From: Lachnospiraceae bacterium
GTDB taxonomy: Bacteria > Bacillota > Clostridia > Lachnospirales > Lachnospiraceae
Length of the DNA stretch: 61,617 nt
Assembly: GCA_011959805.1 (NCBI GenBank)
Contig: BLMC01000011.1
Location: 1-61,617, forward strand
Direction: 5' to 3'
Part shown: positions 1 to 61,617 of the stretch, in pieces
How the letters are laid out: each line of letters starts with the position of its first letter
Numbering within the stretch: position 1 is the stretch's first letter
Notes under the pieces: model-generated
Database searches by the model: none
Seen by the model: only the letters and a program-made list of their open reading frames with translations
Told to the model about the DNA's origin: nothing
Translations under genes and position numbers: made by a program

Positions 1-59
1 AAAATTTCACCATCCTGATTTGTACGCCTGCTGAAGCAGGCAGATGGGAGTTAGTGTAA
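1..59 (+). repeat. Hairpin-SD repeat, copy B
   Basis: Copy of a structured repeat also found at 105-146, 3058-3120 (minus) and 50548-50643 (minus, two units). A conserved run TTTCACCATCCTGATTTG at 6-23 leads into a GC-rich hairpin, GCCTGC (26-31), TGAA loop, GCAGGC (36-41). A Shine-Dalgarno GGGAG (46-50) and a GTG (54-56) immediately followed by TAA come next. Other copies have different stem bases that still pair, so structure is conserved rather than sequence. The function is unknown. Confidence 0.6.
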
Positions 60-152
60 AAAATCGTTCTAAGGCAGCAAAAGACACTACCTAAGAACGA
101 TTAAATTTCACACTGTCTATTTGAGCCGCCAAAGGCGGCATGGAGGATTAAA
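60..152 (+). promoter_or_regulatory. Structured leader with Hairpin-SD copy A
   Basis: Leader of the gene at 153. A long stem-loop pairs 62-74 with 90-102 (12 of 13 positions). It is followed by AAATTTCACAC and TTTGAG, the conserved linker of the repeat family. A GC hairpin GCCGCC (125-130), AAA, GGCGGC (134-139) sits directly upstream of GGAGG at 142-146, six bases before the ATG at 153. The hairpin is close enough to the ribosome site to influence initiation or RNA stability; that role is inference. No terminator-like U tract follows either stem. Confidence 0.5.
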
Positions 153-1703
153 ATGATAAACAGACGGCAATTTATTCTAGCAAAAAAACGCTATTATTCA
201 AAAGATTTTTCTTCTCTGCAACTGAAAGATGGTTATATCCTCAGTTTTCATAAACAATTAAATATATATCAGTCAAATCAGAACAATCAGGGAATTATAA
301 TAGGATTTGCATGGCAAACTGACCCTACGCGATGTTCTCCTATTGAAGAATTAGATCAATTATTGCTAAAAACGAAAGTAACGCTAGAAGATGTATATCA
401 AATGGAGCGAACATGGTGTGGCAGATATGTTTTAATTATAGAAAGTAATATCTATCTTGACGCTACTGGAATGCTTGGTATTTTTTATTCTAATAATGCT
501 TTGTCTAGCAGTTATTCTATTTTGTGTGATGTTCTAGGCATTAAGAAAAAATATCCCGACAAATCTTTTGGAATAGGTTTAGGTTTCCAGCCAGGCATAT
601 TTACAATGCACAAAAAAATAAGAAGATTACTCCCCAGTCAAATATATAACTATACAGAAAAAAAACTGTTATATCGGCAGCTTCTTCCAGAATTCGATTC
701 CTGCCTTTATTCTAAAAACCAAATTTTAGATACGTTTATTTATTATTTTAAATGTTCTTTACAGAATATGAGAGCTACTATTGATGGAGAATTATGGCTT
801 TCATTAACTGGTGGTCATGATTCTAGAACTCTTATGGCATTGTTAGAATACGCTGAAATACCCTACAAATGTTTTACGTTAGATGTCACTAATATGAGTG
901 ATGGAGATAAAGTTCTTCCACAAATGTTAGCAGAATCTACAGGAAAACCATTTATCTTTCTTAAAAGAAATCCTTGGAAATTTTCAGCTCATAAAATAAA
1001 AGAATATATTTCTCATTCAAATGGATTCGCTAAGGATCAAGACGTATTATCTTATGCTTTTAGACAATATGCCAAACTATCTAAAAACAATCATAATATA
1101 GTTATATTACGTAGTGGTATTTGGGGAATCGTAATGAAATATTTTCGACAATTTTGTGATAGCGAAGGAAAACTGGACATTTATAAAATAAAAAAATCCT
1201 ATCCCCAACTGATAAATGATGGATATGCAATGCAATCACTTATGCACTACCTTAAATATATCGAAAAACACGAAGCTTTACATCTAGATCCTGTTGACAG
1301 ATATCATTGGGAAATTCGCGTTGGAAGCTGGCTTTCCTCTATTGAGCAAAGTTGCGATATTATGGATAATACCACTTTTTTACAGCCATGTAATTCAAGA
1401 ATATTTCTCACACTCTTAGCAGAATTGGCAAAACAAGAAAAAGAACCCTGGAAAAAGTATCACGAAGAAAAGATCATACAAAAATGCTGTCCAAAACTTA
1501 ACTATTTTGCTTTTGACGATAACTATCCACACAAGTTGTCCTTAAAAAATATTATATTAAACATATATTATACATTCTTGTCCAAAAGGTATCTATATGG
1601 GATCAAGAACACTTTATATAATGCTTATTGTACTCTCCAGTCTATTCAACGTTTATATGGTTTCAAAGACTGGCTCAAATATAAGTTTAAAACAAACAAA
1701 TAA
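153..1703 (+). CDS. Asparagine-synthase-like ATP-dependent amidotransferase/ligase
   Basis: A 516-aa protein with the asparagine-synthase C-terminal fold. The PP-loop SLTGGHDSR at residues 217-225 should bind ATP and adenylate a carboxylate. The N-terminal ~150 residues resemble the class-II glutaminase region, but the protein begins MINRRQ and lacks the Cys2 nucleophile, so it cannot hydrolyse glutamine in the usual way. It may take ammonia or an amine from elsewhere, or be a non-amidating ligase. In polysaccharide loci such proteins are often assigned to amidation of uronic acids, but nothing here fixes the substrate. It is first gene of a plus-strand module with licD and tagD, 16 bp before licD, with GGAGG at 142-146. 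Confidence 0.7.
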   Translation: MINRRQFILAKKRYYSKDFSSLQLKDGYILSFHKQLNIYQSNQNNQGIIIGFAWQTDPTRCSPIEELDQLLLKTKVTLEDVYQMERTWCGRYVLIIESNIYLDATGMLGIFYSNNALSSSYSILCDVLGIKKKYPDKSFGIGLGFQPGIFTMHKKIRRLLPSQIYNYTEKKLLYRQLLPEFDSCLYSKNQILDTFIYYFKCSLQNMRATIDGELWLSLTGGHDSRTLMALLEYAEIPYKCFTLDVTNMSDGDKVLPQMLAESTGKPFIFLKRNPWKFSAHKIKEYISHSNGFAKDQDVLSYAFRQYAKLSKNNHNIVILRSGIWGIVMKYFRQFCDSEGKLDIYKIKKSYPQLINDGYAMQSLMHYLKYIEKHEALHLDPVDRYHWEIRVGSWLSSIEQSCDIMDNTTFLQPCNSRIFLTLLAELAKQEKEPWKKYHEEKIIQKCCPKLNYFAFDDNYPHKLSLKNIILNIYYTFLSKRYLYGIKNTLYNAYCTLQSIQRLYGFKDWLKYKFKTNK

Positions 1704-1719
1704 AGAGGTAAACCCGATT

Positions 1720-2610
1720 ATGGTCAAATTAAATATCAAATTGCCTGACAACTTCTTTCAAGAAGAAATCAGACAAGGCTATACAATTACGACGAATATG
1801 AAAAAGGTCTGGGCTATTGAACTAGATCTTCTGAATAAACTCTTAGCCGTCTGTAATAAACATCATTTACACTGTTATGCAGATGCCGGAACTCTAATTG
1901 GAGCTGTCAGACATAAAGGATTTATCCCATGGGATGATGATATTGATGTCGCAATGTTTCGCCATGACTATGAAAAATTGAAGAAATTAGCAAATACTGA
2001 GTTTGAAAAACCATACTTTTTTCAAACTGCTTATACAGATGAAACTTATAAAATTGGCCATGCACAGCTTCGCAACAGTAATACAACCGCAATCTTAGAT
2101 GCACAATTTAAAAATAAAGTTAAATACAATTGCGGAATTTTTATTGACATTTTTGTTCTAGATGGTGTCGCCCCTAACAAAATAACATTTGAGATGCAAA
2201 GAACAAAAATAACAATTTTAAATCATCTTTTAAAAGTTTTTACGCCCAACGAATCCTTGTTAACAAGAAAAGACAGAATTATCAAAAGAATACTACTTCT
2301 ATCCAAATTAGATAAGTTGACGCTGTTTGCAAAAAAAGAAAAAATATTACGTTCTGTTTCTATAGATGATACCGAATTTGTATCATTATTAAGTTTTGTT
2401 TTTGAAACAAAAAAAAGAAGCCGAAACAAACATTTATATGACAACATTGTATGGCTTGATTTTGAAACTATTAAAATACCAGCACCCGCTGGATACCATG
2501 AAGTTCTTACCAAACAATATGGTGACTATATGAAACCCTCTCGCATAAACACATCACATGGTAGCATATTTTTTGATACAGAAAAATCATATACAGAATA
2601 TCTAAAATAA
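1720..2610 (+). CDS. LicD-family phosphotransferase
   Basis: A 296-aa LicD/FKRP-type protein. These enzymes move a phospho-substituent (phosphocholine, glycerol- or ribitol-phosphate) from a CDP donor onto a sugar. The hallmark is at residues 57-76: [11 protein letters not shown] followed by PWDDDID, whose acidic residues bind metal. The reading frame is open further upstream, overlapping the previous gene, but AAAGAGG at 1702-1708 places the start at 1720. The next gene is a TagD-type cytidylyltransferase 19 bp on, which would make the CDP donor, so the pair is probably a donor/transfer unit. Glycerol-phosphate is the likeliest substituent, by inference from TagD similarity. Confidence 0.85.
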
Positions 2611-2629
2611 TAATCATTCTGGAGGTCTT

Positions 2630-3037
2630 ATGAAAAGAGTTATTACTTATGGAACTTTTGATTTACTACATTATGGTCATATCAATTTGTTACGACAGGC
2701 AAAAGCATTAGGTGATTATCTAATTGTTGTATGCTCCACTGACGAATTTAATTGGAATGAAAAGCATAAACACTGCTACTTTACTTATGAACAAAGGAAA
2801 ACACTACTTGAAGCAATACGTTATGTCGATCTGGTAATTCCAGAGGTAAACTGGGAACAAAAACGTACTGATGTACGAGAATACCATATTGATATTTTTA
2901 CAATTGGCGATGACTGGAAAGGTAAATTTGATTTTTTAAAAGAAGAAGGTGTCGAAGTAATCTATCTGTCAAGAACTCCTGAAATCAGTAGTACCCAAAT
3001 TAAAAATACTCTTGAATCCGAAACAGACTTTATTTAA
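2630..3037 (+). CDS. tagD: Glycerol-3-phosphate cytidylyltransferase (TagD-like)
   Basis: A 135-aa cytidylyltransferase, the usual TagD size (about 130 aa). It has [10 protein letters not shown] at residues 8-17 with the HxGH nucleotide-binding motif, and RTPEISSTQ near residues 114-122, matching the RTxGISTT signature with Glu for Gly. It should make CDP-glycerol (or a close CDP-alcohol) from CTP in the cytoplasm, for use by the LicD protein just upstream. GGAGG lies five bases before the ATG. A second, more diverged cytidylyltransferase/LicD pair sits at 10926-12157, so two different CDP donors are possible. Confidence 0.85.
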
Positions 3038-3057
3038 CAAACAATTATTGCTTTTCT

Positions 3058-3120
3058 CACTAACCTCCATGATTCCGCTCTGCGGAATCTCAAATCAAGG
3101 TGGTGAAATCTCTGATTTCA
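3058..3120 (-). repeat. Hairpin-SD repeat, copy D
   Basis: Minus-strand copy just after tagD, opposite in orientation to copies A and B. Read on the minus strand it has an AT hairpin (GAAATC/GATTTC, 3105-3119), the linker CACCACCTTGATTTGAG, a GC hairpin pairing GATTCCGC (3071-3078) with GCGGAATC (3082-3089), GGAGG (3064-3068), TTA and GTG (3060-3058). It would open only an 8-codon frame that runs antisense towards tagD. The stem bases differ from the other copies but pair perfectly. Confidence 0.6.
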
Positions 3121-3163
3121 TACTAATTATAATTATCAAGGCCTAAATTTTCTTAACTACTAT

Positions 3164-3190
3164 CACTTTCTCATATCAAAAGTGTATAAT
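3164..3190 (+). promoter_or_regulatory. Probable promoter and operator of the serine recombinase
   Basis: A perfect -10 box TATAAT (3185-3190) lies 44 bp before the recombinase ATG. No good -35 is seen at 16-18 bp. Instead an inverted repeat CACTTT (3164-3169) / AAAGTG (3179-3184) directly abuts the -10, a position where the recombinase or another regulator could bind and self-regulate. The binding role is inference. Confidence 0.4.
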
Positions 3191-3231
3191 TTCTCCAAAC
3201 ACAAATTTACATATATATTTTGGAGGAATAA

Positions 3232-3819
<588 letters not shown>

Positions 3820-3855
3820 TCTTGATATAGAATACATTATTTTTCTATATCAAGA
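3820..3855. repeat. Perfect 13-bp palindrome after the recombinase gene
   Basis: TCTTGATATAGAA (3820-3832) is followed after 10 bases by its exact reverse complement (3843-3855), starting at the base after the recombinase stop codon. There is no proper U tract, so it is a poor terminator. It could be a recombinase binding site or an RNA-stabilising hairpin. Confidence 0.4.
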
Positions 3856-3880
3856 TATTTACTGTTACAATGAAAATTAA

Positions 3881-3917
3881 GGATTAAGTATCTAATCAGT
3901 TAGAGCTTAATCCTTTT
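3881..3917. terminator. Probable bidirectional terminator
   Basis: GGATTAAG (3881-3888) pairs with CTTAATCC (3906-3913), with an inner CTAA/TTAG stem, and is followed by TTTT on the plus strand and TTAATTTT on the minus strand. It separates the plus-strand recombinase from the converging minus-strand acyltransferase operon. The remaining ~115 bp to 4032 shows nothing recognisable. Confidence 0.6.
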
Positions 3918-4032
3918 ATCATAAACTACAAAATCTCCTTAATATCCTTATCTATGCATAATTTTATAGAGTTACAACTAAAGAGTATTAAATAGCATTA
4001 TCATTATATTACTGCAAAGTGAAGCTCATATC

Positions 4033-5103
4033 TTATTGATAAAATTTTTCTAGCCTCTTACATACAAATTGATACGCTTTACATTTAAAAATAAACTTAT
4101 CCATTACCAAAACCCTTATATTATCCACACAAACGCTCACCACAAATATTATTACAACTACGAATAATGAATAAAATACTCCATTTCCAGATTCTACAGC
4201 AGAATTTACCTGAAATATTCCATTCCACATATAATTATAAAACGCTGGTGTTTGATGAATTATATATACTGCAAATGTTGAACGAGATACCAAATTTACA
4301 AAACGATTTGATCTCATATTCCAGTTCTTAAATGCGAAGAAAAGAGCCAGAGAACATATAAAACCCAAAAGCGCCTCATAATGTGCATAATAGTGAATAA
4401 AAATTCTATACAAGCCCTCATGGTTTAAATAATCTGCTAACACCCTTATTGCGCATAAAAACAAATACCCTACTATAAACCACAAAATACTATATTTTTC
4501 AAACCATTCATACTTAAAAAATTGATATCGTTTATAAAGTCCTATAAATAGATACAAAAAGCAAAACCAAACCAGTTCGCTGAATGCTGGTGTAACATGT
4601 TCTATTGGAAATAGCGTGGCACATCCTATGATCAATATACCAAATAATTTTATTATTTGTTTCGTTTTGTGCTGATTTTTTTCCACAAGCATTTCATTCA
4701 GCCATGGTGTTAACAGTAGTAAACAAATATATTCCGATCCAAACCATACTGGTCTTCCAAAAATCGGGAAACATGCTTGTATCAATGTAGTTATAGTGGC
4801 ATCTTTACACCCAATCACAATACAAAAAACTGTTATACTAACAGAATACAGAAATATTTGCATCCATAAATTAATGACTCTTTCAGCCCTAAACTTACTA
4901 TCTACCAAAAACCATGCGCCTATCATAACAAATGTATTACACACAAACCGTCCAGCAGAGCCTAACAATATACTATAATAATAATCTATTCTATCACCAA
5001 TCAAGTATTCACCCATCTTTGTTTGTCTGGTAATATGGAATCCCATTATTAGTATCATACACACAATACGCAACAATTCAAAATTACTCTGCCGTTTTTC
5101 CAA
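4033..5103 (-). CDS. Acyltransferase family 3 membrane protein (O-acyl/acetyl transferase)
   Basis: A 356-aa integral membrane protein of the acyltransferase-3 family. The hallmark N-terminus NFELLRIVCMILI with His after it (MGFHITRQ, about residues 7-26) starts the first helix; the family transfers an acetyl or similar group from a cytoplasmic donor to sugars outside. About ten hydrophobic segments follow. The start is TTG at 5103 with AAAGGG eight bases upstream. It is the last gene of the 10261-to-4033 acylation operon, 18 bp after the preceding gene, so it probably adds O-acetyl groups to the polymer. Confidence 0.8.
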   Translation of the reverse strand: MEKRQSNFELLRIVCMILIMGFHITRQTKMGEYLIGDRIDYYYSILLGSAGRFVCNTFVMIGAWFLVDSKFRAERVINLWMQIFLYSVSITVFCIVIGCKDATITTLIQACFPIFGRPVWFGSEYICLLLLTPWLNEMLVEKNQHKTKQIIKLFGILIIGCATLFPIEHVTPAFSELVWFCFLYLFIGLYKRYQFFKYEWFEKYSILWFIVGYLFLCAIRVLADYLNHEGLYRIFIHYYAHYEALLGFICSLALFFAFKNWNMRSNRFVNLVSRSTFAVYIIHQTPAFYNYMWNGIFQVNSAVESGNGVFYSLFVVVIIFVVSVCVDNIRVLVMDKFIFKCKAYQFVCKRLEKFYQ

Positions 5104-5120
5104 ATCTGCAACCCTTTCAC

Positions 5121-7241
5121 TTACTCATTAAATAGGTTTTCATTTTCATAATAAATGGTCTCAACCGAAGCACCATTCGTTATAATTTCATATTCAATAT
5201 CTTGTTTTCTTGAAATATCAATCAAATAGCGCCTCTTTATTCTTCCATTTGTCAACTGTGTTACTTCACCATCAACCTTCCATTTTATTTTCATATCCTT
5301 CAAATCTTTACCAGAAAATGTAACAATATATTTGCCTTCATTAAGTGGCAGCTTTGTCTGCTCTTCGCCTACAACAACTGCTCCGGCAGTTCTTTTTATC
5401 TCTACTTTATATAATATTGTAGGAATATCTTCTCTACGTCCTACAGACAGCCCTATTTGCGTATTTTGAAGACAAGTAATCTCAACTGTGGCAATATCCT
5501 CTCCCTTATTATCAATCTTTATATTTGTAATCTCATCATTTTTCAATACCTCCAACAACAAATTATCTTTTGCTGCTGTTGTGATCTCTATTCTACTAGA
5601 GCCAACTGGAAGATCTAAATAATAAGTAATCGTATCTGTAAGTTCATACCCCATCCCAGCAGTATCCATAACAACTGTCGTATCAAAACGCACATCATAA
5701 TCATAAGTATAAATCGTATCCCCGTCGGAATAAGCTTCCATATAATTGTCTCTAATTTTATTAATATTTTCGGGAGATATTGTCATCTCATTATTACCAT
5801 CTGATACTATAAAATTGAAGTAATTACCCCCATCTCTATAAAAACCATCACTTTTACCACACACAAACTTATCATCCTCAATAAGTGCTTTACTAATTAC
5901 ATACTCTGCATTTGTAGCTGCTGTTACAGGAACAGATTTCCAATGACTTCCCAAACCATACTTATATGTTTGACCATGTTCTTTTAGAAAATCAATCTCA
6001 AACATAAAACTACCATTTGTAATATCTTCTGATGGAATAAACACAGGATTAATATAACCAATACTCAGTAAAATAAATACCACCCCGAGAAATAAATTAT
6101 TGGATATGTTATGAAAAATCATAGTTCTACTATAACGTTCATCCAGCCACCGCGCCAAAATTACTACAAGTAAAAACCAACAGACACTTGCATATCTGTT
6201 CATCGGTGCACCTTTTATATTATAGTATTTTATCATACCATTACATATGTTGAATATCAATACTACTGTTGTACATATCACAGACAATGAATCCAATAAT
6301 ATAGTATTTTTTAATCCTTTTTTTAATATCTCTATCCACCTACTAATTAAGGCAACTAAAGCAAATCCTGCAATTATAATTCTTATTATCCAATAAAACG
6401 ATTTAAATTGTATCATGCCTCCTTCAATTGGTATATTCCATTGAATCAACAAAGAACTAAAAAGCGAAGGAATTCCTTTACTAAAAAGATTTTCAACATC
6501 TATCCAATTATAATATTCAGCACCACCATACCCCCCTAACGCCTCCATAATGCCTAATCCTTGTCCAAAAAATTTAGCTGTAAGCATATCAAAAATTTTT
6601 AATATTCCTGCAACTAATACAACTCCAAAAAAAGCCATATAAAGATACTTGCGTTTCTCATAATCTTGGAATAAGAGAATTACAAAATATACACTTAATG
6701 GAATAAACAAAAAAAGTATCAATAACAATCTGTCATCTATAAACAGTAGTGTATATATGGATACAAAACCAATCAAAAACAGTATCCACTTTTTTCCGCT
6801 ATCCTTATAAAACTGTAACGCCCATATCGCAAACAAAGTAACAAATGTCACAACCATATGATACCTATTCGTCGTTTGATAAGGTAAAAGAATAAATATA
6901 GCAAATGCAAGCAGCCACTTGGAATCTTTATTATACATGATCAGTAAAAGTGTAAAAAAAACTGCTATTCCATACCAAAAGGAAATATATGCAAGAGAAG
7001 AAAACGTACCGCTCCCTCCTATATTCAGTAAATACGCGATAGCAGAACAAAAAAACCATGGATTTAAAAATGTTTTTAATCCCAATTCTTTATTGCCTAA
7101 TTCAAAATAGTTATACATATATGCATATGTTCCAGCGTCATCTGTATTGCATCTGGATTGCACAAATTGCAAATATCCGAGAAATACCGACAAGATAACC
7201 ATGACAGCCATCATTATACACTTTTTCTTTTTCATCCTCAT
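5121..7241 (-). CDS. Large polytopic membrane protein, GT-C-like
   Basis: A 706-aa protein with many hydrophobic helices in residues 1-430 and a soluble ~270-aa C-terminal part. After the first helix comes QSRCNTDDAGTYAYMYNYF, with the paired acidic residues in the first outer loop typical of GT-C transferases. The C-terminal part is beta-rich and probably extracytoplasmic. It may use a lipid-linked sugar to modify polymer outside the cell, but no named family was recognised. The frame is open from 7271; GAGGGAAAGG favours the start at 7241. It sits between the SGNH protein and the acyltransferase. Confidence 0.6.
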   Translation of the reverse strand: MRMKKKKCIMMAVMVILSVFLGYLQFVQSRCNTDDAGTYAYMYNYFELGNKELGLKTFLNPWFFCSAIAYLLNIGGSGTFSSLAYISFWYGIAVFFTLLLIMYNKDSKWLLAFAIFILLPYQTTNRYHMVVTFVTLFAIWALQFYKDSGKKWILFLIGFVSIYTLLFIDDRLLLILFLFIPLSVYFVILLFQDYEKRKYLYMAFFGVVLVAGILKIFDMLTAKFFGQGLGIMEALGGYGGAEYYNWIDVENLFSKGIPSLFSSLLIQWNIPIEGGMIQFKSFYWIIRIIIAGFALVALISRWIEILKKGLKNTILLDSLSVICTTVVLIFNICNGMIKYYNIKGAPMNRYASVCWFLLVVILARWLDERYSRTMIFHNISNNLFLGVVFILLSIGYINPVFIPSEDITNGSFMFEIDFLKEHGQTYKYGLGSHWKSVPVTAATNAEYVISKALIEDDKFVCGKSDGFYRDGGNYFNFIVSDGNNEMTISPENINKIRDNYMEAYSDGDTIYTYDYDVRFDTTVVMDTAGMGYELTDTITYYLDLPVGSSRIEITTAAKDNLLLEVLKNDEITNIKIDNKGEDIATVEITCLQNTQIGLSVGRREDIPTILYKVEIKRTAGAVVVGEEQTKLPLNEGKYIVTFSGKDLKDMKIKWKVDGEVTQLTNGRIKRRYLIDISRKQDIEYEIITNGASVETIYYENENLFNE

Positions 7242-7336
7242 AACCTTTCCCTCAACTGCATTTCTTTGCATAAATACTGCCAGTTATTAAAATATACTAT
7301 TTACGTAACAGTTCCACCTTCAACTTTCTGTTATAG

Positions 7337-7432
7337 GCATCAAGTCATGCAAAACCACTTAGTAATGGCTTGATGCTTCCCAACTCTAGCGCTGTTTCAA
7401 GGACTTTGCAACAATTGTAAAGTCCTAAACAG
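7337..7432 (-). other. Two consecutive stem-loops in an intergenic gap
   Basis: Within the 170-bp gap between the SGNH gene and the large membrane protein lie two stems: CTGTTT-AGGACTTT paired with AAAGTCCT-AAACAG (7392-7432), and GCATCAAG (7337-7344) with CTTGATGC (7369-7376). Neither has a U tract, so they look more like RNA-processing or stability elements inside an operon than terminators. No promoter with good boxes is seen after them. Confidence 0.4.
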
Positions 7433-7440
7433 AACCATTC

Positions 7441-8742
7441 CTATTGATATTCTACCTCCACAATATGCACAGCATCTGGAGCGTTTTTCATACGATATTC
7501 GACAGTACAGATTCCATTTCCATCCTCAATAATAAACTTTTTATTTTCGCAAAAGTCCTGTACAAGATATGATTCCTTGTTCAAAGATTTATCTGGAATA
7601 ATTGTAATTCTGTATTCCATACCAGAATCTCTGTTTGAAACAACATTCATAAATATTTCGGCATCTTCCTTCCAATAATGAATTCCATATACTTCTGGTT
7701 CCTCATCCTTCAGTTTCTGTACATAGGAATCATAAAAATATTTCTGATTCTGTTCTGCGTTGCCCGATACTACTTTATAAAAAAAGTCTGTAAACATAGC
7801 TGCTCCGTTTGAATTTAAATGATCAACATCTTTGAAATATTTCAAATTCTGTATTGGAAAATACTCTTCCTTCGCAAGATTGAAATCATAAAAATCCAAG
7901 TCATATTCACTTGCAATATTCTTCATTTGTTTTACATAATTATCATAATTTCCTACACTGGCAGGCTGTAGATTATACATTGGTGATATGAATAAAGTAA
8001 CTGGAATACCTTTCTTCTGGCAATATTCAATCGCTTTACGCAGATACAGCTCACTGCTTTGTGCCATGGGATTTTCGCCTAAATTCTGCTTTTTCCTAAA
8101 CCTTCTGTCTTCTGCTCTGCATACATATTCTGTATATCGAAAGCCTTTATCCAGATATTCTTCATGCTCATCTGAATATTTATAACCACCTGTCATTTTT
8201 GTTTCAATTGTAGACTTGATAAATTCATAGTCGCCAAGATGTTCGCGATATCTGCTAAACGGTATCAGAATATTTATATAATTTTCGATATCGTTAGTAA
8301 TTGACAGCATATAAGAGAGTTTATTGATAGACCATTTCATATAATCTGTGTTCTGCCAATTAAACCAAGGCTCTTGTGTAACCCAATCACTATCGCCAGT
8401 ATTTCTCAAATAATATAGTTCTATATAAACATGAGACAATTTGTTGTACTTGTCCGCTTCCCGCAAAAGATAATAGCTTCCATTCATCAACTGCCCAGGA
8501 GTTGACATATTAAAATTATATTGTCCATTTAATTTATCTAATAAAAAAGGATCAATATCATAATATACATGTGAAGAACCTAAATACAAATTATCAATTT
8601 TCCCTTCAGCTTTATAAAAATTATGCCACAAAATTCGCTCCCACTGCGGATCCATCACATAAACATAATTCAGACCATTCAAAATGACACAGAAAATTAA
8701 AATCCTTACCACGAACCCTGTAATTCTCTGAAACCATTTCAT
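7441..8742 (-). CDS. SGNH/AlgJ-DltD-like acylation partner of MBOAT
   Basis: A 433-aa protein with one N-terminal membrane anchor (about residues 8-30) and an extracytoplasmic SGNH-hydrolase-like domain. It has GSSH at residues 55-58 for the nucleophile serine and D-V-D-H-L-N at 305-310 for the catalytic Asp/His dyad. Proteins of this kind (AlgJ/AlgX, DltD, PatB) act with an MBOAT protein to move an acyl group onto a polysaccharide, and the MBOAT gene is directly upstream (19-bp gap). A C-terminal ~90-aa beta-rich extension is unusual for DltD. Substrate unknown. Confidence 0.75.
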   Translation of the reverse strand: MKWFQRITGFVVRILIFCVILNGLNYVYVMDPQWERILWHNFYKAEGKIDNLYLGSSHVYYDIDPFLLDKLNGQYNFNMSTPGQLMNGSYYLLREADKYNKLSHVYIELYYLRNTGDSDWVTQEPWFNWQNTDYMKWSINKLSYMLSITNDIENYINILIPFSRYREHLGDYEFIKSTIETKMTGGYKYSDEHEEYLDKGFRYTEYVCRAEDRRFRKKQNLGENPMAQSSELYLRKAIEYCQKKGIPVTLFISPMYNLQPASVGNYDNYVKQMKNIASEYDLDFYDFNLAKEEYFPIQNLKYFKDVDHLNSNGAAMFTDFFYKVVSGNAEQNQKYFYDSYVQKLKDEEPEVYGIHYWKEDAEIFMNVVSNRDSGMEYRITIIPDKSLNKESYLVQDFCENKKFIIEDGNGICTVEYRMKNAPDAVHIVEVEYQ

Positions 8743-8761
8743 TTTACTGCCCCCCTAAGTT

Positions 8762-10261
8762 TTAAAACTGAAAATAAATAAATTGTGTAGTATCATAAAG
8801 TGTACCATAACACCCATACAGTAAAATGACAAAAATCATCATCATTATTACAACTGTTCGAAACCACCAATCCTGTTTTAATAACAGATCCACGACATCA
8901 TGTCCCTTATATTTCAGATAATCCACACCAAACAACACTGCGATCGCTAACAACAGCATATTCATAGGTCCCTGTGTCACGCCAAGTTCATAGATAGAAC
9001 CATCAAAAAAAATCGTCCAATTCATGCAACTACACATATCCCGCAGAATCAAAAGTGCATCCTTTAATCCGCTCGCACGGAAAAATATCCATGCAAATGT
9101 CACAAATCCAAAGGTACACAACATCTGACACAGCTTTCTACTAAAAGATGCTACTTTTTGCATATGTGGATTCCCAGAACGTTTTTTAATCTTTTCTGCT
9201 AAATCCTCCATAACCTGTCCCATGCCATTTAACATCCCCCAAGACAAAAAACTAAGCGATGCTCCATGCCAAAGCCCACTTACTGCAAACACAACTATAC
9301 GGTTGTACTCTTTCCTCACTATTCCCTTTCTACTGCCACCAAGCGGAATATAAAGGTAATCACGAAACCACTCTGACAGCGAGATGTGCCATCTCCGCCA
9401 GAATTCTCGAATGTTCTTTGCATAATATGGTGCATCGAAATTGTTCATCAATCGTATGCCCATAAGCAGTGCGGAACCTCTTGCAATCGTAGAGTATCCA
9501 TAAAAATCACAATAAATCTGAATGGAAAATAAAATCGTCGCTATTAAAATAAAGAATCCCGGATAGCCCGCACTATCCTCATACACGGTATTCACGACAA
9601 TCGCTGCCCTATCCGCAATCACCACTTTCAGAAACAATCCATACAAAATCAGGATAACGCCCTTTTTCATATTCTTATATTGAAAGTCATATGCTTCATG
9701 TAATTGCACTAACAGATTTTTAGAACGCTCTATTGGTCCTGCCACAAGTTGGGGAAAAAATGAAACAAACAGCGCATAACGGATAAAATTTTTTTCTGCA
9801 TAAATATCTCCTCGGTACACATCAACTAGATACCCTAGCGACTGTAGTATATAAAAAGAAATCCCAACAGGCAGCAGTATCGACATTTCCCATGTGATTT
9901 CACCCACATGGAATGCCGAAAATATACGATTCAATGTAAAGACTCCCCATGAAAAATACTTATAGAAGAATAGAATCCCCAGATTTAGCACAATGCATAC
10001 AACAAGACACAGCTTTTTATTGTTGTGTCTTTTGTTTCCGTTCTCCTTATCCCCAACCTTAAAGTATTCGATAAACACTCCTCCTATATACGTAACTGTT
10101 GTACAAAATATCAATAAAAGAATGTATGTTTTATTCCATTGCATATAAAAATAATAACTTGCACACAACAGCCACACATAACGAACCTTTTTGGGCAGAA
10201 TATAATAAATTAAAACCACAATCAGTAAAAAAATCAAATACTGCACTGTATTAAATAGCAT
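8762..10261 (-). CDS. MBOAT-family O-acyltransferase (AlgI/DltB-like)
   Basis: A 499-aa multi-spanning MBOAT protein. It shows SIQIYCDFYGYSTIA, EFWRRWHISLSEWFRDYLY and PLGGSRKG, then SGLWHGAS with the conserved histidine, all in the usual order; the length is normal for AlgI-type proteins (about 470-520 aa). It moves an acyl group across the membrane, to be placed on polymer by the SGNH protein encoded next. It is first gene of its operon, with a near-consensus promoter at 10323-10351. A second MBOAT/SGNH pair is at 52438-55008. Confidence 0.9.
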   Translation of the reverse strand: MLFNTVQYLIFLLIVVLIYYILPKKVRYVWLLCASYYFYMQWNKTYILLLIFCTTVTYIGGVFIEYFKVGDKENGNKRHNNKKLCLVVCIVLNLGILFFYKYFSWGVFTLNRIFSAFHVGEITWEMSILLPVGISFYILQSLGYLVDVYRGDIYAEKNFIRYALFVSFFPQLVAGPIERSKNLLVQLHEAYDFQYKNMKKGVILILYGLFLKVVIADRAAIVVNTVYEDSAGYPGFFILIATILFSIQIYCDFYGYSTIARGSALLMGIRLMNNFDAPYYAKNIREFWRRWHISLSEWFRDYLYIPLGGSRKGIVRKEYNRIVVFAVSGLWHGASLSFLSWGMLNGMGQVMEDLAEKIKKRSGNPHMQKVASFSRKLCQMLCTFGFVTFAWIFFRASGLKDALLILRDMCSCMNWTIFFDGSIYELGVTQGPMNMLLLAIAVLFGVDYLKYKGHDVVDLLLKQDWWFRTVVIMMMIFVILLYGCYGTLYDTTQFIYFQF

Positions 10262-10322
10262 CTTTGAAACTTTCCTTCCACAAAATCTATCTGGTCAATT
10301 TATACAACCAAAAACACATTTA

Positions 10323-10351
10323 AGTATATATTTTGTCATAAAAAATGTCAA
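10323..10351 (-). promoter_or_regulatory. Sigma-A-type promoter of the acylation operon
   Basis: On the minus strand TTGACA (10351-10346), a 17-bp spacer and TATACT (10328-10323): a perfect -35, a five-of-six -10 and ideal spacing. Predicted transcription start is near 10316, about 55 bases before the MBOAT start. Confidence 0.75.
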
Positions 10352-10925
10352 TAGCTTCTTATCCGCTCTCAATAAACACTTGAATTAACAGTAATCCTTA
10401 TGAACTTTCTCGCAATCATCTAGTCTGTTTTTTCTGAATATTTATTGTATCAATAATAACACAGGCAGTTAGGCTTACCTATGTTCCATAAATTAATTCT
10501 CATAACGCCCTTTAAAGGATGTTTCACAAAGCAGTCATAACAAATTATGACCACAATTAATAAATCTATGAATATTTTATATTTCTTGTAGCTTTGTTAA
10601 TTAAAAAAACATATATTTCAAAAATATTACTACTATAAAAATAAAAACGTATTGATACTTCTAATGTTCTATATAAGGAAATAATAAGTTTCAAAACAAC
10701 GACAATACAAGAATACTAGACAATAGAGTTCTAACAATACCTCTTGACATCATATAATTGTCAAAACGATATTTTTATGCGCTACACTGACCATAAAACC
10801 ACTCCATCAAAAGCAATATCTGAAGTTCTGTCTTATATTCTAACAGGTTCATATATTTCTTAATTCAAATTTTTCGACAAGCACCAACTCGTTTGCTATT
10901 GTAAATGTAATGAATAAAATCACTA
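10352..10925. other. Long AT-rich intergenic region without a gene
   Basis: About 570 bp with no plausible coding frame on either strand. It contains a palindrome TTGACA (10744-10749) / TGTCAA (10759-10764) around ATATAAT, giving perfect -35-like hexamers on both strands but no good -10 at 16-18 bp. No clear terminator is seen after the licD gene that ends at 10926. Its size is unusual in this tightly packed locus and may mark an old deletion. Confidence 0.5.
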
Positions 10926-11732
10926 TCATTCAATGAAATGTTTTATGTATTCCCCGGTTCCTTTATCAGGAACCATATAATTACCATACTGTAAAGTAAG
11001 ATGACAATCATATCCTCTAGGCACTGGAAATTGTCTATCACGAAATTGCATAAAGCTAACCTTATCATACCACGCACTTTCATAAGGTCTGCTAATACCT
11101 TTCAAAGGCGAATTTACACTCATACAATACTTTTTGGGAGATTTATTCTGTTTATTAATCAGTTTATTTCTCCAACTTATAATCTTCTTCATATCTATTT
11201 TTGCACCTATACTGCCGAGAACTTTTGTCTGACATTTTTGAATCCATGTATACTTTTCACTTTTAATTCGATAGCGGTGTCCCATCCCCAATCCATATAA
11301 AATCTTATGCATTAATGCAACCCATTTTACCTGCCATATTGTATTTGCACTATAGACAAATTGGAAAATATCTATAAAGGCATAATTCTGTTTATTATCA
11401 TAAAATAAATCTTCATCATCTGATTTGTGAATCGGATAACGAAGATCTTGTACACGTGTTACAAAATCAAAAAAATTAGGTAATAAATCATTTGGTGTTG
11501 TTATTCTTAAATGTTCTGGAAGCTGCTCTCTTAATTTTGCGCACAATAGTTCATAATCTTTCTGCCATACGATAATATCAATATCATCATCCCACGGAAT
11601 AAAATCATGGTTCCGAACAGCTCCTAACATACTTCCACCATGAAGCATATATATTATATGATTTCTCCTGCATATATCATCAACAACACACAAAATCTCA
11701 AACAACACATCTTGGTATTCTCGTAATGTCAT
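10926..11732 (-). CDS. LicD-family phosphotransferase (second copy)
   Basis: A 268-aa LicD protein with GSMLGAVRNHDF and PWDDDIDI at about residues 32-55, the metal-binding acidic cluster of the family. It probably transfers a phosphorylated alcohol or amine from a CDP carrier to the polymer. The start overlaps the stop of the cytidylyltransferase by four bases (ATGA), so the pair is translationally coupled. It is diverged from the LicD at 1720-2610 outside the core motif, so it may use another donor or acceptor. In the orientation seen, both genes lie downstream of the outward promoter of the inversion switch at 12234-13345. Confidence 0.85.
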   Translation of the reverse strand: MTLREYQDVLFEILCVVDDICRRNHIIYMLHGGSMLGAVRNHDFIPWDDDIDIIVWQKDYELLCAKLREQLPEHLRITTPNDLLPNFFDFVTRVQDLRYPIHKSDDEDLFYDNKQNYAFIDIFQFVYSANTIWQVKWVALMHKILYGLGMGHRYRIKSEKYTWIQKCQTKVLGSIGAKIDMKKIISWRNKLINKQNKSPKKYCMSVNSPLKGISRPYESAWYDKVSFMQFRDRQFPVPRGYDCHLTLQYGNYMVPDKGTGEYIKHFIE

Positions 11733-12157
11733 AACTCAATACTCCTATCATTTTGTAAATTTAGTGTATTTGAAATTCGCGTAGACGAAATTCCCTTTGT
11801 ATATGGAAAGTAGATTATTTTTATTCTTTCCCTAGCAAACTTTTCCTCATAATCTTTCCATTTATTTGTAGCATACCAATCATCACCTACAAATAAAACG
11901 GAGGCTCCCAACTTCTTACACGCCAAAAGCTTATCCATGTCATACTGTGGTACTGCAGCATCTACATATTTAATACTTCTTATAATTTCAATTCTATCCT
12001 CAAATGGTATTAATGCGCACTTCCCTTTATAAGATACTAAATCATCTACTGTCACTCCAACCACTAATTTATCACAAAATCCTTTTGCATTTTTTAATAG
12101 ATTAAGATGTCCAATATGAAACAAGTCAAAAACACCTGTTGTATAACCAATAATCAT
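11729..12157 (-). CDS. Cytidylyltransferase family protein (TagD/phospho-alcohol type)
   Basis: A 142-aa nucleotidyltransferase with TGVFDLFHIGH at residues 7-17 (HxGH at 14-17) and YTKGISSTRIS near the end. It is clearly related to TagD, but the middle region (VTVDDLVSYKGK) is closer to the broad cytidylyltransferase family that also includes phosphocholine/phosphoethanolamine enzymes. Its CDP product would feed the coupled LicD. The start at 12157 lies 77 bp inside the left inverted repeat of the switch; GGGG about ten bases upstream is a weak ribosome site. No promoter is seen between the repeat and the gene, so expression probably depends on the switch promoter. Confidence 0.8.
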   Translation of the reverse strand: MIIGYTTGVFDLFHIGHLNLLKNAKGFCDKLVVGVTVDDLVSYKGKCALIPFEDRIEIIRSIKYVDAAVPQYDMDKLLACKKLGASVLFVGDDWYATNKWKDYEEKFARERIKIIYFPYTKGISSTRISNTLNLQNDRSIEL

Positions 12158-12233
12158 TATTTTTCCCCACTTTCCTATTTGCTAGTTATTCTTTACAATT
12201 GTATAATTAAAGCGTTTTTTATAAATACAAAAA

Positions 12234-12263
12234 ATCCCTAAGTACCTAACTAAAGGATTTATA
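12234..12263 (+). repeat. Left inverted repeat of the invertible segment
   Basis: Thirty bases starting ATCCCTAAGTACC and ending AAAGGATTTATA, the exact reverse complement of 13316-13345. The next bases on both the inner and outer sides do not pair, so the repeat is exactly 30 bp. It contains an imperfect palindrome of the form ATCCYTWAGT, 5 bp, ACTWARGGAT, as expected for two recombinase-binding half-sites around an asymmetric crossover. Confidence 0.9.
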
Positions 12264-12271
12264 ATAGATTT

Positions 12272-12301
12272 ATAATAAACTATCTTTACATGTATTGTCA
12301 A
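12272..12301 (-). promoter_or_regulatory. Outward promoter inside the invertible segment
   Basis: On the minus strand TTGACA (12301-12296), an 18-bp spacer, TATTAT (12277-12272): a perfect -35 and a five-of-six -10. Predicted start is near 12265, at the inner edge of the left repeat, so transcription runs through the repeat into 12157-10926. If the segment inverts, the same promoter would read rightwards to 13397. It lies after the recombinase stop codon, so it does not drive the recombinase. Confidence 0.7.
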
Positions 12302-12335
12302 GAATTTACATCAAAACCATATTTTGTGTAGATAT

Positions 12336-13289
12336 CTATTTATTTATTCTATCTATTAATTCAACACATTTTCTTTTTTGTTCAATACTGGGATGAACAT
12401 ATAAATTCATTGTGATATTTACATTAGCATGTCCAAGTATTTCACTTACAGTTTTATAGTCAGCACCGCATTCGATACATCTAGTAGCAAATGTATGTCT
12501 TAGACAATGAAAGTTTAATTTACGAATATCTAAAGAGTCCATAAATTGTGAATAAAAGTTTCTGTATGTTCGTGGTTCAATGTATTTTTCTGTATTTGTT
12601 AAAACATATGTGTTAGGGTTGTTTGCATGTAATTTTATTAATGTCTGTGTGAGTTTGGATGAAATAGGCACTTCACGTATTGAGTTGCATGTTTTCGGAG
12701 AAGTAATACTTATTTTTGTATGTTTTTCTTCAATTTCTTCTTTAAAATATAGTCTTTGCAATGTTTTAGAAATTATAATGGTTCTATTTTCCAAATCAAT
12801 GTCGGACCATCTTAATGCGCATAACTCTCCAATTCTAATTCCCGTATATAAACTAATTAAAATGCCATTTGATTTATTTGTTAAATTGGATAATATGGCG
12901 TTTACTATAATTTGTTGTTCTCGAATCGTATATGTTTGTGCAGCAACAGTTCTATTTTTACATACTGGGATTACTAAATTAATTTTTTGATTTGGTATGT
13001 AATTTTTTTGCATTCCATAGTTTAAACACAATTTGAAAATTAAAGTTATATCTCGAGCAGTCTTGTCAGAAAGTGGCATATTACCTTGCAAGCGATTATT
13101 TTCAAACCACTGTGACATTTTTTGATTCAAAATATCTGATGTTATCATAGAACAATTCATATTACCAAATAATGGAATAATATGATTTTTCAACTGTATA
13201 GCATAATTACAATAAGTTGATTCTTTAACCAAATTTTTTTTATAATGGAGCCATTCCTCCGCAAGCTCTTTAAATGTCAAATAATTCAT
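12336..13289 (-). CDS. Tyrosine site-specific recombinase (invertase)
   Basis: A 317-aa phage-integrase-family recombinase. An N-terminal SAM-like core-binding domain (about residues 1-110) is followed by the catalytic domain with Arg152 (TGIRIGEL), a likely Lys199 (SPKT), His261 and Arg264 (HCLRH), His287 (GHANV) and nucleophile Tyr297 (YVHPS). All active-site residues are present, so the enzyme looks functional. It has no arm-binding domain, which fits a simple invertase. The ribosome site is AAAGGTGG, nine bases from the ATG. The gene fills the segment between the perfect inverted repeats, so its own orientation relative to the flanks would change on inversion. Its promoter is not clear. 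Confidence 0.9.
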   Translation of the reverse strand: MNYLTFKELAEEWLHYKKNLVKESTYCNYAIQLKNHIIPLFGNMNCSMITSDILNQKMSQWFENNRLQGNMPLSDKTARDITLIFKLCLNYGMQKNYIPNQKINLVIPVCKNRTVAAQTYTIREQQIIVNAILSNLTNKSNGILISLYTGIRIGELCALRWSDIDLENRTIIISKTLQRLYFKEEIEEKHTKISITSPKTCNSIREVPISSKLTQTLIKLHANNPNTYVLTNTEKYIEPRTYRNFYSQFMDSLDIRKLNFHCLRHTFATRCIECGADYKTVSEILGHANVNITMNLYVHPSIEQKRKCVELIDRINK

Positions 13290-13315
13290 TTTTATAGTCC
13301 ACCTTTCTTCTTTGC

Positions 13316-13345
13316 TATAAATCCTTTAGTTAGGTACTTAGGGAT
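13316..13345 (-). repeat. Right inverted repeat of the invertible segment
   Basis: Exact 30-bp reverse complement of 12234-12263, beginning TATAAATCC and ending TACTTAGGGAT. It lies 26 bp upstream of the recombinase ATG and 51 bp before the first pyruvyl-transferase gene. Just outside it is a lone -10-like TATACT (13352-13357) without a matching -35. Confidence 0.9.
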
Positions 13346-13396
13346 ACAATATATACTAATCGATTTCCGACAATAAATCAAAAGGAGAAATAATGC

Positions 13397-14440
13397 ATGA
13401 AATGGGGAAGAATAACATTTGCGACTTCTTTATGTTATAAAAATTATTGTAATATTGGGGATGTTATGCAAACATTTGCAGTCGACCTCATATACAAAGA
13501 AATGCAAATTGCATCCGAACAGATTGTTGATATACCTGCTGACGAAATAAATACCTATAATGGAGAACTTGTACTTCTTCCAATGGCTGGTAATTTCCAA
13601 TACAGTAGAAAACATCCCGTATTTCCGACTTCAAAAAATATTATTCCTATATTTCTAAGCATATATTGTACCTCATGGCAATACCTTAAACATACTGACT
13701 TTTGGAACAAATACGGGCCAATTGGTTGCCGGGATGAAAATACTATGATTGCAATGCGTCAAAAGGGATATGACGCATACCTGCTAGGTTGTATCACTAC
13801 TCTTTTCCCAAAACGCAATTTTAATCCACATATTCCACACGTCTTTTTAATAGATGTTCAGCCAAAGGTAATTGAATATATTCCTAAAAATCTTCTGGAA
13901 TCATCTGAATACATTACACACGACATACTAATTGACAGAAGTTTACCAAAAGACAAAATAATGGAAGACATTCAAAATAAAACAAAGGAAATCTATGCAC
14001 GCTATTATAATGAAGCTACATTAATCGTAACTTCTCGACTTCATGCCGCTGCTCCTTGTATTGCCATGGGAATTCCAACAATTGTCGTTAAAAATGGATT
14101 TGATGAACGTTTTGGATGGTTGGATAAATTTGTACCATTGTACACACCAGATGAGTATAGCAAAATCAACTGGAATCCTCAACCTGTAGATCTTACAGAA
14201 CACAAAGCAAGGTTAATGCGCGCTGTTATAAACCTTTTAAGTAGAAAAACAAATTATAGTGACTTAGAAAGTACCCATTCCTTTTATTTGGACAGAACAA
14301 AAAAAAACCTTCATACACCAATATTAACTTCCTGCTTCATATGGCTTGCACAATATTTTCCAGCACTTGCCGAGTTTATTCAGAAAAAAATTCTAAAAGC
14401 TTTTTCTACTACTGCGCTTTCTGATAAAAAGGAGATATAA
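13397..14440 (+). CDS. Polysaccharide pyruvyl transferase family protein 1
   Basis: A 347-aa member of the WcaK/CsaB pyruvyl-transferase family, which puts a pyruvate ketal from phosphoenolpyruvate onto a sugar. The diagnostic C-terminal stretch is SRLHAAAPCIAMGIPTIV at about residues 212-229, followed by ERFGWLDKF. The middle has GCRDENT and YLLGC segments typical of the GT-B-like fold. A good AGGAG lies 11 bases before the ATG at 13397. The start codon of a four-gene-bounded unit sits 51 bp beyond the right repeat of the inversion switch, and no complete promoter is present in this orientation, so the gene is predicted to be off. A paralogue follows after 3 bp. Confidence 0.85.
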   Translation: MKWGRITFATSLCYKNYCNIGDVMQTFAVDLIYKEMQIASEQIVDIPADEINTYNGELVLLPMAGNFQYSRKHPVFPTSKNIIPIFLSIYCTSWQYLKHTDFWNKYGPIGCRDENTMIAMRQKGYDAYLLGCITTLFPKRNFNPHIPHVFLIDVQPKVIEYIPKNLLESSEYITHDILIDRSLPKDKIMEDIQNKTKEIYARYYNEATLIVTSRLHAAAPCIAMGIPTIVVKNGFDERFGWLDKFVPLYTPDEYSKINWNPQPVDLTEHKARLMRAVINLLSRKTNYSDLESTHSFYLDRTKKNLHTPILTSCFIWLAQYFPALAEFIQKKILKAFSTTALSDKKEI

Positions 14441-14443
14441 AAC

Positions 14444-15484
14444 ATGAAATGGGGAAGAATAACATTTGCTAACCGTGCTATTGAGCGTAATTATTTTAAT
14501 GCTGGTGATACGATACAAATTTTTGCTGTAGATATTATTTATAAAGAAATGCGACTTAATCAAAATGATATTATTAATATTCCAATTGATGAAATTCGCA
14601 CTTATCATGGCGAAAAAGTAATCCTTCCAATTGCTGGCTATTTTCAATATGAAAGTAGAAATCCTGTATTTCCAACCTCAAATGACATTATACCAATATT
14701 TTTAAGCTTGCATTGTACATCCAAACAATATTTAAAATATAAAAGTTTTTGGAAAAAATGTGAGCCTATAGGGTGTAGAGATGAAAGTACAATGCTGGCT
14801 ATGCGCAAAAATGGTTGCGACGCATACCTTCTAGGATGTATTACCTCGTTGTTTCCAAAGCGTAATTTTGTCCCAAACACTCCTCATGTTTTTTTAGTTG
14901 ACGTCCATCCTAAAGCAGTACAGTATGTTCCTCAAAATATTATGCAATCAGCAGAATATATGACACAAGATATATGTATTGACAAAAATATGCCCAAACA
15001 AAAAATCGCAGATGTCATTCAGGAACAAACGAAAAATATTTATTCCAGATACTTTAACGAAGCTACATTAATTATCACTTCTCGACTACATGTAGCTGTT
15101 CCATGCATGGCTATGGGAATACCTGTCATTGTTGTAAAAGATGGATTTGACAAACGTTTTGGATGGTTGGAAAAGTTTCTACCACTATACACACCAGATG
15201 AATATAATACAATAAATTGGAATCCTCAACCTGTTGATATAGAAGAACATAAAAAATATTTACTTGAAAATGCAATCCTACTGCTTGAAAGAAAAACATG
15301 TATCAATAATTTGGAATATGTGCATCATTTCTTAATGGACAGAAACAGAAAAAAACTTCACACATCTTTTCTGGTTTCTGGATACCAATGGCTTGCTCAA
15401 TATTCTCCACAGTTAGCTTCATTTGTCCGATATAAATTATTAAAGCCTTTTAGTATCTCTGCCAGAACAGATTCCCAAAAGTAA
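14444..15484 (+). CDS. Polysaccharide pyruvyl transferase family protein 2
   Basis: A 346-aa tandem paralogue of the previous gene, alike over the full length: MKWGRITFA start, GCRDEST, YLLGC, SRLHVAVPCMAMGIPVIV and KRFGWLEKF. It should also add a pyruvate ketal or a related enolpyruvyl-derived group, perhaps to another residue. AAGGAGATATAAAAC precedes the ATG. The first 26 bases of the two genes are identical, so homologous recombination could fuse or delete them. It ends at a strong bidirectional terminator. With its partner it forms the right-hand output of the inversion switch. Confidence 0.85.
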   Translation: MKWGRITFANRAIERNYFNAGDTIQIFAVDIIYKEMRLNQNDIINIPIDEIRTYHGEKVILPIAGYFQYESRNPVFPTSNDIIPIFLSLHCTSKQYLKYKSFWKKCEPIGCRDESTMLAMRKNGCDAYLLGCITSLFPKRNFVPNTPHVFLVDVHPKAVQYVPQNIMQSAEYMTQDICIDKNMPKQKIADVIQEQTKNIYSRYFNEATLIITSRLHVAVPCMAMGIPVIVVKDGFDKRFGWLEKFLPLYTPDEYNTINWNPQPVDIEEHKKYLLENAILLLERKTCINNLEYVHHFLMDRNRKKLHTSFLVSGYQWLAQYSPQLASFVRYKLLKPFSISARTDSQK

Positions 15485-15490
15485 CTGCTC

Positions 15491-15536
15491 AAAAAGCAAG
15501 GCATGATAAGCCTAAAGCCTATCATGTCTTGCTTTT
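15491..15536. terminator. Strong bidirectional terminator between converging operons
   Basis: AAAAAGCAAGGCATGATA (15491-15508) pairs with TATCATGTCTTGCTTTT (15520-15536) through a long stem with an inner AGCC/GGCT. It has A and T tracts on both sides, so it works in both directions. It stops the pyruvyl-transferase transcript and the long minus-strand operon. The last codons of the flippase gene (stop at 15512) lie inside the stem. Confidence 0.85.
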
Positions 15537-16771
15537 CTTAGTATTATAATATATGCTATACCAAATACTAAAGCCAATAATATCATTGTAATCATATATC
15601 CCCACACAGCTCCTTCCAGTTGAAACCACTGTACCATTTTATAAATAATAAAACGTCCAGCCAGGGAAACTCCCAAATATATCAGCATCGCTTTTTTCTG
15701 TTTATTCATAACAGTAAATATATTAGCAAGAAAACCACCAACTGCTAAAAAGCCACTCGCTAAAAGGGTTTCTAACAAATGTATTTTATATGCATTAAGA
15801 TCCTTATGATACAAAATAGATAATACTGAAGTCCCCAGAAAAAATCCCCCGAATAAACATATCAGCACAATTGTGATAAGAACAAACATCTGCCTCACAA
15901 TTCTATAGGAAAACTGCTGAATTTTATGTTCTTTCCACTCCATTGAATACAATACATACTGTGGACGATAAATAAAACTATTCAGTAACGTAACCACAAA
16001 CACCGGCATGGATATATACCCATAAACAGCCTGCATTTCATCGCCAAGATATGTATTTATCGCATACTTTGGAATATTTGTTATATAGATATATAAATAT
16101 GACGCGATGCATAAAAACACACTTTCCTTAAATAATTTATCCATTCCTTTTCTTGAGTCACCTACATTATTGTCTATATATCTAAAATAAGTATATATAA
16201 TAAATATAGTTCCAGAAATAAAACAAACAACAAATCCCCAGATAGCAGACTTGACAATATCCTTTGATACAAAGTCAACAACTATAAATACCAAAAGTGT
16301 TAGTACCCATCGTATCGAAAATATTTTGCTACCAATATCCAATCTTCCCCTTGCCTGATATGAACCAGCAAATACATCCTCAAAAGCCTCAACCGCGTAC
16401 CACATACAAACCCAAAAAACACATGATGACTTTTGATTAATATCATTGTAAATTCCCAAATTGTACAGAAAATAAATAATGGTAGACAACACCATAATTC
16501 CAACTGTTATTATCCTAAAATTAAAAAATACTTTAAATGTATATTCTTCATTCTCATGTACAACCTGATAATTCCTTATCCCAAACTTTCCAACTGTCAT
16601 CAATAAATTCGCAACAGAAAAAGCAAATGTTAAAATCCCAGCTTCTTTTAATCCGTTTATTCTTGAGACTACAGCAACAATAATTACAGCTTCTGCAGCA
16701 TTTATAATTCCTGCTATAATATTCCATATCACATTTTTTCGATAAATTGATTCTGTTTTGCTTCTATTCAT
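15512..16771 (-). CDS. wzx: Polysaccharide flippase (Wzx-type, MOP superfamily)
   Basis: A 419-aa membrane protein with about 12 hydrophobic helices, beginning NVIWNIIAGIINAAEAVIIV and LTFAFSVANLLMTVGKFG, the usual start of Wzx/PST oligosaccharide flippases. It should move undecaprenyl-linked repeat units across the membrane. The frame is open to 16894, but an ATGA overlap with the rfbG stop codon fixes the start at 16771 and means translational coupling. It is the last gene of the long minus-strand operon. Two ABC-type flippases are also encoded (28528 and 50679), so the locus may export more than one lipid-linked product. Confidence 0.8.
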   Translation of the reverse strand: MNRSKTESIYRKNVIWNIIAGIINAAEAVIIVAVVSRINGLKEAGILTFAFSVANLLMTVGKFGIRNYQVVHENEEYTFKVFFNFRIITVGIMVLSTIIYFLYNLGIYNDINQKSSCVFWVCMWYAVEAFEDVFAGSYQARGRLDIGSKIFSIRWVLTLLVFIVVDFVSKDIVKSAIWGFVVCFISGTIFIIYTYFRYIDNNVGDSRKGMDKLFKESVFLCIASYLYIYITNIPKYAINTYLGDEMQAVYGYISMPVFVVTLLNSFIYRPQYVLYSMEWKEHKIQQFSYRIVRQMFVLITIVLICLFGGFFLGTSVLSILYHKDLNAYKIHLLETLLASGFLAVGGFLANIFTVMNKQKKAMLIYLGVSLAGRFIIYKMVQWFQLEGAVWGYMITMILLALVFGIAYIIILRKARHDRL

Positions 16772-17832
16772 ATTTCGAAAAAATCCTCTATCTGTTTCTC
16801 CATACAATCGGAAATATCTGTACCTGTCATGTATATTGTAGACCATTCTATGATCTTCTCTATTGTTGTTTCCACATTCCATCTTGGTTTCCAACCGAAT
16901 ACACTTTTTAATTTAGAGCAATCCAATTTCAGAAAATTCGCCTCATGGGGACCACCATCATATTTATTAATCCATTTAATATTTCCATCAAATGCTTTAT
17001 TCCATTTATCACAGAACAGAGTTACAAGTTTACCTGTAGTCCAACAATCCGATTCATCTGGTCCCACATTATAGCATCCAGCATACACCCTATCCATATA
17101 TTGTTTCTGTGCAATCATTAAATATACAGCAATCGGTTCTAATACATGCTCATATGGCCTGATTGAAAAAGGATTTCTCACAATAATATCCTCTCTTTTC
17201 TCCGCTGCACGAATACAATCTGGAATAATCCTGTCTGATGCAAAATCACCTCCGCCAATTACATTACCGGCTCTTGCTGTAGAAATTGCTACATTCCTAT
17301 CCTCAAAAAAAGACTTGATATAACTGCTTGTTATAAGTTCTGAGCATGATTTGGAATTAGAGTACGGATCATATCCATTTAATTCTTCATTCTCACGATA
17401 CCCCCATGACCATTCTTTATTCAGATAAACCTTATCTGTTGTTACATTAATAACAGATCGAACTGAAGGCGTCAATCGAATACACTCAAGCACATTCACT
17501 GTTCCCATAACATTAGTCTCATAAGTATACACAGGATTCTGATAAGATTCACGCACAATAGGCTGTGCTGCCATATGGATAACAATTTCTGGTTGAGTTC
17601 GGTCAAACACCTTTTTTAAATGTCTCAGATCACGAACATCACCTTCAATAGAATTTATCTGACCAGACAAATGACATATTTCAAATAAGGAAGGTTCTGT
17701 TGGTGGTTGTAAGGCATATCCCGTTATATATGCCCCTGCTTTAAGCAATGCTTTGCACATCCAAGCTCCTTTAAATCCTGTGTGTCCTGTAATTAATATC
17801 TTTTTATTATTATAAAATGAAAAATCAAACAT
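16768..17832 (-). CDS. rfbG: CDP-glucose 4,6-dehydratase
   Basis: A 354-aa SDR enzyme close to the usual RfbG length. It has the NAD-binding GHTGFKGAW near residue 16, MAAQPIV, a threonine/aspartate pair in NVTTDKVY, and Y-S-N-S-K as the catalytic YxxxK. GNVIGGGDFASDRIIPD and RPYEHVLEP are strongly typical of RfbG. It converts CDP-glucose to CDP-4-keto-6-deoxyglucose. The start at 17832 is chosen for GGAGAG seven bases upstream; the frame is open to 17859. It works with rfbF (25217) and rfbH (23840) in the same operon. Confidence 0.9.
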   Translation of the reverse strand: MFDFSFYNNKKILITGHTGFKGAWMCKALLKAGAYITGYALQPPTEPSLFEICHLSGQINSIEGDVRDLRHLKKVFDRTQPEIVIHMAAQPIVRESYQNPVYTYETNVMGTVNVLECIRLTPSVRSVINVTTDKVYLNKEWSWGYRENEELNGYDPYSNSKSCSELITSSYIKSFFEDRNVAISTARAGNVIGGGDFASDRIIPDCIRAAEKREDIIVRNPFSIRPYEHVLEPIAVYLMIAQKQYMDRVYAGCYNVGPDESDCWTTGKLVTLFCDKWNKAFDGNIKWINKYDGGPHEANFLKLDCSKLKSVFGWKPRWNVETTIEKIIEWSTIYMTGTDISDCMEKQIEDFFEI

Positions 17833-18787
17833 TTTTTTTCTCTCCACAGCTATCTTCAAAATTCAGTCGTTCCTCCTCAATTACCAAGGGTCTATTCATA
17901 ACCCTTTGATTAATAGACAATATATACTCTCCCATAAATCCAAGAAAAAATAGCTGAATAGAACCCAGAAAAAATATGCCAATTAACATTGGCGCCATAC
18001 CTGCAACAAACCGATCCCAATATAATAATTTCATTACCAAATATGCGATTCCCATCACTGCACTTAGAATTCCAATACCGATTCCCATAAAAGTTGCTAA
18101 CCTTAATCCAATCTTTGTATAAGATGTAAAGCTAAGCATTGCTGCATCATACAGAGTGTAAAAACTATTATGTGTCTTTCCTGCGCGTCTCTGTGGCTGT
18201 TCATAAGGTATTTCCTTTCTCCGATACCCCAGTTCTGCAACAATTCCCCGCAAAAATGGTGTGGGATCTTTTAAATTTCTTAACACCTCTACAAACTCCC
18301 TATCATATAGCCCTGAACCTGTAAAGTGTTCAATCTGTTCCACATCAGAAAATTTTTTGATTATTTTGTAATAAGTGCTTCGCAGTTTATACATTATAGG
18401 ATTTTCTTTGCTAGTTTTCTTTATTCCTATTACAATTTTATATCCATTTTCCCATTCTCGTATATACTGTGGTATCAGCTCTATGGGATCTTGAAAATCA
18501 CAAACCATACTGATTGTACAATCTCCTGTCGTCTGAAGCATCCCATAATATGGAGAATTAAACTGTCCAAAATTTTTTGCATTAAATATTGCCTTGATAC
18601 GATGATTTTTTACACAAATCTCCCTCAATAGTGGTCTGGTATTATCTGTTGAATCATTATCAATAAACAAAAGCTCGTACTCGTACTGTGCTAATTCCGC
18701 TTCAAACAAATTTACAATTGCTTCACTCATTGGAACCACATTTTCTTGTTCATTATAACATGGTATTAAAATACTAATTTTTTTCAT
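17825..18787 (-). CDS. GT2 glycosyltransferase with C-terminal membrane hairpin (GtrB/DPM-like)
   Basis: A 320-aa protein: a GT-A domain with ILIPCYNEQENV, LFIDNDSTDNT and CDFQDP (the DxD-type metal site), then two membrane helices at about residues 230-290. This is the GtrB/ArnC/dolichol-phosphate-mannose-synthase design, which makes an undecaprenyl-phosphate-linked sugar for use outside the cell. The product could feed one of the GT-C proteins of the locus, though it could instead transfer directly. It overlaps rfbG by 8 bp and the reductase gene upstream by 14 bp. Confidence 0.8.
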   Translation of the reverse strand: MKKISILIPCYNEQENVVPMSEAIVNLFEAELAQYEYELLFIDNDSTDNTRPLLREICVKNHRIKAIFNAKNFGQFNSPYYGMLQTTGDCTISMVCDFQDPIELIPQYIREWENGYKIVIGIKKTSKENPIMYKLRSTYYKIIKKFSDVEQIEHFTGSGLYDREFVEVLRNLKDPTPFLRGIVAELGYRRKEIPYEQPQRRAGKTHNSFYTLYDAAMLSFTSYTKIGLRLATFMGIGIGILSAVMGIAYLVMKLLYWDRFVAGMAPMLIGIFFLGSIQLFFLGFMGEYILSINQRVMNRPLVIEEERLNFEDSCGEKKNV

Positions 18788-19733
18788 ACTGTGCTTTCTC
18801 CCAATCTACTGTCTCTTGTATACCCATCTCAAAAGTATAATCAGAAACATATCCAGTATCTTCAATAAGCTCTTGTATATCAGCACATAGGTACATAACT
18901 TGTTTTGGTGTGTATTCAATATCACCATACCCTACTACAGCCTGTGAATCAGTAACAGATCTGATTATCTCAATATAAGTTTTAAGCGGTTTTGCAATAC
19001 CACTTCCTAAACAATATATTTTTCCGTTTATTCCATAACACCCTATCAGATACATCATTTTTGCCGCATCTTTTGCATACAAATAATCCCACATTTGTTC
19101 ACCTTTTGTACAAGACGCCCGTTCTCCATTAAGCATTTTTCTAATAATAGACATAACCATTGTGCTACTTCCATCATAAGGACCATATACACTCAAAATT
19201 CGTGTCCATATATGTCTCATACCTCTTTGATAGCATCGGATTCTTGTCATCTGCCCTGCACATAATTTTGCAATACCATATCCATTTTCAGGAAACACTG
19301 GTACATTAGCATGTAACTTCCCCTCATACCTCCCATATTCTGCCTGCGAACCTGCACCAATAAACAATTCACATTGAAGTTCTGCTGCCGCGTCAACTGC
19401 ATCCAGAGCATATTTTACATTCCTGTTTTGGAGATACATATCATCTCTACTATATCCAAATGTACCCTCCCATGCAAAGTGAAAAAAAACATCTATGGAT
19501 TGTTTCTCATCCCAATGTTTCTGCTGAATTACTTTTCTGACTCTTTGTGGTAATTCTTTCATCTCCCCAAGCGCACATTCCACTATTGCAATATAATTCG
19601 ATTCCTTAATCCTGTGTTTCCTGCTTGAATTACCTCTAACCACTGCCAGTACCTGTATATTCCTGTTATTTAGATACTCAATTAGCGCCATTCCAATGGC
19701 ACCTGTCGGACCTGTTATAATTATACGATTCAT
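18774..19733 (-). CDS. NAD(P)-dependent SDR sugar reductase/epimerase
   Basis: A 319-aa extended short-chain dehydrogenase with GPTGAIGMAL near residue 8, GAGSQAEYG in the place of the catalytic Ser, and Y-G-I-A-K as the YxxxK motif. It sits directly downstream of the ThDP enzyme (4-bp overlap) in the CDP-3,6-dideoxyhexose cassette. By comparison with the yersiniose pathway, it is a candidate for reducing the carbonyl left after branch addition (YerF-like role), or it may act as an abequose-synthase-like 4-ketoreductase. The family is certain; the exact reaction is not. Confidence 0.75.
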   Translation of the reverse strand: MNRIIITGPTGAIGMALIEYLNNRNIQVLAVVRGNSSRKHRIKESNYIAIVECALGEMKELPQRVRKVIQQKHWDEKQSIDVFFHFAWEGTFGYSRDDMYLQNRNVKYALDAVDAAAELQCELFIGAGSQAEYGRYEGKLHANVPVFPENGYGIAKLCAGQMTRIRCYQRGMRHIWTRILSVYGPYDGSSTMVMSIIRKMLNGERASCTKGEQMWDYLYAKDAAKMMYLIGCYGINGKIYCLGSGIAKPLKTYIEIIRSVTDSQAVVGYGDIEYTPKQVMYLCADIQELIEDTGYVSDYTFEMGIQETVDWEKAQYEKN

Positions 19734-21547
19734 TTTATATGATTCTCCTCATATTCCTCCCTATCCAAAAATGGCGCCATATCATCCATGGCAGCAGAAA
19801 CAATTTTTCCAGATGACAAAACTTTTGAACTTGACTTAGGCGCAAAGTCCTGATACCAGTCAACAAATACTTCACAAAATATTGGTCCGTCTGTATCCAA
19901 TACTTCTCTAATCTTCTCATTAATATTTTTCAGACTATCTATCCTATAATAAGGAATATCAAATGCCGGAATTACTTTGGAATAATCTGGTATACTCAAA
20001 CCAAAACCACCACCAATTCCCACATAAGGCTGTCCTTGAAAAAGATTTCTCTGTGTCTGCCTGATTGAATGATAACCATTATTATTTAGCAAAAATATTT
20101 TTATATCCAATTTATTAAATACTACTGTCTGAAGTTCCTGCAAATTCATCATAAAACTTCCATCACCATCTACACAAATGATCCGTTTATTTGGTCTTGC
20201 CACACATGCCCCCACAGCTGCGGGAAAACCATATCCCATAGCAGCAGAACCAGAATTGGTATATAAGCGTTGTCCCTTTTTTAATATAGCCGTCTGAAAT
20301 GTAATAACACAGGCCGCTCCATTGCCACATACAACAGAATCATCGTCTTTAAGCTCTTTAAAAAATTCTGTAGTAAATACATATGGATTCAACCCTTTCT
20401 CATCCATATAGTATTGTGGTAATGTAGCAGGATATTTGTTATTGATATTCCGACACCACACAACCCATTCTTGATGCTCATTATTTTTCTCATAATCTAA
20501 CAGATTTATATCTCGCAACACATCACATAAATCTGCATGTATCGGATAATCAATATGAATGGTAGGCTTATGCAATTCGGCTTCATCAATATCCACAGCT
20601 ATTTTGTATGCATTTTTACCGAAATCACCAAAATTATAACCGATCATCCTAATATTCATCCTACACCCTAATATAACCAGCAAATCAGCATTTTGAATTA
20701 CAAAATTGCCCCCTCGTGTTCCTACAGTTCCTGGTCTGCCACAATACAAAGGATGGGTATCCCATATGATATCATGTGCATCCCATGCTGTAACGACAGG
20801 AATCCCTAGTTTATCAACTGCACGAATAAATTCATCCTGCTGACCTGTATGACGAATTGCCGTTCCGGCTAATATTACAGGTCTTTTTGCTTTGAATACT
20901 TTTTCAAGAAGATATTTGGTATCTTTTTCATTGTATATTGGATTGACTTGATTAAACGATGCCCAATCTTCATTTATATATTTTTGTTTATCAAAAATCT
21001 CCAGTTCGTCTGTCTCTATCATCGCAGATGCTACATCACCAGGTATATCCAACCATACTGGTCCCGGTCGTCCATTTAGCATTAAAAACCAAGCTTTTTC
21101 CATCTCTTCGCATATGCTTTTCGGATCTGTAATCATTTTTGCATACTTTGTCATTGTTCTTACAACATCTGTAATTTGTACTTCTTGGTCACCCAATTGC
21201 CTAAGAGGTAGTTTTGTTGACCATACTGTTGTTTCTCGCTTTGCCTGCCCAGTCACTACAAACATAGGAATTGAATCAACATATGCACCAAATACACCAG
21301 TAATAGCATTTGTCCCACCTGGTCCTCCTGTGACACAAACAGGCGCAACCTTACCTGATTCACGGATATACCCCTCCGCAGCCATAGTACATGCCTGCTC
21401 ATGATGATTATATGTTATCTTCAATCCTTCTTGATGTCCAAATGCATCATTTAGGTGCATCGCTGCTCCTCCAGTTATCATAAACATATCTGTAACACCT
21501 TTGTTTACAAAAAATTGTGACATATACTTTGCAACTTTTATCTTCAT
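19730..21547 (-). CDS. Thiamine-diphosphate-dependent enzyme, acetolactate-synthase-like (YerE-type candidate)
   Basis: A 605-aa ThDP enzyme with the acetolactate-synthase plan: N-terminal Pyr domain with Glu50 (NHHEQACTMAAEGY), a central domain, and a C-terminal PP domain with VDGDGSFMMNLQELQT ending in NN, the ThDP/Mg2+ motif. As part of a cassette with rfbF, rfbG, rfbH and a reductase it is likely not for valine synthesis but to add a two-carbon or longer acyl unit to a CDP-4-keto-3,6-dideoxysugar, as YerE does for yersiniose. AGGAG seven bases before the ATG at 21547 decides the start; the frame opens at a TTG at 21565. Confidence 0.8.
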   Translation of the reverse strand: MKIKVAKYMSQFFVNKGVTDMFMITGGAAMHLNDAFGHQEGLKITYNHHEQACTMAAEGYIRESGKVAPVCVTGGPGGTNAITGVFGAYVDSIPMFVVTGQAKRETTVWSTKLPLRQLGDQEVQITDVVRTMTKYAKMITDPKSICEEMEKAWFLMLNGRPGPVWLDIPGDVASAMIETDELEIFDKQKYINEDWASFNQVNPIYNEKDTKYLLEKVFKAKRPVILAGTAIRHTGQQDEFIRAVDKLGIPVVTAWDAHDIIWDTHPLYCGRPGTVGTRGGNFVIQNADLLVILGCRMNIRMIGYNFGDFGKNAYKIAVDIDEAELHKPTIHIDYPIHADLCDVLRDINLLDYEKNNEHQEWVVWCRNINNKYPATLPQYYMDEKGLNPYVFTTEFFKELKDDDSVVCGNGAACVITFQTAILKKGQRLYTNSGSAAMGYGFPAAVGACVARPNKRIICVDGDGSFMMNLQELQTVVFNKLDIKIFLLNNNGYHSIRQTQRNLFQGQPYVGIGGGFGLSIPDYSKVIPAFDIPYYRIDSLKNINEKIREVLDTDGPIFCEVFVDWYQDFAPKSSSKVLSSGKIVSAAMDDMAPFLDREEYEENHIK

Positions 21548-21557
21548 TCCATTTCTC

Positions 21558-22211
21558 CTAATCAAAATATTGTAGTATATCTTTAGGTGAATCTGCTGCT
21601 CCTATCGCATCAAATGCAAAAACATCTGATAATGACTTAAAATCAAATCCATATGTAACACCAATAAAATCCATCCCTATTTTCTGGGCGCCTATGGCAT
21701 CATGTCTGCTATCACCAACCATAACTGCTCTGCTATAATCATGTACCCCCAGATCATCCATACATTTCTTAATAATATCCATCTTTTTTAATTTATTTTC
21801 ATGATCAGCTCCATATAAAATATCAGTATATTTATCAAAGCCAAAATGTTTCAAAATAGCCTCTGCATAATCCTGTCTCTTATATGTTGCCACTGCAAGC
21901 TTTATCCCCTTATTAGAAAGAGCATCCAACAAGTCATAAATTCCATCATAAGGAACAGCCTTGAAAAGTTCAAAATCTTTATAACGATTTCGAAAACATG
22001 TGGCAATCATCTGCAAAATTTCCCCCTCTACATGATAAGCCTGAGTAAATGAATCTTGTATTGGAGGACCTATAAAAGTCAGCATTTGTTTCTCACTTAA
22101 TGGCGCAAAACCCATTTTCTGAATCGTATATCTCACAGAGGCCAGTACCCCTTCTGTCGTGTCTAAAAGAGTCCCATCTACATCAAAAACTGCTATCTCA
22201 TATTTTTTCAT
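21558..22211 (-). CDS. HAD-IA family phosphatase (phosphoglycolate-phosphatase-like)
   Basis: A 217-aa HAD hydrolase with all four motifs: DVDGTLLDT near residue 9, VATYKR (motif II Thr), a lysine in ENKLKK, and VGDSRHDAIGA (motif IV). It removes phosphate from a small cytoplasmic metabolite. It lies between the aldolase-fusion gene (2-bp gap) and the ThDP enzyme gene, so it may act on a phosphorylated product made or used by them; the substrate is not known. Confidence 0.85.
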   Translation of the reverse strand: MKKYEIAVFDVDGTLLDTTEGVLASVRYTIQKMGFAPLSEKQMLTFIGPPIQDSFTQAYHVEGEILQMIATCFRNRYKDFELFKAVPYDGIYDLLDALSNKGIKLAVATYKRQDYAEAILKHFGFDKYTDILYGADHENKLKKMDIIKKCMDDLGVHDYSRAVMVGDSRHDAIGAQKIGMDFIGVTYGFDFKSLSDVFAFDAIGAADSPKDILQYFD

Positions 22212-22213
22212 TC

Positions 22214-23839
22214 TTACACCATCTTCATTTCTTCAAGATATAACGAATTTGTAATAAATTTAATTTCAAGATATGGTTTCATACTACTTAATACTTTCCC
22301 GACATATTTATTTAATCTTTCCGCTTGAGCCTTAGAAAAGTCGTATCCCATACTTTCATTTACATGATCTTTAAATTTCTCGCCAATATATCCATCAAAT
22401 CCTGCCAAGGATACCTTTTTAATCCCGATTTTTATCATAACTTTTAAGAGCATCACAAATGAATTATCAATTATCTCTGCTTCCTCATCAAGTAGTGAAG
22501 ATATATCAAGTGAATACTCAAATTTTTGTTCATCCATAGTTGTTATATTACTTGTCGAAATCACCTGAATTTGACTTCTTTTTTTCAATAGGGAAGATGC
22601 CAATTGCACATACCTTTTTGCATTGCTTAGAAAAATAAAATTAGCTGGTAATTCATCAGAAATATAATTTATAGAAATTATCAACGGATTATACATCTCA
22701 ATATAGTTTTTTATATTGCTTTTTTCCTGCTCAATACTTTTTCCTGGACCTAAAAGCAACACATTTCTACCTGCAAATATCCCTGAAAGTTTTTTTATAT
22801 CCTTTGCGTCGTCGACATCGATTTGCTTCTGATAATCAAGATAAAGTTTCTCAATAAGTTCCTTATCATACAGCAATTGCTTATCCTCATGTTTTTTCAA
22901 CATTTCCAATATCTCATTAATTTGTTTCACCGAAAGCTTTCTTTTCTCCATTAAATAGGTCACATAACTAGGATGACAGTTGTTTAATGCTGCGATATAA
23001 AAAAACATATTGTAACCCCATGGCTTTACTTTGTATATATTCATAATATTTGAATCAAGTGCTTCTAAAATCTGTGCCAAATCATATCTTTTATCAAAAT
23101 GGTCATTTAAATACATTGTCAAAAGCTCAATAGGACAATTCCCAGCACTCTTTCCCATACCATATATTGAAGCATCTACCAACAAACTTCTATCAGTCTG
23201 CTGTGAAAGCATTTCAGTACAATTTGCAAACGCTCGCTGAAAATTATTGTGTGAATGATAGCCTAAAGATATTTCTTTATCAAGTCTGTCATTTAACTCA
23301 TTAAAATAATGCATCAGGTTTTCTTGTTGAAGTAATCCATACGTATCGACCATGGATACAGCATATGGTTTCAAATCGTTTGCCATTTCAATAAGATTGG
23401 TGAGTTCTTCATCATTATAACTTGTAATAGATACAAGCTGTACAAATATTTTATATCCCAACTTTTTCAGTTGTTCACAAAAATCAATTGCTTGTCTTCT
23501 CATATGTTTTTTAAATATCACTCTAATGCCATCCAAAATCGTAGTGTTACATGGCTGTATATTTTCTATGTTACATGTGCCATAATCAATCATTCCAACA
23601 AGTTGAGATCTTTTTTTATCAAGTCCTGCATATATCTTATTAAAACTTTCTGTGTCTGGGGCAATGCTCCTGTTCATGTCAAATTTACACCGCTCATCCA
23701 GAAATCCAAGTTCTATAAACTCTACTTTTGCACTTACCAAGCGTTCAAATATGCTCACAATATTATTATGTCCAAATTTCCAGTCATTCACATAACCACC
23801 ATCGCGAAGTGTACAATCCAATAGATTAATTTCTGGCAT
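22214..23839 (-). CDS. DRE-TIM metallolyase (aldolase) fused to a DUF115-like domain
   Basis: A 541-aa two-domain protein. Residues 1-270 are a HMGL/4-hydroxy-2-oxovalerate-aldolase-type barrel with LLDCTLRDGGYVNDW (metal-binding DxTLRDGG) and GYHSHNN (HxH metal ligands). The last ~190 residues have GRNVLLLGPGKSIE, ISINYI and KKVSLAGFDGY, resembling the DUF115/motility-associated sugar-binding fold. Such aldolases cleave or form 2-oxo acids. Placed in a sugar cassette next to a ThDP enzyme, it might supply an unusual 2-oxo acid donor for branch formation. That link is inference. The ATG directly follows the rfbH stop codon. Confidence 0.75.
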   Translation of the reverse strand: MPEINLLDCTLRDGGYVNDWKFGHNNIVSIFERLVSAKVEFIELGFLDERCKFDMNRSIAPDTESFNKIYAGLDKKRSQLVGMIDYGTCNIENIQPCNTTILDGIRVIFKKHMRRQAIDFCEQLKKLGYKIFVQLVSITSYNDEELTNLIEMANDLKPYAVSMVDTYGLLQQENLMHYFNELNDRLDKEISLGYHSHNNFQRAFANCTEMLSQQTDRSLLVDASIYGMGKSAGNCPIELLTMYLNDHFDKRYDLAQILEALDSNIMNIYKVKPWGYNMFFYIAALNNCHPSYVTYLMEKRKLSVKQINEILEMLKKHEDKQLLYDKELIEKLYLDYQKQIDVDDAKDIKKLSGIFAGRNVLLLGPGKSIEQEKSNIKNYIEMYNPLIISINYISDELPANFIFLSNAKRYVQLASSLLKKRSQIQVISTSNITTMDEQKFEYSLDISSLLDEEAEIIDNSFVMLLKVMIKIGIKKVSLAGFDGYIGEKFKDHVNESMGYDFSKAQAERLNKYVGKVLSSMKPYLEIKFITNSLYLEEMKMV

Positions 23840-25180
23840 TTATTGATCCACTCCTTTCTTAATTATCTCCGCCATATAATCAATCATCTCATCGGTCATT
23901 CCCGGATAAACTCCAACCCAAAAGGTATCCTTCATAATCCTATCCGTATTATCTAATTTTCCTACAATTCGATATCCATCTCCAGTCGCACGCATCTGAT
24001 CAAAACATGGATGCTTTGTCAAATTTCCTGCAAACAACATACGTGTTTGTATACCCTGACTTTCTATATAAGATACTAGGTCATTACGATTTATGCCCTC
24101 CTTGCATGTTATCAAAAAACCAAACCAGCTTGGATTAGAATTCTTGCATGCCTCTGGCAGAATCAGCTTGTCTTCACATCCTGCAAGACCTGCTCGTAAA
24201 CGTTCAAAATTATGACGCCTTTTTTCAACAAAATCAGGAAACTTCTTAATCTGTGCACACCCGATTGCCGCTTGCATATCTGTCGCTTTTAAATTGTATC
24301 CAAAATGTGAGTATACATATTTATGGTCATATCCCAACGGCAATTCACCAAACTTTCTATCAAACCTATGACCACAAAAATTATCTCTCCCCGAAGGACA
24401 CATGCAATCACGCCCCCAATCCCGAAAAGAACGAATAATTTTATGAAGTGTCGGATTATTCGTATATACTGCACCTCCTTCGCCCATTGTCATATGGTGT
24501 GGCGGATAAAATGAAGATGTTCCAATATCACCTATTGTTCCTGTAAATCGCTCCTCTCCATTTAATGTATATGTTGTTCCCAACGCATCACAATTATCCT
24601 CAATCAACCATAGATTATTTCTATCACAAAATTCTTTCATAGCTTTTAAGTCAAAAGGATTTCCTAATGTATGTGCTGCCATAACAGCCTTTGTCTTATT
24701 TGACATTGCTGCTTCTAATTGTGTCACATCTATATTATACTGCGGTATTGTAATATCAATAAATACTGGAACTACACCATACTGAATTGCAGGAGTAACT
24801 GTCGTTGGAAACCCTGCTGCAACAGTAATCAATTCATCTCCACGTTTTACCTGACGTTCTCCTAGTAACGGTGAGGTTAACGCAGTAAATGCATTTAGAT
24901 TTGCAGAGGAACCAGAATTGACTAACGAACAATATTTAACACCCAAATAATTTGCAAGTTCCCTTTCAAACTCTTCTGTATACCTACCAGATGTAAGCCA
25001 AAACTCAAGCGCTGAATCTACAAGATTACACATCTCCTCATAGTCATATACCCTGGACGCATATGTAATGCGATCTCCTGGTTTAAATATTTTCTTCTGG
25101 TTATGATACTTATTGCAATAATCCGTTACCATATCTAGGATTTCTTTTCTTGCTTGGATTTCGGTTTTATTTTCAAACAT
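23840..25180 (-). CDS. rfbH: CDP-4-keto-6-deoxyglucose 3-dehydrase (E1)
   Basis: A 446-aa PMP/[2Fe-2S] enzyme of the E1/RfbH family. The usual PLP lysine is replaced by histidine in FYPPHHMTMGEGGA, the signature of E1. Iron-sulfur cysteines are visible in RDCMCPSGRDNFCGH. It removes the C3 hydroxyl of CDP-4-keto-6-deoxyglucose to give the 3,6-dideoxy-4-keto sugar. It needs an E3-type flavin reductase, which is not in this window. AAGGAG precedes the ATG. Order is rfbF, rfbH, aldolase, HAD, ThDP enzyme, reductase, GT2, rfbG. Confidence 0.95.
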   Translation of the reverse strand: MFENKTEIQARKEILDMVTDYCNKYHNQKKIFKPGDRITYASRVYDYEEMCNLVDSALEFWLTSGRYTEEFERELANYLGVKYCSLVNSGSSANLNAFTALTSPLLGERQVKRGDELITVAAGFPTTVTPAIQYGVVPVFIDITIPQYNIDVTQLEAAMSNKTKAVMAAHTLGNPFDLKAMKEFCDRNNLWLIEDNCDALGTTYTLNGEERFTGTIGDIGTSSFYPPHHMTMGEGGAVYTNNPTLHKIIRSFRDWGRDCMCPSGRDNFCGHRFDRKFGELPLGYDHKYVYSHFGYNLKATDMQAAIGCAQIKKFPDFVEKRRHNFERLRAGLAGCEDKLILPEACKNSNPSWFGFLITCKEGINRNDLVSYIESQGIQTRMLFAGNLTKHPCFDQMRATGDGYRIVGKLDNTDRIMKDTFWVGVYPGMTDEMIDYMAEIIKKGVDQ

Positions 25181-25216
25181 ATTATTCTCCTTATTTGTGA
25201 AATTTCTATCTACACT

Positions 25217-25993
25217 CTATTTCCAAACCATCCATGGAGCATTGCCTAATGCTATCATTTCTTCTAGCCTTTGCTTGTCTCTCTGTGTATCCATACACTT
25301 CCAGAACCCATGATGCATATATGCCATTAATTGACCATCAGAAGCAACATGTTCTATAGGGGCCTGTTCAAATACAGTTATATCGCCTTCAATATAATTA
25401 AAAATCTCAGAATTTAAAACCATATATCCAGCATTAATCACTCCACCATCAGATTTACTTTTTTCTCTAAATCTGCTAATCTTACCATCCTGTCCTATCT
25501 CCAATATACCAAATTGTTGTCCGACATTTACCGCAGTCATTGTAGCAATCCTTCCATGGGATTTATGGAATTCTACCAATTTATCAATTGGAACATCTGA
25601 GACAGCATCCCCATATGTCAACATAAAAGTTTCATTTCCGATATATGGCTGAATTCTCTTAATTCTTCCACCAGTCATAGTATTCAATCCAGTATCAACT
25701 AATGTCACAACCCATGGCTCTACCACATTTGAATGTACTTCCATATGATTATCTTTCGTAAAATCAAATGTAATATCACTATTATGAAGATAATAATTAG
25801 CAAACCACTCTTTTATAACATGCTGCTTATATCCACAACATATTATAAATTCATTAAATCCGTAATATGAGTATTCTTTCATGATATGCCACAAAATTGG
25901 TTTGTCTCCTATCTCAATCATGGGTTTTGGTTTCAAATGACTTTCTTCACTAATCCGCGTCCCAAAACCCCCCGCTAAAATTACTACTTTCAT
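25217..25993 (-). CDS. rfbF: Glucose-1-phosphate cytidylyltransferase
   Basis: A 258-aa nucleotidyltransferase, normal length for RfbF. ILAGGFGTRISEES at the N-terminus binds CTP; KPKPMIEIGDKPILWHIM and LTYGDAVSDV (metal site) follow. The C-terminal HHGFWKCMDTQRD is diagnostic for RfbF. It makes CDP-glucose from CTP and glucose-1-phosphate, the first step of the CDP-3,6-dideoxyhexose branch. It is followed by rfbH after 36 bp. Confidence 0.95.
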   Translation of the reverse strand: MKVVILAGGFGTRISEESHLKPKPMIEIGDKPILWHIMKEYSYYGFNEFIICCGYKQHVIKEWFANYYLHNSDITFDFTKDNHMEVHSNVVEPWVVTLVDTGLNTMTGGRIKRIQPYIGNETFMLTYGDAVSDVPIDKLVEFHKSHGRIATMTAVNVGQQFGILEIGQDGKISRFREKSKSDGGVINAGYMVLNSEIFNYIEGDITVFEQAPIEHVASDGQLMAYMHHGFWKCMDTQRDKQRLEEMIALGNAPWMVWK

Positions 25994-26033
25994 CGGATAT
26001 CCTCCTTTTATCTACCATGTCTTCCTGAGTCAG

Positions 26034-27473
26034 TCACTGCAGTCCCATCATTCTAAGTATAACTCCAAGTAAAGGAATTCCCAAAACAAGCATACTTATC
26101 ATTGATTTCAGATAAAATAACCGCCGCACCTCTTTTGACTCAACAGCTGTCTCCTGCTGTCTTTCTCTAGGATATACATATATCAACAAAAGAATAAATG
26201 ATGCTACAAATACACTCCGAAACGCAAGAAATATATGGTCTATGCTTATATGGACTACACTAGATAATTTACTAATATATAGCCATATACCTGTAAACCA
26301 AAACTCTCTGTTTCCTTCTTCAAAATGAAGCATATTATTTATAATATTATAACTGTAACACTGTGGTGCATTGCGTACCATCCACAAAATATGGCCTATA
26401 CCCATACATACTTCACAAAATAAACACATCGGTAGATTTGTCCATTCGATGCACTCAAGTATCGCGATATATGGCATAATTAATATCATCCATTGTGGAT
26501 GTGTATAACAAGTTAGCATAAAAATAGACATGCCTATCAAACAAATATAAATAATCATCTTATTTGACAACTCTTTTTTATTGAACCAACACCATACCCA
26601 AAGAATAAAGGAAAAGAAAAACAACCATGGAATATATATCGTTGCAATTGGTGCCTCGCTGCTCCAAAGATAATCACTAATATACCTTACTGCATTGGCA
26701 GATACAATTGTACTATCCTTGTCTGACAATATTTTTAGTCCACTTAAATTTTGATAAAGCATAAAATAAAGCTTGGGAAGAACCATAACTCCTATTCCTC
26801 CAAGAAAACCTACTATTACTTGCCAAATCCTTTTATATTTTAACAACAATAATGGTATAAATATCCACAACGCAAACATTTTGCATGCAATAGCACATGA
26901 GAAGAACAAAATAAATTTTTTGTCTTTTTTCTCAAAATACGCATAAATACCACATAAAGTAAAAAATAAAGAAATAACATCATATCCACATATAATAGCT
27001 ACTGCCTGAAATACTGTAGCAGAAAAAATAAACGTAAAACAGCTCCACCATGCTCTTCCTTTGTCATTTGTTATTCTATACACAATTTTATAAATCTGAT
27101 TAACACATAATATTAAAAAGAACAGACAGATAGATTTCGCATATAATAACATAATATAATTTTGTGCAAAACCTGTTTTAGCTAATTTTTCGTAAATATA
27201 TAACGGAAAATCCCATATTGCGAAAATTAAATATATAAAAAAATCATAACTCGGATATCCACCTTCCCTATATGGATACAACATCATATAATATTTACTC
27301 AATGACTTTTCATCAAAAATCGCATACCAAACTGCTATTCCATCTTCTGTAGTTACTCTAATATCTGTATATGTGTATATACAGAAAAAAAATAGAGGAA
27401 TAATTGTAAATACAATCCAGCCCCAGAACGGAATATCTCCTTTTTTTTGTTTTAGTATTTCCATAATCCTCAT
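26034..27473 (-). CDS. GT-C-type membrane glycosyltransferase (GT87-like)
   Basis: A 479-aa protein with about a dozen hydrophobic helices. The first outer loop has TDIRVTTEDGIAVWYAIF, with acidic residues where GT-C enzymes have a DxD-like site, and PYREGGYPSYDFFIYLIFA, as in DUF2029/GT87 proteins. It probably uses a polyprenyl-phosphate sugar on the outer face of the membrane. GGGGG eight bases upstream supports the start. It lies between a GT2 gene and rfbF; partner GtrB-like proteins occur elsewhere in the operon. Confidence 0.65.
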   Translation of the reverse strand: MRIMEILKQKKGDIPFWGWIVFTIIPLFFFCIYTYTDIRVTTEDGIAVWYAIFDEKSLSKYYMMLYPYREGGYPSYDFFIYLIFAIWDFPLYIYEKLAKTGFAQNYIMLLYAKSICLFFLILCVNQIYKIVYRITNDKGRAWWSCFTFIFSATVFQAVAIICGYDVISLFFTLCGIYAYFEKKDKKFILFFSCAIACKMFALWIFIPLLLLKYKRIWQVIVGFLGGIGVMVLPKLYFMLYQNLSGLKILSDKDSTIVSANAVRYISDYLWSSEAPIATIYIPWLFFFSFILWVWCWFNKKELSNKMIIYICLIGMSIFMLTCYTHPQWMILIMPYIAILECIEWTNLPMCLFCEVCMGIGHILWMVRNAPQCYSYNIINNMLHFEEGNREFWFTGIWLYISKLSSVVHISIDHIFLAFRSVFVASFILLLIYVYPRERQQETAVESKEVRRLFYLKSMISMLVLGIPLLGVILRMMGLQ

Positions 27474-27489
27474 TTCTTATCCCCCTGCC

Positions 27490-28455
27490 CTAATGAAAAA
27501 TCAACCGTGGAATTTTATACCATACCAAATATCTATATCTAAGCCACTGTTTTAATCCAAGGCTTTTGGTCAATTTCATATATCCAATATGCTTCCTCAT
27601 ATATTTCCAATATGGTTTTAATTGTGCTACATCCATTTTAGACTCTTTCATACGATTATAACACCAAAAAAACATTTCTATATAGGAAGCAAATGTAATT
27701 TCTACATATCTCTGTTTCCCTTGTTTGCGAAAATATTCCATCTGTGTCCTGTACGCATCCATACCATCAAAATGTGTCGCGTCAAACTTTCGTCTCCCAA
27801 ATGAATTTGGATCATTTCTCCAATAATGTAATACTATTGGAATAAAAGCAACTTTTTTGGCATGTTGATATAATTTCCACGTTGTCCATGTATCATCATG
27901 TCTACTCTTAGCCGGATACCATACATTATGATACATTTCTTTTTTACATATTTTACTCCAAGGCACCGTTAAAATCATAGAACGTTTTTTTATAAATGCG
28001 TCATTGTATAAATGTTTATCCGATAAAATCTCTACTTTATTTAAAAAATTATCTTCAATCCCCTCATCCTGCGGCTGTTCACTAACATCAAACGGTCTGT
28101 ACCACCCCACGACAATATCTGCATTCTTATTAATTGCAATCGAAAGCAACACTTCTATTTGTCTTTTATGAAAGATATCATCATTGTCAGACATTGTAAT
28201 CCATTTTCCAGTAGCTATTTCCAATCCGGCATTCCTAGCATCTCCATTTCCACCATTTTCCTTATGGATGACATGCACTCTACTATCATCTTCAGCATAC
28301 CTATCACAAATGGCTCCACTTGTATCTGTTGAACCATCATCAACCAAGATAATTTCCAAATTTCGATAGGTCTGATTTACAATGCTTTCCACACAATCCT
28401 TTAGATATTTTTCTGAGTTATACACAGGTACAATAACACTTACCAAATCTTCCAT
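27490..28455 (-). CDS. GT2-family glycosyltransferase
   Basis: A 321-aa GT-A transferase: VSVIVPVYNSEKYL, ILVDDGSTD, GNGDARNAGL and MSDNDD (DxD metal site) within the first ~105 residues, then a ~200-aa acceptor region with HHDDTWTTWKLYQ-like features. It is cytoplasmic and adds a sugar to the lipid-linked unit. The frame opens at a GTG four codons earlier, but GGGGG sits just before the ATG at 28455. Donor and acceptor cannot be read from sequence. Confidence 0.85.
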   Translation of the reverse strand: MEDLVSVIVPVYNSEKYLKDCVESIVNQTYRNLEIILVDDGSTDTSGAICDRYAEDDSRVHVIHKENGGNGDARNAGLEIATGKWITMSDNDDIFHKRQIEVLLSIAINKNADIVVGWYRPFDVSEQPQDEGIEDNFLNKVEILSDKHLYNDAFIKKRSMILTVPWSKICKKEMYHNVWYPAKSRHDDTWTTWKLYQHAKKVAFIPIVLHYWRNDPNSFGRRKFDATHFDGMDAYRTQMEYFRKQGKQRYVEITFASYIEMFFWCYNRMKESKMDVAQLKPYWKYMRKHIGYMKLTKSLGLKQWLRYRYLVWYKIPRLIFH

Positions 28456-28527
28456 TTCTGCCCCCACTTTTATTATGGAATGTTAAATCTTCTTTAAAAT
28501 CGTCTATCTATACTTTGCTCTTTTTCT

Positions 28528-30279
28528 CTAATGTCCCAACACCTCTACCTTATTCCGCTCTGTAAATCTACCATTACCAACCTCATAAATCTTATCACAC
28601 TTTCTGATTGTACTTAACCGGTGGGCAATGACAATCAATGTTCTTGTACCATGTAAACCATCTATCGCCTCCATCACTTCTCTCTCCGTGTCACTATCCA
28701 ATGCAGAAGTTGCCTCGTCGAGCACTAATACATTAGGATTGCGGTAAAGTGCTCTGGCAATCCCAATTCTCTGTCGTTGTCCGCCAGAAAGTTTTACCCC
28801 TCTGTCTCCAATCATGGTGTCCAATCCATCTGGTAAAGCATGTACAAATTGGTCAAGCTGCGCTTCTCGCAGTGCTTTTTCGATAGCGGCATCATCAATT
28901 TCCTCCTCTGGTATACCAAAGGCAACATTGGCGCGAATATTATCATCCATAAGATAAATTACCTGTGGAATATAGCCAATGTCTTCATGCCATGATTTCA
29001 TGCACTCTTTAATGTCTACCTCATCTATTGTGATTGTTCCTTCCTGTGGTTCAAGTATTCCAAGAATTAAATCTGCTGCTGTTGTCTTGCCGGCTCCTGA
29101 CGCACCAATCAATGCCACAGATGTATTTTTCTTTATTTCAAGATTTGCATTTTTTAATATCCACTTATCAGATTCTGAATAATGAAACGAAACATTATTT
29201 AATCGAATCGATTTATTCAGAGTAATACTTGTTGTATCTTCGTGTCTTACTATCTTCTGCTCCATAAGCTGTTCTATCTCTTTTAAATCTTTGTATACAG
29301 AATCGATGGCTGGTTTGTTAAACATCATGCCACTAATGTAGCCTGTTATTTTATTAAAGGAAGGCAGCATACGAAATGCCGCAACTGCAAAGACAGACAA
29401 CGTTGTGACAAAAGAGACAATATCACTTTTCACTACTGCTATTTTTATAATCATTGCTAACATCAAACTACAGATGCACACTGTTTCCATGACAGGTTTG
29501 GGCAGATAAGTAAGTATTGACTGCTGCCTTTGCACTCTTGCGCAATCTTTATAATTTTTGTCATAATTTGTGATGAAAAAAGATTCTTTGTTCGCTACCT
29601 TTATCTCCTTAATCCCCGAAAAAGCCTGAAACAACCACTTTGTCACCAAAACATTTGCTTTCCTGCTCTCCTCTCCTATTTTCACAAGCACTTTTTTAAA
29701 GAAAACAGTAAAAATACCCATAAATAAGAACAATAATGCAGCAATTGCAACTGTGGATACCCAATCCTGAATTAACAAAAAAACGACAAGCACTGTGCTG
29801 ACACTAAACTCTGCAAGAAATTGTAAAACATTCAATGCCACTGTAAAAAAACCATTGACATCGCTTGTAATATTACGCTGAAATTCCGCCACATTTTTAG
29901 ACACATGAAACAAATAATCCTGCTGCATATAACTTTTCATCATTCTGACAGACAAACGCTGTTGATTATTAAAGACAAATCGGTATTGAAGACTGTACAT
30001 TGCCATCACATAAATATTCTTCAAGATATAAATAATAATTAAAAGCACCGCCAAAAACAAAACCATCTGATTGGCATCTGTAATACCTGTATACTTACTT
30101 ATTAGTATAAAATACCACTTCTCATTGATTGTCTCTGGCTGCATGGCAACATCAATTAATGGCATAACCGCAGAAACACCCAAAAGTTCTACAAATGCAC
30201 CTATAAATATGATAATAAGCAATATCCCCAAGTTAATTTTCTGTTTCCTGTCCAAGACATAGTTAATCTTTTTTAACAT
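28528..30279 (-). CDS. ABC exporter half-transporter (PglK/MsbA-like flippase) 1
   Basis: A 583-aa fusion of a six-helix membrane domain (residues 1-330) and an ATPase domain. Walker A GASGAGKTT, Q-loop IPQVIYL, signature LSGGQRQRIGIARAL, Walker B VLVLDEATSALD and the switch histidine in IAHRLST are all intact. Homodimers of this type flip lipid-linked oligosaccharides. A paralogue at 50679-52421 shares the LDRKQKI start and the same plan, so two related exporters may serve different lipid-linked products. Confidence 0.85.
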   Translation of the reverse strand: MLKKINYVLDRKQKINLGILLIIIFIGAFVELLGVSAVMPLIDVAMQPETINEKWYFILISKYTGITDANQMVLFLAVLLIIIYILKNIYVMAMYSLQYRFVFNNQQRLSVRMMKSYMQQDYLFHVSKNVAEFQRNITSDVNGFFTVALNVLQFLAEFSVSTVLVVFLLIQDWVSTVAIAALLFLFMGIFTVFFKKVLVKIGEESRKANVLVTKWLFQAFSGIKEIKVANKESFFITNYDKNYKDCARVQRQQSILTYLPKPVMETVCICSLMLAMIIKIAVVKSDIVSFVTTLSVFAVAAFRMLPSFNKITGYISGMMFNKPAIDSVYKDLKEIEQLMEQKIVRHEDTTSITLNKSIRLNNVSFHYSESDKWILKNANLEIKKNTSVALIGASGAGKTTAADLILGILEPQEGTITIDEVDIKECMKSWHEDIGYIPQVIYLMDDNIRANVAFGIPEEEIDDAAIEKALREAQLDQFVHALPDGLDTMIGDRGVKLSGGQRQRIGIARALYRNPNVLVLDEATSALDSDTEREVMEAIDGLHGTRTLIVIAHRLSTIRKCDKIYEVGNGRFTERNKVEVLGH

Positions 30280-30292
30280 TCCTCAATCCTTT

Positions 30293-31972
30293 TTAGTCCG
30301 GCTTATAAAACTGAATAATCTCTGATTCTGTCTGTGGTTTTTTCTTCATATAGGCGTCATAATCCTTAAAATAATGTCCCATATCCCAAGCCTGATATCC
30401 TCTTTTGTGCAAATCCCAAGCCAGCACCTTCGCTGTTGGTCCAAGTACAATACACACAAGCTTTTCTTTGCCTGTCCTTAGGACAGCACGCAACAATGAA
30501 TCATATTTTTCAAACGCATTCATACTTGGCGCTGTGATAAAATCAACTGACTTGCATACAGAATACGCCTTATATTCCAGCTTGTCTAGCACGCCCTCTC
30601 CACATATCAGCGTAATTTCTCGTCCTTTCAGCAAATTTTGCATATGCTTATAATACTGCTGAAAATTATATTTTTCATAAGTTTGATACACTTGCGTAAT
30701 ACAAGTATCTATATAAACCATATCTCTATTGCAATTCCTACATAAAAATCTGCGCTGTGCTGTCAAAGATTTTGCAAAAGACGCTACGAATGGATTTAAA
30801 TTCTTTATTGGGTGGGTATAATAGTATGGAATCCCTATTTTCAATCCTTCTATCTCTGTTCTTAAAATCTTTCTTAATCTGCGTGCTAATTTGGGATTAA
30901 ATTCCTGAAATGGTATGGAATCTCCCATCATAATCGCAATTTCGCCATCTCCATATCGCAAAAAACTTACTTTTTCCTTTTCTAACAAGCGCATTGTCTC
31001 ACCTGTAGTAAGAATTTGAAGCTTGTCCGTATAGGCTCCCTTCTCATACTGTAAACGTTCCAAATGATGATCAACGCGAATAGGAAGTCTTGTTAACTTT
31101 CCAGCAACGTCCTTTGCCTTCTTCTTATATAATTGTGCAGATGAATACCCTTTTGTTTTTTTTCGTAAAATAAAATACTCTGCTCCCACATGTATGATAT
31201 GATTGCCTATTGCTGCAATTTTTTCAATGTCCAATGTATTGTCTTCGTCATTGTATAATCTATCCAATGAGTAAATATCTGTCAGCATACTATCATCAAA
31301 CCCGTTTTGATGTGTGTCTTGTACTCTGTTTACTGTAATCACAATGGCACAGCTTAATCCCGCATTACATGCCATATAAGGTCGTATAATACGCTTTTCT
31401 CTGTTCTCTGGAGTTATCATTGCCTCATAATAATTAGGATTCTTGATTGTATTGTCTTCCTCCATTGTTAGCTTGAGTACGTCTTTCTTACGATACAATG
31501 TACAATCCAGCTCCCATGGATAATTATAATGTTGGTATTCGCAATTCCATTTCCACGCAAACACACTATCTTCTGTTGAAAGATTCTGTGGTCTCGGCGT
31601 GATATTGTCTCCAAGCCGCATACTATAACCAAACACTTTGGAATTCTTCACAAGGTAAGATGCGGCTTCTATAAGACAAAACTTTCCTGTAAACACAACA
31701 TCATCACAGCCAAACATAATATATTCGCCCGCGTCCGTAACGAGTTGTTTCAAGTCAGTTTCAAACTGTTGTTCTTGTATCCAGTTCACTTGTGGAAAAC
31801 ACTGCATTATCTTTTTATACCTAATATTGACTGTTTCGCTATAAAGTATTGTGACCATCTTCTGTTCTGCATCCGAAAACAGAAAAAGGCTTTCGAGATA
31901 TGCATGCAACTGCAATGGTCGTCCTTTTGAAAACACAATAATTGATATTTGCTCTTTTTTTATTTGCTCCAT
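30293..31972 (-). CDS. Two-domain glycosyltransferase: GT-A-like plus GT-D (DUF1792)
   Basis: A 559-aa protein. Residues 1-310 look like a GT-A domain (ISIIVFSKGRPLQL, MFGCDDV as the metal site). The C-terminal ~230 residues match the GT-D/DUF1792 fold first described in streptococcal glucosyltransferases: SFLRYGDGEIAIMMGD, IGIPYY, then LVCIVLGPTAKVLAWDL and the acidic KDYDAY. Two active sites in one chain could add two sugars in sequence. It starts inside the tail of a short leftover frame (31960-32121). Confidence 0.8.
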   Translation of the reverse strand: MEQIKKEQISIIVFSKGRPLQLHAYLESLFLFSDAEQKMVTILYSETVNIRYKKIMQCFPQVNWIQEQQFETDLKQLVTDAGEYIMFGCDDVVFTGKFCLIEAASYLVKNSKVFGYSMRLGDNITPRPQNLSTEDSVFAWKWNCEYQHYNYPWELDCTLYRKKDVLKLTMEEDNTIKNPNYYEAMITPENREKRIIRPYMACNAGLSCAIVITVNRVQDTHQNGFDDSMLTDIYSLDRLYNDEDNTLDIEKIAAIGNHIIHVGAEYFILRKKTKGYSSAQLYKKKAKDVAGKLTRLPIRVDHHLERLQYEKGAYTDKLQILTTGETMRLLEKEKVSFLRYGDGEIAIMMGDSIPFQEFNPKLARRLRKILRTEIEGLKIGIPYYYTHPIKNLNPFVASFAKSLTAQRRFLCRNCNRDMVYIDTCITQVYQTYEKYNFQQYYKHMQNLLKGREITLICGEGVLDKLEYKAYSVCKSVDFITAPSMNAFEKYDSLLRAVLRTGKEKLVCIVLGPTAKVLAWDLHKRGYQAWDMGHYFKDYDAYMKKKPQTESEIIQFYKPD

Positions 31973-32121
31973 TTCCTTTTAATCCTTTCAGGAAGTTTCT
32001 TTTTTGTTGGAAGTGTATTCTTTTTCTTAATATTCAAGAACGCCATCGGCGTTCTTGCTACAAAGCGCGCATCATAGTATAATACATTCTTTTGGGCGCT
32101 TCTGCAATCCGCCAAAGGCAT
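31960..32121 (-). pseudogene. Leftover 3' gene tail (53 codons)
   Basis: A short minus-strand frame starting MPLADCRSAQKNVLYYDARF, ending in a basic tail (KRKWSK) and overlapping the next gene's start by 13 bp. It lacks a ribosome site. It looks like the C-terminal end of a lost upstream protein, probably a transferase, whose 5' part was replaced by the GNAT gene at 32137. A real 53-aa protein cannot be excluded. The AAGAACGCC/GGCGTTCTT hairpin at 32036-32056 lies inside it. Confidence 0.35.
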
Positions 32122-32136
32122 ATTTTATTGTGAAAC

Positions 32137-32631
32137 CTACTTTTCTTTCCAATTTAACATAGCATACCATGCCATACTTCGATACTTATCCTTTATCCTT
32201 ATTGCATCCCGAAATTCGCCTTCTAAGTCAAACCCGCAATTTTCATAAAATTTTCTGGCTCCAACGTGATCCGCTAATACTTTTAAGTATATTCTGTGTA
32301 GCCCAAGATCGCGAAATGCATAACGTATCATTTCTGTTGCTGCACGTTCCGCCCAACCAGTATCCCATATTTTTTTTCTTGCCGCGATAACAAACTCTGC
32401 ATTGTGGTCTTTCTCCGAAATATGTTTGAGACTGATTGTTCCCAGATATTCATCATTGCTGTCTGTTATAGCAAAGTGTTGATTCTCCTCATCAAAACTA
32501 TACTTAATAAAAATGATTGCCTTTTCCAGTGTCATATTTGCAAATGGATAGCGAAACCAACAATTTACTGTTTCATCATACATCCACTCCAACATCAAAG
32601 CAGCATCCTTTTCCTCTAATCTCCTTAACAT
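32137..32631 (-). CDS. GNAT-family sugar N-acetyltransferase (RimJ-like) 2
   Basis: A 164-aa GNAT protein: HFAITDSNDEYLGTISL (beta strands 2-3), a pantetheine loop region near AERAATEMIRYAF, and HRIYLKVLADHVGARKFYENCGF (helix 4 with Asn/Tyr). It probably acetylates the amino group of a dTDP-3-amino-3,6-dideoxysugar made by the aminotransferase at 33785 and the isomerase at 32649, 17 bp upstream. A paralogue of nearly equal size is at 33233-33721, so two acceptors or acyl groups are possible. Confidence 0.8.
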   Translation of the reverse strand: MLRRLEEKDAALMLEWMYDETVNCWFRYPFANMTLEKAIIFIKYSFDEENQHFAITDSNDEYLGTISLKHISEKDHNAEFVIAARKKIWDTGWAERAATEMIRYAFRDLGLHRIYLKVLADHVGARKFYENCGFDLEGEFRDAIRIKDKYRSMAWYAMLNWKEK

Positions 32632-32648
32632 AAAACTTCCTCCTAGAA

Positions 32649-33056
32649 TTATTTCTCATTCACAATCTCAAGATATTCAGCATAGTCCCGAATATACTCT
32701 TTTTCATCATAATGTTCACTCGCTAACACTAGGAGTACAGAATCCTCCGAAAAATCATACATGTCTTTCCACACCATTTTGGGAAGGTAGATACCAATGT
32801 GCGGTCGATCCAGACTAAATATCTTTTGTTGTCTGCCATCATCCACTCTTACTTTTGATGTTCCAGCAACATTGATCAGCACAAACTCTGTATTATAATT
32901 TGCATGTTTTCCACGGATAACCTCCCTATCTGAGCCATAGATATAAAAAACTCTCTTAATGTGGAATGGAATATCTTGATTTCCTTCCACAATAACAAGG
33001 TGTCCTCGATAATCTCCTTTTTGCGGAAACTCTATCAATTTGCACTGTTCTATCAT
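32649..33056 (-). CDS. FdtA/WxcM-type sugar ketoisomerase-like cupin
   Basis: A 135-aa single cupin matching dTDP-4-oxo-6-deoxyglucose 3,4-ketoisomerases (FdtA/QdtA) over the full length: FPQKGDYRGHLVIVEG, FHIKRVFYIYG, then RGKHANYN, LPKMVWKDM and LVLASEHYDE. In FdtA the active site has RG-x-HAH; here the second histidine is asparagine (HAN), so activity or product may differ. AGGAGG seven bases before the ATG at 33056 fixes the start; the frame is open to 33107. It lies between two GNAT genes and near the sugar aminotransferase. Confidence 0.75.
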   Translation of the reverse strand: MIEQCKLIEFPQKGDYRGHLVIVEGNQDIPFHIKRVFYIYGSDREVIRGKHANYNTEFVLINVAGTSKVRVDDGRQQKIFSLDRPHIGIYLPKMVWKDMYDFSEDSVLLVLASEHYDEKEYIRDYAEYLEIVNEK

Positions 33057-33232
33057 CTGTTGTCCTCCTAATATATTTAAAAGCATTCCATTTATCATAT
33101 GGTTCATATATTTCTGTCATTAACTTCAAAACTATTACTACAACATATCCTGTACCTCGAATCGAAAACAATTATACTGTGTCAATGTATCAGAATCCTA
33201 ATTTTTTTGTAACGGTCAAAGTCTGTCTTTTG

Positions 33233-33721
33233 CTAATTATCATTTATTATTGCATACCACGCAAGATTTTCATATTTTCCATTTAGCAAAATTGCATCTT
33301 TAAAAGTACCTTCATAAACAAAACCGTATTTTATATAAAAGTGTCTTGCACGCTCATTTCTCTCCAATACATTCAAATATACCTTATGCAATTTCAGAGT
33401 ATCAAAAGCATAGTGCAAAATATCTTTTGTCGCAAGTGTTGCTGCTTCTGTCCCTCTTGCAACACTTCTAAGTACAATTGCGTATTCCGCTGATTGATCT
33501 TCCTGCGATATATTCTTGAGACTCACCGTTCCAAGATACATATCTGATTCATTTACAATCGCAAAATGTCTGTTCAAATTTGAAAAACTATTATCAATAA
33601 AATTTGTGACACTTTGTAACGTCGCCTGTTCAAAAGGAAACCGAAAGTTCTGAATTATATCTTTATCATGCATCCATTCTAGCATAAACACTGCATCTTT
33701 GTGTTCCAATCTTCGTATCAT
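33233..33721 (-). CDS. GNAT-family sugar N-acetyltransferase (RimJ-like) 1
   Basis: A 162-aa GNAT protein similar in plan to the one at 32137-32631: IRRLEHKDAVFMLEWM start, HFAIVNESDMYLGTVSL, and HKVYLNVLERNERARHFYIKYGF. A role in N-acylating a 3-amino sugar fits its place directly after the aminotransferase gene. The frame is open to 33778 from a TTG; the ATG at 33721 is chosen by alignment with the paralogue, though its ribosome site is weak (AGAAAAG). The 176-bp gap downstream has a lone TATAAT (33176-33171) but no -35. Confidence 0.75.
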   Translation of the reverse strand: MIRRLEHKDAVFMLEWMHDKDIIQNFRFPFEQATLQSVTNFIDNSFSNLNRHFAIVNESDMYLGTVSLKNISQEDQSAEYAIVLRSVARGTEAATLATKDILHYAFDTLKLHKVYLNVLERNERARHFYIKYGFVYEGTFKDAILLNGKYENLAWYAIINDN

Positions 33722-33784
33722 TAATTTTTCTTTTCTGATATTGTTCAATATCCCTTTCTTAAAATGCTTATCTGGCAATCCTGT

Positions 33785-34882
33785 TTATGTTCTATATACA
33801 TTAATCTTCTCAATCACATAATCTTGTTCTTCTAACGTCATTCCTGTATAAATTGGCAGACTTAATACTTCATCTGCATAAGATTCTGTAATTGGATAAT
33901 CTCCCTTTTTATGTCCAAGAAAATGATAACATTTTGCCAAATGTGGTGGGATTGGGTAATGTATTTGTGTCTGTATTCCATTTTGTTCCAACACTTTTTG
34001 CAGAGAATCGCGAGATATACACCTTACTACATACTGATGATAAATACTCTCCGCGCCATCTCTTACTTTGGGCAAGATAAGTAATGGATTTGTTATCCCT
34101 TTATTATATCTTTGTGCCAACATTTTTCTCTCATTGTTCAGTTCTCGCAAGTGGGATAATTTTACCCGCAAAAGAGCGGCCTGCATTTCATCAAGCCTTG
34201 AATTAATTCCCGCTATCTCATTGTGATATTTCACTTTGCTGCCATAATTGCGCATCATACGCAGTTTTTCTGCAAAAATCTCATCATCTGTAACAACAGC
34301 GCCCGCATCGCCAAATGCACCCAAATTCTTTGTCGGATAAAAGCTAAAGCATCCTGAAATACCAAAAGTCCCTGTCATTTTTCCATCAAAACATGCACCG
34401 TGAGACTGCGCGCAATCTTCAATAATCTGTAATTGATGCTTTTTTGCAATATCCATAATTTTTGTCATTTCAGATGCTTGTCCATACAAATGTGTTACCA
34501 TAATCGCCTTTGTCTTATCTGTAATTACCTGTTCTATCTTGTTCGCGTCAATATTAAAGCATTCATCAGGTTCAACAAACACAGGTGTTGCACCGTTTTC
34601 GGTAATTCCAAGTACAGTTGCAATATATGTGTTTGCTTGTACAATCACCTCGTCGCCTCTACCAATGTTAAGTGCACGTACTGACATAATAAGCGCATCC
34701 AATCCCGAATTTAATCCAACACAATATTTTCTTCCCGTAAACTGTGCAAATTCTTCCTCGAACTGACAAACCTCATTTCCCAATACATACCAACCAGAAC
34801 GTAGCACGCGCAACGCTGCTTGTTCATATTCTGCTTGGTACATCTGGAATTGCCTATCCAGTACATTGCATTTTATCTGCAT
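33785..34882 (-). CDS. Sugar aminotransferase (DegT/DnrJ/EryC1/StrS; FdtB-like)
   Basis: A 365-aa PLP enzyme with NSGLDALIMSV near residue 60, EDCAQSHGA, and FYPTKNLGAFGDAGAV, where the lysine forms the Schiff base. The length and the neighbouring ketoisomerase and acetyltransferases point to the FdtB/QdtB group: amination at C3 of a dTDP-3-keto-6-deoxyhexose. GGAGG nine bases before the ATG at 34882 sets the start. The dTDP-glucose genes (rmlA/rmlB) are not in the window and must be elsewhere. Confidence 0.85.
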   Translation of the reverse strand: MQIKCNVLDRQFQMYQAEYEQAALRVLRSGWYVLGNEVCQFEEEFAQFTGRKYCVGLNSGLDALIMSVRALNIGRGDEVIVQANTYIATVLGITENGATPVFVEPDECFNIDANKIEQVITDKTKAIMVTHLYGQASEMTKIMDIAKKHQLQIIEDCAQSHGACFDGKMTGTFGISGCFSFYPTKNLGAFGDAGAVVTDDEIFAEKLRMMRNYGSKVKYHNEIAGINSRLDEMQAALLRVKLSHLRELNNERKMLAQRYNKGITNPLLILPKVRDGAESIYHQYVVRCISRDSLQKVLEQNGIQTQIHYPIPPHLAKCYHFLGHKKGDYPITESYADEVLSLPIYTGMTLEEQDYVIEKINVYRT

Positions 34883-34911
34883 ATACCCTATCCTCCATAC
34901 TTTAAATCCTT

Positions 34912-36039
34912 TCATCTTTTATCCGTTAAACGCATTACTATTTTCAAAAGAGATTGTGCGGATTTATCCCATGTAAAATAATCCAAAACATGTTTACTCG
35001 CGGCGCTTCCTATCTGTCTATTATTGTGGCACATAACTTTTCTTACAATTTCTTCCTCATTTTCACAGAGATATCCTGATACACTATCTTCTATTATATA
35101 CGCAGGACCAGGTGCATTTAAAGCGATTACTGTGCATTCATAGAACATCGCCTCCAAAATCGCCATTCCAAATATCTCATGTGTGTTTAAATTAATATAA
35201 AACTCAGAAATTCGATATAATTCCCACATTTGATCGTTTGACATCTTATCATAGATTGTGACATATTGTGTCAAATCGTTTTTGTCAATCCGCTTCTTGA
35301 CTGTATCTGCAAGTTCTCCCTGTCCAACCATAACAAGCCGAAATCGTTTGTCCTGCTGATAAACTTCATTAAAAATATCAATCATTTTTAGTGGCTGTTT
35401 TTCCGCGGTCATTCTACCTACAAAAAGAATCAGCCTGTCACTTTCCATAAATCCATATTTTTCCAATATTTTTTTTGCGTTATATTGTAAATAATCCTCT
35501 TTTAAAAGGGTTTTGTCAAGCCCTACAGGAACTATATCGATATATTTTGCTCCCAGTACCTTTAAATCTTTTGCAAGTGCTGGTGTCTTTACAACAGTAG
35601 GAATCCTTTTATAGTATTTTACATTATTGCAAAAAAAATCCACAACCCTTCTTTTCCATACACATGGGTTGTTACTGTGCACTACCCCAATATAAGGCAA
35701 ACATAAAATCCGATTCTTTTTACACCACCTATAAAATCTGCCAAGAAATAAATAATTGTCAGAGGCGGTAATATAACATGCGATGTCCTTGTCTAACAAA
35801 TCTAACGCTACAAATGCATGTTTTCCAAGATGTTTGCATTTCAGATAGACAACTTGTATCTGATTTTTTTGAACTGTTTCTACCTTTTTATCCAAATCAG
35901 GGATAAGATGATATACAGACACGCTATGTCCTATTGCAGCCAAAGCTTTTGCCATGCCCTCCGCTTGGGAATTATAATACTGGCTTAGATTTTTTTGTTC
36001 TGTATTAAGTGATATTACCGCAAGTTTCATAAATAGCAT
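34912..36039 (-). CDS. GT4-family glycosyltransferase
   Basis: A 375-aa GT-B transferase. The C-terminal half has LFVGRMTAEKQP, the helix with MWELYRISEFYINLN, and EIFGMAILEAM with the E-x7-E motif of GT4. It works in the cytoplasm on the lipid-linked unit. Two starts are possible, ATG at 36039 (AGAGGA six bases before) or ATG at 36030, which overlaps the stop of the leftover frame at 36027-36149 as ATGA. The 36039 start is used here. Confidence 0.85.
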   Translation of the reverse strand: MLFMKLAVISLNTEQKNLSQYYNSQAEGMAKALAAIGHSVSVYHLIPDLDKKVETVQKNQIQVVYLKCKHLGKHAFVALDLLDKDIACYITASDNYLFLGRFYRWCKKNRILCLPYIGVVHSNNPCVWKRRVVDFFCNNVKYYKRIPTVVKTPALAKDLKVLGAKYIDIVPVGLDKTLLKEDYLQYNAKKILEKYGFMESDRLILFVGRMTAEKQPLKMIDIFNEVYQQDKRFRLVMVGQGELADTVKKRIDKNDLTQYVTIYDKMSNDQMWELYRISEFYINLNTHEIFGMAILEAMFYECTVIALNAPGPAYIIEDSVSGYLCENEEEIVRKVMCHNNRQIGSAASKHVLDYFTWDKSAQSLLKIVMRLTDKR

Positions 36040-36149
36040 CCCTGTCCTCTATTGTTTAATATATTTTTATCCTGTAGAAATTTTGTCCATATATCAATCT
36101 TATCACTAATATGCATAACCTCTGTCTTTTCTTTTACAGCCTTTAACGT
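36027..36149 (-). pseudogene. Leftover 3' gene tail (about 40 codons)
   Basis: In the 103-bp gap between two glycosyltransferase genes one frame is open and protein-like: TLKAVKEKTEV then MHISDKIDIWTKFLQ and so on, ending in TGA that overlaps the ATG at 36030 as ATGA. There is no properly spaced ribosome site for its internal ATG. It is best read as the retained C-terminus of a deleted gene that was coupled to the GT4 gene. Confidence 0.3.
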
Positions 36150-36874
36150 TTATGAAAAAAATCGTACAAATAACTTTTCATTACTAAAAAATAATATCTT
36201 TTTTTGGTAATAAAACCATGTCGAAGACGCACCTGTGCATTTTCACGTACTCCTATCTGACTACTTGATATTCCCCCTAGATGAAAATTAGATAACACTT
36301 GATATATTGGCGTGAAAACGATTTTATCACTCTTAAAATACCGCAGCATCAAATCATAATCCGCCGCTGAATGGTATTGTGTGTCAAATGCTCCAAATTT
36401 CTCATAAGTATCCTTTGTAACAAAACAGGTTGGATGCGTAATCATCTGCTGTGGCAAAAAATCATGATGATAAATCACAACTGCTTTTTCTCGACCATCA
36501 AGATAAGTTCGCTGCATACCATAAATTACTTCATATTGATTTTTACAATAATGATTTACCACTTGTTCTACTGTGTCCTTCTCATAGTTGTCATCACTAT
36601 TAACAATACCTATTAGCTGCCCTTTGGCTAACTTTATTCCTTTGTTCATGGCATCATAAATTCCATTATCTTTCTCTGAAATTAGCGTAAAGTCCTGCGG
36701 CAGCTTATCCATATGTTGCTTAATAATGTTAAGGGTGTTATCCGTTGATCCTCCATCCACAATAATATATTCTATATTTTTGTAAGTTTGATTCTCAATA
36801 CACTCTAATGTCTTTTCAATCGTCTTCTCACTGTTAAAACAGGGGGTGAGGATTGTCACCAATACTTCTGGCAT
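36143..36874 (-). CDS. GT2-family glycosyltransferase (WcaA/colanic-type)
   Basis: A 243-aa single-domain GT-A enzyme: TILTPCFNSEKTIEKTL, IIVDGGSTDNT, GIYDAMNKGI and IVNSDD (DxD), then HPTCFVTKDTYEKFGAFD, the usual middle motif of short WcaA-like transferases. No membrane helix. It ends next to the leftover tail at 36027-36149. Sugar specificity is not readable. Confidence 0.85.
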   Translation of the reverse strand: MPEVLVTILTPCFNSEKTIEKTLECIENQTYKNIEYIIVDGGSTDNTLNIIKQHMDKLPQDFTLISEKDNGIYDAMNKGIKLAKGQLIGIVNSDDNYEKDTVEQVVNHYCKNQYEVIYGMQRTYLDGREKAVVIYHHDFLPQQMITHPTCFVTKDTYEKFGAFDTQYHSAADYDLMLRYFKSDKIVFTPIYQVLSNFHLGGISSSQIGVRENAQVRLRHGFITKKRYYFLVMKSYLYDFFHKR

Positions 36875-36892
36875 ATTGCCTACTCCTTTTCC

Positions 36893-37891
36893 TTACCAAT
36901 AACATCCTTTTTCTACCGTCAATGCATTTTTTGGGGTCTCCTCAGCGAGTGCTCTAGTCCACGCATCATTAAAAAATGTCGCAATCTTTGTGGGATAATT
37001 ATTTTCCCACCGATATCCTTTGATACCAAACAAAAGTTGTGTTGCTCCTCCCAAATGAATCGCCTGTTTTCCTGCACTTTTTAACTTTGATGCCAATGGC
37101 ATTCCATATGCCCCACATCCAATTATTGCTGTGTCAAAATCTATATTCATTGCTTTCTCATACATAAAATCAAGCGCATCAAACCATGTAGCAAAACGGT
37201 TATCTTTCTCTCCGCACAGAGTTTGTACTGCCTTTAGTGTTCTCAAATCAAATTCTGGCAAAATCTCTGAATTTGGAAAAATCTGAGCCCGTTTTTTGTA
37301 CTGTTCCTGAATTGTATGTTCAAATGGGTGAATCACCAAAACCTTTTTACCTGCCAATGCTGCTGTCCAAGGTCTACTTGGCGCAAGCCACGGTTCTAAC
37401 CGAAATAGAAATGTTAGATCTGCTTGTGGTGCAAATTCTTCAATAATAAAATCTTCCATATTTAAGTGCCACATCGCAAGAAGATCAGCATTGGCTCCTG
37501 CATCAAGGATTAGTTCCGAAAATGGTTTAAGAAATCGGTACTCAACTGGGAAAAATCCTGAGTCTTTCCCTAGCCGGGTAAACCATTTATCTAGATATGC
37601 ATCATCTTCCAAGCTGTGTCCTTTATATTTTACCTTAAGATATCCCACGACAGTCTGAAGTTCTGTGTTGCCAAAACGACAAGCCATAAAAGGCTTTCCC
37701 TCTATAATTTTCTGATAGATATAATCATTTGTCTTTGACGGCGACAGCACCCACTTTTTTGCATAGTGCGGCATGACGGGTTCTCTATGAAAATACTTCA
37801 AAACACCATGACGTCTTAAGCACTTATTAAAGTAAAAATCCCTCCACTTCCACCTTTTCTCATATCGAACCCACTTCTCTTTTCTAGTCAT
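36893..37891 (-). CDS. GT-D-like protein of polysaccharide loci
   Basis: A 332-aa soluble protein without an assigned family. CRFGNTELQTV (about residue 71) resembles the RYGDGE motif of GT-D/DUF1792 domains. A Rossmann-like end has TAIIGCGAYGMPLASKL and HLGGATQLLFGIKG, as GT-D proteins end with a nucleotide-sugar-binding helix. It may be a distant GT-D glycosyltransferase. It overlaps the next gene upstream by 4 bp and is followed by a GT2 gene, so a transferase role fits. Confidence 0.55.
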   Translation of the reverse strand: MTRKEKWVRYEKRWKWRDFYFNKCLRRHGVLKYFHREPVMPHYAKKWVLSPSKTNDYIYQKIIEGKPFMACRFGNTELQTVVGYLKVKYKGHSLEDDAYLDKWFTRLGKDSGFFPVEYRFLKPFSELILDAGANADLLAMWHLNMEDFIIEEFAPQADLTFLFRLEPWLAPSRPWTAALAGKKVLVIHPFEHTIQEQYKKRAQIFPNSEILPEFDLRTLKAVQTLCGEKDNRFATWFDALDFMYEKAMNIDFDTAIIGCGAYGMPLASKLKSAGKQAIHLGGATQLLFGIKGYRWENNYPTKIATFFNDAWTRALAEETPKNALTVEKGCYW

Positions 37892-38715
37892 TTTGTCCCT
37901 CCCAGTCTATGTCTAACTCTGTTTATCAATCCAGTAACCTTACGAATTGCCTTCACTCTACGAATTTTAACCTCCATTAGACTCCCTGCATTTAGACGAT
38001 GTGAATCGATAATCTGTGGATATGTGCTTCTATGTTCTACTTCTGATTCATAATGATTTATCTGTCCAAACTGTGATGGGTCACGAAATCTCTTAAATCC
38101 ATATTTTTTAGATATCAGCGAAATAACAGATTGATCATGTCTATGATCTGTAAATTCCTTGTAATTTGATAATCCCATTACATTTGGTCTATCTGAGATA
38201 ATCCGAATATCTTGTGCATAATATAATACTTCATCAAGAAAGGCTTCTACTTCTGGCATTTTTTTACATACAAAATATCCCCCAATAGACTGTGGTGTGT
38301 CTGTATATCTTGTCTCATCACATCCTGTAAGCACAAAAGCATCCCTTTTTGTATTCCCCTTCTCAATTCTCTCTTGTTCTAGCGAAAAAATCATAATAGG
38401 AACCTTTTCCTGCTCCATACAATCTATCAAATATTGTATTTTATTAATATAGACAGCTCCAGAATCCGTATATATTAGATAATCACCTTCACCTAACACA
38501 TCGTAAGCCTTTCTATAAATATATGGTTTCCAGAGATAATAACCTCCACCTCTAGGAACTGATAAAATCTCTTGATTACGTCTACGAAATATTTCATCAA
38601 TGTCCTCTGGTCCATACTCAATTACCTTGTCTGCTCCCCATTGTTTTGCGGTCTTACTATTAAGTTTTTGTGCTCGTCGAAAGCTCTTATCTGCATAATT
38701 TACAGCTATTATCAT
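37888..38715 (-). CDS. Capsular glycosyltransferase-like protein with TDSG (DxD-type) motif
   Basis: A 275-aa soluble protein. SVPRGGGYYLWKPYIY near residue 53 and GDYLIYTDSGAVY near residue 77 resemble GT-A-type transferases common in capsule clusters of Firmicutes, with TDSG as the metal-binding site, and HDQSVISLI as a further conserved acidic motif. It probably transfers a sugar in the cytoplasm. It is coupled to the GT-D-like gene by a 4-bp overlap. Confidence 0.65.
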   Translation of the reverse strand: MIIAVNYADKSFRRAQKLNSKTAKQWGADKVIEYGPEDIDEIFRRRNQEILSVPRGGGYYLWKPYIYRKAYDVLGEGDYLIYTDSGAVYINKIQYLIDCMEQEKVPIMIFSLEQERIEKGNTKRDAFVLTGCDETRYTDTPQSIGGYFVCKKMPEVEAFLDEVLYYAQDIRIISDRPNVMGLSNYKEFTDHRHDQSVISLISKKYGFKRFRDPSQFGQINHYESEVEHRSTYPQIIDSHRLNAGSLMEVKIRRVKAIRKVTGLINRVRHRLGGTK

Positions 38716-38749
38716 TTATTTTTTCCTTCTTTATTTTTCTTTATGCAAT

Positions 38750-40300
38750 TTATCGAAACGCAACTGCACATGCGTCAAACTCTGCAATAGAATATCCAGC
38801 ATCTTTATAATCTGATATTTCATCACTACATATAACATAAATATCATTCATTTCTTCCTGCCTATCTGTATCCCAACAAAACTCCCCGAAATGGTCTGCT
38901 ACAAGCCACCTTGATGGATAATTTTTCCATGCAACCGTTTCTATATACAAATTTGTTGGGTATTTTGAATAAAATAATACTTGCGAATGCCTTATTCTTC
39001 CAGTTATACAGATTCTATCATTACCGCGTTCTTCCTTCAATGCAACGGCATAAATCAATGCATCTTCTGCTCCTGAAAGCTGCATCGACTCAATTGTGTT
39101 TTGATAAGTAGTAAAATAATAACCCTCAAATAAACAAAAACTAACAAAATATAAGATAAGAATCCCTTTCCAAATCCAAGTTTTTTGAAAAATATGCCCT
39201 ACAAAATAACTTCCTCTAATCAGCAAAAATAACATTGCAAGATTCATACAATTGGCTCTGTAAATAGACATTGACCGCAACAAACTAATAGCAAGGCAAA
39301 TAACAAGCCAAATAAGCAAAAATATCTCATATCCAAATCTTTTTTGCTTTCCATTACAGTACACTGTTCTAATAATATCACAAAACCCAATTACTATAAA
39401 AGGCAAGGAATAAAGATAATACAAGCCAAAAAAGGGAATCGCATTCATCAGATTATAGTCACTTTGTTTAATATATATTCTCAACAAATCCTTTAAATTG
39501 GTTAAAAGATGTGTACTATTCAACTCATCTCCTCGAAACTGCACCAAACATGGTATCGAAAAATAAGGGGTTCTTATCTCCGACAACAGTCCAATATTAA
39601 CCGCCACAAACAAAAGTAATGGAATCGCAAATATTAACAAAATTATTGCTGCACTGATCGTATATTTTGATATTCTAATTTTATGATATTTTATGCAATA
39701 CCCCAAAGAAAACCAAAGAAAAAAAGGTACAAATAACCACAATAATGCATAACAATACAATGATAATCCCCAAAATATTGCCGAAACAATCAAATACTTT
39801 TCCTTGGTAAACCCCAACAGAGAAAAATATATTGCAAATAAAATAAATGCTGGTGCCAAGTTTGCATCCAATCCCCATCTACTCATCATAATATGCCATG
39901 GGCAGACTGCAATCATCATTGTTCCAAATAATGCTTTCTTATTATCCGCAATCCTTCTATAAAGTAAATATACAACGAATACAGAAGCAATCCCAAATAT
40001 CATCTGTGGAAGTCTTATGGTAATAAGGTTTAATCCTCCAAGCATAATAAATGGAATCATTAGATACGATTCCAATGCACTCATTCCACTTCCCCAAGTT
40101 GTCAAATAAACAGGATTTGCGTATCCCCACGAGTCGGTTCCATACTTTATTAAAGAATATGCTTCATATCCAGCAAATGCCTCATCTGCATGTACACCAC
40201 ATGGTATCTTACCAATCAGAATGCTTCTGCTCACAATCGCAAACAACATAATAAAAAACAGCATCCAATTCTTTTTTATCCATGTCTTTGGTTTTATCAT
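38750..40300 (-). CDS. GT39/ArnT-like membrane glycosyltransferase
   Basis: A 516-aa membrane protein with about 12 helices. The first outer loop has GVHADEAFAGYEAYSL, the Asp-Glu pair used by PMT/ArnT enzymes, followed by RLPQMIFGIASVFVVYLLYR, typical of the PMT_2 domain. It should transfer a sugar from polyprenyl phosphate to polymer or lipid outside the cell. A short soluble C-terminal part (about 100 aa) ends the protein. It starts 14 bp after the GT4 gene upstream. Confidence 0.8.
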   Translation of the reverse strand: MIKPKTWIKKNWMLFFIMLFAIVSRSILIGKIPCGVHADEAFAGYEAYSLIKYGTDSWGYANPVYLTTWGSGMSALESYLMIPFIMLGGLNLITIRLPQMIFGIASVFVVYLLYRRIADNKKALFGTMMIAVCPWHIMMSRWGLDANLAPAFILFAIYFSLLGFTKEKYLIVSAIFWGLSLYCYALLWLFVPFFLWFSLGYCIKYHKIRISKYTISAAIILLIFAIPLLLFVAVNIGLLSEIRTPYFSIPCLVQFRGDELNSTHLLTNLKDLLRIYIKQSDYNLMNAIPFFGLYYLYSLPFIVIGFCDIIRTVYCNGKQKRFGYEIFLLIWLVICLAISLLRSMSIYRANCMNLAMLFLLIRGSYFVGHIFQKTWIWKGILILYFVSFCLFEGYYFTTYQNTIESMQLSGAEDALIYAVALKEERGNDRICITGRIRHSQVLFYSKYPTNLYIETVAWKNYPSRWLVADHFGEFCWDTDRQEEMNDIYVICSDEISDYKDAGYSIAEFDACAVAFR

Positions 40301-40314
40301 ACTGATATCTCCTA

Positions 40315-41487
40315 TTATCTACACAAAATATTATGGTATATCCCGCCAAGCTGCTCCGCGATTGACTGTCCAGAAAAACCTTCTTTTGCAAAATCTGCAA
40401 TCTGCTGCGAATTGTAGTTTTTTCTGTTCTTTGCCAACTGTAACATTGCTTCTGTTAAAGCACTTACGCTTTCTGGCGCAACCAACATCCCATTAAACGG
40501 TTTCACAAAATCATCAGGACCACCGTTTGCCGCCGCAATCACTGGTTTTCCGCAAGCCATTGCTTCGATATAGACCACACCAAAAGTTTCATATCGGCTT
40601 GGAAGCACAAAACAGTCACACTGCTGCATATAAGACGCCACCTGACAGCGATTTAGACTACCTAAAAACACTACAGAATCTATTATATCATATTCTCTGC
40701 ACCATTCTACCGCTTTTCGAGTTGCCTGTCCACCACCGCCAATAAAAAGCTTTGCTGTATCACACTTTTTAGAAAAATCTTTCCAGGCCTTTAAAAGAAT
40801 ATCCACACCCTTTTTCTTTAATTGATCATCGGTATCCATATAGCACACTGTCAAAAAACGTACTTCCTCATGCGGGTCACTTACACAAGGTTTAAACTGC
40901 TCAAAATTAACAACATTTCCAATCACTTCAATATCGTTGGAAGTCCTATATTCTGATATTAATTTTGCAAATGCATGGCTTACACAAATTACTTTTGCGG
41001 CCTTTTCAAATGCCTGTTTAATATAACAATCATTAGATTTGCGAATCTTGTCTCTATGAAGTTGAAACAATGTCGCATGTTCTGTTATCAGATATGGCAC
41101 GTTTATTTTTTCGGAAAGTCGCATTGCTGCATATCCAGCCCAGACACAACAATGTGCATGAATAATATCCGGTTGTTCTATTTGTGTATCATATTTTTGG
41201 TACAACTGCAAGATTCCCCTTGCAAATGCCTCGCGATGTCCTTCTATTCCATGTTTTAGCGGACAGAATACCTTCTTGCGATGTATTAAAATCGCCTCGC
41301 ACATTTCAGTTGTCTCTTCTGTATAGAATAAATATTCTCGAATGCATTTAACAGAATACGTATCAGTATATAGTATTGTAACCTTATTCCCTGCGTGTTT
41401 AAGTGCCAACGCCTGCTCCCAGAAAAAGCTTCCAAGAGTGCTTTTGTTCTTTGTTCTAAAGAAAGCAGGTATTATTAATATATTCAT
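40315..41487 (-). CDS. GT4-family glycosyltransferase
   Basis: A 390-aa GT-B transferase beginning MNILIIPAFF, with HAHCCVWAGYAA in the N-terminal domain and LPSRYETFGVVYIEAMACGKPVI (E-x7-E) in the C-terminal one. The frame has ATGs at 41514 and 41505 as well, but AAAGGA seven bases before 41487 and the family start favour 41487. The upstream gap is filled by an inverted-repeat element (41520-41676), so its leader RNA carries that structure. Confidence 0.85.
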   Translation of the reverse strand: MNILIIPAFFRTKNKSTLGSFFWEQALALKHAGNKVTILYTDTYSVKCIREYLFYTEETTEMCEAILIHRKKVFCPLKHGIEGHREAFARGILQLYQKYDTQIEQPDIIHAHCCVWAGYAAMRLSEKINVPYLITEHATLFQLHRDKIRKSNDCYIKQAFEKAAKVICVSHAFAKLISEYRTSNDIEVIGNVVNFEQFKPCVSDPHEEVRFLTVCYMDTDDQLKKKGVDILLKAWKDFSKKCDTAKLFIGGGGQATRKAVEWCREYDIIDSVVFLGSLNRCQVASYMQQCDCFVLPSRYETFGVVYIEAMACGKPVIAAANGGPDDFVKPFNGMLVAPESVSALTEAMLQLAKNRKNYNSQQIADFAKEGFSGQSIAEQLGGIYHNILCR

Positions 41488-41519
41488 TTTCGCAATCCTT
41501 TTCATTATATTCATTGTAG

Positions 41520-41676
41520 TACACCGTTTTCTTAATCCTCGTATGCAAAGTGCTTGATATTTGCATTAGTACAAGGCGGAGGAAGGAAGCAATGCGGTGG
41601 CATCGTTGACTGACGACAACGCAGCAATGATGCAAATAGTGAGTGCCTGGTATATGAGGAATTAAAAAACAGTGTA
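41520..41676. mobile_element. MITE-like inverted-repeat element
   Basis: About 157 bp with long imperfect terminal inverted repeats: TACACCGTTTTCTTAA (41520-41535) answers TTAAAAAACAGTGTA at the other end, and TATTTGCAT (41558-41566) answers ATGCAAATA (41630-41638). The inside has a further GCATC/GATGC and CGTTG/CAACG stem. It exactly fills the space between two glycosyltransferase genes and codes for nothing. It could be a non-autonomous transposon or a structured RNA; no related transposase is in the window. Confidence 0.6.
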
Positions 41677-42486
41677 TTAACATAATCTTAACCAACTTTT
41701 ACTCTGTTTCACGGCTTCCCATCCCATCCCATTCCGCCACATATACCAAAATCTTTTCTTAAAAAATAACTTCCGTTCTGTCTTTTTTAGCTCTTGAAGA
41801 TGCGACGCAGTCACCGATTTATCCGACATACGATACCATACTATCTGCTTATCCAGCAATCCAAAATGATAACCAGCATGCAAGACTTCCAGATTCATTG
41901 GATAATCTTCAAACCACCTATAGTCTTCGTCATAACCGCCAACCTTTTTGATAAAATCCATAGTATAAAATGTCGCAGATGGCGCCACAATCCGATTCTG
42001 AATCAATAGCATACGATATTGTTCTTTGTAGTCTTTTTTAGCAAATTCATAGCATCTATCACAATACGCTTGGATATCTGCATAAATTGCATTTGGATTT
42101 TTATCATTGAACAACTGTACCTTTGCAATGGGAAATATACCCGGATTCTCTTCGCAAAATCGAACATAACTTTCAATCGCGTCTTGTGTCATGTAGTCAT
42201 CTGCTGCAATTCCCTTATAATATTCGCCTTCTGCCACTTTTAATCCTCTGTTAATATTCGCTGGAAGCCCTGTATTTTTGTTCGATGTGACAAGCTTAAT
42301 CGCCGTCAGTTCCCCGTCATTCTCTGCAATCCACTCTTGTACCACTTGAACCGTATTGTCAGGGGAAGCATCATCTGTGATAATCAATTCAATATTTGGA
42401 TATGTTTGATTCTTGATACTATCAAGAGTTTCTATAATTGTCTCTGCGGAACGATACGATAACACAATCACACTTACCAACTTCAT
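41677..42486 (-). CDS. GT2-family glycosyltransferase
   Basis: A 269-aa GT-A enzyme with VSVIVLSYRSAETI, LIITDDASPDNT, NTGLPANINRGL and IAADDY (DxD-type). A tryptophan/aspartate patch (RWFEDYPMNLEVL) marks the acceptor side. Cytoplasmic, no helix. Its stop codon directly abuts the inverted-repeat element at 41520-41676. It follows the Wzy-like gene with a 3-bp gap. Confidence 0.85.
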   Translation of the reverse strand: MKLVSVIVLSYRSAETIIETLDSIKNQTYPNIELIITDDASPDNTVQVVQEWIAENDGELTAIKLVTSNKNTGLPANINRGLKVAEGEYYKGIAADDYMTQDAIESYVRFCEENPGIFPIAKVQLFNDKNPNAIYADIQAYCDRCYEFAKKDYKEQYRMLLIQNRIVAPSATFYTMDFIKKVGGYDEDYRWFEDYPMNLEVLHAGYHFGLLDKQIVWYRMSDKSVTASHLQELKKTERKLFFKKRFWYMWRNGMGWEAVKQSKSWLRLC

Positions 42487-42489
42487 TGT

Positions 42490-43674
42490 CTATGCCTTTC
42501 CCAACAGTTCTTTAACTTGCCAAAAATGTCCTTCAAACTCCTGTTTCTGCGCAAATGGCTGATACCAATAATATCCCATCAATACAAAGAGATAATTTCT
42601 TAAAAGATACACAGAAATAAAATGCGCCTCCATTAAATTATAAATAGAAAATACAATAACCATAGTAAAAAGAACGTTATTTTTTTCCTTATAACTCTGA
42701 TATAGCAGATAAAAATTCATTAGAATATAAAGCATTCCGGGTATAATCCCATACCAGTAAAACAGTCTGACAAATCCTGCGTCAAAATATTCCGTATTTT
42801 CAGCGGCAGCAAACCATTTCCAGTTTTCAAGCCGCGCTGCCTCAATGGCATAACAACTCTGATATCTACCATTTAATAACTTGTCCAGCTTGTGCATTAA
42901 AGAATCCGTTGTAAAATAAGTATTTTCTACATGGGAGCCAATCATAGAAAAAGCAATGCACCCTACTACTACAACTGCGCCTAACAAATAAATCCATTTT
43001 CCTTCTCTACACTTTTTGCTATATTTCATAATAGGAATCAGTCCTGCAGACATAAGCCATACCAAGAATCCAGTTTTTGAATCTGTAAACAAAAATAATA
43101 TCACATCAATTACAGGAAATAAAACAAACCAATACCATTTTGCTCTATCCACATAACAGTAAAATGCCAGCATACCCACAAGCCAAAGCATACCATGCAA
43201 GGCATTTGGGTGTCCCATGCCAAATGTATATCTTGTCTCAAAAAGCTGTTCTCCCTGACTACCTCTTCCAAAATCAGCAATCATTGAGATGCTGCCGTAA
43301 AGTCCAGTCACTGACAGTAACATTAGCAATACGCAACCTGAAAACGTGCCCCAAAACACCACCTTCATTATTTTCTTTATCTCAATCCCTTTGCACGCAG
43401 CAATCAATGCAACTACTCTTACCGCCTCATCCTTTTCATTTATCAAGTAAGAAACAAACAGGATACTGCCAGCAAGCAGGATACACACCCATTCTTTTGT
43501 TGTATATTTTGTCAAAGCGATTTTGATACAGAACAATAGAAATGTCAGTCGAAACAGTTGGCTTTCTAGCGGATTAACATAGGCACTTTTATCCACTATT
43601 ACAATCAATAGTTCTACTATTAATCCCAGCCAGAAACATATCTCGCCTATCTTCCTCGTCTGGTTCTCTTTCAT
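42490..43674 (-). CDS. wzy: Wzy-like O-antigen/capsule polymerase
   Basis: A 394-aa protein with about 10-11 hydrophobic helices and a large loop around residues 120-150 (GRGSQGEQLFETRYTFG then HPNALHG), a plan seen in Wzy polymerases that join repeat units outside the membrane. Wzy proteins share little sequence, so the call rests on topology, the GHPN loop and context with flippases and transferases. No WaaL ligase-like pattern is clear. Confidence 0.65.
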   Translation of the reverse strand: MKENQTRKIGEICFWLGLIVELLIVIVDKSAYVNPLESQLFRLTFLLFCIKIALTKYTTKEWVCILLAGSILFVSYLINEKDEAVRVVALIAACKGIEIKKIMKVVFWGTFSGCVLLMLLSVTGLYGSISMIADFGRGSQGEQLFETRYTFGMGHPNALHGMLWLVGMLAFYCYVDRAKWYWFVLFPVIDVILFLFTDSKTGFLVWLMSAGLIPIMKYSKKCREGKWIYLLGAVVVVGCIAFSMIGSHVENTYFTTDSLMHKLDKLLNGRYQSCYAIEAARLENWKWFAAAENTEYFDAGFVRLFYWYGIIPGMLYILMNFYLLYQSYKEKNNVLFTMVIVFSIYNLMEAHFISVYLLRNYLFVLMGYYWYQPFAQKQEFEGHFWQVKELLGKA

Positions 43675-43684
43675 TCTGCTCCTC

Positions 43685-44533
43685 CTATTGGATTAATCCG
43701 AGCGCTTTTCTAAGCTTCTTAAAACGTCTTGGTCTGTTCTCAAACTTGTACTGAATATAAGCGCTGCACTCTGGCAATTTTGCCTCAAATGCCACCTCGT
43801 CATTCATCCAATCATTCACTTGGCTGAGTGAAGTAAAAATAATTGGCAGCAATCGTTCTATTTGGTGTGCCTCAGAAGGAAATCCTGGATTTAACCCATA
43901 GTTCATCAATTTGTTTAAATTTCGATAAAATGCTTTGCTGTGTCTTTGTACCTGTTCCCGTCTTACAATATAACAGGCGCCCGGCGAAAAAACAAAATAT
44001 TGTGGAATCATAGGTTTTTGATAAATAAAGCGTATCAAATCATCCACATCATTAAAATACTTCTTTGGATGATTTGAAGATTGTACATACCAAGAATTAT
44101 TTTTTTCAATATACATATTTTCCATGCCAAGAAAGGCATCTCCTAGTATGTTCTGCTCATTATTTTCATTATATTTAGAATATTTATCCCAATACTGCTT
44201 TTCATCATACAAAAAAGTAAAACTTTTGTTTTGATATACCTGTTGAAAAAAATCCATAGAGCAATGCCGTCCGATCATATTTCCTTTTAACAAACAAATC
44301 ACTTCTGGCAAATAATCATAATTCTCAGCAAAAAAAGAAAAATAACTTGTAATATTATGTCCTGTGTTCTCGACATCTTTTATTTTAAGATTCATTTGAT
44401 GAAGTTTTGTTTTAACTTCCTGATTGTCAGAACAGTCATATAGCATATAATCACTGCACAATTCAATCAACTCTGTCGGTATTGTATTAAAATTATGAAT
44501 CAAAAAAAAGTTATCTGTCTTTTTCATTCTCAT
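43685..44533 (-). CDS. DUF3431-like protein, possible glycosyltransferase
   Basis: A 282-aa soluble protein. The N-terminal FFLIHNFNTIPTEL and VENTGHNITSYFSFF, then VICLLKGNMIGRHCS and YFVFSPGACYIVRREQV, resemble the DUF3431 type found beside glycosyltransferases in capsule loci. A transferase role is plausible but not shown. AGGAAGG before the ATG at 44533 and an ATGA-type 4-bp overlap with the GT2 gene upstream fix the start; the frame is open to 44581. Confidence 0.5.
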   Translation of the reverse strand: MRMKKTDNFFLIHNFNTIPTELIELCSDYMLYDCSDNQEVKTKLHQMNLKIKDVENTGHNITSYFSFFAENYDYLPEVICLLKGNMIGRHCSMDFFQQVYQNKSFTFLYDEKQYWDKYSKYNENNEQNILGDAFLGMENMYIEKNNSWYVQSSNHPKKYFNDVDDLIRFIYQKPMIPQYFVFSPGACYIVRREQVQRHSKAFYRNLNKLMNYGLNPGFPSEAHQIERLLPIIFTSLSQVNDWMNDEVAFEAKLPECSAYIQYKFENRPRRFKKLRKALGLIQ

Positions 44534-45471
44534 TGTTTCCTTCCTGCGCTGTGCAATCGCAATTTGTTTTGTAAAAAGCACTGTATTGTCGCCTTCTGTT
44601 CAATAATCCATCGACTCCAAAACATTTGTTTATCAATTCCAAGTTCCTTTGCCTCGCGCAATCCCCTATGATACTTCAAAATAAATTTTTCCGTAAAATA
44701 TGCTCTACATGCCACACTTTCTTGCAAATGATATTTCATATACATATATCGATAATCCTCATAAATTCGATTATCCTTCTCTGAAAAACTTTCCGTATAC
44801 TGATTTTCATGCACACCAATAGAAACTAATGGTTCTGTAGTATATGCAAAAATGGGATTCTTTTGAAGCAAGTCAAAATACAGAAACATATCCGATGCCC
44901 AGTTGCTACGCTCATCAAAAAATGTCAATTCGCTGTCCCGACGATAAAGTGTAGCACTTGGCGCTCCAATTTGATTTCCCAGAAATAGATTTTTGTAATC
45001 TCTACGCAAACGATCAACAAATTCTTTGTCAGCAGAACGGTCATAACTTGCTTTGCTATTTTCTAAAGCATGATGTAGCATAGTTGTATTCTGACTATCC
45101 AATAGAACTTGCCGACTGCCAGAAAAGGCAAGTGCCGCTTTGGGATTATTATCGAGCAGTTCCACAAGTTTACTAAGACTATTCGAAAAAGTAAACCAAT
45201 CATCGCTAAACAGAATTTTAATATAGGTTCCCTGAGCCATACGAATCGCAGCATTCCAATTAAAGATATGGCCATATGGTTTTGGGTTATGGCAATAGTT
45301 TACACCCGGATAGTGCTCTCTTACAAGTGTTTCTGTCGCATTGTCAGTTGAATCATCGGAAATATTGACTTCAAAATCTGTGTAATCCTGGCGATATATT
45401 GAATCTAACAGGCGTTTTACTTCCTCCGCATTGTTGTAACAAGGGATACATATTGAAACTTTTACGCCCAT
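44530..45471 (-). CDS. GT2-family glycosyltransferase
   Basis: A 313-aa GT-A enzyme: VSICIPCYNNAEEV, VNISDDSTDNAT, NWNAAIRMAQG and ILFSDDW (DxD-type), with GAPSATLYRRD in the middle. Cytoplasmic. GAGG before the ATG at 45471. It is coupled by 4 bp to the DUF3431-like gene, so the two may act on the same intermediate. Confidence 0.85.
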   Translation of the reverse strand: MGVKVSICIPCYNNAEEVKRLLDSIYRQDYTDFEVNISDDSTDNATETLVREHYPGVNYCHNPKPYGHIFNWNAAIRMAQGTYIKILFSDDWFTFSNSLSKLVELLDNNPKAALAFSGSRQVLLDSQNTTMLHHALENSKASYDRSADKEFVDRLRRDYKNLFLGNQIGAPSATLYRRDSELTFFDERSNWASDMFLYFDLLQKNPIFAYTTEPLVSIGVHENQYTESFSEKDNRIYEDYRYMYMKYHLQESVACRAYFTEKFILKYHRGLREAKELGIDKQMFWSRWIIEQKATIQCFLQNKLRLHSAGRKQ

Positions 45472-45479
45472 ACTCTACC

Positions 45480-46430
45480 TCATTTCCTAAGAATCTTTCT
45501 GCCAGTTCGTTTGATTGCAACCAACATATGATAACAATTGTTCTTTATTATTACTTTTATCTTACGAAGAGTCCTTTGTGGTTCTTTTTCCTCATGCATA
45601 ATTAGAAAATCAAGCTCTTTTTGATGCTCTCGAATATAGCGCGGAAAGGTTTCGTCAATCTCACATCGAACAAACTGCGCATTTCGACCAAAAATATCTT
45701 TGCCATCTTTAATCTGGTCTGTTACGTTAGATAACACATGTCTGGAATTATACTCCTGATGTGCTGCCGACACGACTTTTTCCTGTACTCGTTTTCGGAT
45801 ATCTTTCTCACCGTGACCGCCCATATAGCCAAAATGCCAACCTCCATCTTCCACGCGAATTCCAATTTCCTTGCGTTCTGGAAAACGAAGTTCACCGAGT
45901 AACAACTGTTGCTCTTTTAACAGACGATAACTTAACATTTTTGTTCCAATCCATTTTTTGTGTGCTACCCCTTCAAACTCTCCTGCATAGGACAGCAGAT
46001 TGCCGGAAACTTCTTCCATATTCAAATAGCAGTAAAAAAGTCGCTGTGCAAAATGATAAATTTTATCCTCCTGAAAATTCTGTAAAATCTGATAAATTTT
46101 ATCAGGATTTGGAATTTCGTCAAGATCACTAAACAGAATAATATCTTTATCTTTACAGCCAGAAAGTCCTCTTGTCACTGCATTTTTCTGGAAAGTATCG
46201 CGCTCATGCGTCCCTCCTTCAGGCGTATCGTCAACCACCACATGAATAATTTTATCAGCAAATTCTGTAAACAAATGTTTATTTTCTTCATAATATAAAG
46301 GCTTTTTCAGACCAGAAAAAGTTTCTGTCGCCTCACTAATTACAAATCTATCCACTATTGGAGCAAGGACATTCAACCGAATCTTTAGAATATCCAACTC
46401 ATTAAAAAACTGAAAACAGTCATAAACCAT
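45480..46430 (-). CDS. GT17-family glycosyltransferase
   Basis: A 316-aa protein of the GT17 family (related to the beta-1,4-N-acetylglucosaminyltransferase that makes bisecting GlcNAc). Motifs are MVYDCFQFFNELDIL, FVISEATETFSG, ILFSDLDEIP (metal site) and GGWHFGYMGG. It is soluble and probably adds GlcNAc or a similar sugar, though bacterial GT17 donors are poorly known. Four-base spacing to the gene upstream. Confidence 0.85.
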   Translation of the reverse strand: MVYDCFQFFNELDILKIRLNVLAPIVDRFVISEATETFSGLKKPLYYEENKHLFTEFADKIIHVVVDDTPEGGTHERDTFQKNAVTRGLSGCKDKDIILFSDLDEIPNPDKIYQILQNFQEDKIYHFAQRLFYCYLNMEEVSGNLLSYAGEFEGVAHKKWIGTKMLSYRLLKEQQLLLGELRFPERKEIGIRVEDGGWHFGYMGGHGEKDIRKRVQEKVVSAAHQEYNSRHVLSNVTDQIKDGKDIFGRNAQFVRCEIDETFPRYIREHQKELDFLIMHEEKEPQRTLRKIKVIIKNNCYHMLVAIKRTGRKILRK

Positions 46431-46433
46431 TGT

Positions 46434-48740
46434 CTAGGCCTTCTTTCTTTTCCATCTGGTACTTCCCACCATCGCAACCATCCCTGCAATAGATACTGCC
46501 GAAATCATATACCCAACCTTCCATAGCATCGGTATTACATAACGAACCTCTAACGTTCCTTCATACTGCGGATAAACTACAATGCTGACACAATTGTTGC
46601 TACCATTGCGGATTTCAAACTCCTGTCCATTATTTTTATCATACGCATGATAATGATCGTAATTTAAAAGTGGGATTTCTATTGTCTTTTCCTTATCGGA
46701 TCGATTTTTACAAGAAAAAGTAGTTACACCATCTATATACTGATATTCACTCACTGTCACATATGGCTCATCAGTCACAATTTTTCGTACTTTTAATTGT
46801 TGCATTACAGTGCCCGTAGGTAAATATTCCCCATAGCCGATCTCTGTGGGCATCGCTCCATAGACTGTGATTGTTTTTGCCTCGTTTGCAAAATCTCGAA
46901 AAAATAATCCTGCATTTAGGACTGTAAATGAAAGCATTATACCACAGCACAATTTTACTGTAACACTGCCTTTGTACTCTGAAATCACTCTAATTCCCGC
47001 TACTGCGGCAAAGACCCCAAATATTGTTGCAAAAGCATAATAGCGCCAAGGATATTGAATCATGCAAAGTACCTTAGCAATAATACCACTGATATTTTGT
47101 ATACTATCCCACGGCATAAAACGCAAAGAAAATACAATACTCAACACAGCAAAACCAGCACAACATGCACCAAACTTCAATATTTGATCTTGTTCCATCT
47201 CCCAGTCATACTTTTTTGCGCAACAATATATAACAATGCCAATTCCTATGATTAAAGAAAATCCAATGGACATTGGCATCTCATTAAGAGTACCCTTAAC
47301 ACTTCCGCCTGTAGCGGTCATAAATAGCCCTAATACCTGAACAAGATAGCTTCCCTGCTCTTGAATCTGATTGATTTGATTTGCCTTCACAGTTAGATTC
47401 ATTGTCATAGAAGATAGAAATGGAATCAAAAATGCTGCATTTATTGCAATTGTAAGTAATGCTGCCTTGACCAGCGCCAAAAACCTTTGTGCTTGAATAG
47501 TCTTTCTAATAGCAATCAAACAAAATAATACAATACATAATGCTGTTAGCTCACACGTAAGAATATGGCTTTGAATAATTCCTGTAAGACCAATTACAAT
47601 TGGTATATAGTCTCGCCAAGAAATCTTTTTTTCCTCCGTCATATACACCTGCGCAAAGCCATATAGAATAAGTGGCAAAAATGCCATTGCTGTGTATTCT
47701 CCGACAGATGCTCTTGTATAGACATCTGCAAGTCGATAGGCCGATAGCGTATACAAGATGGCGCCAAACAGCGCAAAACGCTTATTGCGAAACAACCCTT
47801 TCAGGCAAAAGAAGCAAATTAGACAGGTAGTTGCATTAATTAGAACTGCATAAATCTGGTAGCACACTTGCAACGGTGCCCCCATACAATAAATTAGCGC
47901 TGGAACATACAAAAATAGCTGACTGTAAAATAGTGGTGTCGCATATCCATACCCATTTACCATTTCCGTCTGTATTGGAACAATCCAATGTCCATTTTTG
48001 ATACCTTCTGCCAGAGACCAGATCCGCGCAGTATGGAAATCCATATCATGCCCCCAATACAGAAAATCTGTAAACAATGGCAAACTGGAAAAAAATATGG
48101 TTAATCCAAGTCCAATCACAATCTGTTTATTCGCATAATTTTTTCTAGTAAAAAAGTATAAATATCCAATGTCTGTAACAACAAACAACAAAAGCCAGCC
48201 AAACAGGCAAATATACCGCCATAATGGCAATTCCCTAATTTCTATTGTTGAAAAATGAAGTTCTCCAACACCACCATACAAAACATGGGCTTCTAAATCC
48301 TCCACTCCGGTAAAAGAACGCACCCAAAGTCGGTCTGACACTCTTGTTTTCGTGTCATACAACAAAATTTCACTGCACTGTAAACCTGCACGAAGCTTCT
48401 GTGAGGTAATTTGCACACAACCTATAGAATCCTCACAAGTACGTTCCGTCTCAAAGACAGACTGATAGTAAACCACCACCTCATACATTCCATAAGGCAG
48501 TGCAAACGGTGTTGACCGAAGAATTTCTTCTGGTGGCTGTTCTTCTTGATGCATGCTTGTCACACTATAACTTTCATTACCATCGAGAAAAACTTTATCA
48601 TTTGTCTGAATTATATTACTGCTATTCAACATATACGTCGCTGGTTTTCGGAATGTAGTAAACAACATAATCAGCAAAAATAGCATCTGTATTATAAGCA
48701 CAATTGCAAAACTTTTGTTCTGCGCTATCCAGTCTCTCAT
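46434..48740 (-). CDS. YfhO/PTPS-related GT-C-like membrane protein
   Basis: A 768-aa protein: one N-terminal helix, a ~140-aa extracytoplasmic domain, then about 12 helices and a ~140-aa C-terminal domain before a last helix. Helical parts have YWGHDMDFHTARI, an Asp-containing outer-loop motif like GT-C enzymes, and LYTLSAYRLADVYTRASVGEYTAM split by helices, as in the 6-pyruvoyl-tetrahydropterin-synthase-related/YfhO group. YfhO-type proteins add sugars to teichoic acids outside the cell; that role is likely but not shown. Confidence 0.65.
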   Translation of the reverse strand: MRDWIAQNKSFAIVLIIQMLFLLIMLFTTFRKPATYMLNSSNIIQTNDKVFLDGNESYSVTSMHQEEQPPEEILRSTPFALPYGMYEVVVYYQSVFETERTCEDSIGCVQITSQKLRAGLQCSEILLYDTKTRVSDRLWVRSFTGVEDLEAHVLYGGVGELHFSTIEIRELPLWRYICLFGWLLLFVVTDIGYLYFFTRKNYANKQIVIGLGLTIFFSSLPLFTDFLYWGHDMDFHTARIWSLAEGIKNGHWIVPIQTEMVNGYGYATPLFYSQLFLYVPALIYCMGAPLQVCYQIYAVLINATTCLICFFCLKGLFRNKRFALFGAILYTLSAYRLADVYTRASVGEYTAMAFLPLILYGFAQVYMTEEKKISWRDYIPIVIGLTGIIQSHILTCELTALCIVLFCLIAIRKTIQAQRFLALVKAALLTIAINAAFLIPFLSSMTMNLTVKANQINQIQEQGSYLVQVLGLFMTATGGSVKGTLNEMPMSIGFSLIIGIGIVIYCCAKKYDWEMEQDQILKFGACCAGFAVLSIVFSLRFMPWDSIQNISGIIAKVLCMIQYPWRYYAFATIFGVFAAVAGIRVISEYKGSVTVKLCCGIMLSFTVLNAGLFFRDFANEAKTITVYGAMPTEIGYGEYLPTGTVMQQLKVRKIVTDEPYVTVSEYQYIDGVTTFSCKNRSDKEKTIEIPLLNYDHYHAYDKNNGQEFEIRNGSNNCVSIVVYPQYEGTLEVRYVIPMLWKVGYMISAVSIAGMVAMVGSTRWKRKKA

Positions 48741-48747
48741 ATCTTTT

Positions 48748-49503
48748 TTATCCTTTTCGCAATAATTTCTTGCAACGCCTCAAAAACGGTTCTTGAATAA
48801 AGTTTGGATACTGCGCATTTGTCCCTTCCCATTTATGAAACGCAAACGGGGTAATTCCCTGTACTTCTGGTATCATTTTTTCATGACTGTAATACTTTGC
48901 CACTTCCAATGGCGCGATATGCATTCCTTGTGCCTCTAACAAATGGCGTATCTTACAACAAATAAAGCCGTCCTCATAATACCACATACGTCCATATGCA
49001 TATTCTCCTTCCCATGGAATCTTTTCTTTTTGGGGAAAATCCATCAGGCGCTTACTTCGTATGCCAACACTATTCCCGACACGGCAAATAGTTCCATCCT
49101 TATCCCGATATGTGGTCGTATCTCCTTTTGGCGGTAGCGGCCATGGTGCACCAATATAATCATAGTCTAAGAATGCATCCTGCCACATTTCTGGATGAAC
49201 TACAAATCCATCTGCATGGACAATCAATGCAAACTCTGTATGAATATGACTTCCCAATTCATACACCATCTTATAATTAAAATCATCAATATGATTTAAT
49301 CGTTCTGTATGACTATAACGAATCTCTTTGGGAAGTCCAAACGGTTTTCTATGGGTGATTAGGACTGCATCGCCAAACGCAATTCCACGCATACTATATT
49401 GCATCGCTTTGATTGTAGCTTTGACATTCACACTTGTCATCGCCGTGAGCGTTACCTGCGGCAAATTCAATTTTTTCCTGTTGCCATCCATATTTAAAAT
49501 CAT
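48748..49503 (-). CDS. DUF5672-family glycosyltransferase-like protein
   Basis: A 251-aa soluble protein of the DUF5672 type: HTEFALIVHADGFVV, YDYIGAPWP, VGNSVGIRSKRL, YYEDGFIC and a C-terminal FAFHKWEG. The family is related to GT-A transferases and common in capsule loci. The acidic HADG and EDG sites may bind the metal and sugar donor. It lies between a GT11-like gene and the YfhO-like gene, with small gaps. Confidence 0.7.
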   Translation of the reverse strand: MILNMDGNRKKLNLPQVTLTAMTSVNVKATIKAMQYSMRGIAFGDAVLITHRKPFGLPKEIRYSHTERLNHIDDFNYKMVYELGSHIHTEFALIVHADGFVVHPEMWQDAFLDYDYIGAPWPLPPKGDTTTYRDKDGTICRVGNSVGIRSKRLMDFPQKEKIPWEGEYAYGRMWYYEDGFICCKIRHLLEAQGMHIAPLEVAKYYSHEKMIPEVQGITPFAFHKWEGTNAQYPNFIQEPFLRRCKKLLRKG

Positions 49504-49524
49504 GCCCCTTTCCGTCGATATCCA

Positions 49525-50550
49525 TCAATCTTTAATTCGACTCTTCACCCTGCGTTTTAAAGACCGTACTGCCCTGATAGACAAATCTCTGTAGACAAAC
49601 CATTTACTCTTCACTCTTGCCACCATAAAAGGCATACCCTTTAATTTCTGTCCTATTTTTTTATAGTATGGTGACTTTTTCTTGTATCTGTCAAGTGCCT
49701 TTTTACATTCCTCTGCGGTATAAAGTTTTCCTGATCTATCAAGATACCAAAAATCTGAATAAATATTCTGTTCCGATGCCCAGTAGCCATCCGAGACATT
49801 ATGCCTTGCCCAATATTTCGGTGCAATGATATATTGAACAGTGTCACTTGTAAACGCTGGAAAAAAAGCAAATGTTGAATTTGACAATATTAAATAATGT
49901 GCATTTTTAATTGCTGTATAGTCGCCTGCCAAATCAAAATGATACGCTTTTACTTCTGGAAGAATCCTTTTTGCCGCTGCGATGTCATCTGTCACTGTCA
50001 TAAATTCCATATCTGAGCGAATCTGCCGCATCATTTTCATAGCATCAAGCCAGTATTTCCGTCTTAGAAAAAGTTCTGGATTGCTTGTATACTCCCCACC
50101 TCTTATATTGATAATGCAAAGATTTTCACGGGAATAATCCATGCAGTCATATTCTGGTTTTACTTTTAGCCACTCTTTTATTTCTTTCTTATATTTGCCA
50201 AAATAAGTCTCATCTTGCATATTTCCATATAGAAGTGTTGTTCTGTCAAGAGACAAAAGCCTGTTATCTACACCAGTAATATAACAGCCATGTTCTATGT
50301 CATGCCTTGAATTTCCAATAAAAATTCGCTCCTCTTTTTCATAATATTTTTCTTTGTACTTTTCTTTTGTAGTATTTAATCCACAATCAATCTCCATAAA
50401 ATACATACAATCCAAAAGTTCTTTATTTAATATACTAAAATCATAGCCTTTGGCATATGCAAGCGCCCTCGTTGTCACATAACAAAATAGTTGATTGCCA
50501 AGCCCTTGCCCTTTGAGCAATTCTGTTGCAATAATTGGTTTCTTTTTCAC
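49525..50550 (-). CDS. GT11-like (alpha-1,2-fucosyltransferase-related) protein
   Basis: A 341-aa protein with GQGLGNQLFCYVTTRALA near residue 14 and ILSNSTFAFFPAF near residue 220, both marks of GT11. The usual HxRRGD motif is changed to NIRGGEYT, so the donor site may differ from true fucosyltransferases. The start is GTG at 50550, with GGGAG five bases upstream; this ribosome site is part of the hairpin repeat at 50548-50643, so the repeat supplies the gene's translation signal. Confidence 0.7.
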   Translation of the reverse strand: MKKKPIIATELLKGQGLGNQLFCYVTTRALAYAKGYDFSILNKELLDCMYFMEIDCGLNTTKEKYKEKYYEKEERIFIGNSRHDIEHGCYITGVDNRLLSLDRTTLLYGNMQDETYFGKYKKEIKEWLKVKPEYDCMDYSRENLCIINIRGGEYTSNPELFLRRKYWLDAMKMMRQIRSDMEFMTVTDDIAAAKRILPEVKAYHFDLAGDYTAIKNAHYLILSNSTFAFFPAFTSDTVQYIIAPKYWARHNVSDGYWASEQNIYSDFWYLDRSGKLYTAEECKKALDRYKKKSPYYKKIGQKLKGMPFMVARVKSKWFVYRDLSIRAVRSLKRRVKSRIKD

Positions 50551-50643
50551 GTAAACTCCCACTTGCCCGCTTTAGCGGGCTCTCAAATCAGGATTGTGAA
50601 ATCAAAGATTTCACATTAACTCCCACTTACCCGCTTTAGCGGG
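50548..50643 (-). repeat. Hairpin-SD repeat, tandem copy C
   Basis: Two units in tandem on the minus strand. Unit 1 has a GC hairpin CCCGC/GCGGG (50630-50643) and TGGGAGTTAATG, which runs straight into TGA. Then an AT hairpin (TGTGAAATC at 50595-50603, AAA, GATTTCACA at 50607-50615), the linker AATCCTGATTTGAGA, and unit 2 with GCCCGC/GCGGGC (50565-50580) and TGGGAGTTTACGTG. The GTG is the start of the gene at 49525. Stems are perfect in both units. Confidence 0.65.
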
Positions 50644-50678
50644 CTCTCTTTTACACTACTCGTTTTTCAACGAAGGAA

Positions 50679-52421
50679 TTAAAGCGTTGTCTCTATAATC
50701 TTCCCCTCATCAACTTTATAGATAATATCACACTTCTCAATTGTATTTAGTCTATGCGCAATAATCACCATTGTCTTCCTGCCATGGAAACTGTTAATCG
50801 CCTCCATCACTGCTGCCTCTGTCTCGTTGTCAAGCGCAGATGTCGCCTCGTCAAATACAAGAATCTCTGGATTGTGATAAAGCGCCCGCGCAATTCCAAG
50901 ACGCTGCCGCTGTCCGCCTGAAATGCGGATTCCTCTGTCCCCAATTGCGGTGTCTAGCCCCTCTGGAAGTCCTTTGATAAAATCCTTTAACTGCGCTTCC
51001 TCAAGCGCTTGCCAGATACGATTGTCGTCAATCTCCTTCTCTGCAATCCCAAAAGCAATATTATTTCTAATGGATTCATCCACCAGATAAATCGATTGTG
51101 GAATATAGCCAATCTGTGCAAGCCATGCTGGATAATTATCAAAGATATTAACACCATCACAAGTAATACTACCTTCTTTAATTTTCAAAAGTCCCAGAAG
51201 AATATCCACAATGGTTGATTTTCCTGCGCCAGACGGTCCCATAATTCCAACAGACTTTCCATAGGGAACAATCATATTTGCCTTGTCAAATATCAGTTTA
51301 TCCGTGTTTGGATAGGCATATACAATATTGTTTAGTTCAATACAGTCCTGAAGCTGCATTTTCTTTGACCCATCAGCAGGTTGTAATGTCTGATTGGTTT
51401 TGCGGCTGATTTCATTGATATTCATATTTTCATACACATAGTCAAGACAAGGACGGAAAAAAGAAATGTCTGTCAGATAAGTATTGATGCGATTCACACT
51501 TGGCATCATGCGAATTGCTGCCACTGCAAAAGCAGCAAGCATTGGCACTAATGAAGATGCATCATTTCCAAGGGAAATATATACAACAATGTATCCAAGC
51601 ACACTCGCCATAAAAACTGTCTCAATCAAAAGTCGAGGAAGATTATTTAAAACTGCATGTCTCTGCGCATACCCGGCACCTGTCTTTCCACTCTGTTCAT
51701 AATTATCTGCAAAAAATGCCTCCCTGTGTAGAACCTTAACATCTTTAATACCATAAATTGCCTGAATCCTCCACTTGGCAATTTTGGACTGAATAAACTG
51801 ATTTTTCTCACCTAGATTTGAGAGACGTGGCTTGAGCACCTTAATAATTAAAAAAGAAAGAATACCAAACACTACAAGCAAAAACAGCAACAATTTCCAG
51901 TCTGCAACAATCATTACAATGCAGAGTAGAATAAATACCACGGACTCTGACACCAAGGAAATCATTGCCATCAGAATATTAAACACATTTGGAATATCAC
52001 TGTCTGTAAGTCGAAATACTGTAGGGATATCTGCATCCAAATAAAACTCATATGGTCTGTTCAAAAATTCTCTAAGTACTTGACTAATTAGTTTGTTTCG
52101 ATTCAATGCGATAAAACGATTCTGTACATACACAAGCAAAAGCAAAAATGCATTTTTCAGCGCATATAAAAGAATCAATGCAAGCAAAAGCGGAATGATA
52201 AATTCTTGAATATCCTCAATGCCAAGATGCTGCATTACCCATCGCACATACTTATTTTCCTGTGTCTTAACGGGGTCTATAATTGCCCATGCAATGGGAA
52301 ACACTCCTGATACACTCACTGTCTCAAGCAGACCTCCTACAAAAATAAGAACACCCAAAACACAGATTTGAATTTTCTGCTTCCTGTCCAGAATGTATCG
52401 CATTTTTTTAATTATATCCAT
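50679..52421 (-). CDS. ABC exporter half-transporter (PglK/MsbA-like flippase) 2
   Basis: A 580-aa fused membrane/ATPase protein, paralogue of 28528-30279. It has six helices, then GPSGAGKST (Walker A), IPQSIYL, ISGGQRQRLGIARAL, ILVFDEATSALD and IAHRLNT. It should flip a lipid-linked oligosaccharide or polymer. It is followed by the tandem hairpin repeat at 50548-50643, and preceded by the second MBOAT/SGNH pair. Confidence 0.85.
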   Translation of the reverse strand: MDIIKKMRYILDRKQKIQICVLGVLIFVGGLLETVSVSGVFPIAWAIIDPVKTQENKYVRWVMQHLGIEDIQEFIIPLLLALILLYALKNAFLLLLVYVQNRFIALNRNKLISQVLREFLNRPYEFYLDADIPTVFRLTDSDIPNVFNILMAMISLVSESVVFILLCIVMIVADWKLLLFLLVVFGILSFLIIKVLKPRLSNLGEKNQFIQSKIAKWRIQAIYGIKDVKVLHREAFFADNYEQSGKTGAGYAQRHAVLNNLPRLLIETVFMASVLGYIVVYISLGNDASSLVPMLAAFAVAAIRMMPSVNRINTYLTDISFFRPCLDYVYENMNINEISRKTNQTLQPADGSKKMQLQDCIELNNIVYAYPNTDKLIFDKANMIVPYGKSVGIMGPSGAGKSTIVDILLGLLKIKEGSITCDGVNIFDNYPAWLAQIGYIPQSIYLVDESIRNNIAFGIAEKEIDDNRIWQALEEAQLKDFIKGLPEGLDTAIGDRGIRISGGQRQRLGIARALYHNPEILVFDEATSALDNETEAAVMEAINSFHGRKTMVIIAHRLNTIEKCDIIYKVDEGKIIETTL

Positions 52422-52437
52422 CTTTTAACCATGCCTT

Positions 52438-53508
52438 TCATTCGTGATAGATTCCTTCATAATCGTAGTTCAAATAATATTGCTTCTCTGCTGCCAAACG
52501 CTCTAGATAATTTTCTTTAGTGACAAGCCCCACATCAGAAGCAATCCACTGTAAAATCTGGCTGTTTATCTTGGCAGAATAATGTTCCTTATCCCTGTAA
52601 TTATCAAGATTTGTAATCACCTCATACTGATCAAAAAAGTTATACAGCTTTACATTAGGACACTGAAGTAACAGTTCCGTAACCAATTGCTCGGCTTCAA
52701 ATTGCCTTATAATAGAACCCTCCTGTATCAAAGAATCCCAGTAACAAATACTATATGGCGTATAAAAAACATAAAATGTTGTATCTGGATATTGATTTAT
52801 CAACGAGGTAATATTTTCTGTTATATTTTCCAATGTCATCTTTCGTTCCTCTGGTCCCAAAACGGTTGGCATATCCTCCTCCACATGATTCCTGTCATAC
52901 GTCTGCAAGATAAAGCGCAACCCTGTTTCTTTATCCCAAGAAGAATACTCATCCATTGTCGTTCTTGGTTGCCCTGTCACTGTCTTTAAAATATTAGGCA
53001 AAACACCATGATAAAAAATAGATTTATTAAATATATACTGCACATCATTCCATGGATTGTTATCATATAGATACTCTGGATATCCCTCGTACTGCGTCCA
53101 GCTTTTTTCCCGAATAAGTCCACTATAATCTAGCGTCCACAGCACTGTTTTCAAATCTTTGTTGCGCTGTAGTGCGCGCTCTAAATTCTGCGAAAGCTCT
53201 TGAAATCCTGCGCCTGAAAACGTCTCTTTCACAGACTTAGTCCCAAATAAAGCATCCATCTCACTCGGCTTAAAATTCTGGGCCATTGATGTTCCTGTAA
53301 TAATGGCATTGTAGTCAAAATGTCTTGAAATCCCGTCATTTGTATACCGCTCGTCATACAACCGATAAGAGACAAATGAGAACGGCTTGTGAAAATGAAA
53401 ATACGGATCAAATATCCAAACAATCAAAAAGACAAGAAAAATCGACAGCAATAACGATGCAAAACAGCGTATAAACCATTTTTTAGCATCCTTTTGTCCC
53501 TGGTCCAT
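52438..53508 (-). CDS. Membrane-anchored SGNH-like acylation partner of MBOAT (second pair)
   Basis: A 356-aa protein with one N-terminal helix (about residues 14-34) and an outer domain. GTSMAQNF at residues 72-79 supplies the likely nucleophile serine and RDKEHYS near residue 310 the Asp/His pair. It pairs with the MBOAT gene directly upstream (24-bp gap) for O-acylation of the polymer. It differs in sequence and size from the SGNH protein at 7441, so the two pairs may modify different positions. Confidence 0.75.
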   Translation of the reverse strand: MDQGQKDAKKWFIRCFASLLLSIFLVFLIVWIFDPYFHFHKPFSFVSYRLYDERYTNDGISRHFDYNAIITGTSMAQNFKPSEMDALFGTKSVKETFSGAGFQELSQNLERALQRNKDLKTVLWTLDYSGLIREKSWTQYEGYPEYLYDNNPWNDVQYIFNKSIFYHGVLPNILKTVTGQPRTTMDEYSSWDKETGLRFILQTYDRNHVEEDMPTVLGPEERKMTLENITENITSLINQYPDTTFYVFYTPYSICYWDSLIQEGSIIRQFEAEQLVTELLLQCPNVKLYNFFDQYEVITNLDNYRDKEHYSAKINSQILQWIASDVGLVTKENYLERLAAEKQYYLNYDYEGIYHE

Positions 53509-53532
53509 TATGCTTTCCTTTCTAACTAACCT

Positions 53533-55008
53533 TTAAAAATTAAAATACAAAAACTCGCTGACATCTGAAAGTGTCAAAATACTCCACAACATTAAAACAA
53601 TAATCACAATAATCTGTCTGACAGAATAACGCATTTGTGCAATCTTTTCTTGGGTATTTTTCATCAAAAAACAAGCAGCCAAGACAATCAAACTAAATGC
53701 AACCAACAGTATTCCTGGATATTGTCCCACAATTCCATCAAGGCCAATCTTACACAGCAGTTTTACTTCCACTAAGTCATTAAACGCATCTGTCATAGGC
53801 TTGTACAACACACCATCACCAGTGACCTTTAGATGTCGCCAAAGCTGTCTTGCCTGCGCAATCGATTCCGCGCGAAAAAGACTCATGGAGAAAAGACAGA
53901 ACACAAACGTTATCGTCACTCCGACTGCTCGTGGAACCCACCGAAAAAATCGTCCAAAAATCTTCTCAAGCACATTGCCAATTCCATTGATTACTCCCCA
54001 CAAGATGTAGGTCCAGTTTGCCCCATGCCAAATACCGCTCACCAAAAACACAATGAGAATATTTACATACCTTCTAATAATTCCCTTCCTACTTCCCCCA
54101 AGCGGAATATACACATATTTTGTAAAAAATCTTGTCAAGGTCATATGCCATCTTCCCCAAAATTCAACGATGGACGCCGCCTTATACGGAGAATTAAAGT
54201 TCAGTGGAAGTTCTACATTAAACAGATATCCAATTCCTAATGCAATGTCACAATATCCGCTAAAGTCAAAATAAATCTGCATGGTATAGCACACCATCAA
54301 AACCAGCACACTTACTGCATTCAGATCACTAATATTTCCGTAACCAATTGTCACAACCTTAGAAAAGGTATCTGCTATCAAAACCTTTTTGGCAAGTCCC
54401 AATGCAAACGCATAGATTCCCTTGCTCAAATTAATGTAGTTCAGCGCATGATTTTTCTTATCCCGAAGTTGTGGTATCAATTCATCATGATATACAATTG
54501 GTCCTGCAACCAACTGCGGAAAAAAAGAAACATATGCTGTATACTCCAACAAACTATATGCCTCACATTCTCTCTTATAACTATCTATCACATAAGAAAG
54601 TTGTTGAAATGTATAAAAGCTGATACCAAGCGGCAATATTACACGCAAAAATCCAATATCTGTGCCCAGAACACCATTAATATTTTCAATGAAAAAATCA
54701 TAATACTTAAAATAGAATAAAATGCCTAAATTTAAAAGCAAACCGACTACCAATAATATCCGCCGCCACAACACAGCATTTACTTTTGATAAGATTTTGA
54801 CAAGCCCATAATTGAGCAGAATGCTGATGATTAAGATCACCATATACCGAACACTAATCGCATTGTAATCATAACCATAAAACAACATGGACATCACAAT
54901 GAGCCAGCAAAGTGAAAGTTTATATCTATTTAGATAATTGAATCCATAATATCCTGCAAGTACAACTGGTAGAAACAGGAAAATAAAAATATAAGAGTTA
55001 AACAGCAT
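53533..55008 (-). CDS. MBOAT-family O-acyltransferase (second pair)
   Basis: A 491-aa MBOAT protein with MQIYFDFSGYCDIA, EFWGRWHMTLTRFFTKYVY, PLGGSRKG and SGIWHGANW (catalytic His) in the usual order. It carries the acyl group over the membrane for the SGNH partner encoded next. The length matches AlgI/DltB-like proteins. Less AT-rich than the paralogue at 8762, suggesting a separate origin rather than a recent duplication. Confidence 0.9.
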   Translation of the reverse strand: MLFNSYIFIFLFLPVVLAGYYGFNYLNRYKLSLCWLIVMSMLFYGYDYNAISVRYMVILIISILLNYGLVKILSKVNAVLWRRILLVVGLLLNLGILFYFKYYDFFIENINGVLGTDIGFLRVILPLGISFYTFQQLSYVIDSYKRECEAYSLLEYTAYVSFFPQLVAGPIVYHDELIPQLRDKKNHALNYINLSKGIYAFALGLAKKVLIADTFSKVVTIGYGNISDLNAVSVLVLMVCYTMQIYFDFSGYCDIALGIGYLFNVELPLNFNSPYKAASIVEFWGRWHMTLTRFFTKYVYIPLGGSRKGIIRRYVNILIVFLVSGIWHGANWTYILWGVINGIGNVLEKIFGRFFRWVPRAVGVTITFVFCLFSMSLFRAESIAQARQLWRHLKVTGDGVLYKPMTDAFNDLVEVKLLCKIGLDGIVGQYPGILLVAFSLIVLAACFLMKNTQEKIAQMRYSVRQIIVIIVLMLWSILTLSDVSEFLYFNF

Positions 55009-55030
55009 GTATTCTCCTTCAATATCCGGT

Positions 55031-56101
55031 TTATTTGCCTGGCAGCTTTTCTTTCTGCTCTTTAGCTTTTCTTTTTATTGGCACTATTATACGTGCATAA
55101 ATCCCATTTACAATGCGATATCCTAACGGACTATATAGAAATAGTTTCATGCGAACCAAGTCCCCTTTACTTCTATGCACTTTCTTATAGACTTGTCTAA
55201 TTACTGGTGCCTTACTTTGTATCATCTCTGCAAGCCGCTTTGCGTCTGCTTTTGTCTTTTTATTGGCAGACAAATCCAAATAGTAGGATAAAAGACGTCT
55301 CCAAAAGTAGTATGCCGCTAGATTCCCCATCTTCTCTGACACATTGTTTTTAATATAAGAAATATGCTCTTGCCAAAAGGGAATCTCATCCCGAAACATT
55401 CGCTTACTTTTGGCTTCATTCATAATGCTTCCCTGTCTGTCCTGCACATAATGGTAAAATCCAGTATCAAGATAGACTGCTTTTTTAAGTCTACAAAATG
55501 CTTTGGTGGTATACATAATATCCTCGGAGTTTCTTCCTTTTGGAAAAACCATATCTTTCACCAAATCTCTATGAAATAACTTACTCCACACAGAATTATA
55601 AATCACATACTTTTCATGCCCACAGAGATAAATTTGCAAGAGCGCATCCCTAGAAAGGGGCTTGACCAAATCACTTTCCAATGCAGAATCAACAGACATA
55701 GAAGAACCCTTTGTGGTATATTCATTTCTATAACGGCAGACTGCAAGCTCTGCCTGATGTTCTATGCACGCAACGTACATACGTTCATACATTTCCAATT
55801 CTATCCAGTCGTCACTGTCTACATAGCCAATATAAGTTCCTGTGGCAACCATAAGCCCAGCATTTCTGGCATCTGACAATCCACCATTTGACTTATGCAC
55901 CACCTTAATCCGCTCATCAATTTGAGCGTAGGCATCACACATCTGCGGCGAATGGTCTGTCGAGCCATCATCGACCAATATAATTTCAAGATTTTGATAA
56001 GTTTGATGAATTACAGACTGAATGCAACGGTCAAGATATGCCTCAACATTGTATACAGGAATTATAATCGAAATTAACTCTTTTTGTTGATTCTTTTGCA
56101 T
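55031..56101 (-). CDS. GT2-family glycosyltransferase
   Basis: A 356-aa GT-A enzyme: ISIIIPVYNVEAYLDRCIQS, ILVDDGSTDHS, GLSDARNAGL and YVDSDDW (DxD), the EpsJ/capsule type, with a basic C-terminus. AAAGG six bases before the ATG at 56101 is preferred to the ATG two codons earlier. Cytoplasmic; donor unknown. Confidence 0.85.
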   Translation of the reverse strand: MQKNQQKELISIIIPVYNVEAYLDRCIQSVIHQTYQNLEIILVDDGSTDHSPQMCDAYAQIDERIKVVHKSNGGLSDARNAGLMVATGTYIGYVDSDDWIELEMYERMYVACIEHQAELAVCRYRNEYTTKGSSMSVDSALESDLVKPLSRDALLQIYLCGHEKYVIYNSVWSKLFHRDLVKDMVFPKGRNSEDIMYTTKAFCRLKKAVYLDTGFYHYVQDRQGSIMNEAKSKRMFRDEIPFWQEHISYIKNNVSEKMGNLAAYYFWRRLLSYYLDLSANKKTKADAKRLAEMIQSKAPVIRQVYKKVHRSKGDLVRMKLFLYSPLGYRIVNGIYARIIVPIKRKAKEQKEKLPGK

Positions 56102-56145
56102 GCGCATCCTTTCATAACAACTTCAAAGTAATATCTTTGAAAATA

Positions 56146-56709
56146 CTATCTCTCCATTGGAATGGAGCACTCCACCCAACTTGAAATACGTTCTAAATTT
56201 GTCAGCCACTCCAATTGAAAACCAGTCAAGGAATAACCGTGACCATAAAAGAAATATTCTTCAGGGAATACATTCTCGCCAATCCATCGCAGCTTTTCTC
56301 CTGGTATGGTGTAATCAAAACTCCAATTTTGCCAGAATCCCAACATGGAATCACCAAACTGGTTATCGTAGTCCGGTCGAGCCAGAAACGGCCCTTCTGC
56401 AGCGCGCTCTGTGGGTGGAAGTGCAATAAAAATGGCATTCTCCCCGCCCAGACCAGCACGATATCCCATCAACCACATGGTTAAATTCATTAAGTCGTAA
56501 AACCTTACTGGTCGAGCCCAACGCAAAAGTGTCCACTTTTTCTCCTCTGGCAAGGTAACAATTTGAAAAGAAACGGAAACTCTGTCCTCTGCAATACAAA
56601 CACTCGGATACTCCTTCAAAAGCTGAATTGCCTGTTCCACAGGACAGTTAATAACAGAAAAACAGGTATATCCAGTCAAATCAAAAGGAAAATTTGGTCG
56701 TTTGCCCAT
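56146..56709 (-). CDS. Protein of unknown function in a polysaccharide locus
   Basis: A 187-aa soluble protein, no signal peptide, no membrane helix, no motif recognised. It is rich in aromatic residues (many Trp, Phe, Tyr), with WTLLRWARPVRFYDLMNL and PEEYFFYGHGYSLTG as the most distinctive stretches. It has a good context (37 bp before the next gene, 57 bp after GT11) and normal codon use, so it is probably a real gene. It may be a small accessory or sugar-binding protein; no function is claimed. Confidence 0.6.
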   Translation of the reverse strand: MGKRPNFPFDLTGYTCFSVINCPVEQAIQLLKEYPSVCIAEDRVSVSFQIVTLPEEKKWTLLRWARPVRFYDLMNLTMWLMGYRAGLGGENAIFIALPPTERAAEGPFLARPDYDNQFGDSMLGFWQNWSFDYTIPGEKLRWIGENVFPEEYFFYGHGYSLTGFQLEWLTNLERISSWVECSIPMER

Positions 56710-56766
56710 AATTGTTCACTCCTTAGATAAATTTTGATTCTTGTCCATTCAAAGAATAAATTTTCG

Positions 56767-57663
56767 TCAACACACAACTCCCCTGGCATCAATGAGTATC
56801 CACCCTGGCCAGTTTTGATGCATTGTCTCTGTATCTGTCGTCTCATAGTTATCATGGTGCAGTGGACGAATCATTATCTTTTTTGGATTTGTGTTGAGTC
56901 TTGCTCCCCACATACTAAAAGTGCTGTTTGCACAAATATTGTGTTTACAGCAACGCATCAACTCCATATCATACAGACTATCTTTGCCTGTATTCCAATC
57001 CACAACACACATGTTATTCTTGTTATAAATACGCTTTGCATATGCTGTATCATCCGAAAAAATATAAAATATTGGATTTTCCACACGCTCTGAGATATAA
57101 TCAATTGCACAGTTATAATACGCTTCTGTACAAATTCCCATATACCGCTTTCCATCTGCTACTGTAAGGTAATCATCGCGTCGAATATGGATACTTATTG
57201 CATTTTCTTGTCGCATCGCCTGTATCGTGTGTCGATTGCGTGGATTTGTACTTGGAGGAAACTTAATTTTTTCTTGTAATTTAGGTATGATATCTATATA
57301 ATACTTCTCGCAATTCCAAAAACCATAGAGATATATATTATCCATTGAAAAAATTTCAGGCATATAGTCGGCGTCTTCTTTGACTGTTTTCTCCCGTCTG
57401 CCAATAAGCTTTCTCCGAACTCTATCTATAAATTTCATACTATTATCCAGAAAAAGGCGTCTTTCATCCTCCGTACAAATTTCATACGCTACCCCATCAA
57501 GCCATTCTAACTCAAAGGAACGCCACTCCTTTTCCTCGCCTTGTGCTCCTTTATACGCAAATAGGTCAAGTTTTACTTCTTTTCCTAAAAATTTAAACTT
57601 TTCATATAATGCATATTGGTAAAGTTGATTGCCAAGCCCTCCCATAACATGTATGATAATCAT
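56767..57663 (-). CDS. GT11-family alpha-1,2-fucosyltransferase-like protein
   Basis: A 298-aa protein, normal for bacterial GT11. MGGLGNQLYQYAL is at residues 7-19, SIHIRRDDY (HxRRxD, GDP-fucose site) near residue 160 and ICANSTFSMWGARL near residue 243. It should add fucose (or a related GDP-sugar) in alpha-1,2 linkage. No GDP-fucose genes are in the window. AAGGGG before the ATG at 57663 decides the start; a hairpin lies just upstream of this site. Confidence 0.85.
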   Translation of the reverse strand: MIIIHVMGGLGNQLYQYALYEKFKFLGKEVKLDLFAYKGAQGEEKEWRSFELEWLDGVAYEICTEDERRLFLDNSMKFIDRVRRKLIGRREKTVKEDADYMPEIFSMDNIYLYGFWNCEKYYIDIIPKLQEKIKFPPSTNPRNRHTIQAMRQENAISIHIRRDDYLTVADGKRYMGICTEAYYNCAIDYISERVENPIFYIFSDDTAYAKRIYNKNNMCVVDWNTGKDSLYDMELMRCCKHNICANSTFSMWGARLNTNPKKIMIRPLHHDNYETTDTETMHQNWPGWILIDARGVVC

Positions 57664-57670
57664 ATCTATA

Positions 57671-57693
57671 CCCCTTGCGTGCATTGGCACGCA
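57671..57693 (-). promoter_or_regulatory. Hairpin directly upstream of the GT11 ribosome site
   Basis: TGCGTGC and GCACGCA (57676-57693) form a perfect 7-bp stem with a 4-base loop. It is followed at once by AAGGGG, eight bases before the ATG. The layout is like the Hairpin-SD repeat but the linker is not conserved, so it may be a diverged copy or a chance likeness. Confidence 0.35.
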
Positions 57694-57714
57694 TACCAAT
57701 CAATCGTTTAAAAA

Positions 57715-57804
57715 TCACTTTCTTTTAAACTTTTCTTTGCTTTTCTTTTTCAATATGATATTAAACTCAAGAATACGATTCACCACTTTTAAAAGTGCGT
57801 ATCT
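57715..57804 (-). pseudogene. Leftover 3' gene tail after the LIC_10190-like gene
   Basis: In another frame than the gene that stops at 57789, a protein-like stretch RYALLKVVNRILEFN continues as a Lys-rich tail (KKKSKEKFKRK) to a stop at 57715. It has no start or ribosome site of its own. It looks like the C-terminal tail of a transferase left after recombination, or the true end of the upstream gene disrupted by a frameshift. Confidence 0.3.
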
Positions 57805-59504
57805 TCTCCCGCTGAGAGAAAGCCTTCTTTCATGGCTTCTCCTCGAAAAAAGATTTCTGTCTGTCTTGGAACAGATGGAAAATGGTCATATCCAGTTCGG
57901 TCTCCACTGAGCGGATAATAAAATAAAACCCCATTCACATCATAACTTTCCAGTTCATACTGCCCATAATCCTGTTGAAATCCATACGCTGGTTTTGCTG
58001 ACTCTGTGTACAAATAACGCACAAGAGAGAACATTTTTATCGCTGAAAACAGAAATAATGCTGTTGTTCCCAACAACGCTATCTTTACTATCATATCCTT
58101 TTTTTGGAATTTGTCAAAGTATTTTCTTAAAATATCAAATAAAATACCGCCTGTTATCATGACTGTAAGCAGAATAGAAGCATATCCATACCGCAATAGT
58201 GGGGCCGAAAACTGCCAAAATATATAAGAAGCAAGCATAGTACCAAGTGTAAGAAGCTGGTCCGAACGCATTGCATCACGGTCTTTGCAAAAACAAAAAT
58301 TTTTGAGGAATAAAATAATAAAAATAGGAACACAGACAATGTCCGTCAATATAAATAACTTTCCAATGGTAGGCAATGTATCATGAAACCATGCTGGAAA
58401 CCATTCCCACACAGGCAAATCGGTCAACGCCGCATTGTATATTCCTCTGCCCCATGTCTGAATTTCCGCTGCATCCAGTGTCGCCGACGCAGCAGGAATT
58501 TTCCAATCTACACCAAATAAATCCAATGCTGGAAATGGATACAGCAAATATCCCGATATTAGCACTGTCCTTGCAAGCCACGGAGCAATCACTTCGCACC
58601 CTAATAATAGATAAATACCAATATCTCGCAACTTTTTTTCTCGCAGCAACATAGACAACGGTTTTAGTACCAATATTAGAATTAATCCTGCTGTAAGTTT
58701 AAGCGTGACTGCATAGACACCCGCAACACACAAAAGTGCATAAGGGGTTGACTGTATTTCTTCGTTTTCTAAAAGTTCTAACCACTTTATCACAATAAAA
58801 AATACAACACACATCACAGCATAATCAGACGCAGGTGAGACAATATCATGATAAATAACTGTCAGATAATAAAAGGCGCCCAGTCGTGCAAAGTCTGTCA
58901 CTAATGTCTTTCTGTCTTTTTTTTTCTGAAAAAGTGCAAGCACTTGGCTCCAAAGCAATAGTGCCATAAATCCATTGACTGTATGCAGAGACCTTCCGCA
59001 AATAAATTTCATACTATAAAGTGCTGACAATGCAAAAAAGGAACTGTTATAGGCAAAGCGCACATGAATATTCCCCAGTCCCTTTACAATACCATATTCT
59101 TCAATCCAGCGAATACTCTGCGCATGATATAAATCTGAATCATAGTGCATATATCCGCGGGAGGTACAAAAACACCAAATTACAATACTTGCCGCCAACA
59201 CAAGCTTCCACACACTGCTATTTTTGCGCCATATCCCTTGCAATAACTCTATGATTTGCTGCCGCTGTGTCACCATAACTGGAATGCATATCCCCACAAG
59301 AATAAGATTTGCCACCGCACCAACTTTATAAAATAAACTGAACACTTGCGCATACACTGTAATCGTTATCAATCCCGCTGCCAAGATACTACTGATATCC
59401 TTTACATGGTATTGAAAATGCCTCCACACAATTTCGCGCAACCGCATTCCCATCAAAAATGCAGTGATTGCAATATAAATCCAGTTGAAAAATACTGAAA
59501 GCAT
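57789..59504 (-). CDS. LIC_10190-like membrane protein (GT-C-like)
   Basis: A 571-aa polytopic protein with about 12 helices. SRGYMHYDSDLYHAQSIRWI in the first large outer loop has the acidic residues and the YHAQ typical of LIC_10190-family proteins, which look like GT-C glycosyltransferases. FAYNSSFFALSALY follows. A role in glycan transfer outside the membrane is likely. It lies 18 bp after asnB. A second, protein-like frame overlaps its 3' end, so its last residues could be changed by a frameshift. Confidence 0.65.
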   Translation of the reverse strand: MLSVFFNWIYIAITAFLMGMRLREIVWRHFQYHVKDISSILAAGLITITVYAQVFSLFYKVGAVANLILVGICIPVMVTQRQQIIELLQGIWRKNSSVWKLVLAASIVIWCFCTSRGYMHYDSDLYHAQSIRWIEEYGIVKGLGNIHVRFAYNSSFFALSALYSMKFICGRSLHTVNGFMALLLWSQVLALFQKKKDRKTLVTDFARLGAFYYLTVIYHDIVSPASDYAVMCVVFFIVIKWLELLENEEIQSTPYALLCVAGVYAVTLKLTAGLILILVLKPLSMLLREKKLRDIGIYLLLGCEVIAPWLARTVLISGYLLYPFPALDLFGVDWKIPAASATLDAAEIQTWGRGIYNAALTDLPVWEWFPAWFHDTLPTIGKLFILTDIVCVPIFIILFLKNFCFCKDRDAMRSDQLLTLGTMLASYIFWQFSAPLLRYGYASILLTVMITGGILFDILRKYFDKFQKKDMIVKIALLGTTALFLFSAIKMFSLVRYLYTESAKPAYGFQQDYGQYELESYDVNGVLFYYPLSGDRTGYDHFPSVPRQTEIFFRGEAMKEGFLSAGEDTHF

Positions 59505-59522
59505 ATTTTCCTCCGCTTTGTA

Positions 59523-61412
59523 CTAAACACAAACTTTCTCCCGATCCAGCATCCAGCTTTGAAACATTAGCAAATACCAAATTTGAATGCGCCAATTGCC
59601 TCTGTCTGTAAAGTCCCTCCAAATTTGTTGCACTGCATCCGCATCCAGAATCCCTTGTCGTCTAATTAATCCACTGTCAAGAAGCGATTCTGCCCACTGT
59701 CGAAGTTCTGGTTCTAATAGCCACTGTGTAATTGGAATTGCAAATCCTTTTTTTGGTCTATCCATCATTTCCTTTGGAACATAGCGATATAGCACATCTT
59801 TTAATATTAACTTGCCTTCGTCTTCTTGTTTCTTGTATGTTATAGGAATCGTCCATGCAAACTCAACTACATCCTTGTCCAACATAGGCACTCGCGTTTC
59901 CAGTGAAACTGCCATAGCAGCCCTGTCAACCTTAACTAAAATATCATCTGGATGATAAACTTCCATATCCATCAACATAATACTACTCTGTGGGTCTTTT
60001 AGCGCCCCATATGGAAAACTGTTGTGCTTATATGCATGTGTCTCCTGTTCCAATGCAATATGCAGATTGGAAGCCTCCTGTGCATTTGATAATTCATACA
60101 AATGTTCAGGACTTTTTGCCCCTAAAAGATATGCTTTTGTCTGTAGCAACTGATTCTTTCCAATCAGCGGATTTCCCACTAGAAATCTACTGGCAAGTTT
60201 TCGGATTCCGTAGGGATAACTTTTCATTTTTCCCCAAATTCGATTGATAGATGCATAGGAACCGTATCCACAGAAAAGTTCATCCCCTGCATCGCCACTC
60301 AATGATACCGTCACATGTTCTCTTGTCATCTTGCTCACAAGATAGGTTGGAATCTGAGAAGAATCCGCAAACGGTTCTCCAAAAATCCATGAAAGCTTTG
60401 GAATGACTGCTTTTGCATCTTTGGCTGTAATGTAAAGTTCTGTGTGTTCTGTGCCAAGATGCTGTGCAATCTCCTTTGCGTAAACAGCCTCATTATATTC
60501 TGGATCTTCCATGCCAATCGTAAAACTTCTGACTTTTTGCGATGACTGTGCCTGCATCAACGCCACAATCGTACTGCTATCAATTCCTGCCGACAAAAAT
60601 GCGCCAACTGGAACATCTGCTACCATCTGCTCTTTTATCGAAGCCTTTAGCAATCGTTCTAATTCATCTGCTGCTTCCTGTCTACTTCCTTGAAATAAAT
60701 GCGTCTGTCCATATTTGGCCACTTCCCGCACAGACCAATATGGCTGTATCTTTGGCTCTTTATAAGGCGCATCTAACTCCAACATACAGCCCGCGTCAAG
60801 TTTATAGATATTTTGATAGATAGAATATGGTGCTGGAATATAACCATGTATAAAATATAATTGTAATACTTTTGTATCAATTGGATTGTTAAAATCGTCC
60901 AACACACGAATGCTACCAATGTCCGAGGCAAAGACAAAATGTCCGTTTACAAATCCATAGTACAGTGGTTTTTCTCCAACTCTGTCGCGAATCAATGTTA
61001 GCCGCCCTGTTTTTTTATCGTAAAGTGCAATTGCAAACATTCCTTTGCAGTGTTTTATCGTTTCCATCACACCATAAGCCTCAATCGACTCTAATAATAC
61101 TTCTGTATCGGAAGTCCCCCGAAAAGCAGTTACTTTTTTCTCCTTTAATAGTTTGTTCCGCAGTCGACGGTAATTATAAATCTCACCGTTGAACACGCAC
61201 ACGTATCTTCCAGATGCCGAATGCATTGGCTGCGCACCTGATTTTGATAAATCTACAATTGAAAGTCTGCGGTGTCCCAGCACAATATTAGTAGTTTCAT
61301 CCGCCCAAACACCGCCTGCGTCCGGCCCTCTGTGATACATTCTTTGATTCATTTTTTCTATATTTTCTTTCCAGTTCTTAGGATTGTTACAAAAGCCAGC
61401 TATTCCACACAT
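59523..61412 (-). CDS. asnB: Asparagine synthase (glutamine-hydrolysing)
   Basis: A 629-aa full-length AsnB. The N-terminal glutaminase begins MCGIAGF with nucleophile Cys2, followed by RMYHRGPDAGG; the synthase domain has GAFLSAGIDSS as the ATP-binding PP-loop and SLSGDAGDELFCGY. It amidates a carboxylate with ammonia from glutamine. As first gene of the long polysaccharide operon, it may amidate a sugar acid or simply make asparagine. Unlike the protein at 153-1703 it keeps Cys2. GAGG lies nine bases before the ATG. The promoter is at 61463-61491. Confidence 0.9.
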   Translation of the reverse strand: MCGIAGFCNNPKNWKENIEKMNQRMYHRGPDAGGVWADETTNIVLGHRRLSIVDLSKSGAQPMHSASGRYVCVFNGEIYNYRRLRNKLLKEKKVTAFRGTSDTEVLLESIEAYGVMETIKHCKGMFAIALYDKKTGRLTLIRDRVGEKPLYYGFVNGHFVFASDIGSIRVLDDFNNPIDTKVLQLYFIHGYIPAPYSIYQNIYKLDAGCMLELDAPYKEPKIQPYWSVREVAKYGQTHLFQGSRQEAADELERLLKASIKEQMVADVPVGAFLSAGIDSSTIVALMQAQSSQKVRSFTIGMEDPEYNEAVYAKEIAQHLGTEHTELYITAKDAKAVIPKLSWIFGEPFADSSQIPTYLVSKMTREHVTVSLSGDAGDELFCGYGSYASINRIWGKMKSYPYGIRKLASRFLVGNPLIGKNQLLQTKAYLLGAKSPEHLYELSNAQEASNLHIALEQETHAYKHNSFPYGALKDPQSSIMLMDMEVYHPDDILVKVDRAAMAVSLETRVPMLDKDVVEFAWTIPITYKKQEDEGKLILKDVLYRYVPKEMMDRPKKGFAIPITQWLLEPELRQWAESLLDSGLIRRQGILDADAVQQIWRDFTDRGNWRIQIWYLLMFQSWMLDREKVCV

Positions 61413-61462
61413 ATCTATTCTAACCTCATTTTAGAATCGCTACTAAAAATTTCCATGTAGAG

Positions 61463-61491
61463 ATAATACCATATTTTTATATTAAGTACAA
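61463..61491 (-). promoter_or_regulatory. Promoter of the long minus-strand operon
   Basis: On the minus strand TTGTAC (61491-61486), a 17-bp spacer and TATTAT (61468-61463), with an extended -10 (TGG before TATTAT). The transcription start is near 61456, about 44 bases before the asnB ATG. The remaining bases to 61617 show no gene. Confidence 0.55.
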
Positions 61492-61617
61492 TGAAAATTC
61501 AATTTCCGTTTATATTTCTATTAGAGTTTTATTGGCAATACACAGTTGTTTCATCAAAGGATTTTCCCATTGTGTCCCTGTATAACTTGTAACGTAACAG
61601 TTCAGCCATGCAAAATT

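Follow-up and report, generated by a model that had tools for sequence, protein, structure and literature searches.

Known DNA inversion systems

Recombinases that invert DNA are encoded near their switch and occasionally within it, with Hin named as an example (passages of PMC5903667), and the hixL and hixR sites and the promoter of the Hin segment have been described (passages of PMC9368917). The tyrosine recombinase PsrA is likewise encoded within the hsdS locus that it inverts (passages of PMC7096588 and PMC12324116). Invertible promoters before surface-structure genes are described in Clostridia and Bacteroides, together with RecV, Mpi and a group 139, and tyrosine recombinases are linked to the Clostridia invertons; the printed example is about 250 bp long, with a recombinase nearby that is generally not under the inverton's promoter (passages of PMC11892184). 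Moreover, long inversions have probably been missed owing to read length (passages of PMC13174815).

Here we discuss a 1.1-kb segment, positions 12234-13345 of the window (the whole stretch of 61,617 nucleotides that was analysed), which we consider very probably to be a promoter cassette able to invert, with the gene for its recombinase on board. Like the Salmonella H segment with Hin, it would combine an invertase gene and an outward promoter in an inverting segment of about 1 kb. However, Hin is a serine recombinase, whereas the enzyme in the window belongs to the tyrosine family (PF00589). The Hin system also features a Fis-bound enhancer, and Hin switches one operon directly and the other through a repressor, while two opposing units flank the present segment directly. 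With PsrA and the pneumococcal cod/spnIII hsdS inverton, the locus shares a tyrosine recombinase encoded within the inverting DNA; that inverton, however, uses three repeat pairs to recombine hsdS coding sequences and moves no promoter between operons. Going by the title of PMC6620402, recombination at the cod/spnIII hsdS locus is said to be independent of the known recombinases. Unlike the promoter invertons of Clostridia and Bacteroides, the window has its enzyme inside the segment. The nearest solved sequences to this enzyme are Int protein chains such as PDB 6emy (2.7e-16), which we take to be the Int of Tn1549. Int of the Tn1549/Tn916 type moves a conjugative transposon, whereas neither element boundaries nor a second site were found here in the source assembly. 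Because of Hin and PsrA, placing a recombinase within its segment has precedents; a single tyrosine recombinase that shares its segment with a promoter, between two opposing operons, did not turn up in searches of an open-licence collection, which leaves most subscription papers outside.

Organization of the locus

The segment and its flanking units comprise the following features.

10926..11732, minus strand: LicD-family phosphotransferase (PF04991), second gene of the left unit
11729..12157, minus strand: first gene of the left unit, cytidylyltransferase-like protein (PF01467; the top NCBIfam model, glycerol-3-phosphate cytidylyltransferase, scores under its cutoff)
12179..12207, plus strand: inward promoter-like site in the left flank, TTGCTA-17-TATAAT (10/12)
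12234..12263, plus strand: left recombination site, 30-bp repeat, ATCCCTAAG / centre TACCTAA / CTAAAGGAT, then TTATA (the 7-nt centre is our reading)
12272..12301, minus strand: outward promoter-like site within the segment, behind the recombinase gene, TTGACA-18-TATTAT (11/12)
12336..13289, minus strand: tyrosine recombinase, 317 aa, with SAM-like core-binding and catalytic domains (Phage_integrase PF00589, 1e-26; Phage_int_SAM_3 PF14659, 4e-13)
13316..13345, minus strand: right recombination site, perfect inverted copy of the left site
13397..14440, plus strand: polysaccharide pyruvyl transferase (PF04230), first gene of the right unit
14444..15484, plus strand: second polysaccharide pyruvyl transferase of the right unit (PF04230), about 62% identical to the first

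An earlier note on this DNA had described two exact 30-bp inverted repeats that do not extend by a single base, enclosing a recombinase with all its catalytic residues, and had placed the segment between two opposing polysaccharide-modification units. The sequence agrees on each point. The arms are complementary at 30 of 30 positions with 1,052 nt between them, and extension by one base fails at both arms. The sole gene between them is the tyrosine recombinase, which thus lies inside the segment proposed to flip. The two flanking units diverge from the segment, the left genes being on the minus strand and the right genes on the plus strand, and their Pfam families agree with a role in polysaccharide modification.

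Downstream of licD, window positions 10262-10925 give only a partial match (10612-10854) and hold no ORF of at least 90 aa on that strand. At the matching place (3291-4640), the related locus L012 encodes a 449-aa membrane protein, probably a flippase, of which the window counterpart is apparently a decayed gene. Further to the left, a resolvase-type serine recombinase (3235-3819, plus strand) adjoins a second LicD/cytidylyltransferase pair (1597-3037); it is also present in L012 at 2718-3302, and no enclosing inverted repeat was reported around the window copy.

The recombinase

Residues R152, K199, H261, R264, H287, and Y297, which we take from family knowledge to be the catalytic residues of tyrosine recombinases, are identical in all 52 homologous rows. 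Compared with its copy in Lachnospiraceae bacterium A4, the gene has a dN of 0.096 and a dS of 1.06 (dN/dS about 0.09), and by this measure it is under purifying selection. No curated NCBIfam model reached its cutoff for this protein (11 families listed), and assignment as a FimB/FimE-type tyrosine DNA invertase was rejected, with NF007370 and NF007371 scoring 28.1 and 25.1 bits against cutoffs of 222 and 221. The gene starts only 26 bp inside the repeat, and its promoter is therefore probably located in the flank.

The recombination sites

The 30-bp pair is the longest perfect inverted repeat of the window, where the six other reported pairs are 70-90% complementary. Allowing up to 3 mismatches, the repeat sequence occurs at these two places of the window only, and 100 shuffles did not contain it; a 25-base core, at the same tolerance, is found only at these two sites in the source assembly (431 contigs, 86.5% complete). 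On this search, further target sites in trans of the Mpi-like kind were rejected. Viral contigs gave 0 matches to an independent copy of the site.

Reading the sites with a 7-nt centre, both window copies are ATCCCTAAG-TACCTAA-CTAAAGGAT. The A4 sites, which have one mismatch between them, are ATCCTTAA(T/G)-TACCCAG-CTAAAGGAT, and those of genome G424 are ATCCTCAA(G/T)-TGTCCAA-CTAAAGGAT. The centre is thus common to both sites of one genome, and 2 or 3 of its 7 bases differ from the window in the other genomes. This pattern fits an overlap region that has to match within a pair and is otherwise free to drift. When the half-sites were split by script, the best centre measured 5, 7, 8 or 9 nt in different rows, and 7 nt is thus a provisional length for the overlap.

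Orthologous loci in opposite orientation

A search of genome contigs for relatives gave three loci, two of them close (recombinases 82 and 83% identical). In L012, a locus of Lachnospiraceae bacterium A4, the DNA on either side runs in the same order and direction as in the window (10922-12260 corresponds to 4629-5970 and 13319-19230 to 7031-12951, all on the plus strand), whereas the segment itself aligns in reverse (12234-13345 to 7057-5944, minus strand; 81.6% identical), and the reversed part breaks at the repeats. When the window segment is reversed in silico, positions 10922-15480 align with L012 in one unbroken alignment of 4,565 bp at 81.4% identity. Since the window and A4 represent different species, this comparison alone could reflect one old inversion. 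The segment is also reversed relative to the window in L013 (UBA7205, a metagenome assembly). There, a deletion (6021-6027) joins the cytidylyltransferase gene to the recombinase gene and removes the left site, 18 residues at the N terminus of the recombinase, and the start of the cytidylyltransferase gene. Because the left repeat and both gene ends are lost, this switch looks either naturally locked or misassembled.

In A4 and in UBA7205, the segment has the same neighbours and the same breakpoints as in the window. Moreover, the recombinase dS is close to those of flanking genes (1.18 and 1.39), which suggests that segment and flanks are of equal age. A target duplication, named beforehand as a sign of ordinary insertion, was not seen, the 12 nt outside each repeat being unlike. 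An empty site was not found either; however, at the cutoffs used, orthologs of the LicD and pyruvyl transferase genes occur in only 3 of 38 genus genomes, all of them cassette-bearing, which makes the search for an empty site uninformative. The source assembly holds a single copy of the cassette, in one orientation only, and no third site.

A paralogous cassette kind

The source genome also has a second cassette kind (L047). Its recombinases are 44-45% identical to that of the window, and enclosing repeats are present in all 4 genus loci (L002, L022, L023, and L025). Between L049 and L050, the flanks are 99.4 and 99.7% identical while the segment, 98.6% identical, is inverted; the recombinase of L050, one of these two flipped copies, is split by a frameshift. 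The second kind is also found in L048, in surroundings other than those of L047 and L049. No sigma-70-type promoter site above 9/12 was found in the paralogous cassette.

The earlier claim that the segment inverts is borne out by the A4 ortholog, in opposite orientation with its breakpoints at the repeats, and by the paralogous system, seen in both orientations. Inversion of the segment is well supported by these sequence comparisons.

A predicted outward promoter

The earlier note missed what is likely the output of the flip, the outward promoter-like site in the segment. This site (12301-12272) is the top-scoring one in 11700-13500 and points left. L012 and L046 each have an 11/12 site (TTGACA-18-TATnAT type) at the same place, and in the alignment no other conserved block from the recombinase to the repeat is as long, the repeat excepted. 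The recombinases of the loci that keep it are 70-82% identical to that of the window. Promoter-like sites are no commoner than in shuffles (11 versus 13.1 in the window region, 7 versus 8.8 in L012, and 3 versus 10.3 in L046), and hence only the conserved place argues for the outward site. In the window orientation it faces the cytidylyltransferase-LicD unit, and in L012 and L013 its reading direction is towards the pyruvyl transferase genes. The flip is thus probably an either/or switch of polysaccharide decoration. In L046, the flanks are other than those of the window and the right one holds transposase debris, and the switch there would therefore be one-sided.

A weaker leftward promoter-like site in the left flank (12225-12198) may keep the left unit partly on. 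The inward site of the same flank (12179-12207) would read the recombinase in the flipped state; it is kept in L012 as TTGCCT-17-TATAAT (5887-5915, 10/12), where it reads the recombinase, and is absent in L046. In the pyruvyl transferase flank, the scan gave a single inward candidate, a 9/12 site within the coding region (13472-13443). This difference between the flank promoters suggests that return from the pyruvyl state may be faster. The window and L012 regions showed no terminator-like site on the way from the recombinase to either unit, and read-through is therefore possible.

Proposed mechanism and alternative explanations

The following model is our preferred reading. The tyrosine recombinase would pair the two inverted sites and exchange strands close to the middle of each. 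The 1.1-kb segment would thereby be inverted, as the comparison between lineages shows to have happened. A promoter behind the recombinase gene, whose place and conservation are observed, would be active and point out of the segment. In the window state it would read left into the cytidylyltransferase-LicD unit, and in the inverted state right into the two polysaccharide pyruvyl transferases. Judging by the gene families, the cell would then alternate between decoration of a surface polysaccharide of the phosphate-ester type and of the pyruvate-ketal type. The recombinase itself would be read by a flank promoter that differs between the two states, and the two switching directions may consequently differ in rate.

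A different origin would be a small mobile element, that is, a tyrosine-recombinase gene with terminal inverted repeats, the opposite orientations being independent insertions. A single gene enclosed by repeats would look like this, and homologues do occur in phage-labelled contigs and plasmids; the different surroundings of the 45%-identical system in L048 and the other flanks of L046 also agree with movement. Yet flanks and breakpoints are common to the three lineages, the recombinase is as diverged as its neighbours, no target was duplicated, and the source assembly has one copy only. On the shared flanks, the flank-like dS and the missing duplication, the integrase of a mobile element was ruled out as the main reading, and we regard such an element as highly improbable. 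Alternatively, the segment might have inverted between lineages and now be fixed in each, with the recombinase serving another purpose or being controlled in trans. The single orientation of the source assembly, the locked appearance of L013, and the mismatch between the A4 repeats would be expected from fixation, whereas the perfect identity of the window repeats over 30 bp, the purifying selection on the recombinase at a dS of about 1, and the paralogous system, which inverted recently between genomes whose flanks are more than 99% identical, argue otherwise; we think fixation quite unlikely.

The alternative that deserves more weight concerns the output rather than the inversion. The segment might flip with an output other than the promoter at 12272-12301, such as transcription from a flank promoter through the recombinase, or recombinase expression only. 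Read-through would be possible for the reason given above, and the paralogous cassette shows no evident sigma-70-type site. On the other side stands the outward site kept at the same place in three loci, and we judge another output to be rather unlikely. The preferred reading thus remains a promoter cassette that inverts with its own recombinase.

Distribution of repeat-enclosed homologues

Thus far, we have focused on the window and its closest relatives. In the genomes sampled, close homologues of the recombinase are rare: 5 of 397 family genomes have one at 1e-70 and 13 of 392 order genomes at 1e-60 (own genome included in both), while 21 of 38 genus genomes have a homologue at 1e-45. An enclosing repeat pair was present in 25 of 52 homologous loci, of which 48 could be assessed, L018, L059, L060, and L062 being at contig ends. 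A pair was counted with at least 20 identical positions, a score reached by 0 of 60 simulated sequences. By group, pairs enclose 3 of 4 loci of the window kind, 4 of 4 of the second kind, and 18 of the remaining 44 (4 of the 44 not assessable). The fragments L008, L010, and L011 as well as L014 were left out of this table, and L019 and L020 were dropped because their identities equal those of L012 and L013, of which they are apparently duplicate genomes. L068 has a pair with 16 of 16 matches; only for the tree was it labelled manually as "repeat present".

In a quick tree of 50 rows, which excludes the partial L025 and L062, the enclosing-repeat label needs 7 changes; shuffled labels need 17.0 on average, and none of 500 shuffles needed so few. 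The window kind and the second kind form one branch (support 91). The outer ends of the pairs lie 58-130 bp beyond the recombinase match in enclosed loci, a similar distance in most; for L021 the distance is that of its site pair, the top-scoring pair there being a different one (62/63). Elsewhere, no inverted repeat with at least 18 matches was found in 21 loci of 2.6-3.9 kb lacking an enclosing pair, which were chosen for its earlier absence and are no independent control, and none in three stretches of 8-8.5 kb around the nearest relatives outside the genus. Among 8 loci taken from the 16 phage or plasmid hits listed, 4 have pairs (21 of 24, 24, 25, and 36 matches), 3 lack them, and in 1 long gene copies face each other in inverted orientation. 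Opposite orientations were seen for the window kind and the second kind only; for the other kinds, inversion is predicted from their repeats.

Several single loci differ in arrangement. Most of the more distant recombinases (L003, L024, L026-L029, L032, L039-L041, L043, L063, L065-L067, and L069-L071) have enclosing perfect repeats that are nearly palindromic, and a stretch of about 230-560 bp precedes the gene. In L021, a 63-bp piece of licD recurs in inverted form (62/63) across the cassette (1043-1105 and 3620-3682), next to transposase-like debris, which looks as though another licD had formerly been present on that side. In L085, a phage-labelled gut contig, the recombinase homologue lies between long inverted gene copies (3068-3467 and 5113-5512; 356/400), and this locus looks like a shuffling coding-sequence switch. 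Contig C23 of genome G397 has two opposed recombinase copies of equal score less than 1 kb apart, 38% identical to that of the window (97778-98641, minus strand, and 99556-100419, plus strand). The homologue on Ruminococcus albus pRUMAL02 (L078) has imperfect enclosing repeats (21/24) and is situated between groups of other recombinase genes.

Biological implications

If the proposed model is correct, one promoter chooses between opposing units, and cells would carry either LicD-type or pyruvate-type modification of the same polysaccharide. Surface structure may thus vary between cells of a strain, as the earlier note proposed, and the alternation would be a simple means to vary what phages and immune systems see. 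The 1.1-kb segment would then be an either/or switch carrying all its DNA parts. More tentatively, and with the balance somewhat against it, these loci could represent a class of self-contained switches that is widespread among Lachnospirales and the mobile elements of this order, in which a lone tyrosine recombinase lies between its own two sites. Each flip would give the enzyme gene a new upstream flank, such that the state sets the rate of leaving it, and inverton surveys based on short reads would record too few of these 1.1-1.5 kb segments. That repeat-enclosed recombinases recur in homologous loci suggests a common form of phase variation in the order, whose genes would so far have been counted as plain "site-specific integrase" genes.
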